From the NCBI GenBank assembly GCA_022844125.1, contig JALHMI010000025.1:1-60867 (forward strand): 60,867 nucleotides of DNA, in the 5' to 3' direction. The stretch's first letter is position 1. Every line of letters starts with the position of its first letter. A program made the translations under genes and the position numbers. Under the pieces are notes generated by a model, which saw only the letters and a list, made by a program, of their open reading frames with translations, made no database searches and had not been told where the DNA came from. Below are positions 1 to 60,867 of the stretch, piece by piece. This DNA comes from Pirellulales bacterium. Its GTDB lineage: Bacteria > Planctomycetota > Planctomycetia > Pirellulales > PALSA-1355.

Positions 1-116
1 ACCGGCCTGCGAAAGATGAAGCGAACCCTGGAACAGGCCCTACCCACTGAACATCGAAAACTCAACAACTAACCACTAGCAAGCTAGCGCAACTTCAAAA
101 CTCACGCGTCGGGTTG
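1..116. repeat. Contig-end inverted repeat, left copy
   Basis: These bases are the reverse complement of 60748-60863 with one mismatch (C versus T at position 103). The inner end is the motif ACGCGTCGGGTTG, shared with the AACCCGACGCG palindromes at 32771 and 53065. The repeat runs off the window edge, so its full length is unknown. The simplest reading is that the assembly stopped inside two copies of a dispersed genomic repeat. Confidence 0.9.
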
Positions 117-160
117 TGATGAAGTGGCGATGGGCAGAGTCCACTTCGCGCCGCAAAGCT

Positions 161-1378
161 CTACTGCTCGAGTCGCTCGCGGGCCTCGTCGGCCCAAGGG
201 CTGCCCGGGGCCAGCTCCAGAAACCGCTCCCAGTGGCGGCCGGCCTGGTCCGCTCGGCCGAGCGTGTCGAGCGTTCGGGCGAGGTGATAGTGGGCGTCTT
301 CGTAGTCGTCATGGAAGGTCAAAGCGCCCTCAAAGGCACTGACCGCCAGCTCATGTTCGCCCAGCTCGGCGAGCACACAACCCAGGTTCAGCCGGGCCTC
401 GACATAATCTTCGTCCAGCTCGATCGCCATGTAGTAGCGTTCGCGGGCGGCGGGCAGCTCGCCCAGGCGATAGAGCGTTTCTGCCAGCAGGAAGTTGGTT
501 TCTGCGCGGGGTCCACCAGCCACGAGCGAGGCCCGATAAGCGTCTGCCGCGGCGCGCAGATCGCCCTGATCTTCGAGCTGGCCGGCAGTGTAGAGCAGAT
601 CGTCGGGGGTCAGCGGCGGCTCGACGCGCGGATCGAACTGCAGCACGGCGTCGAGCGGGCGGATATCGAGTGACGAGTCGTCGGCTTCATCGGCGGCGTC
701 GAAGTCGAAACGCAGCTGGCCGCCGGCCTCGATGAGGCCCCCTTCCTGACGCACGAGGAGCTGTTTGCCCTGTACGACGATGGAGAGCTCGGCCAGCGGG
801 CGTTTCACCTGGGGAAGCTTCCGCGCGAGCGCGGCGAGCGCTTTGCCGATCGCCGCCGGGGACATGCCGGCGGTGAGCAGCTCCTGGATTCGGCGGGCGG
901 TGGCGACTTCCTCAAAGGCGAAGTACGGCAGGCGGCGGACTTCGCGCGTGGCAACGAGCCAGCCGCGTCCGTGCCAGCGGCGGATCGTCGAGACTTCAGC
1001 GCCCGCCAGTCGCGCGAGCATCGGCGGCGTGTACAGCTGCTGGGCATCGTGCTCGCGCTCGACCAGGCCAAGTTGCTGCCAGAGCTGCGACTCGCCGATG
1101 ATTGCGAGCGTGCCGGATTCGTAAGCCATGCGCGCGGCCGGTTCGAACGAAGCGGCCGTGGATCGGGGATCGGCCGGAGCGTCCTGCTCGCCGAGCACGA
1201 CAAGCGTGGTGGCGGCGTCGGGAGCGTCGGCAAGCGAAGCGCCGGCCTGGCGGATCAGCCGCTGGGCGTCGCGGCGGGACATGCCGGCCAGGCGGCCGAC
1301 GATGGCGATTCGCTCGCTGGCCAGCGAACCGGCCGGCGGATCAGTCCCGCCTTGCACATCGCCGCCAGCCTGCTGCAT
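161..1378 (-). CDS. BRCT-like / MerR-type HTH / TPR fusion protein
   Basis: About 405 aa, cytoplasmic. Roughly residues 20-110 look like a BRCT-type fold (IAIVGRLAGMSRRDAQRLI, then TTLVVLGE). Residues 115-185 resemble a MerR-family winged helix (LYTPPMLARLAGAEVSTIRR with a following arginine/tryptophan wing). From about residue 255 to the end there are three or four tetratricopeptide repeats (for example AETNFLLAETLYRLGEL). The order suggests a DNA-binding regulator with a protein-interaction tail; its target is unknown. The longest reading frame begins at a TTG at 1462, but the ATG at 1378 has a GAGG about ten bases upstream and removes an unlikely basic extension. The domain assignments come from motif recognition only. 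Confidence 0.75.
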   Translation of the reverse strand: MQQAGGDVQGGTDPPAGSLASERIAIVGRLAGMSRRDAQRLIRQAGASLADAPDAATTLVVLGEQDAPADPRSTAASFEPAARMAYESGTLAIIGESQLWQQLGLVEREHDAQQLYTPPMLARLAGAEVSTIRRWHGRGWLVATREVRRLPYFAFEEVATARRIQELLTAGMSPAAIGKALAALARKLPQVKRPLAELSIVVQGKQLLVRQEGGLIEAGGQLRFDFDAADEADDSSLDIRPLDAVLQFDPRVEPPLTPDDLLYTAGQLEDQGDLRAAADAYRASLVAGGPRAETNFLLAETLYRLGELPAARERYYMAIELDEDYVEARLNLGCVLAELGEHELAVSAFEGALTFHDDYEDAHYHLARTLDTLGRADQAGRHWERFLELAPGSPWADEARERLEQ

Positions 1379-1655
1379 GAGGATCCTCGCCGAGAGAAAC
1401 GTCAAGGAGCCCCGCAGGAACTCCAAGCGGCGTAGTCTGGCAAACGGGGTGCGGGAAGTCAAACGAGCGGCGCGAGTCTAATCGCTCTCGTAGCCTTGGG
1501 CACGCTCGGTGCGAGTGCGGGAATAGCAGAGCAAGGCGAAAAGATCGGCCTTCCTGACCAGGAGCGCTCCGATCACGACCTGCGCTGCGGCCATCACGGG
1601 GTGATGTCGCACAGTCCAGGCTACTTCGAGAGTAATGGACGCTCACGAAAGTACA

Positions 1656-1690
1656 CCGGGCACGAACCGTACTTGGCGATTCGTGCCCGG
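1656..1690 (-). terminator. Hairpin downstream of the YTV-like gene
   Basis: An 11-bp perfect stem (CCGGGCACGAA with TTCGTGCCCGG) and a 13-base loop lie about 30 bases after the stop at 1721. On the minus strand it is followed by a moderately T-rich stretch (TGTACTTTCG), so it is a plausible but not classic intrinsic terminator. Confidence 0.45.
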
Positions 1691-1720
1691 GCGTGGGTCT
1701 CGATTGTCATGCAGCTCCAA

Positions 1721-3142
1721 CTAGGTCGAGGGGTCGGCCGTCGGTTCAGGAGCCGTCGTATTGGGAGCTTCCTCGTCGAGCGGGCCTTCGAACTTGTCCT
1801 GCGGCGTCGTCTGCTGGGCTTCCGGCTGCGTATTCGGCTGGGCCGGCGTTTCGGCCGGCGCGGTCGGACGCTCGGTCTGCTCCGGCTTGGCCAAATTCGG
1901 CTTCTGTTCGCCGGGGCTCGACGGATAGGTCGGAGCGGGCTGCGAGTAGGTCGGTGCAGGCGAGTAGCTCGGCGCTGCTGCGGCAGGAGCTGCTTGCGGT
2001 ACGACCGTCGCGATCGGGTTTCCACAGGGGTCGATCGGCACGCGGCGAACGATCACGCGCGGCACTTGCTGCACGTAGGTCACCGGCACTTGCTTCTCGA
2101 CGATGCGCGGAATGCGAACCGTCTGCTCGACGGCCACCATCCGGCAAACCTGAACAGGCGTCTGTTCGACGCGTTCTTCGGTCACCATCCGGCAGGTCGT
2201 CACCGGAATCTTGCGGACGACCTCCTCTTCAACCATCTTGCAGACCTGGACCTGCGTCTGCTGCGGCACGCGTTCGACCACCTGGCGGAAAGTTGTCACC
2301 GGTACGCGGCGAACTTGTTCTTCCTGCACCATGCGGCAGACCTGCACCGGCACCTTGCGGACGACCTCCTCGGCCACCATCCGCTGCACTTGCACCGGCA
2401 CCTTGCGAGTCATCACGCGGGCCACCATTTGCGTTTGCGGAACCTGCTGGGCCACGATGTTCGGCGCCCACATGCGGGCCGTCGTCACCGTCGCTGGAGC
2501 TTGCTCGGGTACCCAGGTCAGACCGCCACGCGTCGGCACCGACGTGCCGGTCCGCGGGTCGATCACACAGGTGCTCGACAGCCAGCGGAGCCGAGTGCGG
2601 GTCGGGCCGGGAGTGACCGAGATCTGGTCGACGAACTGCCCCTGATCGACGAAGTTCGTGGTCATCGTGGTCACCGGTTCCATCACGGTGAAGGCTTCTT
2701 CGCGTTCGGACGTCTCGATGACGGGACGCTGAACCGTGAAGCGTTCTTCACGTTCTTGCGTCTCCATCACGGGACGCTGCACGACGATCCGTTCTTCGCG
2801 TTCGCTGGTCTCGGCGACCTGGCGAACGACGTCGTAGCTCGTGTCGCGAAGCTGCGTTTCCCACACGGGGCGGAGCACCCGGGTGCGTTCTTCGCGCTCG
2901 CTGGTTTCCATCACCGGGCGCTGCACCGTAAAGCGGCGCTCGCGCATCTCGGTTTCCATTACCGGGCGATACGTGATTTGCTTCTGTTCTTCAAAGACGG
3001 TTTCGGTCTCCAGCCGGAAAGCGGTGAACTGTTTCTGGTCGTAGACCGTCTCGTAGTCTAGGCGATATTCCTGGCAGAAATCCTGCGCCAGCGCGCCGGT
3101 GGCACACATCAGCGAAGTCAGTAGTGCGAAGGCCCGAACCAT
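1721..3142 (-). CDS. YTV-like repetitive secreted protein
   Basis: About 473 aa. The ATG at 3142 gives a clean signal peptide (hydrophobic ALLTSLMCATGALAQ, then DFC); an ATG at 3205 would add 21 residues and spoil it. Residues about 54-160 hold about seven copies of a 16-residue unit of the type FTVQRPVMETSEREER. Residues about 230-370 hold about eight copies of a second 16-residue unit of the type RMVEEEVVRKIPVTTC, which carries cysteines. The tail, about 380-473, is rich in Pro, Ala, Gln, Glu and Thr. The R-x-V-x-E core and spacing resemble the YTV repeats described in planctomycete cell-surface proteins. Inferred role: structural component of the wall or periplasm. No enzymatic motif is visible. 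Confidence 0.75.
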   Translation of the reverse strand: MVRAFALLTSLMCATGALAQDFCQEYRLDYETVYDQKQFTAFRLETETVFEEQKQITYRPVMETEMRERRFTVQRPVMETSEREERTRVLRPVWETQLRDTSYDVVRQVAETSEREERIVVQRPVMETQEREERFTVQRPVIETSEREEAFTVMEPVTTMTTNFVDQGQFVDQISVTPGPTRTRLRWLSSTCVIDPRTGTSVPTRGGLTWVPEQAPATVTTARMWAPNIVAQQVPQTQMVARVMTRKVPVQVQRMVAEEVVRKVPVQVCRMVQEEQVRRVPVTTFRQVVERVPQQTQVQVCKMVEEEVVRKIPVTTCRMVTEERVEQTPVQVCRMVAVEQTVRIPRIVEKQVPVTYVQQVPRVIVRRVPIDPCGNPIATVVPQAAPAAAAPSYSPAPTYSQPAPTYPSSPGEQKPNLAKPEQTERPTAPAETPAQPNTQPEAQQTTPQDKFEGPLDEEAPNTTAPEPTADPST

Positions 3143-3713
3143 TTCCGTCCATCCTGCTCGCAGTCGAGCAACCAGTTTGAGGGTGAGAATTCGTGGGAGA
3201 TTCATTGAAGTTATAGGTCACGATGCACATCATGCGCCGCGCAAGAACATCATCACTAGAGCATGGCGGACGAACGAAACACACGCAAATTCTTTCCTGC
3301 GTCGCGCGCATCAGTCCGCGGCTAAAGTCTTGCTTGGGGAACGACTTGCGGCGCGAAAAAAAATTTTCAAGTTCGCCGGGACTTACGTCCGAGACAGCAC
3401 TGCTGGTCCGTCGCGCAAGCATTTACGTGACAGCACTTTACGTCGGCATGCTTACCCAACCGGAAAGGTTTAACTTGGTGTTTTTGGGGATCTTGCTGAA
3501 GGGTGTTTGAGCGATCTCGGAAGCGATCAGTCGGAGCGTGAATCGCGCTGAGAGTGGTCCCCTGAGCGACCGCGGAATCGCTACGACCCGCGCGACGTGA
3601 GAGAGCCGTTACAACCATAACGACGTGTAAGAATGACACGACCGGAAGTGCGTTTTGAAAAGCCGACACGCGCGGAGCTGGATCGCATGCTCGTTACGCG
3701 GAACTTCCGCAGA
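3143..3713. other. Intergenic stretch without recognised gene
   Basis: About 570 bases between the start of the YTV-like gene and the stop of the HEAT-repeat gene. Short open frames here have no recognisable motif. There is a run of A near 3357-3365 and no clear terminator or RNA gene. It presumably holds the YTV-like promoter, which I could not place. Confidence 0.5.
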
Positions 3714-4733
3714 CTACTTCGCCGCGGCGGCGCGATCGTCGAAGTGATTCAGCGCGCTCGTGGCTTCGACGCGGGTCTCTTGCGAGATGTCGCCGGCCAG
3801 CAGCTTCTCGATCGCTGAGCGGAGTTCAGCGAGGTCGGCCTCGGGATTTGCTTCGGCCAATTGGCCGCTGGCCCTGAGGGCATTGATCGTGATCAGGGCT
3901 CGCTTGAACTCGCGCATCTGCGGCTCTTTCTCCGCGTCGACGCCGGCCGTCTCCGCCGGATCGAGCATCTCGAGCAGCACCGGAATGGCGGCCGTGCTGC
4001 CGTGTTGTGCGAGGCGCAAGGCGGCGTTGTAGCGCACGTCGGGATTCGCGTCTCCCAGCAAAAACTGGAGCTTTTCGAGCATCGCCGGCGTGCCGATGAT
4101 GCCCAGTGTGACGGCGGCCACGCTGCGGGTGCGCGTGTCGCTGTCGCCGGCGGCACTGATCAGCACTTCCTCCAGCTTCTCGTTCTTCGTGAAGGCGTCG
4201 TTCTGTGGCCCGACATTGTCGGCCAAAATCGCGATGCCTTCGAGCGCCGCGCGGCGGACGTCCGCCTCTTTCTCATCGCGCACGGTGGTGGCCGCTTCCA
4301 GCAGCGCCGGCAGCCCGTCCGGAACGGTGAATTCGCCCAGCGCGCGGCTCAGGTAAATCCGAAGCGAAATCGGATTCTCCTCCAGGCTGCCGTCTTTGAT
4401 TTCAGTTTGCAGGATGCCGGCCAGTTGCCTGGCGAGTTCGGGATCGTTCTTCAGCGTGGGACTTTTCGAGTCGCGTTCGGCTCGCAAAGCGTTCGCCAGA
4501 TTGAAAGCCGCCTGCCAGCGAGCTTCGTTGTTGCGCTGCAGTGCACTTACGAACGCATCGCGATCGTTTCCCTTCTGGGCGAGCCAGTTGAAGAGCACCC
4601 AGATCATCACCACCACGACGACGATGACGCCGGGAACGACGAACAACTGGATCAAAAAGCCGGCGCTTGGGGGCTCGACCGGTGGCAGCTCGGCGGGACG
4701 CGCGCCCGGCGAGCGGGAGGGATCGGAGGACAT
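3714..4733 (-). CDS. Membrane-anchored HEAT-repeat protein
   Basis: About 339 aa. A proline-rich N-terminal segment is followed by one strong transmembrane helix (IQLFVVPGVIVVVVVMIWVL, about residues 28-47). The rest is a soluble domain of alpha-helical HEAT-like repeats, visible as units such as DTRTRSVAAVTLGIIGTP and NPDVRYNAALRLAQHGS. Such repeats normally act as protein-binding scaffolds; no catalytic residues are seen. The ATG at 4733 is preferred over a GTG at 4751 in the same frame. It is divergent from the lipoate ligase-like gene, with 149 bases between the two starts. Function unknown. Confidence 0.75.
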   Translation of the reverse strand: MSSDPSRSPGARPAELPPVEPPSAGFLIQLFVVPGVIVVVVVMIWVLFNWLAQKGNDRDAFVSALQRNNEARWQAAFNLANALRAERDSKSPTLKNDPELARQLAGILQTEIKDGSLEENPISLRIYLSRALGEFTVPDGLPALLEAATTVRDEKEADVRRAALEGIAILADNVGPQNDAFTKNEKLEEVLISAAGDSDTRTRSVAAVTLGIIGTPAMLEKLQFLLGDANPDVRYNAALRLAQHGSTAAIPVLLEMLDPAETAGVDAEKEPQMREFKRALITINALRASGQLAEANPEADLAELRSAIEKLLAGDISQETRVEATSALNHFDDRAAAAK

Positions 4734-4882
4734 GGGGTGGAACTCGGGCACTCGGTCGGTAATAAAGTAAGTGTAGGAGCCGAGTTGTGGGCGTCAAGCG
4801 TGAGCGGTTTGGCGCGGAATTGGGGCGTTTCAGGCGGGATTTTTCGGACGGCAGCCGGCATTCGGCTGGGAGCACAGGCGGC

Positions 4883-5608
4883 ATGGAGTATCTCGATCTG
4901 ACCCTCGCCACGCCCCAAGAGAACATCGCGCTGGACGAGGCCCTGCTCGATGAGGCCGAAACAGCCGAGCAGCCGAGCGAATGCTTGCGGGTGTGGGAGC
5001 CTGCCGAGCCAATGGTCGTCGTCGGGCGAAACTCGAAGGTCGATGGCGAAGTGAACACGGACTTCTGCCGCACAGGAGGCATACCGATTCTCAGGCGGGC
5101 GAGCGGGGGCTGCGCGATCGTCACCGGGCCCGGCTGTCTGATGTATGCCGTGGTGCTGTCGTACCGCGAGCGGCCAGAGCTGCGGCAACTGGATGAAGCG
5201 CACCGGTTTGTGCTTGACACGGTGCTCAAGGCTTTGCGGCCGCTGATCGCGAACGTCGACCGACAAGGAACGTGCGACCTGGTGGTCGGGCCGAACAAGT
5301 TTTCGGGCAACAGCCTGCGCTGTCGGCGGAATGCCCTGCTCTATCACGGCACGCTCTTGTATGACTTCCCGCTCGAGCTCGTGAGCAAGTGCCTGAAGCA
5401 GCCGCCGCGCGAGCCCGAGTATCGGGCCGGCCGCGAGCATGCGTCGTTCGTGATGAACCTGCCGGTGAGTGCCGAGGCGATGAAGGACGGGCTGCAGATT
5501 GCGTGGAATGCTGACAAAGTGCGCCGGGTTTGGCCTGAGGATGAAGTGCGGCGCACGGTGCAAGCGCGAACGAAGCAGAAAGCTTGGGCACGTGACCAGG
5601 TTCGTTAG
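4883..5608 (+). CDS. Lipoate-protein ligase A family protein
   Basis: About 241 aa, cytoplasmic, of the BPL/LplA/LipB fold. It shows the two hallmark motifs: RRASGGCAIVTGPG (family form RRxSGGGxVxH) and GPNKFSGNSLRCRRNALLYH, where the lysine of NKxSGN is the family's catalytic and binding lysine. The His usually present in the first motif is Thr here. Expected role: transfer of lipoyl or octanoyl groups to carrier lysines; the exact substrate cannot be told. The upstream frame could begin at 4787, but the ATG at 4883 begins the conserved region (MEYLDLTLATPQENIALDEA). It heads a three-gene plus-strand run with a formyltransferase-like and a GNAT-like gene. Confidence 0.8.
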   Translation: MEYLDLTLATPQENIALDEALLDEAETAEQPSECLRVWEPAEPMVVVGRNSKVDGEVNTDFCRTGGIPILRRASGGCAIVTGPGCLMYAVVLSYRERPELRQLDEAHRFVLDTVLKALRPLIANVDRQGTCDLVVGPNKFSGNSLRCRRNALLYHGTLLYDFPLELVSKCLKQPPREPEYRAGREHASFVMNLPVSAEAMKDGLQIAWNADKVRRVWPEDEVRRTVQARTKQKAWARDQVR

Positions 5609-5619
5609 CCAGACGGTGA

Positions 5620-6441
5620 ATGAGCACGGCCATGAACATCGTCGTCATCAGCGATTGCGGGGCGTTCGATGTTTACCTGATCGACCACGTGCGTGCACAG
5701 TGGCCGCGGACCACGGTGCTGCGAGTGGGGCCGCCTGAGTCGGGGCTGACCGCGAAACGCCGACAAGCGCTGTTGCGACACCCGCTCGGCACCGGGCTGC
5801 GCTATGCGGAACAACTTCTGTTCTATCGCGGGTATCGCCGCCGCGTGGCCCGCAAAGTTTCTCAGTCGCTGTTCGGAACGGCGACACCGCCCGAGATCGA
5901 AGGCGCTCTCGACATTCGGCAGGCGGAGCTCAACACGCCGCAGACGCGAGCGCTGTTGCTGCAACTAGCGCCGGACGTGCTGCTGGTCACTTCGTCTCCG
6001 CTTTTGAAGCCGGAAATCTACGGCACGGCGCGGCTGGCAGCGATCAACGTGCACCGGGGCATTACGCCGGCCTATCGTGGTGAATCAACGTTGTTCTGGG
6101 CGCTGCTGCAAGGCGACTACGAACACGTGGGGGTAACAATCCATCATCTCGACCGGGGAATCGACACAGGCCGCGTTCTGGCGCAAGGCACCTTACCCTG
6201 CGAAGGAATGGCAACGGAAGCAGCATTACTAGTGGAGGCTGCGCGAGTGAGCAGCGAACTCGTGCTGGAATTCTTGTCTGCGGCAGATACACGCCCCACG
6301 GGTGAGGCATTGGGAGGACCGGGGCGATTGTATCTCGGTCGAGAGCGACGCATCTGGCACGATGCAAAATTGTTCCTGCGCTGCCTGCTGAGTGCGAAAA
6401 AAGTTCGCACGGGCGAGGTGCGCAAACTAAAGTACTTCTAG
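5620..6441 (+). CDS. Formyltransferase family protein (Fmt/PurN-like fold)
   Basis: About 273 aa. The core motif NVHRGITPAYRG carries Asn143 and His145, and Asp182 lies in DRGIDTG. Together these match the Asn-His-Asp catalytic set of the formyl-tetrahydrofolate-dependent transferases. Unlike methionyl-tRNA formyltransferase it lacks a clear C-terminal Fmt domain, and the C-terminus (residues about 215-273) is basic and unassigned. The substrate may be an amino sugar or another amine; this is inference. The start ATG at 5620 follows GACGGTGA. It lies 11 bases after the lipoate ligase-like gene and 49 bases before the next CDS, so the three are probably co-transcribed. Confidence 0.75.
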   Translation: MSTAMNIVVISDCGAFDVYLIDHVRAQWPRTTVLRVGPPESGLTAKRRQALLRHPLGTGLRYAEQLLFYRGYRRRVARKVSQSLFGTATPPEIEGALDIRQAELNTPQTRALLLQLAPDVLLVTSSPLLKPEIYGTARLAAINVHRGITPAYRGESTLFWALLQGDYEHVGVTIHHLDRGIDTGRVLAQGTLPCEGMATEAALLVEAARVSSELVLEFLSAADTRPTGEALGGPGRLYLGRERRIWHDAKLFLRCLLSAKKVRTGEVRKLKYF

Positions 6442-6490
6442 CTTGGGCGCGACTTGTGTTTGCCCTCGCACTCCCCATTCCTGGTGGAGC

Positions 6491-7621
6491 ATGGCCGTGA
6501 AATCCGTTACCGATCCAGGTTCTCTGTTGTCCGCTGTCGAGCGAAGCGAGCTTGCGGTGCAAACGACCGTGGTCGGCGCGCGCGCGCTTAGTGCCGCAGA
6601 CCTTCAGGCCTGGGCAAGGCTGCAGCGAGAAGACCCAACGAGCGATAGCCCGTTCTTTCGTCCCGAATTCGCGCGCACGCTGGCCGAAGCGCGTTGCGAT
6701 GTGGAGGTGGGTATCGTGCGTTCAGGGGACCAGCCCCTGTGCTTCTTTCCTTTTCAGCGCTGCGGCGCTGCTGTGGGACGTCCGTTGGCGGCGCCGACAT
6801 CGGATTTTCAGGGGCCCATCGTTCGGGCTGGTTTTGCGCTGGATTTGCCCCGGCTGCTGCGCGACTGCGGACTGAATGCTTGGCACTTCACGGACGTGGT
6901 GGCCTCGAAGCGGATGTTCGAACCCTTCGCCTGGTCGCATGACGACTCGCCGTGCGTAGATCTCTCGCAAGGCTTCAGCGCATACCAGGAACAGCGGCGC
7001 GCAGTTGGCAGCCAGACCTGGCGCAAGACAATGCAAAAGTTCCGCAAGCTCGAGCGCGCCTGCGGGCCGGTGCGGTTTGAGCTGGCGACGCCCGACCCGC
7101 GCGTGCTGCAAGAGCTCTTGTACTGGAAGTCGCAGCAATGTCATGCGCGGGGACACGTCGAGCTGTTCGCGTTCGACTGGACCTTGCAAATGCTCCAACG
7201 ACTGCTGATGTTCGATCGGGCCGAGTTCTCGGCGAGACTGGCCGCGATGTACGTGGGCAACGAACTACAGGCCGCGTTCTATTGCCTGCAGTCGCACGAC
7301 GTGTTGCATGTCTGGATCATCGCCCATCGGCTGGAAGCGAGCCGCTACTCCCCCGGCTATCAGTTGCTGGCTCGCTTGATCGAGCATGCCGGAGAACTGG
7401 GCGTTCGGCGAATCGACTTGGGCCGGGGCGGAGAGCGATTCAAGTCGAGCTTCGCCAACAGCGCGATACAAGTTGCCGAAGGTTCAGTTGACCTGAGGCC
7501 TGTCCGGCGGCAACTGGGAAAGGCCTGGTTTCGGTTGCGCCGGTGCGAACAACTGCGAAACCGCTTTCGGGTGCCCTGGCGGTGGGCCAAGCGACTCCGC
7601 GATCAGCTGATGTATCGTTGA
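6491..7621 (+). CDS. GNAT / FemAB-like acyltransferase (CelD/BcsL type)
   Basis: About 376 aa. The pattern is that of the CelD/BcsL acetyltransferases with a FemAB-like GNAT fold. The middle has the basic helix (SQTWRKTMQKFRKLERACG), then a long helical segment. The C-terminal half has the fold core LAAMYVGNELQAAFYCL followed by RRIDLGRGGERFKSSFAN. Such proteins usually modify exported polysaccharides or lipids. The ATG at 6491 with TGGTGGAGC just upstream is preferred over a TTG at 6443. Proximity to the formyltransferase-like gene suggests a shared sugar- or amine-modification role, but the substrate is not visible. Confidence 0.7.
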   Translation: MAVKSVTDPGSLLSAVERSELAVQTTVVGARALSAADLQAWARLQREDPTSDSPFFRPEFARTLAEARCDVEVGIVRSGDQPLCFFPFQRCGAAVGRPLAAPTSDFQGPIVRAGFALDLPRLLRDCGLNAWHFTDVVASKRMFEPFAWSHDDSPCVDLSQGFSAYQEQRRAVGSQTWRKTMQKFRKLERACGPVRFELATPDPRVLQELLYWKSQQCHARGHVELFAFDWTLQMLQRLLMFDRAEFSARLAAMYVGNELQAAFYCLQSHDVLHVWIIAHRLEASRYSPGYQLLARLIEHAGELGVRRIDLGRGGERFKSSFANSAIQVAEGSVDLRPVRRQLGKAWFRLRRCEQLRNRFRVPWRWAKRLRDQLMYR

Positions 7622-7860
7622 GTAAAGCAGGTCTGCCCCAGCACTTCCGGTCGTCATCCGGATGGCGACTGAGTCGCTGGCTTGGGCTTGTCGTCGGTCG
7701 CGTGTTTTTCCTTCCACACAACGATAGGCACGTGGTTCCGCAACAATGGCGTGTGAATTCGCCTGAAGGCTACCTTGTCTCAGGGAGGACCGACGAACCA
7801 TTATAGTGCGCCACTCCCACGCAGCGGCACGCCCACCTTTTATGGAACAAGCTGGCGGAA

Positions 7861-10125
7861 CTACACCAGGCCCCACTTCTTCCGCAGGTACCATTCGCCG
7901 CTGATCGTGACGACGAACAGCAGGAAGAACGGCCAGGTGTCCCAGGGGGTAATCTTTTCCTGGGTTTCGACCTCCATTTCTTGCGGCTGGGAGGCGAACT
8001 CGTCGATCAGCGTCGGCAACTCCTCCGGCGCGAGCGAACGCCCGCCCAGGCTGCTAGTCATCGCCGAAAGGCTCGCCAGCAGCGTCGGATCGGCTGCGGC
8101 GTTATCGAGTTCCAAATCTTGCTCGAAGACCAGGAACCGCGCGCGGGCATCGCCGACCGGATCGCCCGCAGCGCTATCGGCCGAGATGTTGAGGGCATAG
8201 TCGCCGGCGAGGTTCGTGCCGTCGAACGCGCCGCTGACGACGTCTCCCTGACGGATAAGGTTCACCTTTGAAAGCGTACCGTCGGGCAGCGCGACTTCGG
8301 CGGTGAGCCTGGCATCGAGCAGGTCTTCGCCCTGTGGCGAACGAGCGCCGGCGGTGAACTCCACACGCGAGCCGCGCTCGAAACGACGGCTGGCGATCTT
8401 CACCCACACATCGCCATCGGTGAGTTCGTCCTTGCGGGCGAGCCAGAGGATCATCTGCCGCCAGAACCGTTTGTGCTGCGGGGCAAAGCCTTCCATCCAC
8501 CACCGCCAGGTCGTATCGCCGCCGAACGCCGCAACGCGTCCGCCCGCTTCGCCAATCACAAGCAGCGGAGCCGTGTCGCCGGCCGTGGCGAGCACCTGCG
8601 CGCCGGGTTTCGGATCGCCGAGCTTGTTCGCGCCTTCGAGCAGCGGCAGCTTGGCCCAGGCCGCAGCGCGATCTCCTTCGGCCAAATCGGTCAGGTAATG
8701 ACGCTCGCCGATGGGTTTGGTCGGCACGATCTTGAGCGGACCATTGAGCTGCACGTCCGTGCGCAAGGGTTCGCCGAGGCGCTGGCGTTCGCGCGGGTCG
8801 GTCTTCACGGGCAAGAGATCGGCCAGCGGCGTCTCTGAGTATCCGCCGGGACCGAAGGTGTGAAACCCGCCGAGCATCACCAGGCCCGCGCCGTTGCGCA
8901 CGACACGTGCAAGAGCTTCGAGTTCCTCGGGTTTAAACTGCGAAGCGTCAACGTCGCCGATCACGTAGACGTCGTAACGGCCCGGTTGAACGCGCTGCAG
9001 GAGATCGACCGGCCGGGCGTCGGGAGCGCGCGGGTCAAGCCGCACGAAGTCGACCTTGATGTCCTGCGAGGCGTCGAGCGAGCGCCGCAGGTAAACCTGG
9101 TCGACGCGGAGCGCGCCCTCGAGATACAACACGTTGACACCCCCCTTGAGCACGGTGACGAAGGTGCTGAGGGCATTGTTCGTGGTCACCAGTTCGCCCG
9201 GCTGGTCTGGCACCTGCACCGTGAGTTTGTATTCGCCGGGGACCTCGGGAACAGTAATAAGATCGATGGGCAGGCTCTTGCCCGCTTCTCCGCCGGCAAG
9301 TTCCTGGCTGGCGACGACGTTCATCTTTCCGCCGGGAGCTTCGAACAGAAGCTGCACGGGCACGGGCTGGTTACCGAAGCCTTCGATGCGGGCGGTTGCA
9401 CGCGCGGCCAGTTCGTTCTTCACGTAGACGGTGGGATTGACGGCCAGATCGGCGAGCACGACGTCGCGCGCCTGGCCAAGTCCGCGAGCCTGGCCGAACG
9501 GCAGCGTGTAGAGCGGGAAGCCGAGATCGGCGAGCCGCCGCGCCGGGCCTTGCGGAGCGATATCGCGAGGCGCGTAGGCACGCTGGGCGCCATCGCTGAG
9601 CAGCACCACGCCGATGAGCCGCTTGCCGGCTTCGCGGCGGAGGACGTCATCGAGCGCGGCGCCGATCGCGGTTTGTTCGCCGCTGGGCGTTTCGCCAAGG
9701 TCGAGCCGGCCTCGGTCCAACTCAATCGGCTGCACGGCCGAATCAAATGTATAGAGTTTGAGCTCGACGTTTTCGGAAAGGTCATCAAGTGCGGGGAGCG
9801 CGTCGCCGACGGCGGACTTCAGCATTTCCCAGCGCGTGCGCCCGCCGACGGAATCGGCCACGAGCATGCTGCGCGAGCGATCGATCAGCACGGCGAGCGT
9901 TGCCGAGCGTGCTTTGCTGCTGGTGTACACAAGCGTGGGGCGCAGCATGGCGAACAGGGCCATCGCGATCACGCCCAGGCGCAAGCCCAGCAGGATCCAG
10001 CGCCGGCGGCGCGTCAATCGTTCGCGTGGCAACCCCAGCAGTGTGAGCAACACGATGAGCAACACGGCGAGACCGAGCGTCACGCCGTAGCCACCAACCG
10101 GGTTAAGAAACCACTCGCTGTTCAT
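7861..10125 (-). CDS. VWA-domain membrane protein with glutamine-amidotransferase-like region
   Basis: About 754 aa. Two N-terminal transmembrane helices (about residues 14-31 and 43-61) precede a von Willebrand A domain with an intact MIDAS start, Asp82-Ser84-Ser86 in LIDRSRSM. An Ig-like middle and a class I GATase-like Rossmann region follow (YDVYVIGDVDASQFK, then GAGLVMLGGFHTFGPGGYSE), ending with a TM helix near 725-745. This layout is typical of the last gene of planctomycete MoxR/DUF58/BatA operons. Its start overlaps the upstream gene by four bases (ATGA), which implies translational coupling. Likely role: periplasmic metal-dependent adhesion or assembly partner of the MoxR ATPase; the client is unknown. 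Confidence 0.85.
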   Translation of the reverse strand: MNSEWFLNPVGGYGVTLGLAVLLIVLLTLLGLPRERLTRRRRWILLGLRLGVIAMALFAMLRPTLVYTSSKARSATLAVLIDRSRSMLVADSVGGRTRWEMLKSAVGDALPALDDLSENVELKLYTFDSAVQPIELDRGRLDLGETPSGEQTAIGAALDDVLRREAGKRLIGVVLLSDGAQRAYAPRDIAPQGPARRLADLGFPLYTLPFGQARGLGQARDVVLADLAVNPTVYVKNELAARATARIEGFGNQPVPVQLLFEAPGGKMNVVASQELAGGEAGKSLPIDLITVPEVPGEYKLTVQVPDQPGELVTTNNALSTFVTVLKGGVNVLYLEGALRVDQVYLRRSLDASQDIKVDFVRLDPRAPDARPVDLLQRVQPGRYDVYVIGDVDASQFKPEELEALARVVRNGAGLVMLGGFHTFGPGGYSETPLADLLPVKTDPRERQRLGEPLRTDVQLNGPLKIVPTKPIGERHYLTDLAEGDRAAAWAKLPLLEGANKLGDPKPGAQVLATAGDTAPLLVIGEAGGRVAAFGGDTTWRWWMEGFAPQHKRFWRQMILWLARKDELTDGDVWVKIASRRFERGSRVEFTAGARSPQGEDLLDARLTAEVALPDGTLSKVNLIRQGDVVSGAFDGTNLAGDYALNISADSAAGDPVGDARARFLVFEQDLELDNAAADPTLLASLSAMTSSLGGRSLAPEELPTLIDEFASQPQEMEVETQEKITPWDTWPFFLLFVVTISGEWYLRKKWGLV

Positions 10126-12389
10126 TTCGCTTGCACCGGGATCGGAGGCGGTGTGCTCTTGGTCTTCGCTCCGCTTGCATCAGCACTCTTGGCCAACTGC
10201 GCGGCCCGCGATTGCTCGGGCGCGGTGTTGTAGTCCTGGTAAAAGCGATTCGCAAGGACCTGTTCGCCGGCCAGGATCAGCACCAGGAAGACGATGATGT
10301 AGGGGAACAGCTCCTGACCGACGCGGCCCGCGCTGATGCTGCGGTCGATCTCGTCGCGATTATGCGCCAGCCGAAACGGCGCCGGGCCAAACGCAGCTTG
10401 CAGGTCCGCTTCGCTCGCTCGGGTGAGATCGCTGATGCTGGAGGGCAGGTTCGCGCTGAAGCCCAGGCGAACCTGCTCGTCGCCACCGCCGGCCGCAATT
10501 GCGTAATTACCCGGGGAGTCGGTCGTGGTCACGACGAGCAGTTCACCGCCGTCGCTTGGCGGCGTGCGAAGTTGATCTCCGCGCGGCGTGGTGAGCAGGT
10601 ACATCGGCTGGCGATTGTCCGCATCGAGCCGTACCACGGCGGGCGTGCCGGCGATATAGTTCAACTGCTGCTGGTCGCTGCCGACGAGATATCGCGCAAG
10701 CGTGTTCGCCAACAGGTAGAACGGAAACTGGTCGTCTCCCGTGGGAAGCAGGTTCCAGGGAACGTAGTCGCGCTCACTCGGGCGACTGGCCGGGTCGGAA
10801 ATGCTGGTGGTCAGCGTCATCACGCGGCCGCGGCCGACCGGGCGATCGATGAGCGCTGGCTGGTTGTTCGAGAAGGGAATCACGGTGGTCGCGCCTTCGG
10901 CCAGCTTGTCGAGCTGCCAGTGGCGAAACACCGGTAGCTGCGGCCAGGCGACCTCCAGGCCCGCGAACTTCGAGAGCACGGGATGCTGGTAGTCGTCCGG
11001 CGCGAGGTACACATCGCCGCCCGCGCGGAACTGCCGCAGCAGCCGGCCGGGAAGCAATTGCTGGGCGACCGGATCGTTAAACGACTGCACGGGCGAAGCA
11101 TTCTGACCCAGGAAGATGCCGAGCCCGCCGCCACCGGCGACAAAGGCTTGCAGTTTCTGCCAGACGGGTGGCGCCAGCGGCGTGGGATCGATCAGGCAGA
11201 CTGCGCCGTAGGGCGCAAGATCCTTTGCCGAGAGCGTATCGACATCAATCACTTCGACGTCGAAAGGCGCCTCGCGTTTCACGCGCATCGCGTAGGGCGC
11301 GAGCGCCTCGGCCATAAACAGGGCGTAGTCCTCAGCGCTGCGCTGCTCATCAACCGGAGCCGCCAACAGCACGCGCCAAGCAGGACGAACTTCGACGGTA
11401 AACCAGTGCTGGTTGTCGGGCGCAAGGGCGTCTTCTTCCACCAGCCGAAGTTGCCCTTGATGGACGCCGGCGGTGAGGCCGCGCAGTTGGAAGTCGACAC
11501 GCTCCGAGCTGCCTGCCGCGAGGTCGACCGTTTGCCGGCCGCGGACTTCCGGCTGGCCCGTCTTCGGGTCGGTGAGCAGGAGCTCGACGGAGCGCTGTCC
11601 CCCCTGTCCCACGTGCAGCACGTCGCACTGGATGCTGAGCGGCGCGCTGCTGGAAACGACTTCGCCCGAGAGTCTGGTTTCGCCGAGGCCGAAATTCTGT
11701 GGATCGCGAACCCCGACGTCGACCACGTAGACGCCCACGCCCGTTTGCGCCGCGAGCTTATCGGCCAGGCCGCGGGTGGCCTCGGTCGACCAGCTTGCAC
11801 GTGAGAGGTCCGTAAAGATGTAGAGCTCCTTGCGTTCTTTCTCGCTGGTTTCCAGGAGCTCAACGGCCGATTCGATGGCGACTGAAAGCGGTTGGCTCAT
11901 GCCGCGATCGTCGAGCCGCTCGATGCGCTGCCGCGCTGCGCCGGGATCGACCGCGAACACGGCCGTCGCGCTGCGCGAATCGATCACGGCCACGTCGCTT
12001 TCGCGCGGCAATTGCGAGAGCAACCACTCGCCGGTCTCCTGAGCCACTTCGAGCCGCGTCTGGTTGTTCTCGCGATACTGCATCCGCGGGTTGACGTCGA
12101 ACACGAGCGCCGCGGCGACCGGCGCTTCCTGATCGCCGAGCATGCCCGAAGCCACGATGCTGGGTCGCGCGAGCGCGAGTGCAAGCAGCAGGATCACGGC
12201 GCAGCGGAGCGCGAGCAGCAGCCAGTGCCGAAAACGCACCTGACGGCGATTGGCGCTTTCGCGGAGCTTGATGAACCTGAGCGCGGGAAACTCCAGGTGC
12301 TTGGGCTGCTTGCGCATGATCAGGTGCAGGATGATCGGCACTGCGATCGCGAGGCTGCCCGCCAGAAACGCCGCGTGCAGGAAGGTCAT
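10122..12389 (-). CDS. BatA-like membrane protein with degenerate VWA domain
   Basis: About 755 aa. The N-terminus is the BatA type: MTFLHAAFLAGSLAIAVPII, then a short cytoplasmic loop (KHLEFPALRFIKL) and a second TM helix near residues 62-80. The following VWA-like domain starts VFDVNPRMQY, so the MIDAS serines are replaced and metal binding is doubtful. A GATase-like region (YGAVCLIDPTPLAPPVWQKL) and a C-terminal TM helix (ELFPYIIVFLVLILAGEQVL) follow. The start ATG comes immediately after the DUF58 stop (TAAATG). It probably forms a membrane complex with the intact-MIDAS partner downstream. The exact function is unknown for the family. Confidence 0.85.
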   Translation of the reverse strand: MTFLHAAFLAGSLAIAVPIILHLIMRKQPKHLEFPALRFIKLRESANRRQVRFRHWLLLALRCAVILLLALALARPSIVASGMLGDQEAPVAAALVFDVNPRMQYRENNQTRLEVAQETGEWLLSQLPRESDVAVIDSRSATAVFAVDPGAARQRIERLDDRGMSQPLSVAIESAVELLETSEKERKELYIFTDLSRASWSTEATRGLADKLAAQTGVGVYVVDVGVRDPQNFGLGETRLSGEVVSSSAPLSIQCDVLHVGQGGQRSVELLLTDPKTGQPEVRGRQTVDLAAGSSERVDFQLRGLTAGVHQGQLRLVEEDALAPDNQHWFTVEVRPAWRVLLAAPVDEQRSAEDYALFMAEALAPYAMRVKREAPFDVEVIDVDTLSAKDLAPYGAVCLIDPTPLAPPVWQKLQAFVAGGGGLGIFLGQNASPVQSFNDPVAQQLLPGRLLRQFRAGGDVYLAPDDYQHPVLSKFAGLEVAWPQLPVFRHWQLDKLAEGATTVIPFSNNQPALIDRPVGRGRVMTLTTSISDPASRPSERDYVPWNLLPTGDDQFPFYLLANTLARYLVGSDQQQLNYIAGTPAVVRLDADNRQPMYLLTTPRGDQLRTPPSDGGELLVVTTTDSPGNYAIAAGGGDEQVRLGFSANLPSSISDLTRASEADLQAAFGPAPFRLAHNRDEIDRSISAGRVGQELFPYIIVFLVLILAGEQVLANRFYQDYNTAPEQSRAAQLAKSADASGAKTKSTPPPIPVQAK

Positions 12390-13286
12390 TTACGACCTCC
12401 CCCGGCGACTGACGAGATACTCGGTCAGCGCGCGGTCGAACTGCATGCTAGTGTCGATCTGCACGTAGTCGATACCGTTCTGAAAGCATTCGCGGCGATA
12501 CATCTCACAGAATGATTGCATCTCTTCGAGGTAATCGGCGCGGAAAGAACCGGCGTCGATGGCCAGCTTCTCATGCGACTCGGGCTCTTCGAACTCGATC
12601 ATGCCATCGAATGGAAAGCGAACCTCGGCTTCGTCGAGCACGTGGAACAGGATCACATCGTGGCCGCCGTGCCGCAAACGGCGCAGCGCGGCGATCACAC
12701 TCTCAGGCTCGGCGAACAGATCGCTAAAGAGCATCACCAGGCTGCGGTGCTTGAGCATGGCCGCAATTTGGACAAGGCTTTTGGCGATGTCGGTCTTACC
12801 ACTGGGCTGGAGGTTGGCGAGCAGCGAGAGGACATTGCCGAGCTGCGTGCGCTTGCTGCGCGGCGGCAGGCTTTGACGAATTCTCTCGTCGAACGTGATC
12901 AGCCCGACGGGATCCTGCTGATGGATCATCAGGTAGCAGAGCGCCGCGGCCAGGCAGATCGAGTAGTCGAACTTCGAAAGCTGCTGGCGATAGGTGTAGG
13001 CCATCGAGCGGCTGAGGTCCATCACCAGGTAACCGGTGATGTTGGTTTCGGCCTCAAACTTTTTGACGTAGTACTTGTCGGTCTTGGCGTAGACCAGCCA
13101 GTCGATGTCCTTGGGGTCGTCGCCTTGCGTGTACTTGCGATGTTCGCTGAACTCGACGGAGAAGCCGTGAAACGGGCTGGCATGCAGTCCTTGCAGGAAG
13201 CCCTTCACGATGAACTGGGCGCGCAGGTCGAGCCGCGAGATTTGGCGAATCACCTCGGGCTTTAAGTACTGTTCGACCGCGGGCAT
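12390..13286 (-). CDS. DUF58 domain protein of the MoxR operon
   Basis: About 298 aa, soluble. It carries the DUF58 signature GDDPKDIDWLVYAKTDKYYV (residues about 55-74) followed by a VWA-like start with Asp90-Ser92-Ser94 in VMDLSRSM. The length fits the soluble DUF58 group. In characterised relatives these proteins work with MoxR ATPases as a chaperone-like pair that activates or assembles metal-dependent or envelope proteins. It lies 80 bases downstream of the MoxR gene and is directly followed by the BatA-like gene (TAAATG). A palindrome of the CCAGGGG family sits between it and moxR. Confidence 0.9.
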   Translation of the reverse strand: MPAVEQYLKPEVIRQISRLDLRAQFIVKGFLQGLHASPFHGFSVEFSEHRKYTQGDDPKDIDWLVYAKTDKYYVKKFEAETNITGYLVMDLSRSMAYTYRQQLSKFDYSICLAAALCYLMIHQQDPVGLITFDERIRQSLPPRSKRTQLGNVLSLLANLQPSGKTDIAKSLVQIAAMLKHRSLVMLFSDLFAEPESVIAALRRLRHGGHDVILFHVLDEAEVRFPFDGMIEFEEPESHEKLAIDAGSFRADYLEEMQSFCEMYRRECFQNGIDYVQIDTSMQFDRALTEYLVSRRGRS

Positions 13287-13295
13287 GTGAAAGGT

Positions 13296-13318
13296 CCAGG
13301 GGAAAAGTATTCCCCTGG
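13296..13318. repeat. Palindromic dispersed repeat, CCAGGGG family
   Basis: An imperfect hairpin in which CCAGGGGAA pairs with TTCCCCTGG around AAGTA, followed by CTTTAGG. Close relatives are at 50653-50674, 59147-59165 and, with other bases, 47905-47927 and 48615-48636. It lies inside the moxR-DUF58 gap, where it could affect mRNA processing. Confidence 0.8.
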
Positions 13319-13366
13319 CTTTAGGCGAGTAGCGTTTCTACGGCGAGCCCGCTTCCTCCGTTCGAG

Positions 13367-14518
13367 TTACGCGAACTTGGGGATCTCGGGCGTGGGGATC
13401 TCCTTGAGCAGACGCTGGATGACGTCGTCCGTGGACATGCCCTCGGCCTGCGCCTGGAAGTTCGTGGCCACGCGATGGCGGAGGACGGGAATCGCCACTT
13501 TCTTGATGTCGTCGATGGAAACGGAGAAGCGGCCTTCCATCGCAGCGAGCGCCTTGCCGCCGTGAATCAAAAACTGACCGGCGCGGGGACCGGCGCCCCA
13601 ATCGACCAGTTCGCGGACGAACTCGGGCGCGGCGTCGCTCTTGGGCCGCGTGGCGCGAACGAGCGTCGCCACGTACTTGATGATGTACTCGCTCACCGCC
13701 ACTGAGCCGACCAGCTTCTGCAGGTTGAGGATCGCTTTGCCGGACAGGACTTTGCGAATCTCGGGTTTCTCGCCGCGCGTTGTCGAACTGAGAATGCGTT
13801 CCTCTTCGGCAGCCGAGGGATAGTCGACCTTGATGTTGAACATGAACCGGTCGAGCTGCGCTTCGGGCAGCGGGTAGGTGCCTTCCTGTTCGATCGGGTT
13901 CTGCGTGGCGATGGTGAAGAACGGTTCGGGGAGTTGATACGTCGTCTGGCCGACGGTCACTTCGCGTTCCTGCATCGCCTGGAGCAGCGCAGCCTGCGTC
14001 TTGGGGGGCGTGCGGTTGATTTCATCGGCCAGCAGAATGTTCGTGAAGATCGGACCTTCGACGAAACGGAACTGCCGGCGACCGTGCTCGTCTTCGTCGA
14101 GGACGTTGGTGCCCGTAATGTCCGAGGGCATCAGGTCGGGCGTGAACTGGATGCGCTTGAACTGGATGTCGAGAATTCGAGCGAGCGTACTGACCATGAG
14201 CGTCTTGGCCAGGCCCGGCACGCCGACGAGCAGGCAATGCCCGCGCGTGAAGATGGCGGCGAAGATCTGCTCGATGACATCGTCCTGGCCGATGATGACC
14301 TTCTGCAACTCTTCCTGCATCAGCCGCCGATGTTGGCTGAACTCCTGCAGGATGTCTCCGAGACTGCGGGGCTTGTTGGAAGTGGCCAAGGGCGAGCGAT
14401 CCTTCGTGACGAGTCTTCGTGAGACGGGGGCGAGGGCAAGGTCATACCGGTTGTGCGGGAAGCGCTTGCTGCCCGAGACCCCCAAGCTTTGAGCGGCAGC
14501 GGGGTCCGAAGAAAACAT
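13367..14518 (-). CDS. MoxR-family AAA+ ATPase
   Basis: About 383 aa. Walker A is GVPGLAKT (about residues 99-106). Walker B is the ILLADEINRTPPKTQAALL segment with acidic DE. The sensor region TIATQNPIEQEGTYPLPEAQ is diagnostic for MoxR proteins, and the C-terminal lid follows. The N-terminal 45 or so residues are longer than usual and poorly structured. The start at ATG 14518 replaces a GTG at 14527; internal starts closer to the conserved core are possible. Role: ATP-driven chaperone-like factor acting with the DUF58 and VWA proteins encoded just downstream. A TATAAT lies 12 bases upstream of the ATG, which would give a very short leader. Confidence 0.92.
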   Translation of the reverse strand: MFSSDPAAAQSLGVSGSKRFPHNRYDLALAPVSRRLVTKDRSPLATSNKPRSLGDILQEFSQHRRLMQEELQKVIIGQDDVIEQIFAAIFTRGHCLLVGVPGLAKTLMVSTLARILDIQFKRIQFTPDLMPSDITGTNVLDEDEHGRRQFRFVEGPIFTNILLADEINRTPPKTQAALLQAMQEREVTVGQTTYQLPEPFFTIATQNPIEQEGTYPLPEAQLDRFMFNIKVDYPSAAEEERILSSTTRGEKPEIRKVLSGKAILNLQKLVGSVAVSEYIIKYVATLVRATRPKSDAAPEFVRELVDWGAGPRAGQFLIHGGKALAAMEGRFSVSIDDIKKVAIPVLRHRVATNFQAQAEGMSTDDVIQRLLKEIPTPEIPKFA

Positions 14519-14529
14519 AGGTCTCACTA

Positions 14530-14556
14530 ATTATAGCCGGGCCGGCCGCGGGACAA
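14530..14556 (-). promoter_or_regulatory. Candidate promoter for the moxR operon
   Basis: On the minus strand TTGTCC and a perfect TATAAT are separated by 15 bases, which is short of the ideal 17. The TATAAT ends 11 bases before the moxR ATG at 14518, so a transcript from it would be nearly leaderless. Confidence 0.35.
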
Positions 14557-14576
14557 GCGCTGGGCGGCCCGGCTCG

Positions 14577-14605
14577 TTGCCGGCATAACCCTCACTGCCT
14601 AAGAT
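14577..14605 (+). promoter_or_regulatory. Candidate promoter for the DUF4159 gene
   Basis: TTGCCG and TAAGAT are separated by exactly 17 bases. A start about seven bases downstream would leave a leader of about 40 bases to the ATG at 14653. Each hexamer has two mismatches to the sigma70 consensus. Confidence 0.35.
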
Positions 14606-14652
14606 GGTTCGGTCGACACCTTGGACGCTGTTCCCGAAGGATCTGGTGAACG

Positions 14653-16980
14653 ATGACGAACCGCGGGAGGATGATGCTGACGGCGCTGATTGCGCTGGCC
14701 GTAGCCGCCCGCGGAACGCCCGCCCGGGCCGACCTCTCGGCCGACCAGGTACGCACGTCGATCGAGCGGGCCGTGTCGTATCTCGATCGGCAGCAGAATC
14801 GCAATGGCTCGTGGAACGAGTATGCGGGCTTTCCCGGCGGCGTGACGTCGCTCTGCACGCTCGCGCTGTTGAACGCTGGCGTGCCCGCCGATGATCCCCG
14901 GATTCAGCGGGCGCTGAGCATTCTGCGCGAAACCCGGCCGGCGCAAACCTATGTCGTGTCGTTGCAAACGATGGTGTTCTGCGCAGCGCAGCCCAAGAAG
15001 GACCTGCTGACGATCCGGCAGAACGTGCGCTGGCTGGAGAATACCCAAATCACGATCGGCGAGCGCAAAGGGGGCTGGAGCTATCCGGCACAGGCGTCAG
15101 GCTCTTCGGGCGATCCGTCGAACTCACAGTTTGCGCTGCTCGCGCTGTATGAAGCCGAGCGGATGGGCGTAAAGGTGAATCCGAAAACCTGGCGACTCGC
15201 ACTCGGCTACTGGCAAGGGATGCAGAATCCCGACGGCTCGTGGGCCTACGTCAAAGGAGCACCGGGCACGGGCAGCATGACTTGCGCGGGAATTACGTCG
15301 GTAATCATTGCCGCGGGGCAGTTGAATCCGGGCGATGCGGAGGTCGTCGACGGCACGGTGCGCTGCTGCGGCAAGCAGGAGGTCAACCGAATCGTCGAAA
15401 GCGGCCTGCTGTGGCTGGAGCGAAACTTTACGGTCGCCACAAATCCCACGGTGCGCGAAGCCTCGGCGCCAAACTGGCTGTACTACCTGTACGGCGTCGA
15501 ACGCGTGGGTCGCATGACGAACCAACGATTCATCGGCGATCACGACTGGTATCGCGAAGGGTGCGACACGCTGATCCGCAATCAGGACAATCTGACCGGG
15601 TTCTGGAAAGGCGCAGGCATCGCCGAAACCAATCCCGTGGTCGGCACCAGCTTTGGACTGTTGTTCATGGCCAAGGGGCGGCGGCCCGTGCTGGTGGCCA
15701 AGCTCAAGCACGATCCGCCTGACGACTGGAACAACCATCGCCACGACCTGGCGAACCTGACCGGCTATGTCGAGAAGCTGTGGCAACGTGATCTCACCTG
15801 GCAAATCGTCAGCGCCTCGGCCGCCAGCGTCGAAGACCTGCTGCAAGCGCCCGTGCTGTTTATCAACGGCCGCGAAGCACCAGTGTTTACGCCGGAGGAG
15901 AAGTTGCGGCTGCGCGACTACGTGGACCGCGGCGGGTTCATTTTTGCCGAAGGCTGTTGCGACGGCAGCGGGTTCGACCCGGGATTTCGGCAATTGATGA
16001 AAGAGATCTTCCCCGAGCAGGAGTATCAGCTCAGGCTACTGCCGCCGGAGCATCCGATCTGGCGGACCGAGGCGCCTGTCGATCCGAAGTTCGCGCGGCC
16101 GCTGTGGGGGATCGATGTTGGCTGTCGCACGAGCGTGGTGTTCTGCCCCGACGATCTGTCGTGCTATTGGGAGCTGGCGCAGAGCGGGCGGCAGGTGGCG
16201 CTGCCGGCCAACGTGCAGGCCGAGGTGGACGCCTGCCTGGGCATCGGCGCGAACGTGCTCGCGTATGCCACGAACCGCGAAGTGAAGTACAAGAACGAGT
16301 TCTTCGTGACGCCGGACGTGCAACTGGCGGCCGATAACTTCGACCGCGGCAAGCTCTACACCGCCAGACTCCAGCATCCGGGCGGCTGCAACGCCGCGCC
16401 GGGGGCGCTGGCGAACCTCTTGCAACTGGCGGGCGACAAACTGCAGATCCGCGTCGACACGCAGCCACGCGAACTGCCGATCACGGATCCGCAATTGTTT
16501 CGTTATCACATCGTGTTCATGCACGGGCGCAACGCATTTCGGTTTACGCCTGCGGAACGGAAGCAACTGAAGACATACCTGGAGCGTGGTGGGATGTTGT
16601 TCGCCGATGCGATCTGTTCCAGCGAGGCGTTCAACGATTCGTTCCGCCGCGAGATGGCGGAACTGTTTCCGGCAGACCAGCTCCAACGGATCCCGCCGGA
16701 CGATCCGCTGTTCGGCACGGAGTTTGGCGGCGAGGACTTGTCGGTGGTCGAGCGGCGCGAACCGGCTCAGATTGGAGCGGGACCGCTCAAGGCGACGGTT
16801 CGCCAGGGCGAGCCACTGCTTGAAGGCGTCCGGCTCGCGGATCGCTGGGCCGTGATCTATTCGCCCTACGACATCAGTTGCGCGCTCGAGAACCACGCCT
16901 CGCTGGAGTGCGCCGGCTACTCGCGAAAAGATGCGGCCCGGATCGGATTGAACGTGCTGCTCTACTCGCTGCATCAGTAG
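14653..16980 (+). CDS. Secreted DUF4159 protein with terpenoid-cyclase-like toroid
   Basis: About 775 aa with a signal peptide (LTALIALAVAARGTPARA). Residues about 30-370 form an alpha/alpha toroid like prenyltransferase/squalene-cyclase repeats, visible as QQNRNGSWNEYAGFPGGVTS and WQGMQNPDGSWAYVKGAPGT. Catalytic acid motifs of true cyclases are not seen. Residues about 400-775 contain two DUF4159-type units: LFINGREAPVFTPEEKLRLR with GGFIFAEGCC, and VFMHGRNAFRFTPAERKQLK with GGMLFADAIC. DUF4159 proteins are regular neighbours of MoxR/BatA operons, and here the gene is divergent from moxR. ATG 14653 is preceded by GGATCTGGTGAACG. Function unknown; a periplasmic role with the VWA proteins is inferred. 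Confidence 0.85.
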   Translation: MTNRGRMMLTALIALAVAARGTPARADLSADQVRTSIERAVSYLDRQQNRNGSWNEYAGFPGGVTSLCTLALLNAGVPADDPRIQRALSILRETRPAQTYVVSLQTMVFCAAQPKKDLLTIRQNVRWLENTQITIGERKGGWSYPAQASGSSGDPSNSQFALLALYEAERMGVKVNPKTWRLALGYWQGMQNPDGSWAYVKGAPGTGSMTCAGITSVIIAAGQLNPGDAEVVDGTVRCCGKQEVNRIVESGLLWLERNFTVATNPTVREASAPNWLYYLYGVERVGRMTNQRFIGDHDWYREGCDTLIRNQDNLTGFWKGAGIAETNPVVGTSFGLLFMAKGRRPVLVAKLKHDPPDDWNNHRHDLANLTGYVEKLWQRDLTWQIVSASAASVEDLLQAPVLFINGREAPVFTPEEKLRLRDYVDRGGFIFAEGCCDGSGFDPGFRQLMKEIFPEQEYQLRLLPPEHPIWRTEAPVDPKFARPLWGIDVGCRTSVVFCPDDLSCYWELAQSGRQVALPANVQAEVDACLGIGANVLAYATNREVKYKNEFFVTPDVQLAADNFDRGKLYTARLQHPGGCNAAPGALANLLQLAGDKLQIRVDTQPRELPITDPQLFRYHIVFMHGRNAFRFTPAERKQLKTYLERGGMLFADAICSSEAFNDSFRREMAELFPADQLQRIPPDDPLFGTEFGGEDLSVVERREPAQIGAGPLKATVRQGEPLLEGVRLADRWAVIYSPYDISCALENHASLECAGYSRKDAARIGLNVLLYSLHQ

Positions 16981-17130
16981 CGGCGACCTCTCAGATGCGT
17001 GCTAGCGACGGCGCGCGCTGCGAGCTAGCAGCGACCGCTCCGAGGGGCATTTCACGCAAGGGGAGTTCAGGCCTTGAATGACGGGCCGCAAATCGTTCCC
17101 TGGCAGGCACTTAACGCTCGGTAAGCTGCC

Positions 17131-17160
17131 TTGACCCCTGAGACAACTCGCCCCTATAAT
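17131..17160 (+). promoter_or_regulatory. Sigma70-like promoter upstream of the LptD-like gene
   Basis: TTGACC and TATAAT are separated by 18 bases. This is the best consensus match I found in the window. Transcription would begin near 17167, leaving about 205 bases of untranslated leader before the ATG at 17372. Confidence 0.6.
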
Positions 17161-17371
17161 CCGCCCCGCTCATTCGGGCCTTAAGAACTTTCGTCACTTC
17201 GTTTTGCGTTGTCTTGGAAGCGCTCGCCGGTTCCGGTCCGAAGCGCTTCGCCTTTGCAGTTCGCAGGAAGTCACATCTCTGAATACCGCCACGGCTCATA
17301 ACGTGCCCGCACGTTCGCGCGCTACCTGCGCCCGCGCAAGCGCTGCGCATGCGCGCGCGACTGCACGCGTG

Positions 17372-20300
17372 ATGAGCCTGCTCTTGGCGGCCTGCTGTTT
17401 GTTCCTGCCAACGCTCGCGCTCGCGCAAGTGCAACTTCCCGAAGCCGCTTCGAGTGAGCGGATCGTGATTGCGGCCGATGGCGGAACGCGGACGCGCGAA
17501 GGGGTGTACGACGTCTACATCCTCGAAGGCAACTGCTACATCAATCAGGGTTTGACCTACGCGCGCAGCCAGCGCGCCGTGTTGTGGGTCGAGCAAGGCG
17601 GTCCGCTAGGAACTCCACCGCACAAGGTGCTCGCGTACCTCGAAGGCGACGTGGAGATCAACTATCAGGCGGACGCCAAGAACGGCCAGGGGCAAATTCA
17701 AGCGGCGGGCACTGCTACGCTCAAGGACAAGAGTTGGTTTGGTCGCTTCCACTCGACCTCACCGGTGGACGTGCGGCCGATAGCCTTTGCTCAGCCGCCG
17801 GCGGCCAAGCCGGAGATCTACTGGCGCGGCGCCGCGCACCTGGGACTTAGCCCGCCGGGACAAGTCGCGCCCGTGCAGTTTGCCGAACCGCTGCCGCAAG
17901 CACCCGTGGCTGTTGCTCCGCTGGCCACGCGGCGCGTACGCGTGCTGCCGCGCAGCCACAGCGACCTGAGCTTCGACGCCTTTCCGGCCGATCCGCAGAC
18001 CAACCAGGTGATTGCGATCGCCAAGAACGTGAACATCATCGTCGATGGTCTGGAGAACTTCGGCTCGGTCGACATCGAGGCGGACAACGTTGTGATCTGG
18101 ACCGAAGGCGACTTCCAGAACAATCCGAACGGTCAGGAGCAGGACCAAAATCGCCCGCTCGAGATTTACATGGAAGGCAACGTCGTCTTCCGCCAGGGCC
18201 AACGCACGATCTATGCCCAGCGAATGTACTACGACGTCCGCCGCGAAGTGGGTATCGTGCTCGATGCCGAAGTGATCAGTGACGCGCCAGGCTTCGACGG
18301 CAAGGTCCGCTTGCGGGCCGACGTCGTCCAGCAGTTGGCCCGCGACCGATTCCTGGCGCAGAACAGCTCGGTGACGACCAGCCGCCTGGGCGTGCCGACT
18401 TACGAGCTGCGCAGCCAGACAATCACCTACGAGGACATCCAGCATCCGAAGATCAACCCGTTCACGCAGATGCCGGAAGTCGATGCGGCGGGTGCCCCGG
18501 TGGTGGAACACCAGCAGCTCGTGACGAGCCGGAACAACGTCGTGCACCTGCTGGAGACCCCGGTCTTCTACTGGCCGTTCTTTGCGACGAATCTTGAGCA
18601 GCCAAACTTCTTTATTGACGACATTCAGATCAAGAACGACCAGGTGTTCGGTACGCAGATCCTGACCGACATCAATATGTACCAGGTGCTGGGGATGCGC
18701 AACCCGCCGCCTGGCACGAAGTGGATCGCAAGCGCCGACTACCTCAGCAAGCGCGGGTTCGGCTACGGCACGACGTTCAACTACGAGCGGCAGTCGCTGT
18801 TCGATCTGCCCGAGAACACCGGTGGGTTTCTTGACGCCTGGGCGATCAAGGATCACGGTCTCGATAACCTGGGTCTCGAGCGCCGGGCTGTGCCGCCAGA
18901 GAAGAGCTATCGCGGCCGCGTGCTGTTCCAGAACAGGACCTACCTGCCGAACAACTTCCAGTTGACCGGCGAAGTCGGCCTGATCAGCGACTTCAACTTC
19001 CTGGAACAGTACTTCGAGCGGGAATACGATCAGCTCAAAGACCAGACGACCGACTTCGAACTCAAGCAGTATGTCGACAACAGCACCTGGAGCGTGGTCG
19101 GCTCGGTGCGGCTCAATCCGTTCTTTACGGAGACGGAATGGCTGCCGCGCGTGGATCATTTCTGGATTGGCGAGCCGCTGCTCGGCGACCGGCTCACGTG
19201 GTACGAACACACGAGCCTGGCGTTCGCCAGGTTCAAAAGCGCCCAGGCGCCGACCGATCCCTCGCAGGCCGCACTCTGGGGTCCGCTGCCGTGGGAAGAG
19301 CCCGCCAACAGCACGCGCGTGGGCGAACGGCTGGCCACGCGGCACGAAATCGACATGCCCTTCGAGCTGGGCGCGTTCAAGTTCAATCCCTACCTGCTGG
19401 GCGAACTGGCCCGCTGGGGCGAGAACCTGGACTTCGATCCGGAAAATCGCGCTTATGGCGCCGCCGGCATCCGGGCGAGCACCTCGATGTGGTCGGTGAA
19501 TCCGGAAGTCAAAGACGAACTCTTCAATGTGAACGGGCTGGCGCACAAGGTGGTGTTCGACACCGACGTGTTCTATGCCCAGAGCACACAGGATCTGGAC
19601 ACGCTGCCACTGTACGACCAGATCGATGACAATAATATTGAAGCGTATCGCCGCTGGTTCCCGTTCTTCGATTTTGGCGGTCCGCCGCCGGTGCCCACCC
19701 GGTTTGACGAACGCTACTACGCCTTGCGGCGCGGGCTGGGCAGTTACGTGGCTTCACCGTCGCTGGAAATCGCGGACGACTTGTTCGCGGCCCGACTCGG
19801 GGCGCATCAACGGTGGCAAACCAAGCGCGGCAACCCGGCGAATCCGCACATCGTGGATTGGATCACGTTCGACGTGGATGCCACGCTGTTCCCGAACCCC
19901 GATCGCGACAATTTCGGCGAAGTGATCGGCCTGGTGGACTACAACTTCAAGTGGCACGTGGGCGACCGGACCACGCTGGTCTCGGACGGGTATTACGACT
20001 TTTTCCAGACGGCGGGCAAGTATACGTCGATCGGCGGGTTCCTGAATCGTCCGCCGCGCGGCTCGCTCTACCTGGGCTTCCACTCGCTGGAAGGACCGAT
20101 CGCAAGCAACGTAATCGCCTTCAATTACAGCTACCGGATGAGCCCCAAGTGGCTCTCCTCGTTCGGCACGACGTTCGACTTCCACAATTCGCGGAACATC
20201 GGTCAGAACCTGATGCTGACCCGGATCGGCGAATCGTTCCTGACGAGCATCATCGTGAACGTCGACACGAGCAAGGACAACATCGGCGCGACGTTCGCGA

Positions 20301-20383
20301 TCCAGCCGCGGTTCCTGCAAGGCCGGATGGGCGTGGCCACGCCGATGTCCGTGCCGCTCGCCGGGCTGTATGGATTGGAGTAG
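17372..20383 (+). CDS. LptD/OstA-like outer-membrane assembly protein
   Basis: About 1003 aa with a signal peptide (MSLLLAACCLFLPTLALAQ). After a periplasmic OstA-like beta region come LIVDG-type segments such as VDIEADNVVIWTEGDFQ and IYMEGNVVFRQGQRTIYAQR, characteristic of the LptA/LptC/LptD jellyroll. The rest (about residues 400-1003) has the alternating aromatic/polar strands of a beta-barrel (LQHPKINPFTQMP, ETPVFYWPFFATN, YEHTSLAFARF). In Gram-negative bacteria LptD inserts lipopolysaccharide into the outer leaflet, and planctomycete homologues are usually longer. The frame extends to a TTG at 17204, but ATG 17372 starts the signal peptide. No LptE or LptA is nearby. The leader follows the promoter at 17131. 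Confidence 0.82.
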   Translation: MSLLLAACCLFLPTLALAQVQLPEAASSERIVIAADGGTRTREGVYDVYILEGNCYINQGLTYARSQRAVLWVEQGGPLGTPPHKVLAYLEGDVEINYQADAKNGQGQIQAAGTATLKDKSWFGRFHSTSPVDVRPIAFAQPPAAKPEIYWRGAAHLGLSPPGQVAPVQFAEPLPQAPVAVAPLATRRVRVLPRSHSDLSFDAFPADPQTNQVIAIAKNVNIIVDGLENFGSVDIEADNVVIWTEGDFQNNPNGQEQDQNRPLEIYMEGNVVFRQGQRTIYAQRMYYDVRREVGIVLDAEVISDAPGFDGKVRLRADVVQQLARDRFLAQNSSVTTSRLGVPTYELRSQTITYEDIQHPKINPFTQMPEVDAAGAPVVEHQQLVTSRNNVVHLLETPVFYWPFFATNLEQPNFFIDDIQIKNDQVFGTQILTDINMYQVLGMRNPPPGTKWIASADYLSKRGFGYGTTFNYERQSLFDLPENTGGFLDAWAIKDHGLDNLGLERRAVPPEKSYRGRVLFQNRTYLPNNFQLTGEVGLISDFNFLEQYFEREYDQLKDQTTDFELKQYVDNSTWSVVGSVRLNPFFTETEWLPRVDHFWIGEPLLGDRLTWYEHTSLAFARFKSAQAPTDPSQAALWGPLPWEEPANSTRVGERLATRHEIDMPFELGAFKFNPYLLGELARWGENLDFDPENRAYGAAGIRASTSMWSVNPEVKDELFNVNGLAHKVVFDTDVFYAQSTQDLDTLPLYDQIDDNNIEAYRRWFPFFDFGGPPPVPTRFDERYYALRRGLGSYVASPSLEIADDLFAARLGAHQRWQTKRGNPANPHIVDWITFDVDATLFPNPDRDNFGEVIGLVDYNFKWHVGDRTTLVSDGYYDFFQTAGKYTSIGGFLNRPPRGSLYLGFHSLEGPIASNVIAFNYSYRMSPKWLSSFGTTFDFHNSRNIGQNLMLTRIGESFLTSIIVNVDTSKDNIGATFAIQPRFLQGRMGVATPMSVPLAGLYGLE

Positions 20384-20408
20384 GCTCTTCTGAAGCAATG
20401 CGGAGAGA

Positions 20409-20869
20409 TTAACCGCAGAGGACGCGGAGGTACGCAGAGGAAAGACAGAGGAAAGACAGAGGAAAGAGGGAAAGAATGCGTGGGAGGAGTGAGCATGCCT
20501 TATTTGCGAGTCGGACAATGCCATCTTTCAAATGCTCGACGTGGAAGTTAATGAGCAGGCCGACGCGTTTGTCGCTCAGCTTCAGGTAAGAGAGAAGCTG
20601 GGCGTGGTGGACGGGCAACACTTTCTCGATCGCCTTGACTTCAACGACGACTAGATCTTCGACCAATAGATCAATGCGATAGCCCGCCTCGATCACGACG
20701 CTTCCGTAGCGAATTGGCAGATCAACCTGTGCCAACACTTTCAGCCACGGGAGTGCAGTTCAAACAAGAGGCACTTCTCGTAAGCCGACTCCAGAAGCCC
20801 CGGTCCCAGCGCTATGTGCACTTTCATCGTAGCATCGATGATCTGCCCAGTGATCTCATTCACTTCCAT
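20409..20869 (-). pseudogene. GxxExxY protein (PD-(D/E)xK nuclease fold), frameshifted
   Basis: Reading from ATG 20869 gives [20 protein letters not shown] and then the name-giving motif GLLESAY. The frame stops at 20741-20743, but one extra base there would continue into KVLAQVDLPIRYGSVVIEAG, RIDLLVEDLVVVEVKA and HHAQLLSYLKLSDKRVGLLI in the other frame. A single-base deletion is therefore the simplest explanation, near 20745-20752. The Asp of RID and the Glu and Lys of EVK fit the catalytic PD-(D/E)xK pattern. The last 25 or so residues are translated from the left repeat arm and end at its TAA. An assembly error is the alternative to a true mutation. Such proteins are common in environmental bacteria, with no settled function. 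Confidence 0.75.
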
Positions 20870-20938
20870 ACTCTTCTTCCCCCTAGTTCTTGATCCTCTG
20901 TGCTCCCCTCTGCGTACCTCCGCGTCCTCTGCGGTTAA
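20409..20938. mobile_element. Inverted-repeat-bounded element carrying a GxxExxY nuclease gene
   Basis: Thirty-base arms at 20409-20440 and 20905-20938 (core CCGCAGAGGACGCGGAGG) are exact reverse complements and enclose about 465 bases. That interior is a decayed GxxExxY gene. The left arm is followed by two perfect copies of AAAGACAGAGG and a partial third. The element lies between the convergent ends of the LptD-like and hydrolase genes, and a TTAA sits at each outer edge. Whether it moves is inference; no target duplication was established. Confidence 0.6.
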
Positions 20939-21819
20939 TTTATCTGCCTCAAAAAATCATCGATCGCGCGGATTGCTTCGGGAGTGCGCTGGTCGTTGTG
21001 GTCGCCGCGGGGGATCGTAACGAACGTCTTCGGCTCGTTCGCGGCGGCGAAGAGTTGCTGGCCGATCGAGTACGGAATGATCGTGTCGGCATCGCCGTGC
21101 AGTTGCAGCAGGGGGCCGTGGTACTGGCCGATCTTCGCCGCTGAATCCAGCCGCGTGCGCATCAGCATTCGCACCGGTAGCCAGGGATAGTGGTACGCCG
21201 CCACGTCGGGCAGAGACGTGAACGTGTTCTCCAGGATCAAGCCGCGGGCACCATCGTGCGCGGCCAGATCGACCATCACGCCGCCACCGAGCGACTCGCC
21301 CATCAGAACGATGTCCGTTTCGCCCACGCGGGCTTTCTCAGCCAGCCATTTGCGCGCGGCGCGGGCATCGGCCAGGATGCCTTGTTCACTCGGTTCGCCG
21401 CTGCTGCGGCCATAGCCGCGATAGTCGAACGCCAGCGTGGCAACGCCGAGTTCGTGCAACTCTTGCAGCAGGTCGTAACGATGGCTGATGTTGCCGGCGT
21501 TACCGTGAGCGAACAGCAGCACGGCGCGCGGACTGTCGTGCGGCACATACCAGCCGTGCAGCTTCGTGCCGTCGGTTGCAGTAAACCAGGCATCCTCGAA
21601 CTCGAGACCTGGTGGATCCCAGAAGCCGTCGGGATAGACCGACGGAAAGAAGATCATGGAATTTTCCATAAGCATCATCAACAGCACGATGGTGACATAC
21701 ATTGAAACCAGGAACAACGCAAAACGCCGCAGCACGCTCATCCGTCGGCGCGGCAAGGCTTGCCGAGAAGGTGCGGCTGGCGGTGCTTCGCCGGAACGAG
21801 AGTCTTCGGGCTGGATCAC
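20935..21819 (-). CDS. Membrane-anchored alpha/beta hydrolase
   Basis: About 294 aa. One N-terminal TM helix ([20 protein letters not shown], about residues 33-52) leads to a hydrolase domain of the BEM46/YfhR type. It shows the oxyanion-side HGNAGN (about 105-110), the nucleophile elbow GESLGG with Ser176, Asp245 in HGDADTIIP, and His274 in GDHND. The GTG at 21819 overlaps the stop of the upstream P450 as GTGA, which supports coupling; an ATG at 21741 is the alternative. The stop codon TAA lies in the TTAA at the edge of the right arm of the adjacent inverted-repeat element. Likely role: esterase or lipase facing the periplasm; the substrate is unknown. Confidence 0.82.
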
Positions 21820-23195
21820 GATGGACGCTGCCCGGTGAGGGCCGGCTCGCTGCGCCGGGTGAGCGAAACTCGCAGTCCACCGCGGGGGCGAATCGCAATC
21901 AAGGGTTCCGGCACGACTTCCCCCTGCCCCGGCGCGAGCTTAACGCGAAACTTGCGCAGGATAGTCGCCAGGATCAGCACCATCTCCATCGTGGCAAACG
22001 CAGCCCCGATGCAGATCCGCGGACCGCCGCCAAACGGAAAGTAAGCATACGGCGGAATCTCGTCCACGCGGCCCGGCGCGAATCGCTCTGGTTCGAACCG
22101 CTCGGGATGGGCGAACCAGCGCGGATCGCGCTGCGTCGCCCAGGGGAATGTATAGAGCCAGGCGCCGCGCGGAATCTTGTAACCATCGAGTTCGAGCGGT
22201 TCGACTACCTCGCGCGGAATCAGCGACCACGTGGGCGGATACAGTCGCAGCGATTCCTTAATTACCAGCTCCGTGAGCGGCAGCCGCGCGACGTCGGCAT
22301 AGGTCGGATCGCGGTCGGGTAGAACCTCGTCAATCTCAGCGATGAGCTGCGACTCGATGTGTGGGTGGCGGGCGATCAGGTACCAGATCCACGAGAGCGC
22401 CGCGGCGGTGGAGTCGTGCCCCGCGTTGAAAAGCGTGATCGCTTCGTCGAGGGCCTGGGCGTCGGTCATTCCGCCGCCCCCCTCCTCCTCGTCGACGGCC
22501 AAGAGCAACATGGAAAGCAAGTCGCCGCGATCTTCGCCCGAGGCTCGGCGCTCGCGGATGATGCCGGCCACGAGTCCGCGAATGGTGCCGATCGCCCAGC
22601 GCTTGCGGCGCTTGCTCGGCAGCGGCAGCCAGTCTGGCAGGTGCACGGGATAGCCCGACTCGCGGAAGACCATTTCCGAAAGCGTGTGGACGGCGCGGCC
22701 AAGTTCGGCGGCGCGGCCTTCGAGCTCGACGCCGAATAGCGTCTTGGCAATGATCGGCAGCGTGAGCCGCGTCATTTCGTCGGCGATGTCGAGCGAGACG
22801 CCGCTTTGCCAGGTGTCGAGCATGCGGCGTGTGTAATGGACCGTCACTTCGCTGTAGATGTCGAACCGCCTGGTGCTGAAGGCGGGCTGCATCAGCCGGC
22901 GCTGCCGGCGCCAAAAGTCGCCATCGCTGAGCACGAGGCCATTGCCGTCGATCTGCCGCAGGGGGCGAATCAGCATCTCCGGCCGGCGAAAATGCTTGTG
23001 TCGGGTAACAAGCACTTCGCGCACCAGGTGCGGCGCGAACATGAAGTACGTGCGGACGGGCCCAAATCGCATGTAGGCCAAATCGCCGTACTGGCGGGCG
23101 GCGTCGGTAATGAACTCCAGCGGATCGGCCCGAAAGCGACGCAGCAGACTGATGCCGAGCAAACCGTCCTGCGGTCCGGGAGGATAAGTGGCCAT
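21816..23195 (-). CDS. Cytochrome P450
   Basis: About 459 aa, soluble, with all core motifs: proline-rich start (MATYPPGPQDG), C-helix WRRQRR near residue 95, I-helix AGHDST (258-263), ExxR as ESLR (314-317), PERF (364-367) and heme loop FGGGPRICIG (388-397) with Cys395 as axial ligand. P450s hydroxylate fatty acids, terpenoids or other hydrophobic compounds, and need a ferredoxin or flavodoxin reductase, which is not encoded here. Translational coupling to the membrane hydrolase suggests a joint lipid or ester pathway. About 35 percent of positions appear shared with the second P450 at 26312, judged by eye. Confidence 0.92.
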   Translation of the reverse strand: MATYPPGPQDGLLGISLLRRFRADPLEFITDAARQYGDLAYMRFGPVRTYFMFAPHLVREVLVTRHKHFRRPEMLIRPLRQIDGNGLVLSDGDFWRRQRRLMQPAFSTRRFDIYSEVTVHYTRRMLDTWQSGVSLDIADEMTRLTLPIIAKTLFGVELEGRAAELGRAVHTLSEMVFRESGYPVHLPDWLPLPSKRRKRWAIGTIRGLVAGIIRERRASGEDRGDLLSMLLLAVDEEEGGGGMTDAQALDEAITLFNAGHDSTAAALSWIWYLIARHPHIESQLIAEIDEVLPDRDPTYADVARLPLTELVIKESLRLYPPTWSLIPREVVEPLELDGYKIPRGAWLYTFPWATQRDPRWFAHPERFEPERFAPGRVDEIPPYAYFPFGGGPRICIGAAFATMEMVLILATILRKFRVKLAPGQGEVVPEPLIAIRPRGGLRVSLTRRSEPALTGQRPS

Positions 23196-23375
23196 CGCGG
23201 TCGATTCCCCTGGGCGGTGGCGGAATGCGTGTCGGCCTCGCGCTTGGCAATTCTTACGGGCGCGGCACGCGATAGCAGCAACCGCCGTCCATTATAGCGT
23301 TGGCGCGGCGGAGACCAATCGTGCGAGAGCTGCTTGGATCACAACCAGCAACGAGTCTACGTCAGAGAAATGAAA

Positions 23376-23410
23376 CGGCCGGTCGCATCTAAGTTGAGAT
23401 GCGCCGGCCG
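23376..23410 (-). terminator. Terminator of the PEP-CTERM gene
   Basis: CGGCCGGTCGCATCT and AGATGCGCCGGCCG form a 14-bp stem with a one-base bulge and a six-base loop, 55 bases after the PEP-CTERM stop. On the minus strand it is followed by TTTCATTTCT. It has the geometry of an intrinsic terminator. Confidence 0.65.
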
Positions 23411-23464
23411 TGTGATCGAGGGAAGCTTAAGCCTCTTCTCCCGAAATTTTCCGTGCTGGTTGCT

Positions 23465-24145
23465 TTAAGCGTTACGCTTGCGGCGACGGATCGCGTAACC
23501 GATGGCCAGGGTGCCCATGCCGAGCATGGCCCAGGTGGCTGGTTCGGGAACGATTTCCACGTGAGCACCAATGGCGCCCGGGAAGAACGGCCCTGGCGGA
23601 ACGACCGTGTTGAACACGACCGAGTATTCCTTGCCGCCGATGAACTGATTGGTAACCGGGCTAACCACGATATTGCTGAGGTTCACCTTGCGACCAGCGC
23701 CGATGGTGCCGCTGATCGTGCCCGTGACCTGGAAGACGCCGGTGCCATTCGGCACCCCGACGATGTCCGTCGGGTAGTCGGTAATCGTCAGGTCAAAGGT
23801 GAAGGGAATCAAAATGTTCTCAAGCGGCGTGGCATTGACCACCAGCGTGTCGATCAGGCCGAAGACGATATCCGTGCCGCCGCCGATGGCCACCAGATTC
23901 TCGGGGCCGACGGACTGCAGGCCGGTGAACTGAATGTCCGTTCCCAGGGCAGTGTCGAGGGTCACGTTGGCAGTGCCGTTACCGACGATGCTTGTGGGGG
24001 CGGGAACCACGGCTCCGAGCGTCACGTTCGTGCTGAACTGGAAAAAATCCGCGGAACTCTGACGGGCAAATCCAACGAGCGCGGTCAGCATGACGCAGGC
24101 GCCGATGACTCGCGGGATCAGGGGGTGCTTGGGGCAAAGTTGCAT
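23465..24145 (-). CDS. PEP-CTERM sorting-domain secreted protein
   Basis: About 226 aa. The N-terminal signal segment (VIGACVMLTALVGFARQSSA) is followed by a Thr/Val/Gly/Asn-rich beta protein. The C-terminus has the complete tripartite sorting signal: VPEPATW (PEP motif), a hydrophobic helix (AMLGMGTLAIGYAI) and the basic tail RRRKRNA. Such proteins are processed by an exosortase (EpsH-type) at the inner membrane and exported with exopolysaccharide; no exosortase gene is in this window. ATG 24145 follows AGGAACGAGTT. A hairpin terminator follows the gene, so it is likely monocistronic. The beta domain is not recognised. Confidence 0.88.
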   Translation of the reverse strand: MQLCPKHPLIPRVIGACVMLTALVGFARQSSADFFQFSTNVTLGAVVPAPTSIVGNGTANVTLDTALGTDIQFTGLQSVGPENLVAIGGGTDIVFGLIDTLVVNATPLENILIPFTFDLTITDYPTDIVGVPNGTGVFQVTGTISGTIGAGRKVNLSNIVVSPVTNQFIGGKEYSVVFNTVVPPGPFFPGAIGAHVEIVPEPATWAMLGMGTLAIGYAIRRRKRNA

Positions 24146-24644
24146 AACTCGTTCCTGTGCTATCGACTGGCTATGTGAATTTCGATGGTGCTGTCTACTG
24201 CTGTATCTGAATCCCGCCCGGAATTATTCACCTTGATGGTGAACGATAGCGAGGGGCTGATTGTTCGTGGAATGCCGGGCGCGTGAAGTTCGCCGGACGG
24301 CCTTGAGAAAGAGATCAAGGCGCACGACGAAACGCGTCAGGACAAGCGAACTAGGGATGAGAGCCCGAAGAGGGTTTCCGTCGACTCAGCGCAGTTCCGG
24401 TGCGCTAGCGAGGGCTCTCATTTCAGCATCATTAGCAAGAAGTACCCAAAGGGTGCTGGGCTCGGCCGAGATGCCTAATCTCTCGGAACCAAACCGTCAT
24501 GAACTGTCCCCCAATCTACACGAATCACGGGGCGTGTCAAGTAATGCGGAAAAATTTTTCTTGCAAATGGCTAGCACGGAGTTGCTGGAAGGGCCTGCGC
24601 GCAATGCACAAGATGCTTTCAGCAAACAGGTTGCGACGAATCAC
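24146..24644. other. Intergenic stretch without recognised gene
   Basis: About 500 bases between the PEP-CTERM start and the permease stop. It is slightly less GC-rich than its surroundings. A plus-strand open frame at 24261-24794 has no motif and runs into the permease on the other strand. I see no hairpin with a U-run and no RNA gene. Confidence 0.5.
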
Positions 24645-26249
24645 TCACTTGCTCCCCAAGGCCCTTGGCGAGTCCGAACTCCCGGGCGCCATGCCCTCGC
24701 TCGGACCTCGCAGGACGTCTTCCAGGAAGCTCTCAGGCGGCCCCCGGAACCGCTTCCGCTCGTAGGCCAGCCAGACAACGGCCGTCAGGGCTAGAGATCC
24801 CGCGATCGTCCACAGATTCTTGTCATTCGGCGGCTGTACCCCCACGAGCAAGATGATTCCGCAGCCCACCACCGACAAGATTGCCACCAGCCGGTACAGC
24901 GTGCCGCCCAGGTTCCACGGCCCCATGCGGGTCCAAGTCCGGCCGTAAGCGAACAGCCCCAGCGAGGTGGGAATCACATACGAGATGTAGAGAAAAATCG
25001 TACACGCGGCGGTGATCGTGGCGTAGGTCCCCGTATGCACGACGAACGCGACGGAGAGCAGCGCCACGGTCCAGATCGCGACTGCCGGCGTATGAAATCG
25101 CCAGCTCACACGGCGCAAGTGTGTCGACCACGGCAGTCCGCCGTCGCGTGCAAAGGCGTACGCCATCCGCGAAGCTGAAGTGACGGTGGCCAGGCCGCAG
25201 AAGAACTGTGCGATCAGAATGCCCACCGCCAGAAGCTGCCAGAGCCGCGCAGGCAGTACCTGCGAGACGATCCAATGGAACGAGTTGCTCCCCTGAGCAG
25301 CGGCCTCATCCATGTTCGGAATCGCCAGCACGACGGCTACGAGCATGATCCACCCGCAAACGCCCGAAACCGCGACCGACCGCACGATGCCACGCGGAAC
25401 GTGATGCGCGGCGCCGATCGTCTCCTCGGCGGTGTGGGCCGAAGCGTCGAAGCCAGTGATCGTGTAGGCCGGCAGCAGGAAGCCGAGCAGGAACAGCCAG
25501 GCGAGGCTGCCGTTCTGCGGCCAGACGTCGCCGCCGGCGGCGCCGCTGTAGTTGGTGAACGTCAAGAGCTGGGCGAATTCCCACTGCGGAGCGCACCCCA
25601 GCATGGCCACGGTGAGCGCGGCCGCGACAAAGAGAATCCACCAGCCGCTGAAATCGACCAACAGCGACGTGAGCCGGATGCCCAGGTGATTGAGCAGCGC
25701 CTGGGCGACCGTGATTCCTAGCACGCCGGCAAGCTGCACCCAGAACTTCTGGTCATCGCTCCACTCGGCGACATTCAGCTTGAACAGACCATCGAAGAAC
25801 CTGAGGCCGAACTCGTAGGCGCCGACATTGATCGCGGCGAGCACGGTCACCAGGCCCGCCAGGTTGAACCAGGCCGTAACCCATCCCCAGCCGCGGCCGC
25901 CGAGGATTGCCGCCCAGTGATAGAGGCCACCGGCCGTGGGGAAGGCCGAAGCCACCTGCGCCATCGCCAGCGCCACGCACAGCGAAAGCAACGCGCAGGC
26001 GGGCCACGCCAAGCCGATCGACGCTCCGCCGACGCTGGAAAGCCCCAGCGGAAACGAGGTGATGCCGCCGGCGACGATGCAGATGATCGAGAGCGAGACG
26101 GCGAAGTTCGAGAACCCGCTCATCCGCCGCAGCAGTTCCTGACCATAGCCCAGGCTGTTGAGCAGGCGGATGTCCTGCTGGATCGTGTCGGCCTGAGCCT
26201 GCGATGCAGTGTCGCCGCGGTGCGGATCGATCGGTTCCTGATCAGTCAT
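24645..26249 (-). CDS. APC-superfamily amino acid permease
   Basis: About 534 aa with about 12 hydrophobic helices. The N-terminal block LNSLGYGQELLRRMSGFSNF followed by AVSLSIICIVAGGITS fits the GABA/choline permease-like group of the APC superfamily. The glycine-rich helix-1 region and FPTAGGLYHWAA are further family marks. It would import an amino acid or amine using a cation gradient at the inner membrane; the substrate cannot be told from sequence. It lies 62 bases downstream of the second P450, same strand, and could share its transcript. Confidence 0.85.
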   Translation of the reverse strand: MTDQEPIDPHRGDTASQAQADTIQQDIRLLNSLGYGQELLRRMSGFSNFAVSLSIICIVAGGITSFPLGLSSVGGASIGLAWPACALLSLCVALAMAQVASAFPTAGGLYHWAAILGGRGWGWVTAWFNLAGLVTVLAAINVGAYEFGLRFFDGLFKLNVAEWSDDQKFWVQLAGVLGITVAQALLNHLGIRLTSLLVDFSGWWILFVAAALTVAMLGCAPQWEFAQLLTFTNYSGAAGGDVWPQNGSLAWLFLLGFLLPAYTITGFDASAHTAEETIGAAHHVPRGIVRSVAVSGVCGWIMLVAVVLAIPNMDEAAAQGSNSFHWIVSQVLPARLWQLLAVGILIAQFFCGLATVTSASRMAYAFARDGGLPWSTHLRRVSWRFHTPAVAIWTVALLSVAFVVHTGTYATITAACTIFLYISYVIPTSLGLFAYGRTWTRMGPWNLGGTLYRLVAILSVVGCGIILLVGVQPPNDKNLWTIAGSLALTAVVWLAYERKRFRGPPESFLEDVLRGPSEGMAPGSSDSPRALGSK

Positions 26250-26311
26250 GTAGCGAACGCTGCTGATTGCCTGGGTGAGGCGCCGTCCGAGCGATTATCG
26301 CCCGCAGGCCC

Positions 26312-27700
26312 CTAACTGGCAACGCGCTCGGCAAGATGATCGGGCTCGGCAGGATCCTCAGGCCGGCGACGACGCTCGAGAAGGACCTTAATTCCATTGC
26401 GTGGGCGGAGCGTCAGAACGGGCGAGAGACGGATCTCCTGGTTCGGCACCAGCCGCATCGACCACCCGCTGGCGACCGTGGCCAAGACCAGGATGCTTTC
26501 CAGCATCGCGAACGTGTTGCCAATGCACACGCGCGGGCCACCGCCGAAGGGGAAGTACGCCATTTTGTGCCGGCCCGCCGAGCGCTCGGGCAGCCAGCGA
26601 TCGGGATCGAACGCATCGGGCTTTTCGAAGTAGCGTCCATCGCGGTGCATGACCCACTGGCTCATGAAGATCGTCGTGCCCCGCTTGACCGTGTACGGCC
26701 CGAGCTGGAAATCTTCGAGCGGTTCGCGGCCGATGGTGAACGCCGGCGGGTAAAGCCGCATTGCTTCCAGCACGATGCGTTCGGTGAGCGGCAGATTGGG
26801 CACGTCTTCGGCCGTGGGCAAGCGACCAGCGAGCACCTGGTCGAGCTCGCGGCCGAGCGCGGCTTGAATCTCGGGATGCGTGGCCAGCAGGTAGAAGCTC
26901 CAGGAGAGCGAGATGGCCGTCGTCTCGTGCCCGGCGAGCAGGAACGTGCGAGCTTCATCGGCGAGTTGCTCGTCGGTCATTTGGCTGCCGTCGTCTTCGT
27001 CGACCGCGTGCAGCATCATTGAGAGCAGGTCTTTGTGCGGTGTGTTCTCTTTCCGGCGCTGGGCGATGATCTGGTTGACGACTTCGTTCAGTCCGCGCAC
27101 GGCGGCTTTGGCGCGGCGGTTGCCGGCCGTGGGAATCCACTTGGGGAGCGGCAGCCGGCGGCCGAAGTTCAGGCTGAAGCTGCGCAAGGCGTGCAGCAGC
27201 GATTCGCCAATGTCGTGCGTCCGCTCGGTGATGTCGGTGCCGAACAGCGTCCGGGCGACGATGTCGAGCGTCACTTGCATCATGTCGTTGTGGATGTCGC
27301 GCTGCTGGCCATCCTGCCAGCCGGCGAGCATCCGGGTCGTGGCATCGACCATGTCCGCGCCGTAGGTGTTGATTCGCTGCGAGTTGAACGCGCCGGCCGC
27401 GAGCCGACGCTGCCGCAGCCAGAACGTTCCCTCACTGGTCAAGAGGCCGTTGCCGAGCACTTGTCGGGTGAAGCGAAACGGGAACGGCTTGATGAAGTTC
27501 TTGTTCTGCTTGACGACGATCTGTTCGATCAGGTCGGGATTGTTGACCAGCAAGCACGGCCGGCGACCGAGGCGAAAGTACGTGATGTCGCCATACTCGC
27601 GGGCGCAGCGAGTGAAGAAGCCGAGCAAGTCGGAGTAGAACTCCCGAAAGTTGCCGGTGAAGAAGCGGGACGGCGGCCCGGGAGGACGAGTGGGTGTCAT
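26312..27700 (-). CDS. Cytochrome P450 (second)
   Basis: About 462 aa. Core motifs are C-helix WLRQRR near residue 95, I-helix AGHETT (256-261, with the acid-alcohol pair), ExxR as EAMR (312-315), and heme loop [10 protein letters not shown] (385-394) with Cys392. The acid in the I-helix is Glu here and Asp in the P450 at 21816. The two are homologous but well diverged, so they are not a recent duplication. Redox partners are absent from the window. It precedes an amino acid permease. The substrate is unknown; lipid or terpenoid oxidation is typical of this CYP type. Confidence 0.92.
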
Positions 27701-27749
27701 GGTGGAGATTCGAGATTCGGTTGTCCCGACGCATGGGTGCGGATACTTG

Positions 27750-28082
27750 TTACAAAGCCGCGTCTATGTCGACTTGCGAAATTGGCGGTTGCCCTGGCCC
27801 ACGAACACGAAGCACCAGAACGTTTATGTCGCTGACCATAAAAACTATGCGGTACGGTCGGCCGTGTGGAGTCTTGAAGACATGTTGGCGAACGGCGTGC
27901 CCAACAGGTAGATCGTCAAGCACCATTCCATACGCGAGTGGGCTTTCTGCCAGCCCATAGGAAGCTACGAGCATTGCATTGAACCACCGAGATGCACCAT
28001 CAACGGAACGCTTGGCCAGCCAGTCGTATATTGCGTCAGCATCCTGCCACGCACGCGGTGATATGCGAACAAGATACTTCAT
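27750..28082 (-). CDS. RelE/ParE-family toxin
   Basis: About 110 aa, a compact alpha/beta protein of the RelE/ParE superfamily. The N-terminus YLVRISPRAWQDADAIYDWL is the usual first strand and helices, and the C-terminal strand YRIVFMVSDINVLVLRVRG is diagnostic. It is slightly longer than usual (90-100 aa). Its start codon overlaps the upstream antitoxin stop as ATGA, the classic coupled arrangement with antitoxin first. It could act on mRNA (RelE) or gyrase (ParE); the sequence does not decide. Confidence 0.85.
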   Translation of the reverse strand: MKYLVRISPRAWQDADAIYDWLAKRSVDGASRWFNAMLVASYGLAESPLAYGMVLDDLPVGHAVRQHVFKTPHGRPYRIVFMVSDINVLVLRVRGPGQPPISQVDIDAAL

Positions 28083-28330
28083 TCGCTCGCTGGAAGATTG
28101 TGCCGACGGCGAAACTCCCGCTCGAACTCGTCCAACGGAACACCCATTTCACCGGCATCGAAATCAGCCAATGCCTGACGGATTGCGATGGCATCTTCAT
28201 CAAGCGACTGCGGATGCTCTAAACGCCACAGATCGAGCACTTCTTCGGGCGAAAGCGGCGTGCCGCTTTGCACGTGCTGTCCGACGAACTGTTGGAATTG
28301 GGCTAGTTCCGAATGTGGGTCTGTCGCCAT
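28079..28330 (-). CDS. Antitoxin partner of the RelE/ParE toxin
   Basis: About 83 aa, acidic, Gln- and Glu-rich, with a helical C-terminal half (PLDEFEREFRRRHNLPASE) suited to wrapping the toxin. ATG 28330 is preceded by AGGAGCGCTCGCC; the longer frame to 28402 lacks support. A clear DNA-binding motif is not visible, so autoregulation is inferred only from the operon layout. The four-base overlap with the toxin gene is the main evidence for the assignment. Confidence 0.78.
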   Translation of the reverse strand: MATDPHSELAQFQQFVGQHVQSGTPLSPEEVLDLWRLEHPQSLDEDAIAIRQALADFDAGEMGVPLDEFEREFRRRHNLPASE

Positions 28331-28405
28331 GGCGAGCGCTCCTGTTGGGAGTATTCTAGCAGCGAGCGGGACGCTTTTCAAAAACGGGAAAGTTTCAGCC
28401 ATCGC

Positions 28406-28792
28406 TCAACTGGCCGTTTCTCGTAGCGCCTCGAGAAACGCTTCGCCCGTCGACTTGAGCCGGGCTTCCAGCCGCGCCATGCAGTCGCAGTCGCCGCAGG
28501 CCCAGGGCTCTTGGCCGGTTTCGTCGCGACATTTGTGCCGGGCGTGCGCATCCTGAACCTTCACCAGTTCGAAGTACTCCTCCCAGTACGGCCGCTCCTC
28601 TTCGAGCGGCGTGCGGCAGAAGCAGACTTCGACCCGTTTCACCGAACCGTCTTCGCGCAGGCGCGCGTCGGTCATGTCGCGCAGATACTCATCGCCGGCG
28701 ACGGAGCCCTGCCCCAGCGATTCACTTTCGATCGCAGCGAGCAAAGCCCGTTCGCGGCCAGGTTTGACGCGGGCGGTGACAAGATATCGCAT
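28406..28792 (-). CDS. Small conserved-looking protein with C-terminal CGDCDC cluster
   Basis: About 128 aa. The N-terminus (MRYLVTARVKPGRERALLAA) looks like a ferredoxin-like alpha/beta barrel strand-helix start, as in small dimeric monooxygenase or muconolactone-isomerase folds. The second half has four or more cysteines (HARHKCRDETGQEPWACGDC), which could bind metal. I do not recognise a named family. It sits 75 bases upstream of the antitoxin gene on the same strand. Confidence 0.6.
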   Translation of the reverse strand: MRYLVTARVKPGRERALLAAIESESLGQGSVAGDEYLRDMTDARLREDGSVKRVEVCFCRTPLEEERPYWEEYFELVKVQDAHARHKCRDETGQEPWACGDCDCMARLEARLKSTGEAFLEALRETAS

Positions 28793-28848
28793 GCGAGAAT
28801 TATTCGTGGGCGGGTGGGGGCGGAGCAGGCTGAGGACAAGCCGAATGT

Positions 28849-29256
28849 TTAGCCGCTGAATGGTTCACCAGCGGAACGCAGATTCTCGCGAAGTTCGAGA
28901 CGCTGCCAATCATACATCGCGAGCAGCGCCACGGTCGCTCGTCCAATTGCTGTTCGCCCGACAATCAGCGTACCTTTGAAAGTCAAGTGATCCGACCAAC
29001 GGTCTCGCCGAGGATGGAACAGTGGCACTAGCACCCCGCCTTCCAGATCCATACTGGCGATGTTCGGGCCTTTGTGAAAGTTGCAGAAGCTGCAAGCCAG
29101 TGCCAAGTTATCTAGCTCGCTAGGACCGCCATGCTGTCGGGCGATCACGTGCTCGATGTGAAATCGGGCGAATCTAGATGCTGCTTGCGGAAGCCGGCAG
29201 TATTCGCAAACGTCGCCAGCTCGTCGGCGAACTTCTGTCCGCAAGGCTTGGTCCAT
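28849..29256 (-). CDS. HNH endonuclease
   Basis: About 135 aa. The ββα-metal core is clear: CEYC (about residues 17-20), then HIEHVIARQHGG with the catalytic histidine, an Asn in DNLALACSFC and the final HKG. The two CxxC pairs would bind a structural zinc. Planctomycete genomes carry many such stand-alone HNH genes. It lies two bases after the stop of a small upstream gene (TAGTAATG), forming a two-gene unit. Restriction, repair or homing roles are possible; nothing decides between them. Confidence 0.85.
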   Translation of the reverse strand: MDQALRTEVRRRAGDVCEYCRLPQAASRFARFHIEHVIARQHGGPSELDNLALACSFCNFHKGPNIASMDLEGGVLVPLFHPRRDRWSDHLTFKGTLIVGRTAIGRATVALLAMYDWQRLELRENLRSAGEPFSG

Positions 29257-29258
29257 TA

Positions 29259-29483
29259 CTAGGCTTTGCGCAATATAGCGCGGGCCTTGGCTTGCAGGAT
29301 TGCGATCACGTCGATGGCGTGTAGATAGCCGGCGTATTCTTCGCGTTCTTCATCGCTCAGCGTTCCATCATTGGAACGCTCTGCCAGGTAGTCGATCCGC
29401 TCCTGCACGGCATTGTCGGCCCGTAGATCAGCGACCTTAGCGGCGACTTCCGGGGTCAAGCAACCGGCGAGCGGTTCCAACAA
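29259..29483 (-). CDS. Small partner protein of the HNH nuclease; start codon uncertain
   Basis: About 74 aa from the TTG at 29483. It is acidic and helical, with the pattern LTPEVAAKVADLRADNAVQE, then DEEREEYAGYLHAIDVIAIL. The same frame continues ten codons upstream with sensible residues (TSTTAFHLDR) to an in-frame TAG. The codon where an ATG would be expected, at 29511-29513, is ACG. So either an ACG start is used, the start was lost by a T-to-C change, or the TTG is real. The gene is two bases upstream of the HNH gene. Proteins of this kind often precede HNH genes in this phylum; the function is unknown. Confidence 0.65.
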   Translation of the reverse strand: MLEPLAGCLTPEVAAKVADLRADNAVQERIDYLAERSNDGTLSDEEREEYAGYLHAIDVIAILQAKARAILRKA

Positions 29484-29698
29484 ACGGTCCAGATGAAAGG
29501 CGGTGGTACTCGTATGCTAGATTCACCCTCTGAGTTGCAGTACCATTAATAACACCATTTGTGGCAAGTCGACTGTAGTCAAATAGAGATTCACTATTGA
29601 ATTGCCCGATTGGTGGCTTATCGTCAAGCTGCCGTCATGCAATTCTCTGCAGACTGTGAGCGAAAAATGAATCAGCTCATCACCTCTTTCTGGACCTG

Positions 29699-29848
29699 AT
29701 GCTTAAAGCAACTCGGTCATGGACGGGCCTGACTAAGGGCGGCGCAATACTCGTCTTTCGCGACGTGGTCGGTTCGACAGTCCCTGACGGCGAATGGCTT
29801 GCGTCGCTAGAGGCAAACCTATGGCTTGAGGAAGACATAAAGGGCTGA
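29699..29848 (+). CDS. Possible 49-aa protein
   Basis: An open frame from ATG 29699 to TGA 29846-29848 encodes MLKATRSWTGLTKGGAILVF and ends with LWLEEDIKG. It has a natural-looking composition and GC-rich third positions, but no ribosome-binding site and no recognised motif. It lies alone between the HNH pair and the LarA-like gene on the opposite strand. It could be a remnant. The rest of 29514-29861 holds nothing I recognise. Confidence 0.25.
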   Translation: MLKATRSWTGLTKGGAILVFRDVVGSTVPDGEWLASLEANLWLEEDIKG

Positions 29849-29861
29849 GCCACAGCCACCA

Positions 29862-31172
29862 CTACGCCTCGCCAAATCCCGTCTTCCGCTCGTACAGCTT
29901 CTCACGCGTGGCCCACAGGCCGGCGGAAGGCGTCGGGATGAAATAGAACCGCTCGCCGTCGGGGAGCGTGTTCCAGCCTTGCTTCAGCGTCTCGGGCTTA
30001 TAGCGGGCGAGCGTCTCGCCGAGATCGGCATACTGGAAGTTCACTTGCGCGATCTCTGCGGCCGTGAGATCGGCCGGCGCGTAAGTGATCGTGAAGCGCC
30101 CTTCGGACGAGCCGTGAATCAGGTGCGCGGTGGCGTGCCCCAGGTCCTGCATGTCGGCGTTCACCTTGTAGCCGGCCACGACCTTGGGCGTGCCGCAGTA
30201 GCCGTACTTGCGGATGAAGGCGTCGACCTCGGGCTGTTCGCCGAACCGCTTGAGGCCCGGGGCGATGATCATCAATTCGCCGCCGTCGGCCAGGGCCATC
30301 CGCGTGCGATACACAGCCTTATTCGCCACCCAGGTGCTGACGAACTCGTCGGCCTGCATCACGCAGACCATCTTTTGCACCGGCTCTTCGAAGACCGTGA
30401 TGTTCTCCTCGCGCGATTGCCGCGCGGCAGCCAGATACGTCTCCAGATCGTCGCCGACATAAACGCCGGTGTGCACGAGTTCATCCTGATCGTTGCGAGC
30501 GAGGACGACCTGCACATAAAGGTCCGGCAGGTGGCCGAGGAAATCGTCTTCGGCCTTGTTGAAGCACGCCCGAGTGGGCGTGATCAGGTTGCCGAGGTTG
30601 TTTTCGATGCCGCAAGTGGCACTGAGCATATGCGAGGCGCAGATCGTGTCCTTGCCCCCCAGGCCGATGAAGTAGTTCTTGTTGTGGTTGGCGAAGCCGA
30701 GCACCTCGTGCGGGACGACGTGCCCGATGTTGATCACCAAGTCCCACGGCTCTTCCATCAGCATCCGGTTCAGGTGGATCGGAATCTTCCAATCGGCCAC
30801 GCCGCCGCAAGCCTGCTGGACGTAGTCGGCCGAGACGTCGCCCAGGTAAACGCAGCCATCGCGCCAGTCGTGGGCGTGGATCCGCTCGTTCGGGATCGCG
30901 CCGAACATGCGCAGGTTCTCTTCCGGCGTGTGCGGCACGTGCTGACCGAGCGTCGGAATCACGTGCACGTCCGCTTCCTTGGCAAACGCCAGGTACAGCA
31001 TCTCGGTCATGCGGCCCACGCCCGAGTGCGCGCGGGTGATGTCCGGCGGCAGGAGCAGCACGCGCTTCGGCTTCGCGCTCAAGCGACTGCGGCACTCGGC
31101 CACGGTTTGCTGCATGAGTTCGTCAATGCGCGACCAGGAGATGTGCGGAGACTTTTCGGAGATCCAGGGCAT
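29862..31172 (-). CDS. LarA-like (nickel-pincer lactate racemase family) protein
   Basis: About 436 aa, DUF2088/LarA fold. Candidate family residues are Asp44 and Arg47 in PPDITRAH, His78 in TLGQHVP, His151 and His155 in GHVVPHE, Lys174 in LGGKD (the position that covalently holds the pincer cofactor in LarA) and His181. LarA enzymes racemise or epimerise 2-hydroxy acids using a nickel pincer nucleotide made by LarB, LarC and LarE, none of which is in the window. The PPDITR form and the ANHNKNYFIG segment differ from true lactate racemases, so the substrate is likely another hydroxy acid. Confidence 0.75.
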   Translation of the reverse strand: MPWISEKSPHISWSRIDELMQQTVAECRSRLSAKPKRVLLLPPDITRAHSGVGRMTEMLYLAFAKEADVHVIPTLGQHVPHTPEENLRMFGAIPNERIHAHDWRDGCVYLGDVSADYVQQACGGVADWKIPIHLNRMLMEEPWDLVINIGHVVPHEVLGFANHNKNYFIGLGGKDTICASHMLSATCGIENNLGNLITPTRACFNKAEDDFLGHLPDLYVQVVLARNDQDELVHTGVYVGDDLETYLAAARQSREENITVFEEPVQKMVCVMQADEFVSTWVANKAVYRTRMALADGGELMIIAPGLKRFGEQPEVDAFIRKYGYCGTPKVVAGYKVNADMQDLGHATAHLIHGSSEGRFTITYAPADLTAAEIAQVNFQYADLGETLARYKPETLKQGWNTLPDGERFYFIPTPSAGLWATREKLYERKTGFGEA

Positions 31173-31224
31173 GGCAGGTAGTGGCTAGTGTTCAGTAGTT
31201 GGTAGCGAGAAGAGAGAGAAGGCG

Positions 31225-32727
31225 TCAGGCATTCCAGCCGCGGGCGAGTTCGACGAGCGTGCGGACGAACTGGCCGCTGCCGCCGGCGTCACTCCAGGGC
31301 TTAGGCTTGTCGCGGAACGCCGGGCCGGCAATGTCGAGATGCACCCAGGGGGTGTCGCCGACGAACTGTTCGAGGAACTTGGCGGCCGTGATCGCACCGC
31401 CCCAGCGGCCCTCGCCGACGTTCTTGATGTCGGCCACTTCGCTCTTGATCAGGTCGTCATAGACCTCGGGGAACATCGGCAATTGCCAGAGCGGTTCGCC
31501 GGTGACCTTGGCCGCGGCCAGCACGCGATCGCAGAGCGGCTGGTTGTTCGTCATTGCGCCGGCGACTTCGGTGCCGAGCGCCACGACGCACGCGCCGGTG
31601 AGCGTGGCCAGGTCGACGATCTGGCTGGCCCCTTTCTCGAGCGCGACGTTCAGCACGTCCGCCAGGACGAGCCGGCCTTCGGCGTCAGTGTTGTGGACTT
31701 CGATCGTGCGGCCGCTGCGCGCGGTGAGCACGTCGCCGAGCTTCATCGCGGCGGGGCCTGTCATGTTCTCAACGAGGCCAGCAAAGCCAATCACGTTCAC
31801 CGGTAGCTTCAGAGCGGCGATCGCCTGCATCGCGGCCAGCATCGTGCACGCGCCGGCTTTGTCGCACTTCATTGTGAGCATGCCTTCGGACGGCTTGAGC
31901 GACAGTCCGCCCGAGTCGAACGTGACCCCCTTGCCCACGATGCCGAGCGTGGGGGCGCCGGGCTTACCGCCACTGTACTTGAGGATCACGAGCCGCGCGG
32001 GACGATGGGAACCCTTGGCCACGGCGAGCAGCGAGCCGCAACGTTCCTTTTCCAATCGCTTCTCGTCCCAGATTTCGATCTCGAGTCCACTGGCCTTGGC
32101 CACTTCGGCAGCTTTATCGGCGAACGTCTCCGGATAGATGTCCTCCGCCGGGCTGTTCACCAAGTGCCGGGCGAGGTTCACCGCTTCGCCAATGATGCGA
32201 CCGCTGGCGATGGCCTCCTTGTTGTTCGTCGGCCAGATGAGCGTGCCAAGCGGATGGCGTTTCTTTTCGGCGCGATAGAGATCCTGACCCTCGCTACCGA
32301 CGATGGCGCCGGCGAGGCCGCTTTCGGTGAGCTCCGGTTTCCAACCGTCATCAAGAAACAGCGCAGCTAGTTCGCGCTTCTTGCCGGTTAGCGCTCGCAC
32401 CGCCGTTGCACTCGCGCGATAGGCCATGCCGGCATCGAACTTGTCGCGCTTGCCGAGGCCGACCAGCAGCACCTGCTTGGCTTTTCCAACGGGCACCAGC
32501 AGCGGCGCGGTCTCGTAGGCTTTGCCGGCGAATTCCTGGCGCTCGATGAGCTGGCCGATCGCGCCCTTGAGTTCGGCATCGACCGCGGCGGCCGCGCCCG
32601 AAAGCGGCTCTCCGTCGAAAATGCCCACGGCCAAGGCGTCGGCCGCGATCTCCAGCGCCGGTTGTTCGGTTTGCTCGATTTGCACGTTGTCCGCTCCGGA
32701 TGGTCCTTCAGTCAGCAAGAACCGCAT
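31225..32727 (-). CDS. pepA: Leucyl aminopeptidase (M17 family)
   Basis: About 500 aa, cytosolic. The M17 signature NTDAEGRL is present, as is the metal-binding stretch KGVTFDSGGLSLKP with its Lys and Asp ligands, followed by MKCDKAGACTMLAAM. The N-terminal macro-like domain and length match the family. It releases N-terminal residues from peptides with two divalent metals and forms hexamers. ATG 32727 starts the longest frame, but a GTG at 32685 has GGAG nine bases upstream and begins VQIEQTEQPA, a more usual N-terminus. The gene is 52 bases from the LarA-like gene on the same strand. Confidence 0.92.
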   Translation of the reverse strand: MRFLLTEGPSGADNVQIEQTEQPALEIAADALAVGIFDGEPLSGAAAAVDAELKGAIGQLIERQEFAGKAYETAPLLVPVGKAKQVLLVGLGKRDKFDAGMAYRASATAVRALTGKKRELAALFLDDGWKPELTESGLAGAIVGSEGQDLYRAEKKRHPLGTLIWPTNNKEAIASGRIIGEAVNLARHLVNSPAEDIYPETFADKAAEVAKASGLEIEIWDEKRLEKERCGSLLAVAKGSHRPARLVILKYSGGKPGAPTLGIVGKGVTFDSGGLSLKPSEGMLTMKCDKAGACTMLAAMQAIAALKLPVNVIGFAGLVENMTGPAAMKLGDVLTARSGRTIEVHNTDAEGRLVLADVLNVALEKGASQIVDLATLTGACVVALGTEVAGAMTNNQPLCDRVLAAAKVTGEPLWQLPMFPEVYDDLIKSEVADIKNVGEGRWGGAITAAKFLEQFVGDTPWVHLDIAGPAFRDKPKPWSDAGGSGQFVRTLVELARGWNA

Positions 32728-32770
32728 TTTATCGCCGGAGCATCACTTGTCCCAGGTGTTGCTTGTTCAT

Positions 32771-32826
32771 AACCCGACGCGTGAGCGAGGAGGACGCCCG
32801 CGAAGAGCCTCGCTCACGCGTCGGTT
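32771..32826. repeat. Palindromic dispersed repeat, AACCCGACGCG family
   Basis: AACCCGACGCGTGAGCGAGG pairs with CCTCGCTCACGCGTCGGTT (one G missing) around a 17-base loop. A relative is at 53065-53128 and the motif recurs at both window ends. It lies between the divergent pepA and ubiD-like genes. Confidence 0.8.
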
Positions 32827-32934
32827 AGGATCAAGATTCGTCAGTACCGAATGCCCGCAGCGATGCTGCCGGGGCTAAACATGACAGGTCACCCTTTCCC
32901 GCCTGGCGCTCCCTCGCGTAAGCTACCAGTTAGC

Positions 32935-34761
32935 ATGGGCTACCGCACCTTACGAGACTGTCTCCGCGATCTGGAATCATCAAGCCAGCTCGTGCGCATC
33001 GCCGAAGAGATCGATCCGCAGCTGGAAGCAGCCGAGATCCAGCGGCGTGTCTTTCAGGCCGGCGGACCAGCGATCTTCTTTGAACGGGTGAAGGGCTGCG
33101 CCTTTCCGATGGCCAGCAACCTGTTCGGCACGATGGATCGCGTGCGGTACATCTTTCGCGATACGCTCGTGGCGGTGCGCCGCGCGGTCGAAGCCAAAGT
33201 CGATCCGTCAAATGCCATGCGACGCCCCTGGGAACACCTGGGCCTGGTGCCGACGTTGTGGCACATGCTGCCGAAAAAAGTGCGCGGCGGTCCGATCCTG
33301 GCCAGCACAACGACACTCTCGAAGCTGCCGCAGCTCAAGTGCTGGCCGGACGACGGCGGCGCGTTCGTCACGCTGCCGCTGGTGTATACCGAAGACCCCG
33401 ACAAAGCCGGCCTGGCGAATTCGAACCTGGGCATGTACCGCGTGCAGATCTCCGGAGGACGCTATGTGCCGGACCGACAGGTAGGCCTGCACTATCAAAT
33501 CCATCGCGGCATCGGCGTGCACCACGCCCGGGCAATCAATCGCGAAGGCTCATTGCGGGTGAACATCTTCGTCGGCGGAGCTCCGGCGATGAGCGTGGCC
33601 GCCGTGATGCCACTGCCCGAGGGAATGTCCGAGCTGGGCTTTGCCGGCGCACTCGCCGGGCATCGGATTCCGATGATTGCCGGCGCGCATCAACCGGCGA
33701 TCTATGCCGAAGCCGATTTCTGCATCAGCGGCACGATCGAACGCGACGTGAAACTGCCCGAGGGACCGTTCGGCGATCACCTGGGCTACTACAGTCTGGC
33801 GCATGATTACCCCGTGCTGCGCGTCGACCAGGTCTGGCATCGCAAGGATGCTGTGTGGCCGTTCACGGTGGTGGGGCGGCCGCCGCAAGAAGACACAATG
33901 TTCGGCGAACTGATTCACGAGCTCACCGGACCGGCGATTCCGGCCGTGATACCGGGCCTACAGGCCGTGCATGCGGTCGACGCCGCGGGCGTGCATCCGC
34001 TGCTTTTGGCGATCGGCAGCGAACGCTATACGCCGTACAATGAGCGGCGCCGACCGCAGGAACTCTTGACCACGGCGAATGCGATTCTGGGGCAGGGTCA
34101 ACTTTCGCTGGCGAAGTATCTGTGGATCGCCGCGCGCGAGGACGAGCTCTGCCTGCACATTCAGGACATCCCCCAGTTCTTCGCTCACATGCTGCGGCGC
34201 GTGGACTGGACGCGCGACCTGCACTTTCAAACCCGGACGACGATCGACACGCTCGACTACTCGGGCGACGCGATCAACGAAGGTTCGAAGCTGGTGATTG
34301 CGGCAGTTGGGCCAGCAGTTCGGGAGCTGCCGACTTCGGCCGAGGGGATCCACCTACCGGCAGGCTTTGGGCCGGCGCGGGTCTGCATGCCGGGCGTGCT
34401 GGCGATTGGCGGGCCACCGTTCCATGCATCACAGTGCCAGGTTGAAACGTTCTGCCAGTCGATCTCCCCCGATCATCCCGCGCGGAGGTTTCCGCTGTGG
34501 GTAATGGTGGACGACGCGGACTTCACGGCGCGGACGCTGAACAACTTCCTGTGGACGACGTTCACGCGAAGCAACCCGGCCACGGACGTCTATGGCGTCG
34601 ATTCGTTCATCGAGCACAAGCACTGGGGCTGCCGCGGACCGCTGGTGATCGACGCCCGGGCGAAGCCGCATCACGCGCCAGCGCTGGTTGAGGATCCGGG
34701 AATTTCACGACGAGTGGACAAGCTCGCCGCGCGCGGCGGACCGTTGCATGGGATCATTTAG
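32935..34761 (+). CDS. UbiD-family decarboxylase
   Basis: About 608 aa, longer than E. coli UbiD (497). The N-terminus MGYRTLRDCLRDLESSSQLV is typical. The family segments NSNLGMYRVQIS (about 162-173) and LPEGPFGDHLGYYS are the prenylated-FMN-binding and catalytic Arg/Glu regions. UbiD proteins decarboxylate aromatic or unsaturated acids with prFMN made by UbiX, which is not seen here. ATG 32935 is chosen over ATG 32851 because it begins the conserved domain; neither has a good ribosome-binding site. A role in ubiquinone or menaquinone (futalosine) synthesis is possible; the ~600-aa form is also seen in the menaquinone branch. Confidence 0.85.
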   Translation: MGYRTLRDCLRDLESSSQLVRIAEEIDPQLEAAEIQRRVFQAGGPAIFFERVKGCAFPMASNLFGTMDRVRYIFRDTLVAVRRAVEAKVDPSNAMRRPWEHLGLVPTLWHMLPKKVRGGPILASTTTLSKLPQLKCWPDDGGAFVTLPLVYTEDPDKAGLANSNLGMYRVQISGGRYVPDRQVGLHYQIHRGIGVHHARAINREGSLRVNIFVGGAPAMSVAAVMPLPEGMSELGFAGALAGHRIPMIAGAHQPAIYAEADFCISGTIERDVKLPEGPFGDHLGYYSLAHDYPVLRVDQVWHRKDAVWPFTVVGRPPQEDTMFGELIHELTGPAIPAVIPGLQAVHAVDAAGVHPLLLAIGSERYTPYNERRRPQELLTTANAILGQGQLSLAKYLWIAAREDELCLHIQDIPQFFAHMLRRVDWTRDLHFQTRTTIDTLDYSGDAINEGSKLVIAAVGPAVRELPTSAEGIHLPAGFGPARVCMPGVLAIGGPPFHASQCQVETFCQSISPDHPARRFPLWVMVDDADFTARTLNNFLWTTFTRSNPATDVYGVDSFIEHKHWGCRGPLVIDARAKPHHAPALVEDPGISRRVDKLAARGGPLHGII

Positions 34762-34776
34762 AGAGGTCGGCATTTT

Positions 34777-34972
<196 letters not shown>

Positions 34973-34991
34973 CAGAGAAGGCTGTCTCTCC

Positions 34992-36011
34992 ATGCACTCC
35001 GTGCTCGCACCGCTGGTCGATTTTCGCCTGTCGAGCACCGGCGCGCTGTTGGTGGTGTTGTACGGCGTGGTGATTGGCGGGGCCTTCGGCAGTTTCTTGA
35101 ACGTCGCTGCCTACCGGTTGCCGCTGGGGATGAACCTCAGCCGGCCGGGCTCACGCTGTCCCAAATGCCAGCGGCCGATCCGACCCTGGCACAACATTCC
35201 GGTTCTCGGCTGGCTGCTGTTGCGAGGCCGCTGCCGCGATTGCGGAGCGCCGATCTCGCCGCGGTATCCGATCGTCGAGCTGCTGGTGGCCGTGGCGAGT
35301 GGGATCGTGGTGTGGAAGTCGCTAGTGCCGGCGCTGGAAAACGATGCGCCGGCATTTGCGATCGATACGATCGCCGTGGTGTTGCGGCTGGGGCTAATTT
35401 ATCTGCTGTTCACAAGCGCACTGCTGGAATTCGACGGCAGCCCGCTGCCGTTGCGGTTGAACCTCGCTGCGGTGCTCGGGCTCGTGACGCTCGCGATCCT
35501 GGTCCCCGAGCTGCGTCCGCCGCAACTGCTGTCGAATGGCACGCTGCCGCCGATCGGCATCCTGGCGTTTCCGCTGGCAGCGGCGGTTGTCTTGGGACTG
35601 CTGTCCTGGCCGCTCCTGCTACTGCCGCCGTCGGCGGGCTTTGCAAGTGCCGTCGCGCGTGGAGCGCTACTAGTACTGTTATCGCTGGTGCTCGGCGGAA
35701 TGGCCGTGATGTTTGCCGCTCTCGCGGCGGCGGTCCTGGTGCTCATCTCGATTCTGGTGCAACGCGGCTGGCCACCTGCCGGTCGACTCGGCTGGGCGGC
35801 CATGCTCTTAATGGTTACGCTGGTGTGGTTCGTGATTGCCGGACCGTATCTGGGCTCCAACGATACGGTGATCATTGGGGACGCGTTCATCGTGCCCGAT
35901 CTTCCCTGGCGTACGCTGGTTCCGGTTGGAGTGCTCACGGCTGGAGTCGTGGTCGTCGGCCGGCTGGTGCACGGGATCACGATTCGCCGAACTACGAAGT
36001 CCACACCCTAG
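34992..36011 (+). CDS. Prepilin-peptidase-like membrane protein lacking A24 aspartates
   Basis: About 339 aa. The N-terminal methyltransferase-type domain is intact: GGAFGSFLNVAAYRLP, then two CxxC pairs (CPKC and CRDC) and PRYPIVELLVA. Eight or so TM helices follow. The peptidase motif IDxDxxxLPD is LEFDGSPLPL, so the first Asp is Glu. The second motif GxGDxK is not found in the remaining helices. It is probably not an active prepilin protease; an N-methyltransferase or remodelled transport role is possible. ATG 34992 is used, because the longer GTG start at 34962 lies inside a repeat hairpin. It is 13 bases from the next gene. Confidence 0.75.
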   Translation: MHSVLAPLVDFRLSSTGALLVVLYGVVIGGAFGSFLNVAAYRLPLGMNLSRPGSRCPKCQRPIRPWHNIPVLGWLLLRGRCRDCGAPISPRYPIVELLVAVASGIVVWKSLVPALENDAPAFAIDTIAVVLRLGLIYLLFTSALLEFDGSPLPLRLNLAAVLGLVTLAILVPELRPPQLLSNGTLPPIGILAFPLAAAVVLGLLSWPLLLLPPSAGFASAVARGALLVLLSLVLGGMAVMFAALAAAVLVLISILVQRGWPPAGRLGWAAMLLMVTLVWFVIAGPYLGSNDTVIIGDAFIVPDLPWRTLVPVGVLTAGVVVVGRLVHGITIRRTTKSTP

Positions 36012-36024
36012 AGGTCCCCAGCCG

Positions 36025-37419
36025 ATGGCCACGCTCGCTTTTCATGGCGCCGCAGAGACGGTCACCGGCTCGAAATACCTGCTCGAGGCGGGCCGCTCGC
36101 GGGTGCTGATCGATTGCGGATTGTTTCAGGGACTCAAGGAACTGCGACTGCGGAACTGGGAACGTCTGCCGTTTCCACCGTCGAGTGTGGACGCGGTGGT
36201 GCTCACGCACGCCCACATCGATCACATCGGCTACCTGCCGCGGCTGGCACGAGACGGTTTTCGGGGCCCGATCTATGCCACGCCGGCTACCGAAGCGCTG
36301 GCCGAGCTCTTGCTGCTCGACTCGGCCCACAACCAGGAAGAGGAAGCCGAGTACGCCAATCGCAAAGGCTACTCGAAACACCACCCTGCTCTGCCACTGT
36401 ACGGCGCGCATGACGTCAAGCGGGCGATGAGCCGCTTTCGCACCGTGCACCGCGACGAGTGGTTCGAACCGGCCGACGGTATCCGCGTTCGCTATCACGA
36501 CACGGGCCACCTGCTCGGCTCGTCGATGGTCGAGGCCGAAGTGAGCGAAGGGGTGGAGCCCGTGCGCGTGGTGTTCTCGGGCGACGTGGGCCGCTATGGC
36601 GCCCCGCTCTATTACGATCCGCAGCCGCCGCCGACATGCGACTACCTGGTGTGCGAGAGCACGTACGGCAATCGCGATCATCCGCCGCTGGACGTGTTCG
36701 AGCAACTGGCCGAGGTCGTACATAACGCGATTGCCCGCGGCGGCGTGATGCTGATGGCGTCGTTCGCCGTAGGCCGCGCACAGCAGCTCATCTACCTGCT
36801 GCAAGTGCTGATGGATAACGGCCGGATCCCCGAGATCCCGATCATTCTCGACAGCCCGATGGCCGCGGCAGGGATGGAAATCTATCGCTATTACGCCTCG
36901 GAGCACGACCTGAGCGAAGGCCTGGCCGTGCGGTCGGATTTTCAGTTCAGCCTCGATCGGGTGGAGATCATCACCAGCGTCGGCGGCTCGAAAGCCGTCA
37001 ACAAACTGAAAGGCCCGGGCGTCATCATCTCGTCTTCCGGCATGATGACCGGCGGTCGCATCCTGCATCACTTGCGACATCGGCTGCCCGACCCAAAGAA
37101 CACAATCGTGCTGGGTGGGTTCATGGCAGCCGGCACGCGCGGGCGAGCGCTGCAGGAAGGCGCCCGCTCGATCCGGATCTTTGGCGCGGAAGTTCCGGTG
37201 CGGGCTGCGGTGGTCGAGGTCTCGCAGCTCAGCGGACACGCGGGTCGCTCGGAGCTCTTGCGCTGGCTCGAGCCGCTCCCTGCTCCGCGGCAGGTGTTCT
37301 TGACTCACGGCGAACTGGCCAGCGCCACGGCGTTCGCCGACGAGCTACGCCAGGTGCGCGGCTGGAACACACTCGTACCGAAGATGGGGCAAGTCGTCCC
37401 ACTTAACCACTCGGATTGA
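36025..37419 (+). CDS. Beta-CASP metallo-beta-lactamase RNA-processing-type protein
   Basis: About 464 aa. The MBL core has the zinc motif HAHIDHIG (His62, His64, Asp66, His67), then HDTGHLLGSS and FSGDVGRYG with the following zinc ligands. The beta-CASP region contains SPMAAAGMEIY and the C-terminal blocks ISSSGMMTGGRILHHL and QLSGHAGRSELLRWL. Family members cleave RNA (CPSF73-like, YSH1/RNase J relatives). ATG 36025 begins MATLAFHGAAETVTGS, the standard start; the frame is open further upstream. It follows the prepilin-peptidase-like gene by 13 bases and precedes the LOG gene by 7. Confidence 0.9.
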   Translation: MATLAFHGAAETVTGSKYLLEAGRSRVLIDCGLFQGLKELRLRNWERLPFPPSSVDAVVLTHAHIDHIGYLPRLARDGFRGPIYATPATEALAELLLLDSAHNQEEEAEYANRKGYSKHHPALPLYGAHDVKRAMSRFRTVHRDEWFEPADGIRVRYHDTGHLLGSSMVEAEVSEGVEPVRVVFSGDVGRYGAPLYYDPQPPPTCDYLVCESTYGNRDHPPLDVFEQLAEVVHNAIARGGVMLMASFAVGRAQQLIYLLQVLMDNGRIPEIPIILDSPMAAAGMEIYRYYASEHDLSEGLAVRSDFQFSLDRVEIITSVGGSKAVNKLKGPGVIISSSGMMTGGRILHHLRHRLPDPKNTIVLGGFMAAGTRGRALQEGARSIRIFGAEVPVRAAVVEVSQLSGHAGRSELLRWLEPLPAPRQVFLTHGELASATAFADELRQVRGWNTLVPKMGQVVPLNHSD

Positions 37420-37426
37420 GTTCGTA

Positions 37427-38263
37427 ATGAAACGCGAAGTCCCGGATGTGCAGCGGATACTCGATTCGCCCAGCTATGTGCTGGCTGAGCGCGACATCGA
37501 ACTCTTGGCCACGGAAGAATTGCGGCCGGTCCGCTTGCAGCTCGAGCTGCTCAAGCCGGAGCTCACGCTGGACAGCAAGAACATCCAGTCGACGATCGTG
37601 GTATTCGGCAGCACGCGAATTCTGGATTTGCCCCTGCTCGAAGAAAAGGAGCGGGTGCTCTCGGAAGCTCTGGCCGCGGCGCCAAAAGACAAGCGAATCG
37701 AACGCGAACTGCAGCGCACCGAGCGACTGCTCGCGAAGTATCACTATTACGAAGAAGCCCGGGCATTCACCAGGCTCGTCTCGCAGCGGGCGCCGGCCGC
37801 GGGGCAGGAGTTCGTGATCGTCACCGGCGGTGGGCCCGGCATCATGGAAGCCGCCAACCGCGGCGCCTGGGATGCCGAAGCACCCTCGATCGGGCTGAAC
37901 ATCACGCTGCCGCTCGAGCAACTGCCGAATCCTTACATCACGCCCGAGCTCTGCTTTCAGTTTCACTACTTCGCGCTTCGCAAGATGCATTTTTTGCTTC
38001 GCGCCCGGGCGCTGGTCGTGTTTCCCGGCGGGTTCGGCACGATCGACGAGCTGTTCGACGCGCTCACGCTCAGGCAAACGCGCCGCATGCAGCAAATCCC
38101 GCTCATCATGTACGGACACGAGTACTGGGAGCAGGTGCTGAACTTTCAATTCCTGGCCGACGAAGGCACGATCTCGGACGAAGACCTCGACCTGATGCGC
38201 TATGCCAATACGCCAGACGAAGCCTGGCAGCACATCGCCGACTTCTATGGATTTACACCATGA
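37427..38263 (+). CDS. LOG-family nucleotide phosphoribohydrolase-like protein
   Basis: About 278 aa. The LOG/TIGR00730 signature is complete: GGGPGIMEAANRG and PGGFGTIDELFD. LOG proteins cleave 5'-monophosphate nucleosides of cytokinin type and related nucleotides to free base and ribose phosphate. The extra 90 or so N-terminal residues (helical) place it in the longer group often annotated TIGR00730 or YgdH-like. Its stop overlaps the next ATG by four bases (ATGA), so it is translated with the SDR that follows. ATG 37427 is eight bases after the beta-CASP stop. Confidence 0.88.
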   Translation: MKREVPDVQRILDSPSYVLAERDIELLATEELRPVRLQLELLKPELTLDSKNIQSTIVVFGSTRILDLPLLEEKERVLSEALAAAPKDKRIERELQRTERLLAKYHYYEEARAFTRLVSQRAPAAGQEFVIVTGGGPGIMEAANRGAWDAEAPSIGLNITLPLEQLPNPYITPELCFQFHYFALRKMHFLLRARALVVFPGGFGTIDELFDALTLRQTRRMQQIPLIMYGHEYWEQVLNFQFLADEGTISDEDLDLMRYANTPDEAWQHIADFYGFTP

Positions 38264-39045
38264 GCACTCCCCGACCTGCCCAGACCAACGCTTCGAGCCC
38301 CGTGGCGCTGGTCACGGGTGGCGGCCGCCGCGTGGGACTCGGGATCGCACAGGCACTTGCTGCGCGCGGGTATCGACTGGCGCTGCACGCGAGTGGATCC
38401 ATTGACTCAGCCAGAAAAACGGCCGCTGAATTTACCGCAGCGGGTTGCGAATCAATTGCCGCCAGCGCCGATCTACGCGATGTTACCGCGACCAAGGCGA
38501 TGGTTGAGCAGGTGGCCGCGCACTTCGGCCGAATCGATGCGCTGGTGAACAATGCCGCGATCTGGGAATCGAAACCGCTCGACCACGTGACCCCCGAGGA
38601 CGTTCGCAAGCACTTCGAAATCAACACGCTGGGTACATTCGTCTGCGCCCAGCAGGCCGGACGACTGATGTGCGCTCAAGCAGACGGAGGCGCGATCGTG
38701 AACATTGGCGACTGGGCCATCGAGCGGCCGTATCCGGATCACGCGGCCTACTTCATCGCGAAGGGCTCGATTCCCACGCTGACGCGCACCCTGGCGGTCG
38801 AACTCGGCCTGCGAAATCCGCGGGTGCGGGTGAATGCCGTCCTGCCGGGGCCGATCCTGATCCCGGAGGGAACCACTACCGAAGAGCGGCGACGGGTAAT
38901 CGACGCCACGCTGGTCAAACGCTGGGGCACGGTCGAGGAGTTGGCCGACGCCGTGTGGCTGCTGCTCTCGAACAGCTTTATTACCGGCGTTTGTCTGCCG
39001 GTGGACGGCGGACGAAGCGTCTATGGCCCCACGGAAAGCGAATGA
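38260..39045 (+). CDS. SDR oxidoreductase, pteridine-reductase-like
   Basis: About 261 aa. The dinucleotide loop is TGGGRRVGLG; the Arg after TGGG favours NADPH. The NNAA motif is present, the catalytic Tyr and Lys lie in YFIAK, and the usual serine is replaced in the motif NIGDWA, where Asp sits. This Asp and the following ERPYP resemble pteridine/dihydromonapterin reductases (PTR1, FolM). Likely role: reduction of a pterin or another small carbonyl compound. It overlaps the LOG gene by four bases. Confidence 0.82.
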   Translation: MSTPRPAQTNASSPVALVTGGGRRVGLGIAQALAARGYRLALHASGSIDSARKTAAEFTAAGCESIAASADLRDVTATKAMVEQVAAHFGRIDALVNNAAIWESKPLDHVTPEDVRKHFEINTLGTFVCAQQAGRLMCAQADGGAIVNIGDWAIERPYPDHAAYFIAKGSIPTLTRTLAVELGLRNPRVRVNAVLPGPILIPEGTTTEERRRVIDATLVKRWGTVEELADAVWLLLSNSFITGVCLPVDGGRSVYGPTESE

Positions 39046-39085
39046 TCACGCCCGCTCAGCCCTTCGGACAATTGTTAGGGCATTA

Positions 39086-39403
39086 TTAGGACGCAGCACG
39101 AAATCCACCAAAATGGGCGGGCTGCGTTGCCTGGCGAGTCGGCGGCTGGTAGCCTTTACGGCGCAGTAGGAGTTCGATGCCCATGTCGTGCGGAAGTCGG
39201 GCGGCGCGCGTTTCGTCGCTCCAGACTTTCCGCTTACGCCGATCGGACCGCGGCCAGTTTGGGCATTTCGAACGGAACGCAGGGAGCGAAGGCTCGCAAG
39301 TTCCGGGCAGCATTTCGACGCGAAGCCCTCGACAACCCGCACACGTATCGTCGAGAGTCAATTCGCAATCCACGTCTTCGCGATGCTCCCGCGCCCCAAG
39401 CAT
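39086..39403 (-). CDS. Hypothetical small protein with CxxC
   Basis: About 105 aa. ATG 39403 has GGGGG nine bases upstream. The sequence has an orderly middle (ELTLDDTCAGCRGLRVEM, with the CAGC pair) and a basic C-terminal half (KRKVWSDETRAARLPHDMGI). I do not recognise a family. It occupies an otherwise empty 440-base gap between the SDR (convergent) and the CHAD gene (divergent), which is what a real gene would do. A longer ATG at 39457 exists. Plus-strand frames overlap it, so the strand choice rests on start context and composition. Confidence 0.45.
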   Translation of the reverse strand: MLGAREHREDVDCELTLDDTCAGCRGLRVEMLPGTCEPSLPAFRSKCPNWPRSDRRKRKVWSDETRAARLPHDMGIELLLRRKGYQPPTRQATQPAHFGGFRAAS

Positions 39404-39485
39404 CCGCTGCCCCCAACACGGCAGCCGAGTGGGCCGAGGGCGCCTTGTGTAAGCCATTCATTTGCAAGGTAGCAGGCGGCGCGGC

Positions 39486-40445
39486 ATGGGACGCAACACG
39501 AAATGGGTTGAAGGCCAGCCGGAAGAGTCGGTCGAGCTGGTTGCGCGCCGGGCGCTCGCGGCGCGGCTGGGTCGGCTGTGGCATTTTCTCGAGCGGGCCG
39601 TGCAGCACGAAGGCCGCGAGGTGGAGGACGTGCACCAACTGCGCGTGTTCACCCGCCGCTCGGCCGCGGCCATGCGGATCTTTGAAGACTGGCTGCCCGG
39701 GCGTCGCGGGCGGTGGATGCATAAGCAGCTCAAGCGGATTCGCAAAGCGGCGGGCGAAGCCCGCGATCTCGACGTCCTGCGAACTCGCTGGAACGAAGAG
39801 CTGGCGGAGTTGCCCGCCGGCCAATCCGCGATTCTGCTGGAACAGGTCAAGCGTCGCCGCCGCCGGGCGCAGTGGCCCATCGAGGACGCCTTTCACAAAC
39901 TCGCCAGCAAGCGATTTCCGCGCCGCGCGCGCAAGCTCACCAAACGCATTCGCTACCGCGGGCCCGCAGGGGGCGACTGCGGCGATCGCCTGCTGTGCGT
40001 AGCCCGTGCCTCGCTTGGCGAGTTGCTGACGCCGTACTTTAAGGTGGCCGAAAGCACGTTCGCCGATCCGGTTGAGCTGCACGCCTTTCGGATTGCAAGC
40101 AAGCAGGTCCGCTATGCGATGGAAGTTTTCGCCGGCGCGTTCGACGACAGCTTCCGCCAGCAGCTTTATCCGCTGGTGGCCGACTTGCAGGACCGGCTCG
40201 GCAAGATCAACGACCACGTCACGGCGCTGACCTATCTGACCGCCTGGCATAACGAAACCGACGCGGACGCGGTGCGGCAGGCAATCGAGGCCGGGATGCA
40301 GGTGGAACAGCAGGCGCTTGACGAAAGCCAGCGCGAGTTTCTCGAGTGGTGGTCGGCCGAAAAACGAGAGCAACTGCGGAATCAATTCGCCCGCTATGTG
40401 CCCTTCGATACGCCGCCAACGCAGGCCATCGAAGCGAGTGCCTGA
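39486..40445 (+). CDS. CHAD-domain protein
   Basis: About 319 aa, all helical and Arg/His-rich. The CHAD pattern is seen as VEDVHQLRVFTRRSAAAMRI, with the conserved His and Arg residues, and a second half around ELHAFRIASKQVRYAMEVF. CHAD domains bind polyphosphate through basic surfaces. The CYTH partner domain is absent and no polyphosphate kinase is near. ATG 39486 replaces a TTG at 39462. Role inferred: polyphosphate-associated protein. Confidence 0.88.
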   Translation: MGRNTKWVEGQPEESVELVARRALAARLGRLWHFLERAVQHEGREVEDVHQLRVFTRRSAAAMRIFEDWLPGRRGRWMHKQLKRIRKAAGEARDLDVLRTRWNEELAELPAGQSAILLEQVKRRRRRAQWPIEDAFHKLASKRFPRRARKLTKRIRYRGPAGGDCGDRLLCVARASLGELLTPYFKVAESTFADPVELHAFRIASKQVRYAMEVFAGAFDDSFRQQLYPLVADLQDRLGKINDHVTALTYLTAWHNETDADAVRQAIEAGMQVEQQALDESQREFLEWWSAEKREQLRNQFARYVPFDTPPTQAIEASA

Positions 40446-40473
40446 TCGTCCGGTTATCCTGGCGAGACTACCG

Positions 40474-40505
40474 CACGGTACTACCTCACGGTACTACCTC
40501 ACGGT
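40474..40505. repeat. Tandem 13-base repeat overlapping the PilZ-like stop
   Basis: CACGGTACTACCT occurs twice in tandem with a partial third copy (CACGGTGCG). The stop codon of the PilZ-like gene (40494-40496, minus) is inside it. Such short arrays grow or shrink by slippage, which would move the stop. Confidence 0.7.
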
Positions 40506-40943
40506 GCGTTTGATCGGCGAGGGCACCGACTGGATGAACCGTCCGCCGCTCTCGTACCAGCCGTAGCGCGTGAAGCGACACCAGGTGATGTCGATCAGGA
40601 AGCCCGCCCACAGGTGCTCGGAGGTCTCCAGCGAGGCGATCATCCGCCGGTGCGCGATCGGCGACTGGTAGTAGAAACCCAGCCCGCGCTCGGACAGCGT
40701 TTTGCCGACCACGGTCACCGATTCGTCAATCGGGGTGAGTCCGTCCGGTCCGACAGGCGTGAGATACAACAAGTGCGGATAGGGAAAGCGTTGGTCCTGC
40801 CGCTTCTCGACGATGTTCCCTTGCGGATAGACACCGACCAACACGCCCCACACCTGCTGACGAATGATCTCGTCGCTCTGCGGGTTCGGTTCGAGGATCG
40901 GGGGTGGTGGCTGAATCTGCGGAAAGGCAACGCCTGCGCTCAT
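40494..40943 (-). CDS. PilZ-like domain protein (tentative)
   Basis: About 149 aa. A proline-rich N-terminus (PPPPILEPNPQSDEI) is followed by a small beta-barrel. The pair KRQDQRFPYPHLLYLTPV and VVGKTLSERGLGFYYQSPI resembles the RxxxR and (D/N)xSxxGxxF motifs of PilZ, which bind cyclic di-GMP; here the second reads TLSERGLGF. The match is partial. ATG 40943 is preferred over GTG 41045. The C-terminal codons and stop lie in a tandem 13-base repeat. Role in c-di-GMP sensing is inference. Confidence 0.5.
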   Translation of the reverse strand: MSAGVAFPQIQPPPPILEPNPQSDEIIRQQVWGVLVGVYPQGNIVEKRQDQRFPYPHLLYLTPVGPDGLTPIDESVTVVGKTLSERGLGFYYQSPIAHRRMIASLETSEHLWAGFLIDITWCRFTRYGWYESGGRFIQSVPSPIKRTVR

Positions 40944-41191
40944 GGAGATGGGTCCGCCTGTGGAATGGAGACTTCGAGATTGCTCCGCGCGCTGCTCGCG
41001 CAGCACGCGGCCTTGGCCCGAACGGGTGACGAAGTATGAGCTCACGGATCGCAGCCGTAGCGCTGTTTCCGTGTTGCGAAGAGCTTTCCTGAACCGGTCT
41101 GCAATGCCGAGAGCAAGGCCGCGGTCAGCGTGAAGAAGGGAAGTGCGCGCTGACAGCCAAAGGATTCCTACGTCGCAATCGCGCTGCTGTC

Positions 41192-41240
41192 AAAACGGCG
41201 CTGGGAACCTTTTCTCAGAAACGGTTCCTGGCGCTGTTTT
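41192..41240. repeat. AACGG..GGAACC palindrome overlapping a stop codon
   Basis: Eighteen-base arms (AAAACGGCGCTGGGAACC and GGTTCCTGGCGCTGTTTT) pair with three mismatches around a 13-base loop. It is a relative of the 19-bp hairpin at 55606. The right arm includes the stop of the 41215 gene, so that protein's last residues (NSARNRF) come from the repeat. Confidence 0.75.
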
Positions 41241-42030
41241 CCAGGGCGGCACCGCTTTCGAGAGCCCAGAAGATCAGCGCGTCGGAAAGGTTCGAGGCGT
41301 TTTTCTCACGGGGAATTTGCTGGGTCACCGCGGCCAGGTTTTCGCGGGCCGGCCGACAGTCGGGATCGAGCGCCACGGCCTGCAAGTTTTCCCAGGCGGC
41401 CGCCGACAGTCGCCCCTGGTGAATCAGCGAAACGCCGCGATTGTAGTGCAGCACGGCGAGCAGTTTCTGCTCGTCCAGCGGCTGGCCCACAATCGCTCGA
41501 CGGCGATGTTTGGCCATTGCGGCCGAAACCTGGCCGGTGGGAACTCCCCGGTATTTCGCCCGGATCGCAAACCAATCGCGGCTGGTGGCCTCGATGTCGA
41601 TCGCCGGCAAACCCTCGACCCGGCACCAGACATGCCCCGGCACGGACATGGCCGTGGCACTCACTCCGCAGCGATCCGCGAGCAGCGTGAAGAGCACGGT
41701 CGCCGAGACGCAATTGAACGGCCCGCCGTCCATTGCCACGCCCAGATCGCTCGCGCTCGGTTCATAGCGGCCCCGCAGAATCCGCTCGTGCAGAAAAGCG
41801 TGGATCGCTTCGGCCCTCGCTTCATCGCCGGTTGCGGGCAGACGGTATTCGAGCTCTTCGGCTAACCGGTCGAGCCGCGCGAGATACGGCGAAACTTCGC
41901 CGGCCGGCACGCCGCTGGCCACGAAAATCCGCGATTCACAGGGGGCGGATGCCGCCAAGGCAGCGCTCACGCTGAGCGCGAAAATCGCCGCAAAACTCGC
42001 GGCGCGACAAGCGGTGGCTGGCGTCATCAT
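41215..42030 (-). CDS. Secreted transglutaminase-like protein
   Basis: About 271 aa with a signal peptide (AASFAAIFALSVSAALA). A papain-like/transglutaminase core is visible: Cys107 in GGPFNCVSAT, His133 in VPGHVWCRVE and Asp145 in AIDIEAT, in the right order for the Cys-His-Asp triad. The C-terminal part (about 185-250) is TPR-like (LLAVLHYNRGVSLIHQGRLS). Such proteins act as cysteine proteases or cross-linkers in the periplasm. The final residues and the stop derive from a dispersed palindrome, so the original end may have been different. Confidence 0.75.
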   Translation of the reverse strand: MMTPATACRAASFAAIFALSVSAALAASAPCESRIFVASGVPAGEVSPYLARLDRLAEELEYRLPATGDEARAEAIHAFLHERILRGRYEPSASDLGVAMDGGPFNCVSATVLFTLLADRCGVSATAMSVPGHVWCRVEGLPAIDIEATSRDWFAIRAKYRGVPTGQVSAAMAKHRRRAIVGQPLDEQKLLAVLHYNRGVSLIHQGRLSAAAWENLQAVALDPDCRPARENLAAVTQQIPREKNASNLSDALIFWALESGAALENSARNRF

Positions 42031-42325
42031 GACTTTTCCCCGATCAGCGAAGCGGCATTGCCCATTAAACCCGCTAATTGGAACTTAACCGCGCCCATGC
42101 CCGCTGGCCGGTTGCAGTGACCGGGCAAAACCTACGGATGCCCTGCGACTGCTCCGGCGGTAACGATTGCGCCGGATTTGACCTTCCGCTGCAGCCGGCC
42201 TCGGTGAGACCGGTAGAGCGTCAGAGGATGGGACCACCCACTCACGGTAGTAACGCCGCGCGGCCCAGGCCTCCTGGGGACACAGACGGTCCCAGACCCC
42301 GGCTACAGAAAGCAGGCAGCAGGCG

Positions 42326-43093
42326 TTACCTCGGCCCCATCCGCAGCGCGCCGTCCAGCCGGATCGTTTCGCCGTTGAGCATCGCATTCTCAACGATGTC
42401 GCGGGCAAGTGCCGCATACTCGCTCGGCCTGCCCAGGCGGGCCGGAAACGGCACCGCGGCCGAAAGCGCCTTTTGCATGTCGGGCGTCATGCCGGCCATC
42501 ATCGGTGTTTCGAACACGCCGGGGGCGATCGTCATCACGCGAATACCAAAGCGGGCGAGCTCGCGCGCGATCGGCAGGGTCATCGCCACGACGCCACCCT
42601 TGGAGGCCGAATACGCGGCCTGGCCGATCTGCCCGTCAAACGCCGCGACCGAGGCGGTGTTGATAATCACGCCGCGCTCGAGATCCTCGTTCGGCTCGTT
42701 GGTGGTCATTATCATCGAGGCCAGGCGAATCACGTTGAACGTGCCAATCAGGTTCACCTGAATCGTGCGGCTGAAGGCCTTCAGGTCGTGCGGGCCTTCT
42801 TTGCCGACGACGCGGCCGGCCGACGCGATGCCCGCGCAGTTGATGGCCACGTGTACGCCGCCGAACTGATTCTTGGCGGTTTCGAGCGCGGCTTGTACGC
42901 TGGCTTCATCGGTGACGTCGGTGCGCACGAACTTGGCTCGGCTGCCAAGTTCGGCGGCGGTTCGCTGGCTGACTTCTTCCTGAACATCGGCGATCAGCAC
43001 GTTGGCGCCGCTTTCCACGAACAGCCTTGCGCAGGCTGCGCCCAAACCCGATCCGCCGCCCGTGACAAAGACTGTGCTGCCGTCGACCTTCAT
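42326..43093 (-). CDS. SDR dehydrogenase, 3-hydroxyacyl-CoA dehydrogenase type 2-like
   Basis: About 255 aa. TGGGSGLG is the NAD-binding loop, Asp in IADVQ selects NAD, and the catalytic residues are Asn, Ser in [10 protein letters not shown], and Tyr/Lys in YSASK. The pattern [20 protein letters not shown] and the C-terminal [15 protein letters not shown] fit the HSD17B10-like (type 2) group, which oxidises 3-hydroxyacyl-CoA and branched substrates. ATG 43093 is preferred over the longer start at 43177. Neighbours do not include other beta-oxidation genes. The 295 bases downstream (42031-42325) hold no recognised gene. Confidence 0.88.
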
Positions 43094-43187
43094 GATGGAA
43101 CGCCGCCTGTGAAAGATGCCCGAAGAAGTGCCTTGAGACGTGCCCGCCAAATTACGGCCAGAAAGTGGCGGCGTCAACTACTTGGGA

Positions 43188-44555
43188 TCAAGCTTCTTGG
43201 TTCGCGCTGTTGATCACTTCGACCGACTGCGATTCGGCCAGGTTCGTCTCGGGCGCGAGGATCACCTGTTCACCTTCAGCGAGGCCTTCGACGACCTGCG
43301 CCTGCTGGTCGTTGGCCAGGCCGATCTTGACCGGCTGCAAGTGCGCCCGGCCGTCGCGAATGACGAACACCCGCCAGTCGTTCTGCGCCCCGCGAAACAG
43401 CGCGGAGCGAGGAATCACCAGCGCGCCGGCATCTTCGGCGGTGAAGATCCGCACCCGGACGCGGTAGTGCACGCCGATGTCGTTCGTCTTTCGCAGCCGC
43501 GCGAGATCCTCGGGCGTGAACTTCATGACAACTTTCACGCGCTGCTGTTCGACACCCAGCGAACTGGTCTTGGTGAAGCCCGCGGGAAAGATCCGCGACA
43601 CAGTCGCTTTGGCCGGCGTGGGGCCGATCGTCGGACCGTGAATTTCGACCGACTGTCCCGGCTTCACGCGGACGACGTCCTGACTCAGCACGTCGGCCTC
43701 GATCTCAAGATCTTCCCAGCGACCAATCTCCAAAAGCACCGTGCCGGCGGCAACTTGTCGCTCGTTGCTGATCTCGCGCTTCAGTACGACGCCGTCCACG
43801 GGGCTGGTCATGCTGGCGAGCCTGGCGTTCTTCTCCACTTCGCGATAGTTCACCTCGGCCTCGGCCAACTGTTGCTCGAGTACCGCGTGCGTAAGCTGCT
43901 TGCGCTGAATGTACTGCCGGACCATCGTGGGCATCAGGGCCATCGCAGCCCGCATCGCCTGCGTCGAGCGCAGATCGAGATTGTCCTGCTCGAACTGAAC
44001 GCCCGCATCGATCTGGGAGACCTCTGCCTGATCGAGTTCGTCGAGCGTCGAGGCGCCGGTGCGCTGCAGGCCGCGAATTCGGCCGAGCCGCTTTTCGGCA
44101 AAGTCGAGCTGGGCCTGGGCACTCTTGGTGCGCGCTTCGGCCGCTTCGACCGTGCGATCGACAGCCTCCACCATGTTGACCGTCTGCTGCAGGGCAGTCG
44201 TTTCGACCGAGACATCGTCGTTCTCCTTGATCGAAGCCTTGAGCCGGTCGACGATCGCTTTGGCCTCGGCAATCTGCAGGTCGACGTCGATCGGCGAGAT
44301 GCGGGCGACCACTTGCCCCTTCGTGACCGGCGTGCCTTCCACCAGTTCGATCGGCTCGATGCGGCCGTCGTAGGGCATCGTGATCAGGAAGGTGTCGACG
44401 AGCCGCGTCTTGCCTTCCTCGTCGATGTATTCGCGCACCGGGCCGCGTTTCACACTGGCGGCTTCCACTGGCACGCCCGAACGCAGGGAGGTAAACCCGG
44501 CCGCGGCAGCAGCCACGACAACCACGGCGATGATGATCCAGATCCAGGTTCGCAT
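43188..44555 (-). CDS. HlyD-type periplasmic adaptor of an ABC exporter
   Basis: About 455 aa. One N-terminal TM helix (WIWIIIAVVVVAAAAAGF) leads to a lipoyl-like half (MPYDGRIEPIELVEGTPVTK), a long alpha-hairpin coiled coil (about residues 95-225), the second lipoyl half (SMTSPVDGVVLKREISNERQ) and beta-barrel and MP domains. It would link the FtsX-type permease and ATPase encoded downstream to the outer envelope, as MacA does with MacB. Gene order is ATPase, permease, adaptor, all minus, with gaps of 79 bases or less. Confidence 0.87.
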   Translation of the reverse strand: MRTWIWIIIAVVVVAAAAAGFTSLRSGVPVEAASVKRGPVREYIDEEGKTRLVDTFLITMPYDGRIEPIELVEGTPVTKGQVVARISPIDVDLQIAEAKAIVDRLKASIKENDDVSVETTALQQTVNMVEAVDRTVEAAEARTKSAQAQLDFAEKRLGRIRGLQRTGASTLDELDQAEVSQIDAGVQFEQDNLDLRSTQAMRAAMALMPTMVRQYIQRKQLTHAVLEQQLAEAEVNYREVEKNARLASMTSPVDGVVLKREISNERQVAAGTVLLEIGRWEDLEIEADVLSQDVVRVKPGQSVEIHGPTIGPTPAKATVSRIFPAGFTKTSSLGVEQQRVKVVMKFTPEDLARLRKTNDIGVHYRVRVRIFTAEDAGALVIPRSALFRGAQNDWRVFVIRDGRAHLQPVKIGLANDQQAQVVEGLAEGEQVILAPETNLAESQSVEVINSANQEA

Positions 44556-44634
44556 GACTTGATTATTTCCTGTTTGGCGGCGGGGCCAAGCGGTGAAATT
44601 CAGTTCCAGAATCCAAAGTTAAGCATACGCCGCA

Positions 44635-47006
44635 TCATTCCTTGGTTTTCGATGCGTCCAGCCAATCGAGATGGTTGATCGACCGCTGCACGAACGCGTG
44701 GGCCACCAGCGCAAACACCAGGCCCATGGCGAACGTCGTGACCCACACCCAGGTCGGGGCGATCAGCGGGAAGCGGAACATCTCGGTGTCGTAGATCCGC
44801 GAGAGCATGTAGGCCAGGCCGTATCCGATGGGCAGGCCGAGCAATGTGCCGGCAGTGTTGATCACCAGGCTCTCGCGCAAAAAGAGCCCGCCGACCTGCC
44901 ACTCGTTGTAACCCAGCACGCGCAAGGTGGCGACCTCGCGGCGCCGCTCGGCCAAACCCACGAGCGACGAGTTAAGCAGCGTGCTGAAGAAGATCACGCC
45001 CGCGAACAGCACCACGAAGCCAATAAAGATCCGCTGCGTTTCGACAATGAACTCCATGTTACGTATCACGTCCTGCCGCACGTTGACCGACTGAATCGCC
45101 GGCAGTTGTTTGAGCTCGCGATTCAGCTCGCTGCGGGCATTCCTATCCGGATCGACCTGTAGCTGCACGCCGGTGATCGCGAACTCTTCGCCGACCAGCC
45201 GGCTGAGGTAGTCGATATTGGCGTACACGGCCATCCCGATGTAACTGTCGGAAAGCTCCGTGACGGGCACCTGCATGGGATCGCGGCGGCCGCGCGTGGG
45301 GATGACTGTCACCAGGTCGCCGCGGCGGATTTCCAATAGCTCGGCCAGCTTGCTGCTCATCGCCAGGCCGGCATCGGGAATGCGGATGCGATTCCCTTCG
45401 ACGTCGCGCGGCATCGTCAGCCGGCTGTGGGGCACGAGGCCCGAGATCCCGCCGCGGCGGCGATTCGGCCCGTTGACGAACGTGCAGCTCACGTCGAACT
45501 GCGGTTCGGCGAAGTCGATGCCCGGCAGTTCGCGAGCTTCGTAGAACGCCGGCCGGCCGAGCTCGTCCTTGAAGCGAAGGTCAACGTCGCTGCGGGTGAC
45601 CAGTTGAAACTGGAAGTTGATCAGGTAGGCGATCGCACTGGTGAGCACGAAGCCGCACATCAGCAGCCCCGCGCCGAGCGCTGTGGCGAACACGCCGACG
45701 GCGCTCCGCCGCTTGTTGCGAAAGACGTTGCGCAGCACGAGCCGCCAGCCAAAACTGAGCCGCTCCCAGACGCGGGGCAGATGTTCGAGCCAGATGGCGC
45801 CGCCCTTCATCGGGGGCTTGGGGCGCATCGCCTCGGCCGGATGCAGGGCGAGCGCGACGCGGGCCGCGCGAACCGAACCGATCACCGAACAGAGCATCGC
45901 CACGGCCACGCCGCCGGCGTAGGTGCCGGGATAGATTTCGCTGCGCAGGTCCGGAAACTCATAAAACAGCTTGTAGATGTTCGTCACCAGGTGCGACATA
46001 CCATAGCCGAGCAGCATCCCCAGCAGCGAGGCAAACACGCCGAGGGCGATCGAGAATTTCACGTAGTGCAGGAAGATCTGCCAGTCGAAATAGCCAAGCG
46101 CCTTGAGCGTGCCGATCACCGTTCGTTGCTGTTCGACCAGCCGGACCATCAGCACGTTGAGCACCAGCGCCGCCACGGCCAGAAAGATTGCCGGCATGAC
46201 GCTCGAAAACACGCCGACGCCCTTGATCTCGTCGCTGAGGAACTGGTTCGAGCTTTGCGTCTTGAGGCCATAACTGGTTGCCACGCCATAGGGCTCAAGT
46301 AGCACCTCCATCTGGCGCAAAACTTCGCCTGGCCGCTCTTTCAAGCCCGGCTCGAGCTGCCCGATGATCTGGTTCGTCGCCCCGTCAAAGTCGAACACGT
46401 CCTCCGCGTAAGATCTCTTGAGGTAGAACACGCCAAAGTGCTCCGGATCGGGCGCGATTGCCCCCGGCGAAACCAGGTACACGAATTCGCTGCTGATCGC
46501 CGTGCCCACCACCTGCAGCTCTTGCCGGCGATTGTTCAGCAACAGGTGAATCGTCTGGCCCGGATGGATCCCATGCTTGCGGGCGAACGCCGAGTTGACG
46601 ATCACCTCTTCCAGTTTGCGATCGGTGAAGTATCCGCCGCTCTGGATCACGATGTCGTTGATGATCGGCTCGCGCTCGTCGGGCAGCGACAGCACCAACC
46701 CGTTGAGCGGCACCGGCACTCGTTCCAAGTCGACCGTGGCAAAAAACTGAATCCGCGGGCGGATGGCCGTCACGCCCGGCACTTCCAGCAGTCGCTCGAC
46801 GTCGACCAGCGGAGCCTTCTTGAGCTCGATCCAGAAGTCGGCCATCCGACACTGGTTGTAGTAGCGAAATTTGGCCAGGCTGAGGTTGTAGTAGGTCGTC
46901 CGCATGTAGACAAAGCACATCACGCCCATGGCAATGATGCTGCCGATCGCCACCAGCATCAAACCGCTCGAGCGGACTTCGCGCAGCAGTTTGCGGTCGA
47001 GCACGC

Positions 47007-47013
<7 letters not shown>
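44635..47013 (-). CDS. FtsX/MacB-like ABC permease, double domain
   Basis: About 792 aa with about eight TM helices. These are one near residue 20, three in the first FtsX block (VMPAIFLAVAALVLNVLMV to YAGGVAVAMLCSVIGS), one near 445 and three at the C-terminus (FIGFVVLFAGVIFFSTLL to WVWVTTFAMGLVFALVAHAF). Two large periplasmic MacB-like regions lie between. It is the membrane part of a lipoprotein- or macrolide-type exporter. The start is GTG 47013, overlapping the ATPase stop by seven bases. Confidence 0.87.
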
Positions 47014-47735
<722 letters not shown>

Positions 47736-47904
47736 CGCGAAGCTTCAGGAACGAAGTGGCCAGGGCCGCGTAGACGGAAGTAAGTCGTGTATAGGTTAAT
47801 GGTACACCAACGAGACGCCTGCGGCTGAAGGCGGGTTCGCCGACTCAACAATCGGGCGAAATTAGCGGAAAAACGCCGCGATCAACCAGATTCTTGGCAC
47901 ACTT

Positions 47905-47927
47905 CCCGGGGGATGGTATCCCCCGGG
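47905..47927. repeat. Palindromic repeat CCCGGGGGAT / ATCCCCCGGG
   Basis: A hairpin with stem CCCGGGGGAT/ATCCCCCGGG around GGT and a trailing CTTTA, related in form to the CCAGGGG family. It lies about 80 bases upstream of the ECF sigma start. It makes an upstream ATG (47913) an unlikely start. Confidence 0.75.
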
Positions 47928-48005
47928 CTTTATTTTTGCGCTGCGGAAAGTTTTTCGCCATTCGACTGTCAGGAATCGGCCGCTCGGGCGTCTACATTAC
48001 AGGTC

Positions 48006-48587
48006 ATGCAAACAGCGGCCTTACCATGCCCAGCCGTGAAACATCAGCCCGCGGAAGCCGACGAGCGGCACTTGGCGGCCCGCGTCGCGCGGGGCGACGA
48101 CTCGGCATTGGATGAGGTGATCGCCCGGTATGGCTCGCGGGTGGTGAGGCTGGCGGCGCGGCTGCTGGCCTGGACCGATGGGGCCGAAGACGTGGCCCAG
48201 GACGTGTTCGTGGCGGTGCTGGCCCAGGGGAAGCACTTTCGCGCGGAGTCGAACCTCTGGACCTGGCTGGCCGCGCTCACAGTGAACCGCTGCCGCAGCG
48301 TGCGCCGCCGCCGCTGGGTGCAGGAGCGCGTGCTGCGGGTGGTCGGCGGTTCGACACCTGCTGTCGAAGTGAAACAACTGGAGCGCGATGAACATGCCGC
48401 GCGGGTGCGAGCCGCGGTGGCCGAGTTACCGGCGTTGGCGCGGGAGGTGATTGTGCTGCGGTACTTTGAAGAGCTGTCGATGGACGAAATTGCCACGATC
48501 CTCGGTGCGAAACGCAACACGGTTGAAGCGCGGCTCTCCCGCGCTCGCAAACAACTCGAACCACTGCTGAAGCCACTGGCGGAATGA
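48006..48587 (+). CDS. ECF sigma-70 factor
   Basis: About 193 aa. Region 2 carries ARLLAWTDGAEDVAQDVFVA and a WTWLAALTVNRCRS segment; region 4 is PALAREVIVLRYFEELSMDE, then the helix-turn-helix AKRNTVEARLSRARKQL. Region 3 is absent, as in ECF factors. ATG 48006 follows TTACAGGTC; the earlier ATG at 47913 lies in a palindrome. The downstream single-pass membrane protein and the third gene fit a sigma/anti-sigma/effector unit, though two dispersed repeats lie between the first two. Confidence 0.9.
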   Translation: MQTAALPCPAVKHQPAEADERHLAARVARGDDSALDEVIARYGSRVVRLAARLLAWTDGAEDVAQDVFVAVLAQGKHFRAESNLWTWLAALTVNRCRSVRRRRWVQERVLRVVGGSTPAVEVKQLERDEHAARVRAAVAELPALAREVIVLRYFEELSMDEIATILGAKRNTVEARLSRARKQLEPLLKPLAE

Positions 48588-48614
48588 CAGCCCCACTAGG
48601 GGCGGCCGTTAATA

Positions 48615-48636
48615 GCCGGGGATGGAAACCCCCGGC
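48615..48636. repeat. Palindromic repeat GCCGGGGATGG / ..CCCCCGGC
   Basis: A short hairpin (GCCGGGG with CCCCGGC around ATGGAAAC) just after the sigma-factor stop, of the same general form as the CCAGGGG family. Confidence 0.65.
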
Positions 48637-48709
48637 AACGGAAACACACAACCCTTCGTTATTAACTTTCAGCTTCAGAGGGCTATGCCATTAACCATCG
48701 AGCGGACCG

Positions 48710-48835
48710 GGGTGCCACAGGTGCTGCGCAGCAGTCACCTGTGTACTTCGCGATCTATAAGAGCCTGCCTGGCCAACCGTGCTGACATACTCAAAGGGGC
48801 ACAGGTGAGCCGCGACGCGGCCACCTGTGGCACCC
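48710..48835. repeat. Inverted pair of CACAGGTG hairpins ending in GGGTGCCAC/GTGGCACCC
   Basis: Hairpin 48716-48743 (CACAGGTG ... CACCTGTG, with inner CTGCGCAG) and hairpin 48800-48829 (CACAGGTG, inner GCCGCGACGCGGC, CACCTGTG) face in opposite directions. The outer ends are perfect inverted GGGTGCCAC and GTGGCACCC. About 56 bases lie between. It sits between the sigma factor and its probable anti-sigma gene. Confidence 0.8.
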
Positions 48836-48932
48836 GACCGTAACTCACGCCGCTGGCGCAAGGAGCGTACGAGTCTCAACCAGGAAATGGTTAACGGCAT
48901 AGCCCGCAGCGGCGGCCCTTTGGATTACTCCC

Positions 48933-49484
48933 TTGCACGACGACCAACTACACAAGCTGTTGCACGGCGCCGAGGCGGATCTCGCCTCGCCAAAGGTCGC
49001 GCCGGCTGCGCTGGCCGCTCGCGTGCGGATCGCAGATCGCCGCCGCCGGAATCGGAAAACGATTCTCACCGCGGCCGCTCCAATTGCCCTGATCGCGGCG
49101 TTCGTCCTCGGTCGGGGGCTCGTATCGCACGAAACACCTAGCGAGATTTCCTCGAAATACTCGGAGGAATCTTTTAACGCCCGACTGCTGGCCCTCGAAG
49201 CCGAGGCGGAAAAGCATGCCGCTCGGGCGCGAGCGCTCATGGCCGAGCGCGCAGCAAGAATGAGCCTGGAAGCCGACGATCCGCTGGCCGAGCTCCGCGA
49301 GAACGTCGACATTGTGGCTTACCGGATGATCCTCGAGGCCGACGAACTGCAGGCCGACATGCGGCCGAGCCCAGCAGCGATCGAAATCTACGAGCGCGTG
49401 ATCCGAGATTTCCCGAACACCTATTCGGCCGAGGTCGCCCGAGAGCGACTGACCGCGGCCGGTTCCACAGGAGTGAAGTCATGA
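48933..49484 (+). CDS. Single-pass membrane protein, probable anti-sigma factor
   Basis: About 183 aa starting at TTG, because no ATG or GTG is in frame before it. The N-terminal 35 residues are cytoplasmic. One TM helix (ILTAAAPIALIAAFVLGRGL, about 43-62) follows, and the periplasmic part is a Glu/Ala-rich coiled coil (NARLLALEAEAEKHAARARA) ending in a helical-repeat segment. It lacks the zinc-binding HxxxCxxC of ZAS anti-sigmas. Anti-sigma function is inferred from its place after the ECF gene. It overlaps the next gene by four bases (ATGA). Confidence 0.65.
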   Translation: MHDDQLHKLLHGAEADLASPKVAPAALAARVRIADRRRRNRKTILTAAAPIALIAAFVLGRGLVSHETPSEISSKYSEESFNARLLALEAEAEKHAARARALMAERAARMSLEADDPLAELRENVDIVAYRMILEADELQADMRPSPAAIEIYERVIRDFPNTYSAEVARERLTAAGSTGVKS

Positions 49485-50629
49485 AATGGCAAGTGGCGAT
49501 GTGGTTGGTGTTCGGATTGCTTGTGGCTCTGCCGTTTAGCGTGGCGCAAGAGCCGGAGAAGGCTGCGCAAACGGAACAAAAGCCTGACGCAGCTCCACCG
49601 ATAGATTTTTCTTTATTGCAGCCGCCTGGTGAACCACAAGCGCCCAAGCCCACCAGCAAAGCGTCGGGTTTGATTTACGTAAAACCCGGTACCGGGCGCG
49701 GAGGTGCCAATCCGGCCCCGCTGCATGCGTTGTTGCAAAACCCTGAAGTCCAACAAGCGGCGATTAAACAGCTCGGACTGTCGCCACAAGTCCTGAAGTC
49801 GGTCGAAATAAGTATCGTCGGCGGCATCAACATCATGACCGTCGTTTCTTACGATCAACGGCTGGAAGCCGGCCTGATGCTGGCAGCCCTGAAAGACGAG
49901 GCGACGAAGAAACTGATCGAGCTGGATAAACCCGAAGAGCTCTTTAGCCGACGCGATCAAGAGCAACGAGTTGTCGAGCAATTGCAGGCGGATTGGGCCC
50001 GCCAGCGTCAAGCATTAATGGCTATGGCGAAGCAAAATGGCGTCGACATCGATCCTCAAGTTGCTGGGCAAAGGAGATTGCGGATAGTGACGGAAACTCA
50101 ATCTCTACAAGTCGAGCTACGCGGTCTCGAAGCGCGTCATGCACTTCTAGAGAAGCAACTCGCAGAGCTCGCGAACAAACCGAATGACGAGAACGCCGTC
50201 AAAGTCGTTCACGAGCTAGGTCGAGTCATCGAAGCGAGGAAGCGTAACCTCGAATTTCTGGTTGAGGCCAGGACGCTGGGTGACGGAACGGCTCCAATCC
50301 AGCTTGAACAAGCCAAGGCGGAACTGGCCCTGGCAGAAGCGGAGCTGGCGAAATTCCGCCGCGAGGCGGCCGCGGGCAACAATCAACGGGCTAACAACCT
50401 ACGACAGCGTCTGGAAGAAACGCTCATCGCAAAAGCGGAGATTGAGGCCAAGCTGGGCGAGCTCGCCCGTCTCGATTCGTCATCGGTCGCCGTCGACGCG
50501 ATACGCATTGAAGTCGAACTCCTCGAGCAGAAATATCGCCGAGCGAAACAAGAACTTGACGAGCTGGATGCCGAGATATTCCGCTACGTATTTACGCCAC
50601 CGCACGTGGTCCTGATTCGCACGAAGTGA
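49481..50629 (+). CDS. Secreted coiled-coil protein of the sigma operon
   Basis: About 382 aa with a signal peptide (VAMWLVFGLLVALPFSVAQ). Residues about 165-370 are long heptad-like helices (LQVELRGLEARHALLEKQLA, then LEQAKAELALAEAELAKF). Residues about 60-130 are less regular. I do not recognise a family. Its start overlaps the probable anti-sigma gene (ATGA), so it is translated with it and could be a periplasmic sensor or effector of the same switch. It uses slightly fewer GC-rich third positions than its neighbours. Confidence 0.65.
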   Translation: MKWQVAMWLVFGLLVALPFSVAQEPEKAAQTEQKPDAAPPIDFSLLQPPGEPQAPKPTSKASGLIYVKPGTGRGGANPAPLHALLQNPEVQQAAIKQLGLSPQVLKSVEISIVGGINIMTVVSYDQRLEAGLMLAALKDEATKKLIELDKPEELFSRRDQEQRVVEQLQADWARQRQALMAMAKQNGVDIDPQVAGQRRLRIVTETQSLQVELRGLEARHALLEKQLAELANKPNDENAVKVVHELGRVIEARKRNLEFLVEARTLGDGTAPIQLEQAKAELALAEAELAKFRREAAAGNNQRANNLRQRLEETLIAKAEIEAKLGELARLDSSSVAVDAIRIEVELLEQKYRRAKQELDELDAEIFRYVFTPPHVVLIRTK

Positions 50630-50652
50630 AGCATGCGGCGTTCGCGATGCGT

Positions 50653-50674
50653 CCAGGGGAAGGTATTCCCCTGG
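50653..50674. repeat. Palindromic dispersed repeat, CCAGGGG family
   Basis: CCAGGGGAA and TTCCCCTGG pair around GGTA, followed by CTTTAGG. Nearly the same sequence, with the same flank, as 13296-13318. Confidence 0.8.
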
Positions 50675-50841
50675 CTTTAGGCCGGCACTTAGTGTCGCCC
50701 AGGGCGGCGCAAGCACCGAGATTGATCCCATCCAGCGGACTTGATACGATAAACGTCCAGCCAGACCGGCACGCCCGCGTGCCCCACGCCCCGCGACCCT
50801 GCCTTTAGCACACTCGCCCGCCTACAGCTTGGAGACCTCCC

Positions 50842-52203
50842 ATGCTGACGATTCCCGGACAACGCCTGCGCGGTTTTTGCGACGGCATCTCCCGTCGCTC
50901 GTTTCTCAAGATCGGCGGTCTAGCACTCGGTGGGCTCACGATGCCGCAGATCATGCAGGCTCAGGCGGCCACGAACCTCAAGAATGGCGGTGCGACGCCC
51001 GCTGGGCACAAGGGGATCATCATGATCTTCCTGCCGGGCGGACCTCCGCATCAGGACTTCTTCGACCTGAAGATGGACGCTCCGGCCGAAGTCCGCGGCG
51101 AGTTCAAGCCAATCCGCACCAACGTCAGCGGCATCGAGATTTGTGAACAGTTTCCGTTGATCGCCCAGCGGATGGACAAGCTGGTGCCGATCCGCTCGAT
51201 CGTCGGCGCGAGCGGCGCGCACGACGCGTTCGAATGTCTCACCGGCCGGCGCAACAACTCGCAGCAGCCGCCCGGCGGCTGGCCCTGCCTCGGGTCGGTG
51301 CTCAGCAAACTGGAAGGCGCTGCCGATCCCGGCATGCCGCCCTTCGTGGGCCTGTCGCCGAAGATGGGGCACATGCCCTGGTCCGATGCCGGTAAGCCGG
51401 GCTTCCTGGGCGTGGCACATGCACCGTTCAAACCGGCCGGCGAAGGCCAAGGCGACATGGTGCTCAACGGCATCTCGCTCGACCGGCTCGGCGATCGCAA
51501 GGCGTTGCTCTCCAGCTTCGACAGCTTCCGCCGCGAGGCCGACGCCACCGGCATGATGGACGGGCTCGACAATTTCAATCAGCAGGCCTTCGGCGTGCTC
51601 ACCTCGAGCAAGCTGATGGAAGCGCTCGACGTCTCGAAAGAAGACGCCAAGGTTCGCGACCGCTATGGCAAGGGGGATCCCAAGAATCGCGACGACGGCG
51701 GTCCCAAGCTGATGGAGCAGTTCCTCATGGCGCGGCGGCTGATCGAAGCCGGCTCGCGCTGCGTGACGCTTGCCTTCAGCCGTTGGGATCATCACGGCGA
51801 CAACTTTGGCGCCTGCCGGCAAGATATGCCGCTACTCGATCAAGGGCTTTCCGCACTCATCGACGATATTCACGATCGCGGGCTGGATAAAGATGTCTCG
51901 GTCGTTGTGTGGGGCGAGTTCGGCCGCACGCCGAAGATCAACGCCCAGGCCGGCCGCGACCACTGGCCGAACGTTTCCTGCGGCCTCTTGTTCGGCGGCG
52001 GCATGCGCACGGGGCAAGTCATCGGCTCAACCGATCGCCTTGGCGCGGAGGCGAAGGACCGGCCGGTACATTTCCAGGAAGTGTTCGCGACGCTCTATCA
52101 CCGCCTGGGAATCGACGTGAACACGGTTACGGTCAACGACTTCTCCGGCCGCCCGCAGTTCCTGGTCGACCGCGGCAATCAGCCGATGAAAGAGCTGATT
52201 TAG
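50842..52203 (+). CDS. DUF1501 protein with Tat signal
   Basis: About 453 aa. The N-terminus carries a twin-arginine motif ([19 protein letters not shown]), so export of a folded protein is expected. DUF1501 features follow: [55 protein letters not shown] and [20 protein letters not shown], placing it in the alkaline-phosphatase-like sulfatase fold. DUF1501 proteins are expanded in Planctomycetes and usually pair with DUF1549/DUF1553 cytochrome-like proteins, which are not adjacent here. ATG 50842 follows TTGGAGACCTCCC. Confidence 0.92.
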
Positions 52204-52242
52204 ACGACTTTGCACTTCTTGAGCAACAGGCCAGGAAGACTG

Positions 52243-52433
52243 ACCGCAGAGGGCGCGGAGGTACGCAGAGGGAAGCCCGGCAATTGTTGTTGGTTTTGCA
52301 ACACGCGCTTTCTCAGCGCAGGCATCCCTCGCTTACGTCATCTATGTTGATTCAGTGTTCATCCGTGGTTGTCTTCCCTGCTGCATTCTTCCTCGGTATT
52401 TCCTCTGCGTACCTCCGCGCCCTCTGCGGTTAA
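52243..52433. mobile_element. Inverted-repeat element without a gene (related to 20409)
   Basis: Arms 52243-52271 and 52402-52433 (core CCGCAGAGGGCGCGGAGG) are exact reverse complements of each other and differ from the arms at 20409 by one base, A to G, changed on both sides. The 130-base interior has no open frame of note. It lies between the convergent DUF1501 and DUF456 genes, ending 19 bases before the DUF456 stop. Likely a deleted or non-autonomous form. Confidence 0.6.
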
Positions 52434-52452
52434 TCTCTCCCTCTTCGGCTCC

Positions 52453-52986
52453 CTAGAGCAGCATCGCGCCGAGCGCGACGATCACCATCAGCGTGCAGAC
52501 GATCTGTTTGCCGACGGTGCCCAGCAGCCGGCCGACAAATGCGGCTTTGCCAACTTGCAGGCTGGTGTCGAAGTCGCGCCCTTTCCACGATTCGCCCAGG
52601 AACGCCCCGACCATCGCACCGATGCCGCCGAACAGGATCGCGCTCACCAGCGAGCCGATCACGGGTATCGGGATGCCCACGAACAGGCCCACGATTCCGC
52701 CGACCAGTGAACCGACGATGGCGAGCACGGTACCGCGGCGGCTGCCGCCGGCTTTGGCAGCGCCCATTGCGCCGGCCAGAAACTCGACGAGCTCGCCGAT
52801 GAGGGCCAGCACGACCAGCAGCGCCACGGCTTGCCAGCCGAGCGCGGCCCGCGAGCCATCGGCCACGAGCCAGGCATAGAGCGCGGCCGTGACGACGATC
52901 AACCAGTTGCCCGGCAGGCCGACGAGTTGCACGAGCCAACTCACCAGCACGATGAGCACGTAGAAAAGTCCGGCCGCGATGTTCAT
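52453..52986 (-). CDS. DUF456 membrane protein
   Basis: About 177 aa with four or five TM helices, including LFYVLIVLVSWLVQLVGLPG and QAVALLVVLALIGELVEFLA. The glycine-rich middle (GTVLAIVGSLVGGIVGLFVG) and the LPGNW motif identify DUF456. Function unknown. It is convergent with DUF1501, with an inverted-repeat element in between. ATG 52986 begins MNIAAGLFY. Confidence 0.87.
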   Translation of the reverse strand: MNIAAGLFYVLIVLVSWLVQLVGLPGNWLIVVTAALYAWLVADGSRAALGWQAVALLVVLALIGELVEFLAGAMGAAKAGGSRRGTVLAIVGSLVGGIVGLFVGIPIPVIGSLVSAILFGGIGAMVGAFLGESWKGRDFDTSLQVGKAAFVGRLLGTVGKQIVCTLMVIVALGAMLL

Positions 52987-53064
52987 AAAGTAGTCCGCCT
53001 GGATTCGACTTGCCAGACTGGCAACACGAGGCGACGCATCGCGTCACGCGTAGCACTCACCTCA

Positions 53065-53128
53065 CAACCCGACGCGTAAGCGAGGCCCACTTATCGCTCG
53101 ACACTCCAACCTCGCTTACGCTTCGGGT
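53065..53128. repeat. Palindromic dispersed repeat, AACCCGACGCG family
   Basis: AACCCGACGCGTAAGCGAGG and CCTCGCTTACGCTTCGGGTT pair with one mismatch around a 24-base loop. It lies in the divergent gap between the DUF456 gene and the next SDR. Confidence 0.8.
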
Positions 53129-53273
53129 TATGATTCCTGCAGCCTAAATCCGGTCTGACACGGACACGCGTATCCAGCCCAACGGATTTTATCGCTGCCC
53201 CGCATCGGCGGCAGCAGCTAAAATTCGCGGCTATCCAAACTAACCTGCAAACGCTGGCGGAGTTTCAATTCGC

Positions 53274-53999
53274 ATGACACCAGGCAAAAGCACCAAACTC
53301 ATTGTTCTGACCGGCGTCAGCCGCGGGCTGGGTCTGGCCATGGCGGCCGGCTTCATCGAGGCGGGACACACGGTCTACGGTTGCGCCCGCAGCGAGAAGA
53401 GCCTGACTGAACTTCGCAGCCGCTGGCCCGAGCCGCATCGGTTGCATGCCGTCGACGTGGCCGATGATGCTGCCGTCTCGCAGTGGGCTCAAGAAGTGCT
53501 CGCCGAAGCCGGCAGCGTCGACCTGCTGGTGAACAACGCCGCGCTGATGAACACACCCGCTCCGCTGTGGGAAGTTCCGGCCGCAGAGATCCAGTCGCTG
53601 GTGGATGTGAACATCGTGGGCGTGGCGAACGTCATCCGGCATTTCGTACCCAGCATGGTCGCGCGAAAAAGCGGCGTGATTGTGAACTTCAGCAGCGGGT
53701 GGGGGCGTTCGACGTCGCCCGAGGTTGCCCCCTACTGTGCGACCAAGTGGGCCATCGAGGGGTTGTCGCAGGCGCTCGCCCAGGAACTGCCCGAGGGGAT
53801 GGCAGCCGTGGCCTTTAATCCGGGCATCATCGACACGGACATGCTCCGCACGGCCTGGGGCGAAGGGGCCGGATCCTATCCGAAAGCCGAGGCCTGGGCC
53901 CAGCGCGTGGTACCTTTCTTGCTCGACATCGGACCGGCAGAAAACGGTCGGCCGCTGAAGGCGCGAGCCGATAAGTCATTGAGCGGGCGAGCTTTATAA
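53274..53999 (+). CDS. Classical SDR oxidoreductase
   Basis: About 241 aa. TGVSRGLG is the nucleotide loop, NNAA follows the expected strand, Ser is in NFSSGWGRS, and Tyr/Lys in YCATKWAIEG. The Arg in CARSEKS suggests NADPH. The substrate cannot be named. It is 220 bases upstream of the phosphofructokinase gene on the same strand, possibly a separate transcript. Confidence 0.87.
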   Translation: MTPGKSTKLIVLTGVSRGLGLAMAAGFIEAGHTVYGCARSEKSLTELRSRWPEPHRLHAVDVADDAAVSQWAQEVLAEAGSVDLLVNNAALMNTPAPLWEVPAAEIQSLVDVNIVGVANVIRHFVPSMVARKSGVIVNFSSGWGRSTSPEVAPYCATKWAIEGLSQALAQELPEGMAAVAFNPGIIDTDMLRTAWGEGAGSYPKAEAWAQRVVPFLLDIGPAENGRPLKARADKSLSGRAL

Positions 54000-54219
54000 A
54001 GCGATCCGGAGGTTTGCGGCGAAAGCTTGCGTAAGCCGGCAAGGTAAGCTTGATTATCGCGTGCGCGAACCCGTGCCTGCGGCCAGGTGCGGAGCGGCGC
54101 CAAAATATGCGGCATCGCACTTGCACTATCGCGGAAAGTGCGTGATGCTGCGCGCTCTCCTTAAGCAAGCGCTTAATGTCACTCCTGTAACTACTGCCGC
54201 GAACCACTCCGATAGTCGT

Positions 54220-55605
54220 ATGAAACGCATTGCGATCCTGACCGCCGGCGGCGACACACCCGCCCTGAACGCGAGTATCTATGGGGCGGTCGTCCGCGCC
54301 AACCAATTGAAGATCGAAGTCTTCGGCCTGATCAAGGGCTTCAACAGCCTGTTCAACCCGCGCGTCCCGCACGTGCACCTGAATCCGCTGTTCTGCAGCA
54401 TTCCGGAGCTCGACCCGACCAAGGGCGGCACGATCCTGGGGGGCTCGCGCGACTATGTCGACCCGAACGACAAGCAGCAGCTCGAGCAGATATTCGGATA
54501 CTTGCGGCGGCTGGGAATCGAGGGGCTGATCTGCATTGGCGGCGATGGTACGCTCAACGGACTGCAGCCTCTCTGCGCACGCCTGCCCACGGTGCTCTGT
54601 CCCAAGACGATCGACAACGATCTGGGGCTCAACTACTCCTGCGAAGTCGATGAACACGAGCGGACGCCCTGCTCCGATCCGCCCGGCTACAAGTACTGCA
54701 AGAACCCCCCCCGGGTCGTAATGGACCCCGAGCAGATGATCAACTATGCGACGCCCGGCTATGCGACGGCCGTGTACGTTTCGGCTGGCGGCGTCGAGCG
54801 CATTCGCACCACGGCCGAAAGCCACCGGCGCATTGCGATTGTCGAAGTAATGGGACGACACTCCGGCTTTATCGCCCTGGGTTCCACTTATGGCCAGCCC
54901 GACCTGGTGCTGATTCCCGAGGCGCCGGTGAACATGGAACTGGTGATCGAACGGGTCAAAGAGATCTACGACATCCAGAAGAACGTGGTGATCGTGTGCG
55001 GCGAGGGGATCGTGGACTCGACAGGCGCTCCGCTGGGCGCCGCTCGGCGGAGCACAGATCCGGCGGGTAATCTCCAACTCACCGGCGCGTCGGAGAGCCT
55101 GCGCGATCAACTGATCGACGCCCTGGGGGACGATTACTTTCGCAATTCACGCCGCGGCCAAGGCGCCAGCGAGGTGGTCTTCACGCGCAAAATCGGGCAC
55201 ACCCAGCGCGGCGGCCGGCCAATTGCGTTCGACCGTTTCTATGGGGCCCAGCTCGGCGGCAAGGCGGTGGACATGCTCTTTGAGGGGCAGAACGACGCCG
55301 TGGCGATCCTGCAGTACAACAATGAACAGGGCTTCTACGTCGACAGCATCGGCGGCAATGCGTTCCGCGACCGCTGGGGACATATTCACGCCCGGGCCGT
55401 GCACCCGGCCTTCTACGACGCCGAGCACATGCGTCCCTCGCCGATGGGCATTGAGTACTTGTTGCCGATCTTTACCGACGCGATCGGTCGCGACGACGTG
55501 GAACACATTCGCGAGACGCTCTTCGACTCGGGCAATCTATTCCGCCCGTACCACTCGGTGAACACGGACATCAACAAGCGAATCCGTTTCCTGAGCGACG
55601 AATAA
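54220..55605 (+). CDS. 6-phosphofructokinase, long form
   Basis: About 461 aa. The phosphate donor site is GGDGT (107-111) and the fructose-phosphate site PKTIDND (128-134). ATP-PFKs usually have GGDG with PGTIDND and pyrophosphate-PFKs GGDD with PKTIDND; the mixture here is that of the long ATP-dependent clade (as in trypanosomes). Further core blocks are VEVMGRHSGFIAL and IPEAPVNMELV. Glycolysis, cytosolic. ATG 54220 begins MKRIAILTAGGDTP; the frame is open to 54061. A near-perfect hairpin with T-run follows at once. Confidence 0.92.
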   Translation: MKRIAILTAGGDTPALNASIYGAVVRANQLKIEVFGLIKGFNSLFNPRVPHVHLNPLFCSIPELDPTKGGTILGGSRDYVDPNDKQQLEQIFGYLRRLGIEGLICIGGDGTLNGLQPLCARLPTVLCPKTIDNDLGLNYSCEVDEHERTPCSDPPGYKYCKNPPRVVMDPEQMINYATPGYATAVYVSAGGVERIRTTAESHRRIAIVEVMGRHSGFIALGSTYGQPDLVLIPEAPVNMELVIERVKEIYDIQKNVVIVCGEGIVDSTGAPLGAARRSTDPAGNLQLTGASESLRDQLIDALGDDYFRNSRRGQGASEVVFTRKIGHTQRGGRPIAFDRFYGAQLGGKAVDMLFEGQNDAVAILQYNNEQGFYVDSIGGNAFRDRWGHIHARAVHPAFYDAEHMRPSPMGIEYLLPIFTDAIGRDDVEHIRETLFDSGNLFRPYHSVNTDINKRIRFLSDE

Positions 55606-55656
55606 AAAAACGGTGCCAGGAACCGTTTCGCGAAAAAGGTTCCTGGCACCGTTTTT
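55606..55656. terminator. 19-bp hairpin after the phosphofructokinase gene
   Basis: AAAAACGGTGCCAGGAACC (55606-55624) pairs perfectly with GGTTCCTGGCACCGTTTTT (55638-55656) around 13 bases. A-run and T-run flank the stem, so it could terminate transcription from both sides. A diverged relative overlaps the stop at 41215, so it is also a dispersed repeat. Confidence 0.8.
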
Positions 55657-56413
55657 TGAACCCCGACTTGAGCGGGCCAACGAATCGACCCGCCCAAGTC
55701 GAAAGGGGCTTTCCTCCGGCTAGGCGGCAGCCAGAGGTCGGTAAAAAGTCGGGCGAAGAAGTTCAGCGTTAATCGAGATGATGGGTGCCATTGCCCGAGA
55801 GGTACCCCCCGGTACCTCGGTTCGGCTGCGGTAAGACAGCCGAACCGAGGCGAACCAGGAGTAGCCAACCAACCATCATCCATCCAGAGCGACCGGTTCG
55901 AGCAGCGCGGTAAGCTTCCACGAATCCCGAACTACTCCAGCAAACCAGTCGATCCAGCTCCACGCTTCGTAATTTGTGCTGCGGGCGAGGGTGCCGCCGC
56001 AGCCGCTGCTAAAGCAACAACCGGCGCAGTAATTGTCACTCTTGCAGCGACCGCGGGCGGCGGGCTCGCTTCACACTTTGGATTTCCATTCACCACTTTG
56101 TTTGCCGCGTTCCCTGCGAGTGGTGTTTCTCGCTTTTGCAAGGGGTGTGCCAAGCACTGGCGACTGTCGCGAGCAAGCGGCGCTGTCGCGCCGCTACGCT
56201 TTACCAGTAAGGAACTTAAAAAAATTCGCCTACCCCGATTGTGCGCGATCGCGCCGCGCCCGCGGCAGACGCATGCCTACGACTCGGGCAGGCAGTGATA
56301 CTCAACCGGGCAGAAGCAGCCGGCATGCGTAGCGATGGTGCGGAAAGTTCGCACCGAGAGGGACGTATCGGGCCCCGTTGTCATAGCGGAAGCAGGCGTT
56401 GAAGCGGTCGTGA
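55657..56413. other. Intergenic stretch with two overlapping hairpins
   Basis: About 750 bases between the PFK terminator and the CNNM gene. Short open frames (for example 55932-56153 minus) have no motifs. The only structure I see is the hairpin pair at 55799-55850, preceded by GGGTGCCA at 55783, which resembles the outer end of the paired-hairpin repeats. Confidence 0.5.
55799..55850. repeat. Two mutually exclusive hairpins
   Basis: GAGGTACC-CCCC-GGTACCTC (55799-55818, 8-bp stem) shares CCTC with CCTCGGTTCGGCTG / CAGCCGAACCGAGG (55815-55850, perfect 14-bp stem, 8-base loop). Both cannot form fully at once. No T-run follows, so it is not a simple terminator. Confidence 0.7.
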
Positions 56414-57490
56414 TTACCGCGGCGGAGGATCGTGCTCGTCTTCGATCTCGCCCACGATTTCCTCGACGATGTCCTCGAGCGTGATCAGGCCCAGCGTCTT
56501 GCCGTCTGCCCCGCGCACTACGGCCATCGGCCGGCGCTGCCGGCGGAACTGGCGGAGCACCTCGGAGATCGGCCGCTCCGGATCGACGAACACCGGCGGA
56601 TACATGGCGTCGTCTAACACCACCATTCCCCGCAAGCTGAACAGGTGGAACAGGTCTTTCGTGTTAACGATCCCCACAATGTTGTCGGTGTCGCGATCGT
56701 ACACCGGCATCCGCGTGTGCGCGCCATCGCGCACCTGCTGCATGATCTCCTTCTCGGGCATGTGCAACTCGAGCGCGGCCATCTTCTCGATCGGCACCAG
56801 GCAATCGCGCACGCGCTTGGCTGGCAGGCGAAACACGTTGTGCAAAAACTCGGCCTGATCCCGCGGTAAGACGCCCGCCTGTCGCGATTCTTCCACGATC
56901 ATCGCCACTTCTTCCATCGAGTGGGCCATTTCGTGACCGCTGATCGCCTCGAAACCCAACAGCCGAACCACGCCGTTGCCGGCGCCGTTCATCAAATATG
57001 TAAATGGCCGGGCGATGCGGGTAAACCAGAGCAGTGGCCGAGCGACCCACAGCGCCACCATGTCGGGCCGCTGCAGGGCGACTGCCTTTGGCGCCAGCTC
57101 GCCGAGAATCACGTGCAGGCAGGTGATCAACAAAAAGGCGACGATCGTGGCCAGCGTGTGGCTCGCGATCCAGGCGCCTTCGTGCGGCACGAACGAGAAC
57201 ATCGGCTCGAACAACCGGGCCACGATCGGCTCGCCGACCCAGCCCAAGGCCAGGCTCGCCAGCGTAATGCCAAGCTGCGTAGCGGCGATGGCATCGTCCA
57301 GATGATCGATCGCGTTGCGCACCGCGATGGCGCCCGTCCGACCGTGTTTGATCATTTCTTCGACGCGCGTGCGGCGCACGGCCACGAGCGCGAACTCGGC
57401 TGCTACAAAGAAGGCATTCAGCATTACCAGCAGCGGCACCGATAGCAGGCTCAGTCCGCTCGTAACGTATTGCGCGTACTCCGTGTTCAC
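56414..57490 (-). CDS. CNNM/CorC-type membrane protein (DUF21 plus CBS pair)
   Basis: About 358 aa. The DUF21 domain has TM helices around LLSVPLLVMLNAFFVAAEFA, LGITLASLALGWVGEPI and LATIVAFLLITCLHVILGEL. Two CBS domains follow (VRDCLVPIEKMAAL and PPVFVDPERPISEVL). The CorC_HlyC C-terminal domain is missing or very short (the protein ends at EDEHDPPPR). The family mediates magnesium or other divalent-ion transport. The start is taken as GTG 57490, with GGAGG 13 bases upstream, five bases after the DJ-1 stop. The longer frame to 57625 runs over that gene. Confidence 0.87.
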   Translation of the reverse strand: MNTEYAQYVTSGLSLLSVPLLVMLNAFFVAAEFALVAVRRTRVEEMIKHGRTGAIAVRNAIDHLDDAIAATQLGITLASLALGWVGEPIVARLFEPMFSFVPHEGAWIASHTLATIVAFLLITCLHVILGELAPKAVALQRPDMVALWVARPLLWFTRIARPFTYLMNGAGNGVVRLLGFEAISGHEMAHSMEEVAMIVEESRQAGVLPRDQAEFLHNVFRLPAKRVRDCLVPIEKMAALELHMPEKEIMQQVRDGAHTRMPVYDRDTDNIVGIVNTKDLFHLFSLRGMVVLDDAMYPPVFVDPERPISEVLRQFRRQRRPMAVVRGADGKTLGLITLEDIVEEIVGEIEDEHDPPPR

Positions 57491-57495
57491 GGCGA

Positions 57496-58047
57496 TTACT
57501 GACGACCTCCAAGGGAAGGATCGGATCCCAAAACCGCGAGCATCGCTCGGCAAAAATCGGGCAGATCGTCCGGCTTGCGGCTGGAGACGAACTGCCGATC
57601 GACCACTACCGCGGCATCCTCCCACAGCGCGCCGGCGTTCACCAGGTCGTCTTTAATGCCCAGCGAACCCGTGACGCGCACGCCCCGATAGACGCCGGCC
57701 GAGATGGCGATCCAGCCGCCGTGACAAATGGCTGCGGTGAGCTTACCGGCGCTCGAGATCTGCCGAACCAGCTCCAGCACCTTCGCATCGCGGCGCAACT
57801 TGTCGGGCATGAATCCGCCGGGGAGCAGCACGCCGTCGAAATCGGCCGCGTTCATCTCGGAAATCGCGGCGTCACTGCGGCAGGGATAGCCGTGCTTGCC
57901 GGCATAGACCTTGTCCGCTTTGGGGGCGGCGACCGTGATTCGGTGCCCGGCCTCGAGCAACCGGAGCTTGGGATACCACAGCTCCAGATCTTCGTAGATG
58001 TCGTCAACGAAGGCGAGCACGTGTTTGCTGGCAAGACCACTGGTCAT
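57496..58047 (-). CDS. DJ-1/PfpI-family protein
   Basis: About 183 aa. The nucleophile elbow AAICHGGW carries Cys with the adjacent His, and the acidic residue lies near EDLELWYPK. The glycine-rich GVLLPGGFMPDKLR is typical of PfpI/YhbO, proteins linked to glyoxalase or stress-protease activity. ATG 58047 follows an in-frame TTG at 58050. Just upstream of the CNNM gene, probably co-transcribed. Confidence 0.88.
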   Translation of the reverse strand: MTSGLASKHVLAFVDDIYEDLELWYPKLRLLEAGHRITVAAPKADKVYAGKHGYPCRSDAAISEMNAADFDGVLLPGGFMPDKLRRDAKVLELVRQISSAGKLTAAICHGGWIAISAGVYRGVRVTGSLGIKDDLVNAGALWEDAAVVVDRQFVSSRKPDDLPDFCRAMLAVLGSDPSLGGRQ

Positions 58048-58214
58048 CAAGTGAGCACCGGGGGCGTTTAAGGTCTGGTAACCCTACGTTTTTATCACGC
58101 TTGGGCCGGCGCGGCTACGGCGGCGGTTGTGCGGTCCGGCCTCAAGGCCTACATTGCCCCGCAGCCACACCTCCAGAATGGCAAATCATGTACCTCAAGG
58201 CGGAGTACCAGCAG

Positions 58215-59003
58215 ATGTCCGAGGCGGAACCCGAAAACTCTGAAACGCCCCAGCCGGCCTGGCAACCTATCGAGCCCCTCGATCGACGCGTGCTCGGCGT
58301 GCTGGTCGAAAAGGCCAAGACCACGCCCGAGGCCTATCCGCTGTCGCTCAACGCCCTGCGCACGGGCTGCAATCAGAAAAACAACCGCCACCCGCTGATG
58401 GAAGTCGAGCTCGAAGCCGTCGAGCAATCGCTTGAGCGGTTGCGGGCGATTGGAGCGGTGGCCGAGGTGCAAGGCGGCGGCCGCGTCTCTCGGTTTCGCC
58501 ACCGGATGTACGAATGGATGGGCGTGGAAAAGGTCGAGTTGGCCGTGATGGCCGAGTTGCTGTTGCGCGGCGCTCAGACCGAGGGCGAACTCCGCGGACG
58601 CGCCGCGCGGATGGAGCCGATCGCCGATCTGGCTGCACTCAGGCCCGTGCTCGACTCGCTCAAGGCGAAGGGGTTGATTCTCTCACTCTCGCCGGCAGGA
58701 CGCGGGCACTTGCTGTCGCATGCGTTGTATCTGGATCGGGAGCTGGAGAAGGTCAAGCGTGAAGCAGGCGCCATGGCCGCAGGCGGAGACGACGCGCCAA
58801 GTGCGCCCGCCCGACAACCGGTCGCGCCCGAAGCGCCGCGCGCGGCCGCGCCGACGGCTCCGTCGTATTCGCAACCGGCGCCTGCCCAGGCAGCGCATGA
58901 TCGGCACGAAATCGCCGAATTGCGAGCGCAACTCGAATCGCTACGTGGCGAAGTCGCTTCGATCCGCAAGGACCTCGACGATCTGTGGGCGAATTTCCGG
59001 TAG
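58215..59003 (+). CDS. YceH/DUF480 family protein
   Basis: About 262 aa. The DUF480 core LDRRVLGVLVEKAKTTPEAY, LNALRTGCNQKNNRHPL and VSRFRHRMYEW is well kept, two winged-helix-like units in the family. The C-terminus is a Pro/Ala-rich linker and a short coiled coil (ELRAQLESLRGEVASIRKDL). ATG 58215 has GGAG nine bases upstream; ATG 58188 is the other candidate. Function unproven; YceH is linked to envelope stress. Confidence 0.88.
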   Translation: MSEAEPENSETPQPAWQPIEPLDRRVLGVLVEKAKTTPEAYPLSLNALRTGCNQKNNRHPLMEVELEAVEQSLERLRAIGAVAEVQGGGRVSRFRHRMYEWMGVEKVELAVMAELLLRGAQTEGELRGRAARMEPIADLAALRPVLDSLKAKGLILSLSPAGRGHLLSHALYLDRELEKVKREAGAMAAGGDDAPSAPARQPVAPEAPRAAAPTAPSYSQPAPAQAAHDRHEIAELRAQLESLRGEVASIRKDLDDLWANFR

Positions 59004-59039
59004 ATTGAATTGCAGCCGCTACGCGGCGAACTGCGTTAG

Positions 59040-59058
59040 CCAGGGCCAGCGGCCCTGG
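59040..59058. repeat. Short hairpin CCAGGGCC-AGC-GGCCCTGG
   Basis: Eight-base perfect stem with a three-base loop, 36 bases after the YceH stop, in the convergent gap. Confidence 0.6.
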
Positions 59059-59081
59059 ACGCTCGAGCTCGATGAAATCAA

Positions 59082-59122
59082 AAGCCCCAACGGGGCGCTC
59101 TGAAAGCACCCCGTTGGGGCTT
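59082..59122. terminator. Bidirectional terminator candidate between yceH and the sialate esterase gene
   Basis: AAGCCCCAACGGGG and CCCCGTTGGGGCTT form a perfect 14-bp stem with a 13-base loop. It lies in the convergent gap 59004-59205. AAAA precedes it (59079), so a T-run follows on the minus strand; a plus-strand T-run is weak. Confidence 0.55.
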
Positions 59123-59146
59123 ACTTCGTTCACACGGTATCCGGTC

Positions 59147-59165
59147 CCAGGGGCGATACCCCTGG
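59147..59165. repeat. Palindromic dispersed repeat, CCAGGGG family
   Basis: CCAGGGG and CCCCTGG pair around CGATA. Fifth member of the family in the window. Confidence 0.75.
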
Positions 59166-59205
59166 CGAGACTAATGCAGCTCCGGCCTTTGGCCCTCAAT
59201 GCAGG

Positions 59206-60609
59206 TTACTTGTTGTTCTGCGTCGTCAGCGGGAACTCGTCCGTCCGGAACGGCGAAGCCGGCAGCCCGGCTTTGTTCCACAGGTTGCCCGTCGGATTGG
59301 CCAGCCAGGCGTAACGCACGGCAACGGGCTTGGCTACCGCATCGCTCGTCACGACGATCTCATCACCAGCGATCTCGGCCTTGGCCGGATGGAACTTCTT
59401 GTCCTCGCCGGCGACTGTGAAACCCACCAGCGGGCCATCCTTCGCGACGAGTCCGCCGCCGAGATGACCACACGTCAGACGCACTTTGCTCCCGTCGACC
59501 ATAAGCTTCTCGTAAGCCGGACCGGAATATTCCAAGTCCTCGCCATAGGCGATGTTCCGCGCGGCAAGCGCCAACCGAGCGCCCACCGGCTCTTTCTTTT
59601 GTGGATGGATGTCCTGCTCGTCGCCGACGTCGATCGTCACGGCCAGCGCCGTCTTCGGATCATTCTTCACGATTTGCCGCTGGGCTTCGCGAATCTCGGC
59701 CCAGATCGTGTCGGGTGAGTAGGCTCGCTCTTTGTCGTAGGGTGCGATCTGCACGATCAGAAACGGCATCCCCGGATGATTGAACGTTTCTCGCCAGCTT
59801 TCGATCATCGCCGGCAGCAGCTTTTGGTAGTGCGCCGCGCGGCCGGCGTTCGATTCTCCCTGATACCAGATCACGCCTGCCACTGGGAAGCCGGCGAGCG
59901 GCGCGATCATCGCGTTGTAGAGTTGACCCGATCCGCCCTGCGGCGTGAATGTGCCTTCGAGTTCCTTGTGGGCCGCCAACGTCTTGGGAGCGATCCACTC
60001 CTCGGCCGCGGTGCCGCCCACGTTCGAAGAGATCAGTCCGATCGGCACGTTAAGGGCCTTCCGCAAATCGCGGCCAAAGTAATAGCCCACGGCCGAGAAC
60101 TCGGGAGTGCTCTCCGGACCGGCGACGACCCAGGCGGCGTTGACGTTCTCACGCGGCGAGGAATCGCGCTCGCGCGGCACGGTGATCAGCCGCAACTTGT
60201 CATCGGCCGAAGCGTCGCTGGCAGTTTTATGATTCTCGGTCAGGTTGAGCGGCCACTGCATGTTCGACTGACCGCCGCAAACCCAGACTTCGCCCACCAG
60301 AATGTTCTTCCGCTCGAGCTTGTCGCTCCCCTGGCTCACCGCGAGCACATGCGGACCACCGGCAGCCAGCGGCGCAAACTCGACGCTCCACTTGCCGTCC
60401 TTGGGCGTGGCAGTCTGCTCCTGCCCGGCGAGTGAAACTTTCACCGGTTCGGTGCTGTCGGTGGTGCCCCACACCGGCAGCTCGGCCTTCTGCTGGAGCA
60501 CGGCGTTGTCGGAGAAGAGAGCGTGAGTCTGAACCGCGGCCTGAGCCGTGGCACACGTGACAATGGCAGCCGCGAGCAAACTGGCCCGAAGCGATACGCG
60601 AATGAGCAT
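59206..60609 (-). CDS. Sialate O-acetylesterase-like SGNH hydrolase
   Basis: About 467 aa with a signal peptide (RASLLAAAIVTCATAQA). The nucleophile block is GGQSNMQW (Ser115), then GVIWYQGESN, and a late DIHP with the catalytic Asp and His. A beta-sandwich N-terminal domain (FSDNAVLQQKAELPVWG) precedes the esterase core. The family removes acetyl groups from sialic acid or plant and algal polysaccharides, and is expanded in Planctomycetes. ATG 60609 follows CCAGGAGTTCCACCA. Confidence 0.92.
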   Translation of the reverse strand: MLIRVSLRASLLAAAIVTCATAQAAVQTHALFSDNAVLQQKAELPVWGTTDSTEPVKVSLAGQEQTATPKDGKWSVEFAPLAAGGPHVLAVSQGSDKLERKNILVGEVWVCGGQSNMQWPLNLTENHKTASDASADDKLRLITVPRERDSSPRENVNAAWVVAGPESTPEFSAVGYYFGRDLRKALNVPIGLISSNVGGTAAEEWIAPKTLAAHKELEGTFTPQGGSGQLYNAMIAPLAGFPVAGVIWYQGESNAGRAAHYQKLLPAMIESWRETFNHPGMPFLIVQIAPYDKERAYSPDTIWAEIREAQRQIVKNDPKTALAVTIDVGDEQDIHPQKKEPVGARLALAARNIAYGEDLEYSGPAYEKLMVDGSKVRLTCGHLGGGLVAKDGPLVGFTVAGEDKKFHPAKAEIAGDEIVVTSDAVAKPVAVRYAWLANPTGNLWNKAGLPASPFRTDEFPLTTQNNK

Positions 60610-60747
60610 TGGTGGAACTCCTGGTGGAGACAAAAAGGCGAACTGGCGTCCGCTCGGAAGTTAGGGGACGGACGCCGAAAATCTTACCCCGTTTCGACGT
60701 GCCTTGCACGCGTTCAATTGCAAAGCCGAATTTCATGGGGTTCCTCG

Positions 60748-60863
60748 CAACCCGACGCGTAAGTTTTGAAGTTGCGCTAGCTTGCTAGTGGTTAGTTGTT
60801 GAGTTTTCGATGTTCAGTGGGTAGGGCCTGTTCCAGGGTTCGCTTCATCTTTCGCAGGCCGGT
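60748..60863. repeat. Contig-end inverted repeat, right copy
   Basis: Reverse complement of bases 1-116 with one mismatch. The outer four bases (60864-60867) continue past the left copy's edge, which shows the repeat extends beyond both ends. Confidence 0.9.
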
Positions 60864-60867
60864 TTTG

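Follow-up and report, generated by a model that had tools for sequence, protein, structure and literature searches.

The window analysed here, a stretch of 60,867 nucleotides from a Pirellulales bacterium, contains two inverted repeats, element A (20413-20934) and element B (52244-52429), and both lie between tail-to-tail genes, as the original prediction had stated (Table 1). Their arms consist of tandem CRCNNAG-like words starting with TTMACC, the left arm of B starting with CTGACC. The arms of B cover 43 nucleotides each (52237-52279 and 52394-52436), are 88% complementary and are 114 nucleotides apart. Within each element, the core 27-mers of the two arms are identical when read on opposite strands: 20414-20440 (+) equals 20907-20933 (-) in A, with A at the variable site in both arms, and 52245-52271 (+) equals 52402-52428 (-) in B, with G in both. 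The paired change that had been noticed, A/A in one element and G/G in the other, is therefore real. Four core matches occur in the window, compared with none in 100 dinucleotide shuffles. When stems of at least 12 nucleotides were scanned, no such inverted repeat was found inside a single B arm, and no part of the window matched an RNA family, rRNA included, at Rfam gathering thresholds.

Table 1. Elements A and B, their neighbouring genes and the inverted block in the window
Feature	Position	Strand	Remarks
Left neighbour of A	17204..20383	+	1059-aa ORF without family match; adjoins DUF1501 in G001-G003
Element A, left arm core	20413..20440	+	
GxxExxY (TIGR04256 / PDDEXK_3) gene remains in A	20511..20857	-	profile matches
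Element A, right arm core	20907..20934	-	upstream side of the enclosed gene
Right neighbour of A	20935..21819	-	alpha/beta hydrolase; adjoins DUF456 in G001-G003
Inverted block	20935..52203	.	relative to G002; same junctions in G001 and G003; ends are A and B
Left neighbour of B	50842..52203	+	DUF1501 gene
Element B, left arm core	52244..52271	+	three tandem words CGCAGAGG-GCGCGGAGG-TACGCAGAGG
Element B, interior	52272..52401	.	without GxxExxY match
Element B, right arm core	52402..52429	-	words of the B left arm, read on the - strand
Right neighbour of B	52453..52986	-	DUF456 gene

Both elements had been called palindromes. Both are inverted repeats, but A does not form a short palindrome: 466 nucleotides separate its arm cores, with what is left of a GxxExxY gene between them. 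Two TIGR04256 matches (20511-20744 and 20735-20857) overlap there in different frames, the second with one in-frame stop, and the longer gene piece scores 82.3 bits with TIGR04256 (cut-off 35; positions 43-114 of 116) and 78.6 bits with PF13366 (cut-off 22). An intact GxxExxY gene is found between the arms of neither element, that of A being broken and B having no match. Judged by their sequences, A is a degraded copy and B a miniature of a GxxExxY unit. The stretch CAACCACGGATGAACACTGA in the interior of B (52352-52371, - strand), recognized by eye and not matched by a stricter pattern, looks like a remnant of an inner CACAGAT-type word.

The genome of the window (G000; 6.44 Mb in 27 contigs) contains 48 arm matches with at most three mismatches, and the reversed control contains none. 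A weight matrix applied to the stretches around these matches detects 70 strong or weak arms; 46 of them combine into 23 left-right pairs that are 82 to 623 bp long. A second, inner word family (CCACAGAT-type) is present in both halves of 12 of these pairs, and a GxxExxY match lies inside A only. The six GxxExxY-family matches in the genome comprise the two halves of the gene in A, two partial genes and two that are near full-length, the last two being flanked by arms that differ from those of A and B; no intact GxxExxY gene was found between A/B-like arms anywhere in this genome. By eye, its other GxxExxY genes are enclosed by or adjacent to inverted repeats whose arms differ, except for a fragment on contig C14, where no inverted repeat was seen. 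Three genomes of the same family contain no exact match to a looser arm pattern, and 9 of 53 genomes of the same order contain one to four. Chance may account for some of these matches; in two genomes the reversed control has one match each.

Such arms might act as RNA hairpins, serving as two-way terminators or 3' stabilisers between convergent genes and kept by selection. The region of element B (52225-52445) has a strong predicted fold (z = -9.4), and seven convergent pairs in the genome lie directly behind stop codons, with gaps of 0 to 40 bp. Some convergent excess is also observed, with p = 0.07 for pairs and p = 0.047 for all classified sites (13 of 44 versus 20 of 130), where genes were called with a home-made codon-usage caller and background gaps were taken from stretches around elements. 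Convergent flanks are nonetheless not the rule that had been proposed: the pairs include 7 with convergent, 13 with tandem and 2 with divergent flanks plus 1 unclassified, compared with 20, 80 and 30, respectively, among element-free gaps of at least 60 bp, so that 7 of 22 classifiable copies are convergent and 13 of 22 lie between same-strand genes. A simple scan found no terminator-like site at B, and at another locus one unit lies between same-strand genes that, by eye, overlap in a genome without the element (G214).

The arms had also been proposed to be selected as a structure, and the pattern of changes in this genome does not support that idea. Changes among the 23 pairs are mostly confined to one arm (102 one-arm, 21 shared and 6 conflicting), with shared changes above the 8.3 seen under shuffled pairing (p = 0.001); the 13 best-scoring pairs show 33 one-arm, 4 shared and 1 conflicting, where 1.8 shared changes are expected (p = 0.08). 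These counts indicate that the two arms of an element are weakly linked, not that they compensate for each other. At the variable A/G site, the 17 better-scoring pairs include 10 A/A, 1 G/G (element B) and 6 discordant, and both arms are changed in one of the seven changed elements. The matched letters in A and B are probably a coincidence at the level of the element. RNA pairing under selection is also disfavoured by arm mismatches in 95 gene-bearing elements, which comprise 130 of the G-U type, 126 of the A-C type and 240 transversions, with no clear G-U excess; 37 loci lean to G-U and 26 to A-C. We consider a selected RNA hairpin improbable.

Matches to TIGR04256 are present in 70 of 149 genomes sampled from the phylum, and GxxExxY genes are mostly located between inverted arms of tandem 7-letter words with a period of 8 to 10. 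Among 24 loci with full flanks (6 of 30 were cut by contig ends and left out), the inverted flanks score above every shuffle in 22 and above the 95% point of cross-locus pairings in 20. A broader collection of 80 named loci represents bacteria of many phyla and two archaeal records; after 4 were dropped for short flanks, 47 of 76 scorable loci reach an inverted-repeat score of 16, compared with 2 of 158 control positions. This score is also reached by 27 of 38 scorable held-out loci and 1 of 40 controls, while 11 of the 38 fall below it. The held-out set (2 of 40 dropped for short flanks) consists of other loci from the same genome sample, with several genomes shared.

A word grammar was written after the 104 loci had been viewed, and the held-out loci serve as its test. 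Both sides fit it in the right orientation at 49 of the 104 loci and at none of 208 controls, and one side alone fits at 61 loci upstream and 63 downstream, compared with 6 and 10 among the controls. Because wrong-orientation matches to the grammar are also found beside some of the 104 genes (16 upstream, 22 downstream), the arms around GxxExxY genes are not always simple outward-facing pairs. Both sides fit at 11 of 38 held-out loci and 0 of 40 controls, and several other held-out loci have clear arms whose words are outside the grammar. Of the two archaeal records, a Methanosarcinales locus fits and a Methanothrix locus does not. Element ends usually start with TT[AC]ACC, and in 88 of 95 elements the best word period is 8 to 10.

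In 60 elements, word agreement is 0.88 between the arms of one element versus 0.556 between elements (0 of 10000 permutations), and the distances between proteins are correlated with those between words (r = 0.34; 0 of 5000 permutations), a value uncorrected for shared ancestry. The suggestion that each element was duplicated as a unit is roughly right in the sense that arms, plus the gene where it is present, go together in many genomes. A target-site duplication gave no diagonal signal in 60 gene-bearing elements. Carriage by phages or plasmids was considered and rejected, as one GxxExxY query at E 1e-5 matches 0 of 50,697 phage and 8 of 72,556 plasmid records.

The enclosed protein is predicted, from its modelled fold and catalytic residues, to be a small Cas4/Hjc-like PD-(D/E)XK nuclease. 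Residues D63, E73 and K75 and those of the GxxExxY motif are invariant in 23 sequences from relatives; in a set of 37 sequences, the D and K are invariant and the E is found in at least 90%. A model of one relative (locus L155; pLDDT 96.4) has its best structural match in Cas4 SSO0001 (Z 9.8, rmsd 3.2, 97 aligned residues), followed by a restriction-endonuclease-like protein (Z 8.0, rmsd 3.2, 96 aligned) and Hjc (Z 7.2, rmsd 3.0, 84 aligned). A Foldseek search with the same model gave a best E of 0.0025, with none at or below 0.001, and sequence search yielded no solved structure for a GxxExxY protein. When two GxxExxY proteins were compared with defence and phage protein collections, one gave a weak Cas4 match in PADLOC (E 0.005), and one gave a weak match of unknown function in PHROGs. 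The gene is under purifying selection, with dN/dS of 0.10 to 0.22 in eight comparisons of copies at orthologous sites that are not all independent and that leave out G105, which gave no usable reading frame. Gene-bearing elements at one site persist under purifying selection across sister species at dS near 1, which fits a benefit to the host as well as it fits selfish spread.

Orthologous sites differ in occupancy. At all three loci tested, some relatives have no element or other DNA in its place, with gain versus loss unproven at each. At L260, the element is present in G151 and G090, other DNA is found in G058 and G206, and short gaps are found in G204, where a possible remnant is seen by eye, and G207; no match to the site was detected in G205. 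At L098, G090 and G151 carry the element, G058, G206 and G207 have none, and G204 and G205 have other DNA. Eleven genomes were compared by eye at L102. Four (G177, G208, G209 and G105) have one element type, and six (G213, G211, G126, G210, G212 and G215) have a second type with other words and another GxxExxY subgroup, in which the gene looks incomplete in G213, G126 and G212. The remaining genome, G214, lacks an element, and its two same-strand flanking genes overlap. Other genes are inserted at orthologous element sites: by eye, a GIY-YIG-like gene inside the element in G212 (L309) and a macro-domain-like gene in G205 (L315).

Elements A and B occupy the two breakpoint gaps of a block of ~31 kb that is inverted relative to G002. 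Orthologues of the window genes at 20935-52203 were found on contig C13 of that genome (4.2-32.0 kb) in the same order and direction, while the genes outside the block (52453 on one side; 17372 and further on the other) are inverted. G001 and G003 have the same adjacencies as G002, with the 1059-aa gene next to the DUF1501 gene and the hydrolase next to the DUF456 gene, on separate contigs. Because all three same-family relatives have this other gene order, the order in the window is derived. Both ancestral junctions are convergent, and the tail-to-tail setting of A and B is therefore explained by junctions that were convergent before the flip. By eye, no such element is present at the ancestral-type junctions of G001, G002 and G003. 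In G002, a gene for a REP-associated tyrosine transposase, or RAYT (L334; contig C13, 12037-12666; NF047646, 102 bits with a cut-off of 80), sits in the breakpoint-orthologous junction between the DUF1501 gene and the 1059-aa gene, which suggests that different mobile units use one gap in relatives.

Contig C27 contains a second inversion relative to G002, a two-gene block (20170-21958) bounded on both sides by elements, one of which has a degraded arm. In a strict comparison with G002, five of the 10 gaps that contain an element show a break in gene order, compared with none of the 40 element-free gaps (Fisher p = 1.2e-4); the five broken junctions amount to about three events, and many of the 40 gaps come from the window. 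The contrast is much weaker in a looser count that takes missing neighbours as breaks and extends beyond G002, where breaks fall in 8 of 12 gaps with an element and in 17 of the 41 element-free ones that span at least 60 bp; this count misses element A, because the broken gene there was called as a gene. The G002 sequence compared amounts to 1.24 Mb (parts of contigs C1-C6 and C13), and most elements are therefore uncovered (14 of 20 pair gaps and 11 of 17 single-arm gaps). The element at C6:1830 in G000 (L040 and L041) marks a further order break relative to contig C3 of G002, which looks like a larger rearrangement.

The arms themselves carry a possible trace of the exchange. The left arm of A is the best match of the right arm of B among 69 other arms, with a score of 49, compared with 50 for the 99% point over all arm pairs, while the B right arm is tied third for the A left arm; by eye, the two share 42 nucleotides with one mismatch. 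These matches fit a crossover between the A left and B right arms, that is, an element swap, and are suggestive only. On C27, the expected inverted partner arms are not each other's best matches. Short inverted repeats exactly at the joins, in a genome assembled in 27 contigs, could also mislead an assembler into creating such an inversion. Yet the perfect stretches common to the A left and B right arms are only ~20 nucleotides long and the pattern recurs on a second contig (C27), and we regard an assembly artefact as the most remote of the explanations considered here.

A second small protein family in the phylum provides a parallel. The four-helix-bundle family TIGR02436 has matches in 74 of 149 genomes and none in G000. 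Its genes, which are of the rRNA intervening sequence (IVS) type, have inverted arms of tandem words, mostly with a 7-bp period (L124-L153): flanks are above every shuffle at 21 of 27 loci (3 of 30 were cut by contig ends and left out), and the best period is 7 in 16 of 23 elements. In a report on Coxiella, the 23S rRNA IVS is described as an ORF between terminal inverted repeats with a 28-bp stem that RNase III cuts in vitro, and the origin of IVSs is discussed there as a transposition remnant or mobile element (PMC4990558). It is possible that arm-flanked TIGR02436 units are the origin of rRNA intervening sequences, a matter that has been debated.

The A/B unit resembles the 23S rRNA IVS with its S23/four-helix-bundle ORF in having one small ORF between terminal inverted repeats, and could itself be a relative of IVSs, an RNA unit that RNase III excises from transcripts. 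Besides the Coxiella description (PMC4990558), the tandem-word inverted arms of four-helix-bundle genes elsewhere in the phylum speak for such kinship. Differences lie in the protein family, the word period, the location between protein genes and the tandem-word architecture of the arms; moreover, no rRNA was found in the window, no TIGR02436 match in G000 and no clear G-U bias in the arms. This explanation seems slightly less probable to us than a selected RNA hairpin, and only a little more so than an assembly artefact.

On balance, we lean toward the explanation that A and B each represent a copy of a compact unit of mobile type, built of arms and a nuclease gene, and that inverted recombination between them flipped the intervening block. 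The unit has its anatomy in many phyla, gene and arm words are kept together, and elements are found at both ends of two inversions. The word arrays could be end-recognition sites for the unit's own nuclease, which would cut at the unit ends, possibly when these are extruded as a cruciform or hairpin. Cutting there might allow the unit to copy into intergenic gaps, and copies without a gene, B among them, may depend on movement in trans. Lying in inverted orientation at a distance of 31 kb, A and B would then have recombined through arm homology or after nuclease breaks. The arms in wrong orientation and the arm matches on C27 weigh against the simplest form of this explanation.

Alternatively, the arms could be passive repeats spread by another enzyme, such as a RAYT-like or other transposase acting in trans or host repair, with GxxExxY as cargo or parasite and RecA recombination as the cause of the inversions. 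Several observations agree with this alternative, namely the missing duplication signal in 60 elements, the presence of a GxxExxY match in A alone among the 23 pairs, the RAYT gene at one ancestral-type junction in G002, and the near-identity of the A left and B right arms. However, gene and word type are inherited together, and the gene is under purifying selection with its active site kept. The four-helix-bundle family furthermore has its own, different word period, which points to a separate arm grammar for each protein family. Passive repeats are a serious contender that we nevertheless judge unlikely. A wider generalization of the mobile-unit explanation is tentative and only a little more plausible than passive repeats: a class of transposase-free compact elements in bacteria and at least one archaeon, in which a Cas4/Hjc-like nuclease would read self-matching end words, spread miniatures and flip segments, with four-helix-bundle genes as a parallel class that uses a 7-bp code.

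Among known systems, PMC3116915 describes REPINs and RAYTs as intergenic inverted doublets with predicted hairpins that are tied to one nuclease-type gene family, and reads single arms as remnants, features that recall those seen here. Unlike REPINs, the arms of the present elements have about three tandem words and copies lie at inversion ends; in place of a Y1 transposase, the unit itself encodes the associated protein, a predicted PD-(D/E)XK nuclease. Copies that lack a gene but have terminal inverted repeats, B among them, are also reminiscent of MITEs as characterized in PMC3116915 and PMC13367494. In contrast to MITEs, gene-bearing relatives show no target duplication signal. We know of no transposase parent for B-like gene-less copies. 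The protein is akin to the Cas4/Hjc/lambda-exonuclease branch in predicted fold and catalytic residues, and differs from it in its stand-alone core of ~117 amino acids, the arms that flank its gene and the weakness of its Cas4 sequence match.

Earlier work places GxxExxY as a gene neighbour of a CRISPR-linked reverse transcriptase (PMC8934634), and GxxExxY also occurs in PMC12085832. A unit of arms plus GxxExxY was not found described in the literature covered, whose scope excluded subscription journals and preprints; among the matches listed for the arm sequence strings, none concerns bacterial repeats by title or abstract. REPIN/RAYT systems and rRNA intervening sequences are the closest published kinds among those considered, and PMC3116915 and PMC4990558 describe neither with such arms or such a protein. 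Within that coverage, we file the unit as a compact inverted-repeat mobile element whose arms and protein are apparently new with respect to REPIN/RAYT and IVS. GxxExxY and the four-helix-bundle/IVS family are common small families of unclear function that are mostly inside inverted tandem-word arms with separate grammars, and this association gives both a testable candidate substrate; arm-flanked four-helix-bundle genes in addition suggest a source for intervening sequences in rRNA. The elements also point to a source of gene-order change, as all five order breaks in the strict comparison with one relative are at elements.

Further repeats accompany the arm family in G000. A repeat of approximately TTTAGCCCGGAGGYATCGCCGACGG, absent from the window, is inside or beside several elements (L032, L043, L050, L057 and L063). 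Four near-identical longer copies (C1:49144, C3:443672, C4:438152 and C6:363214) each contain one arm, and two of them are near contig ends, so they perhaps belong to a larger repeat that breaks the assembly. At L044 (C8:347128-347222), one arm has expanded, with the double word ACACAGAGGACACCGAGGT repeated in tandem.
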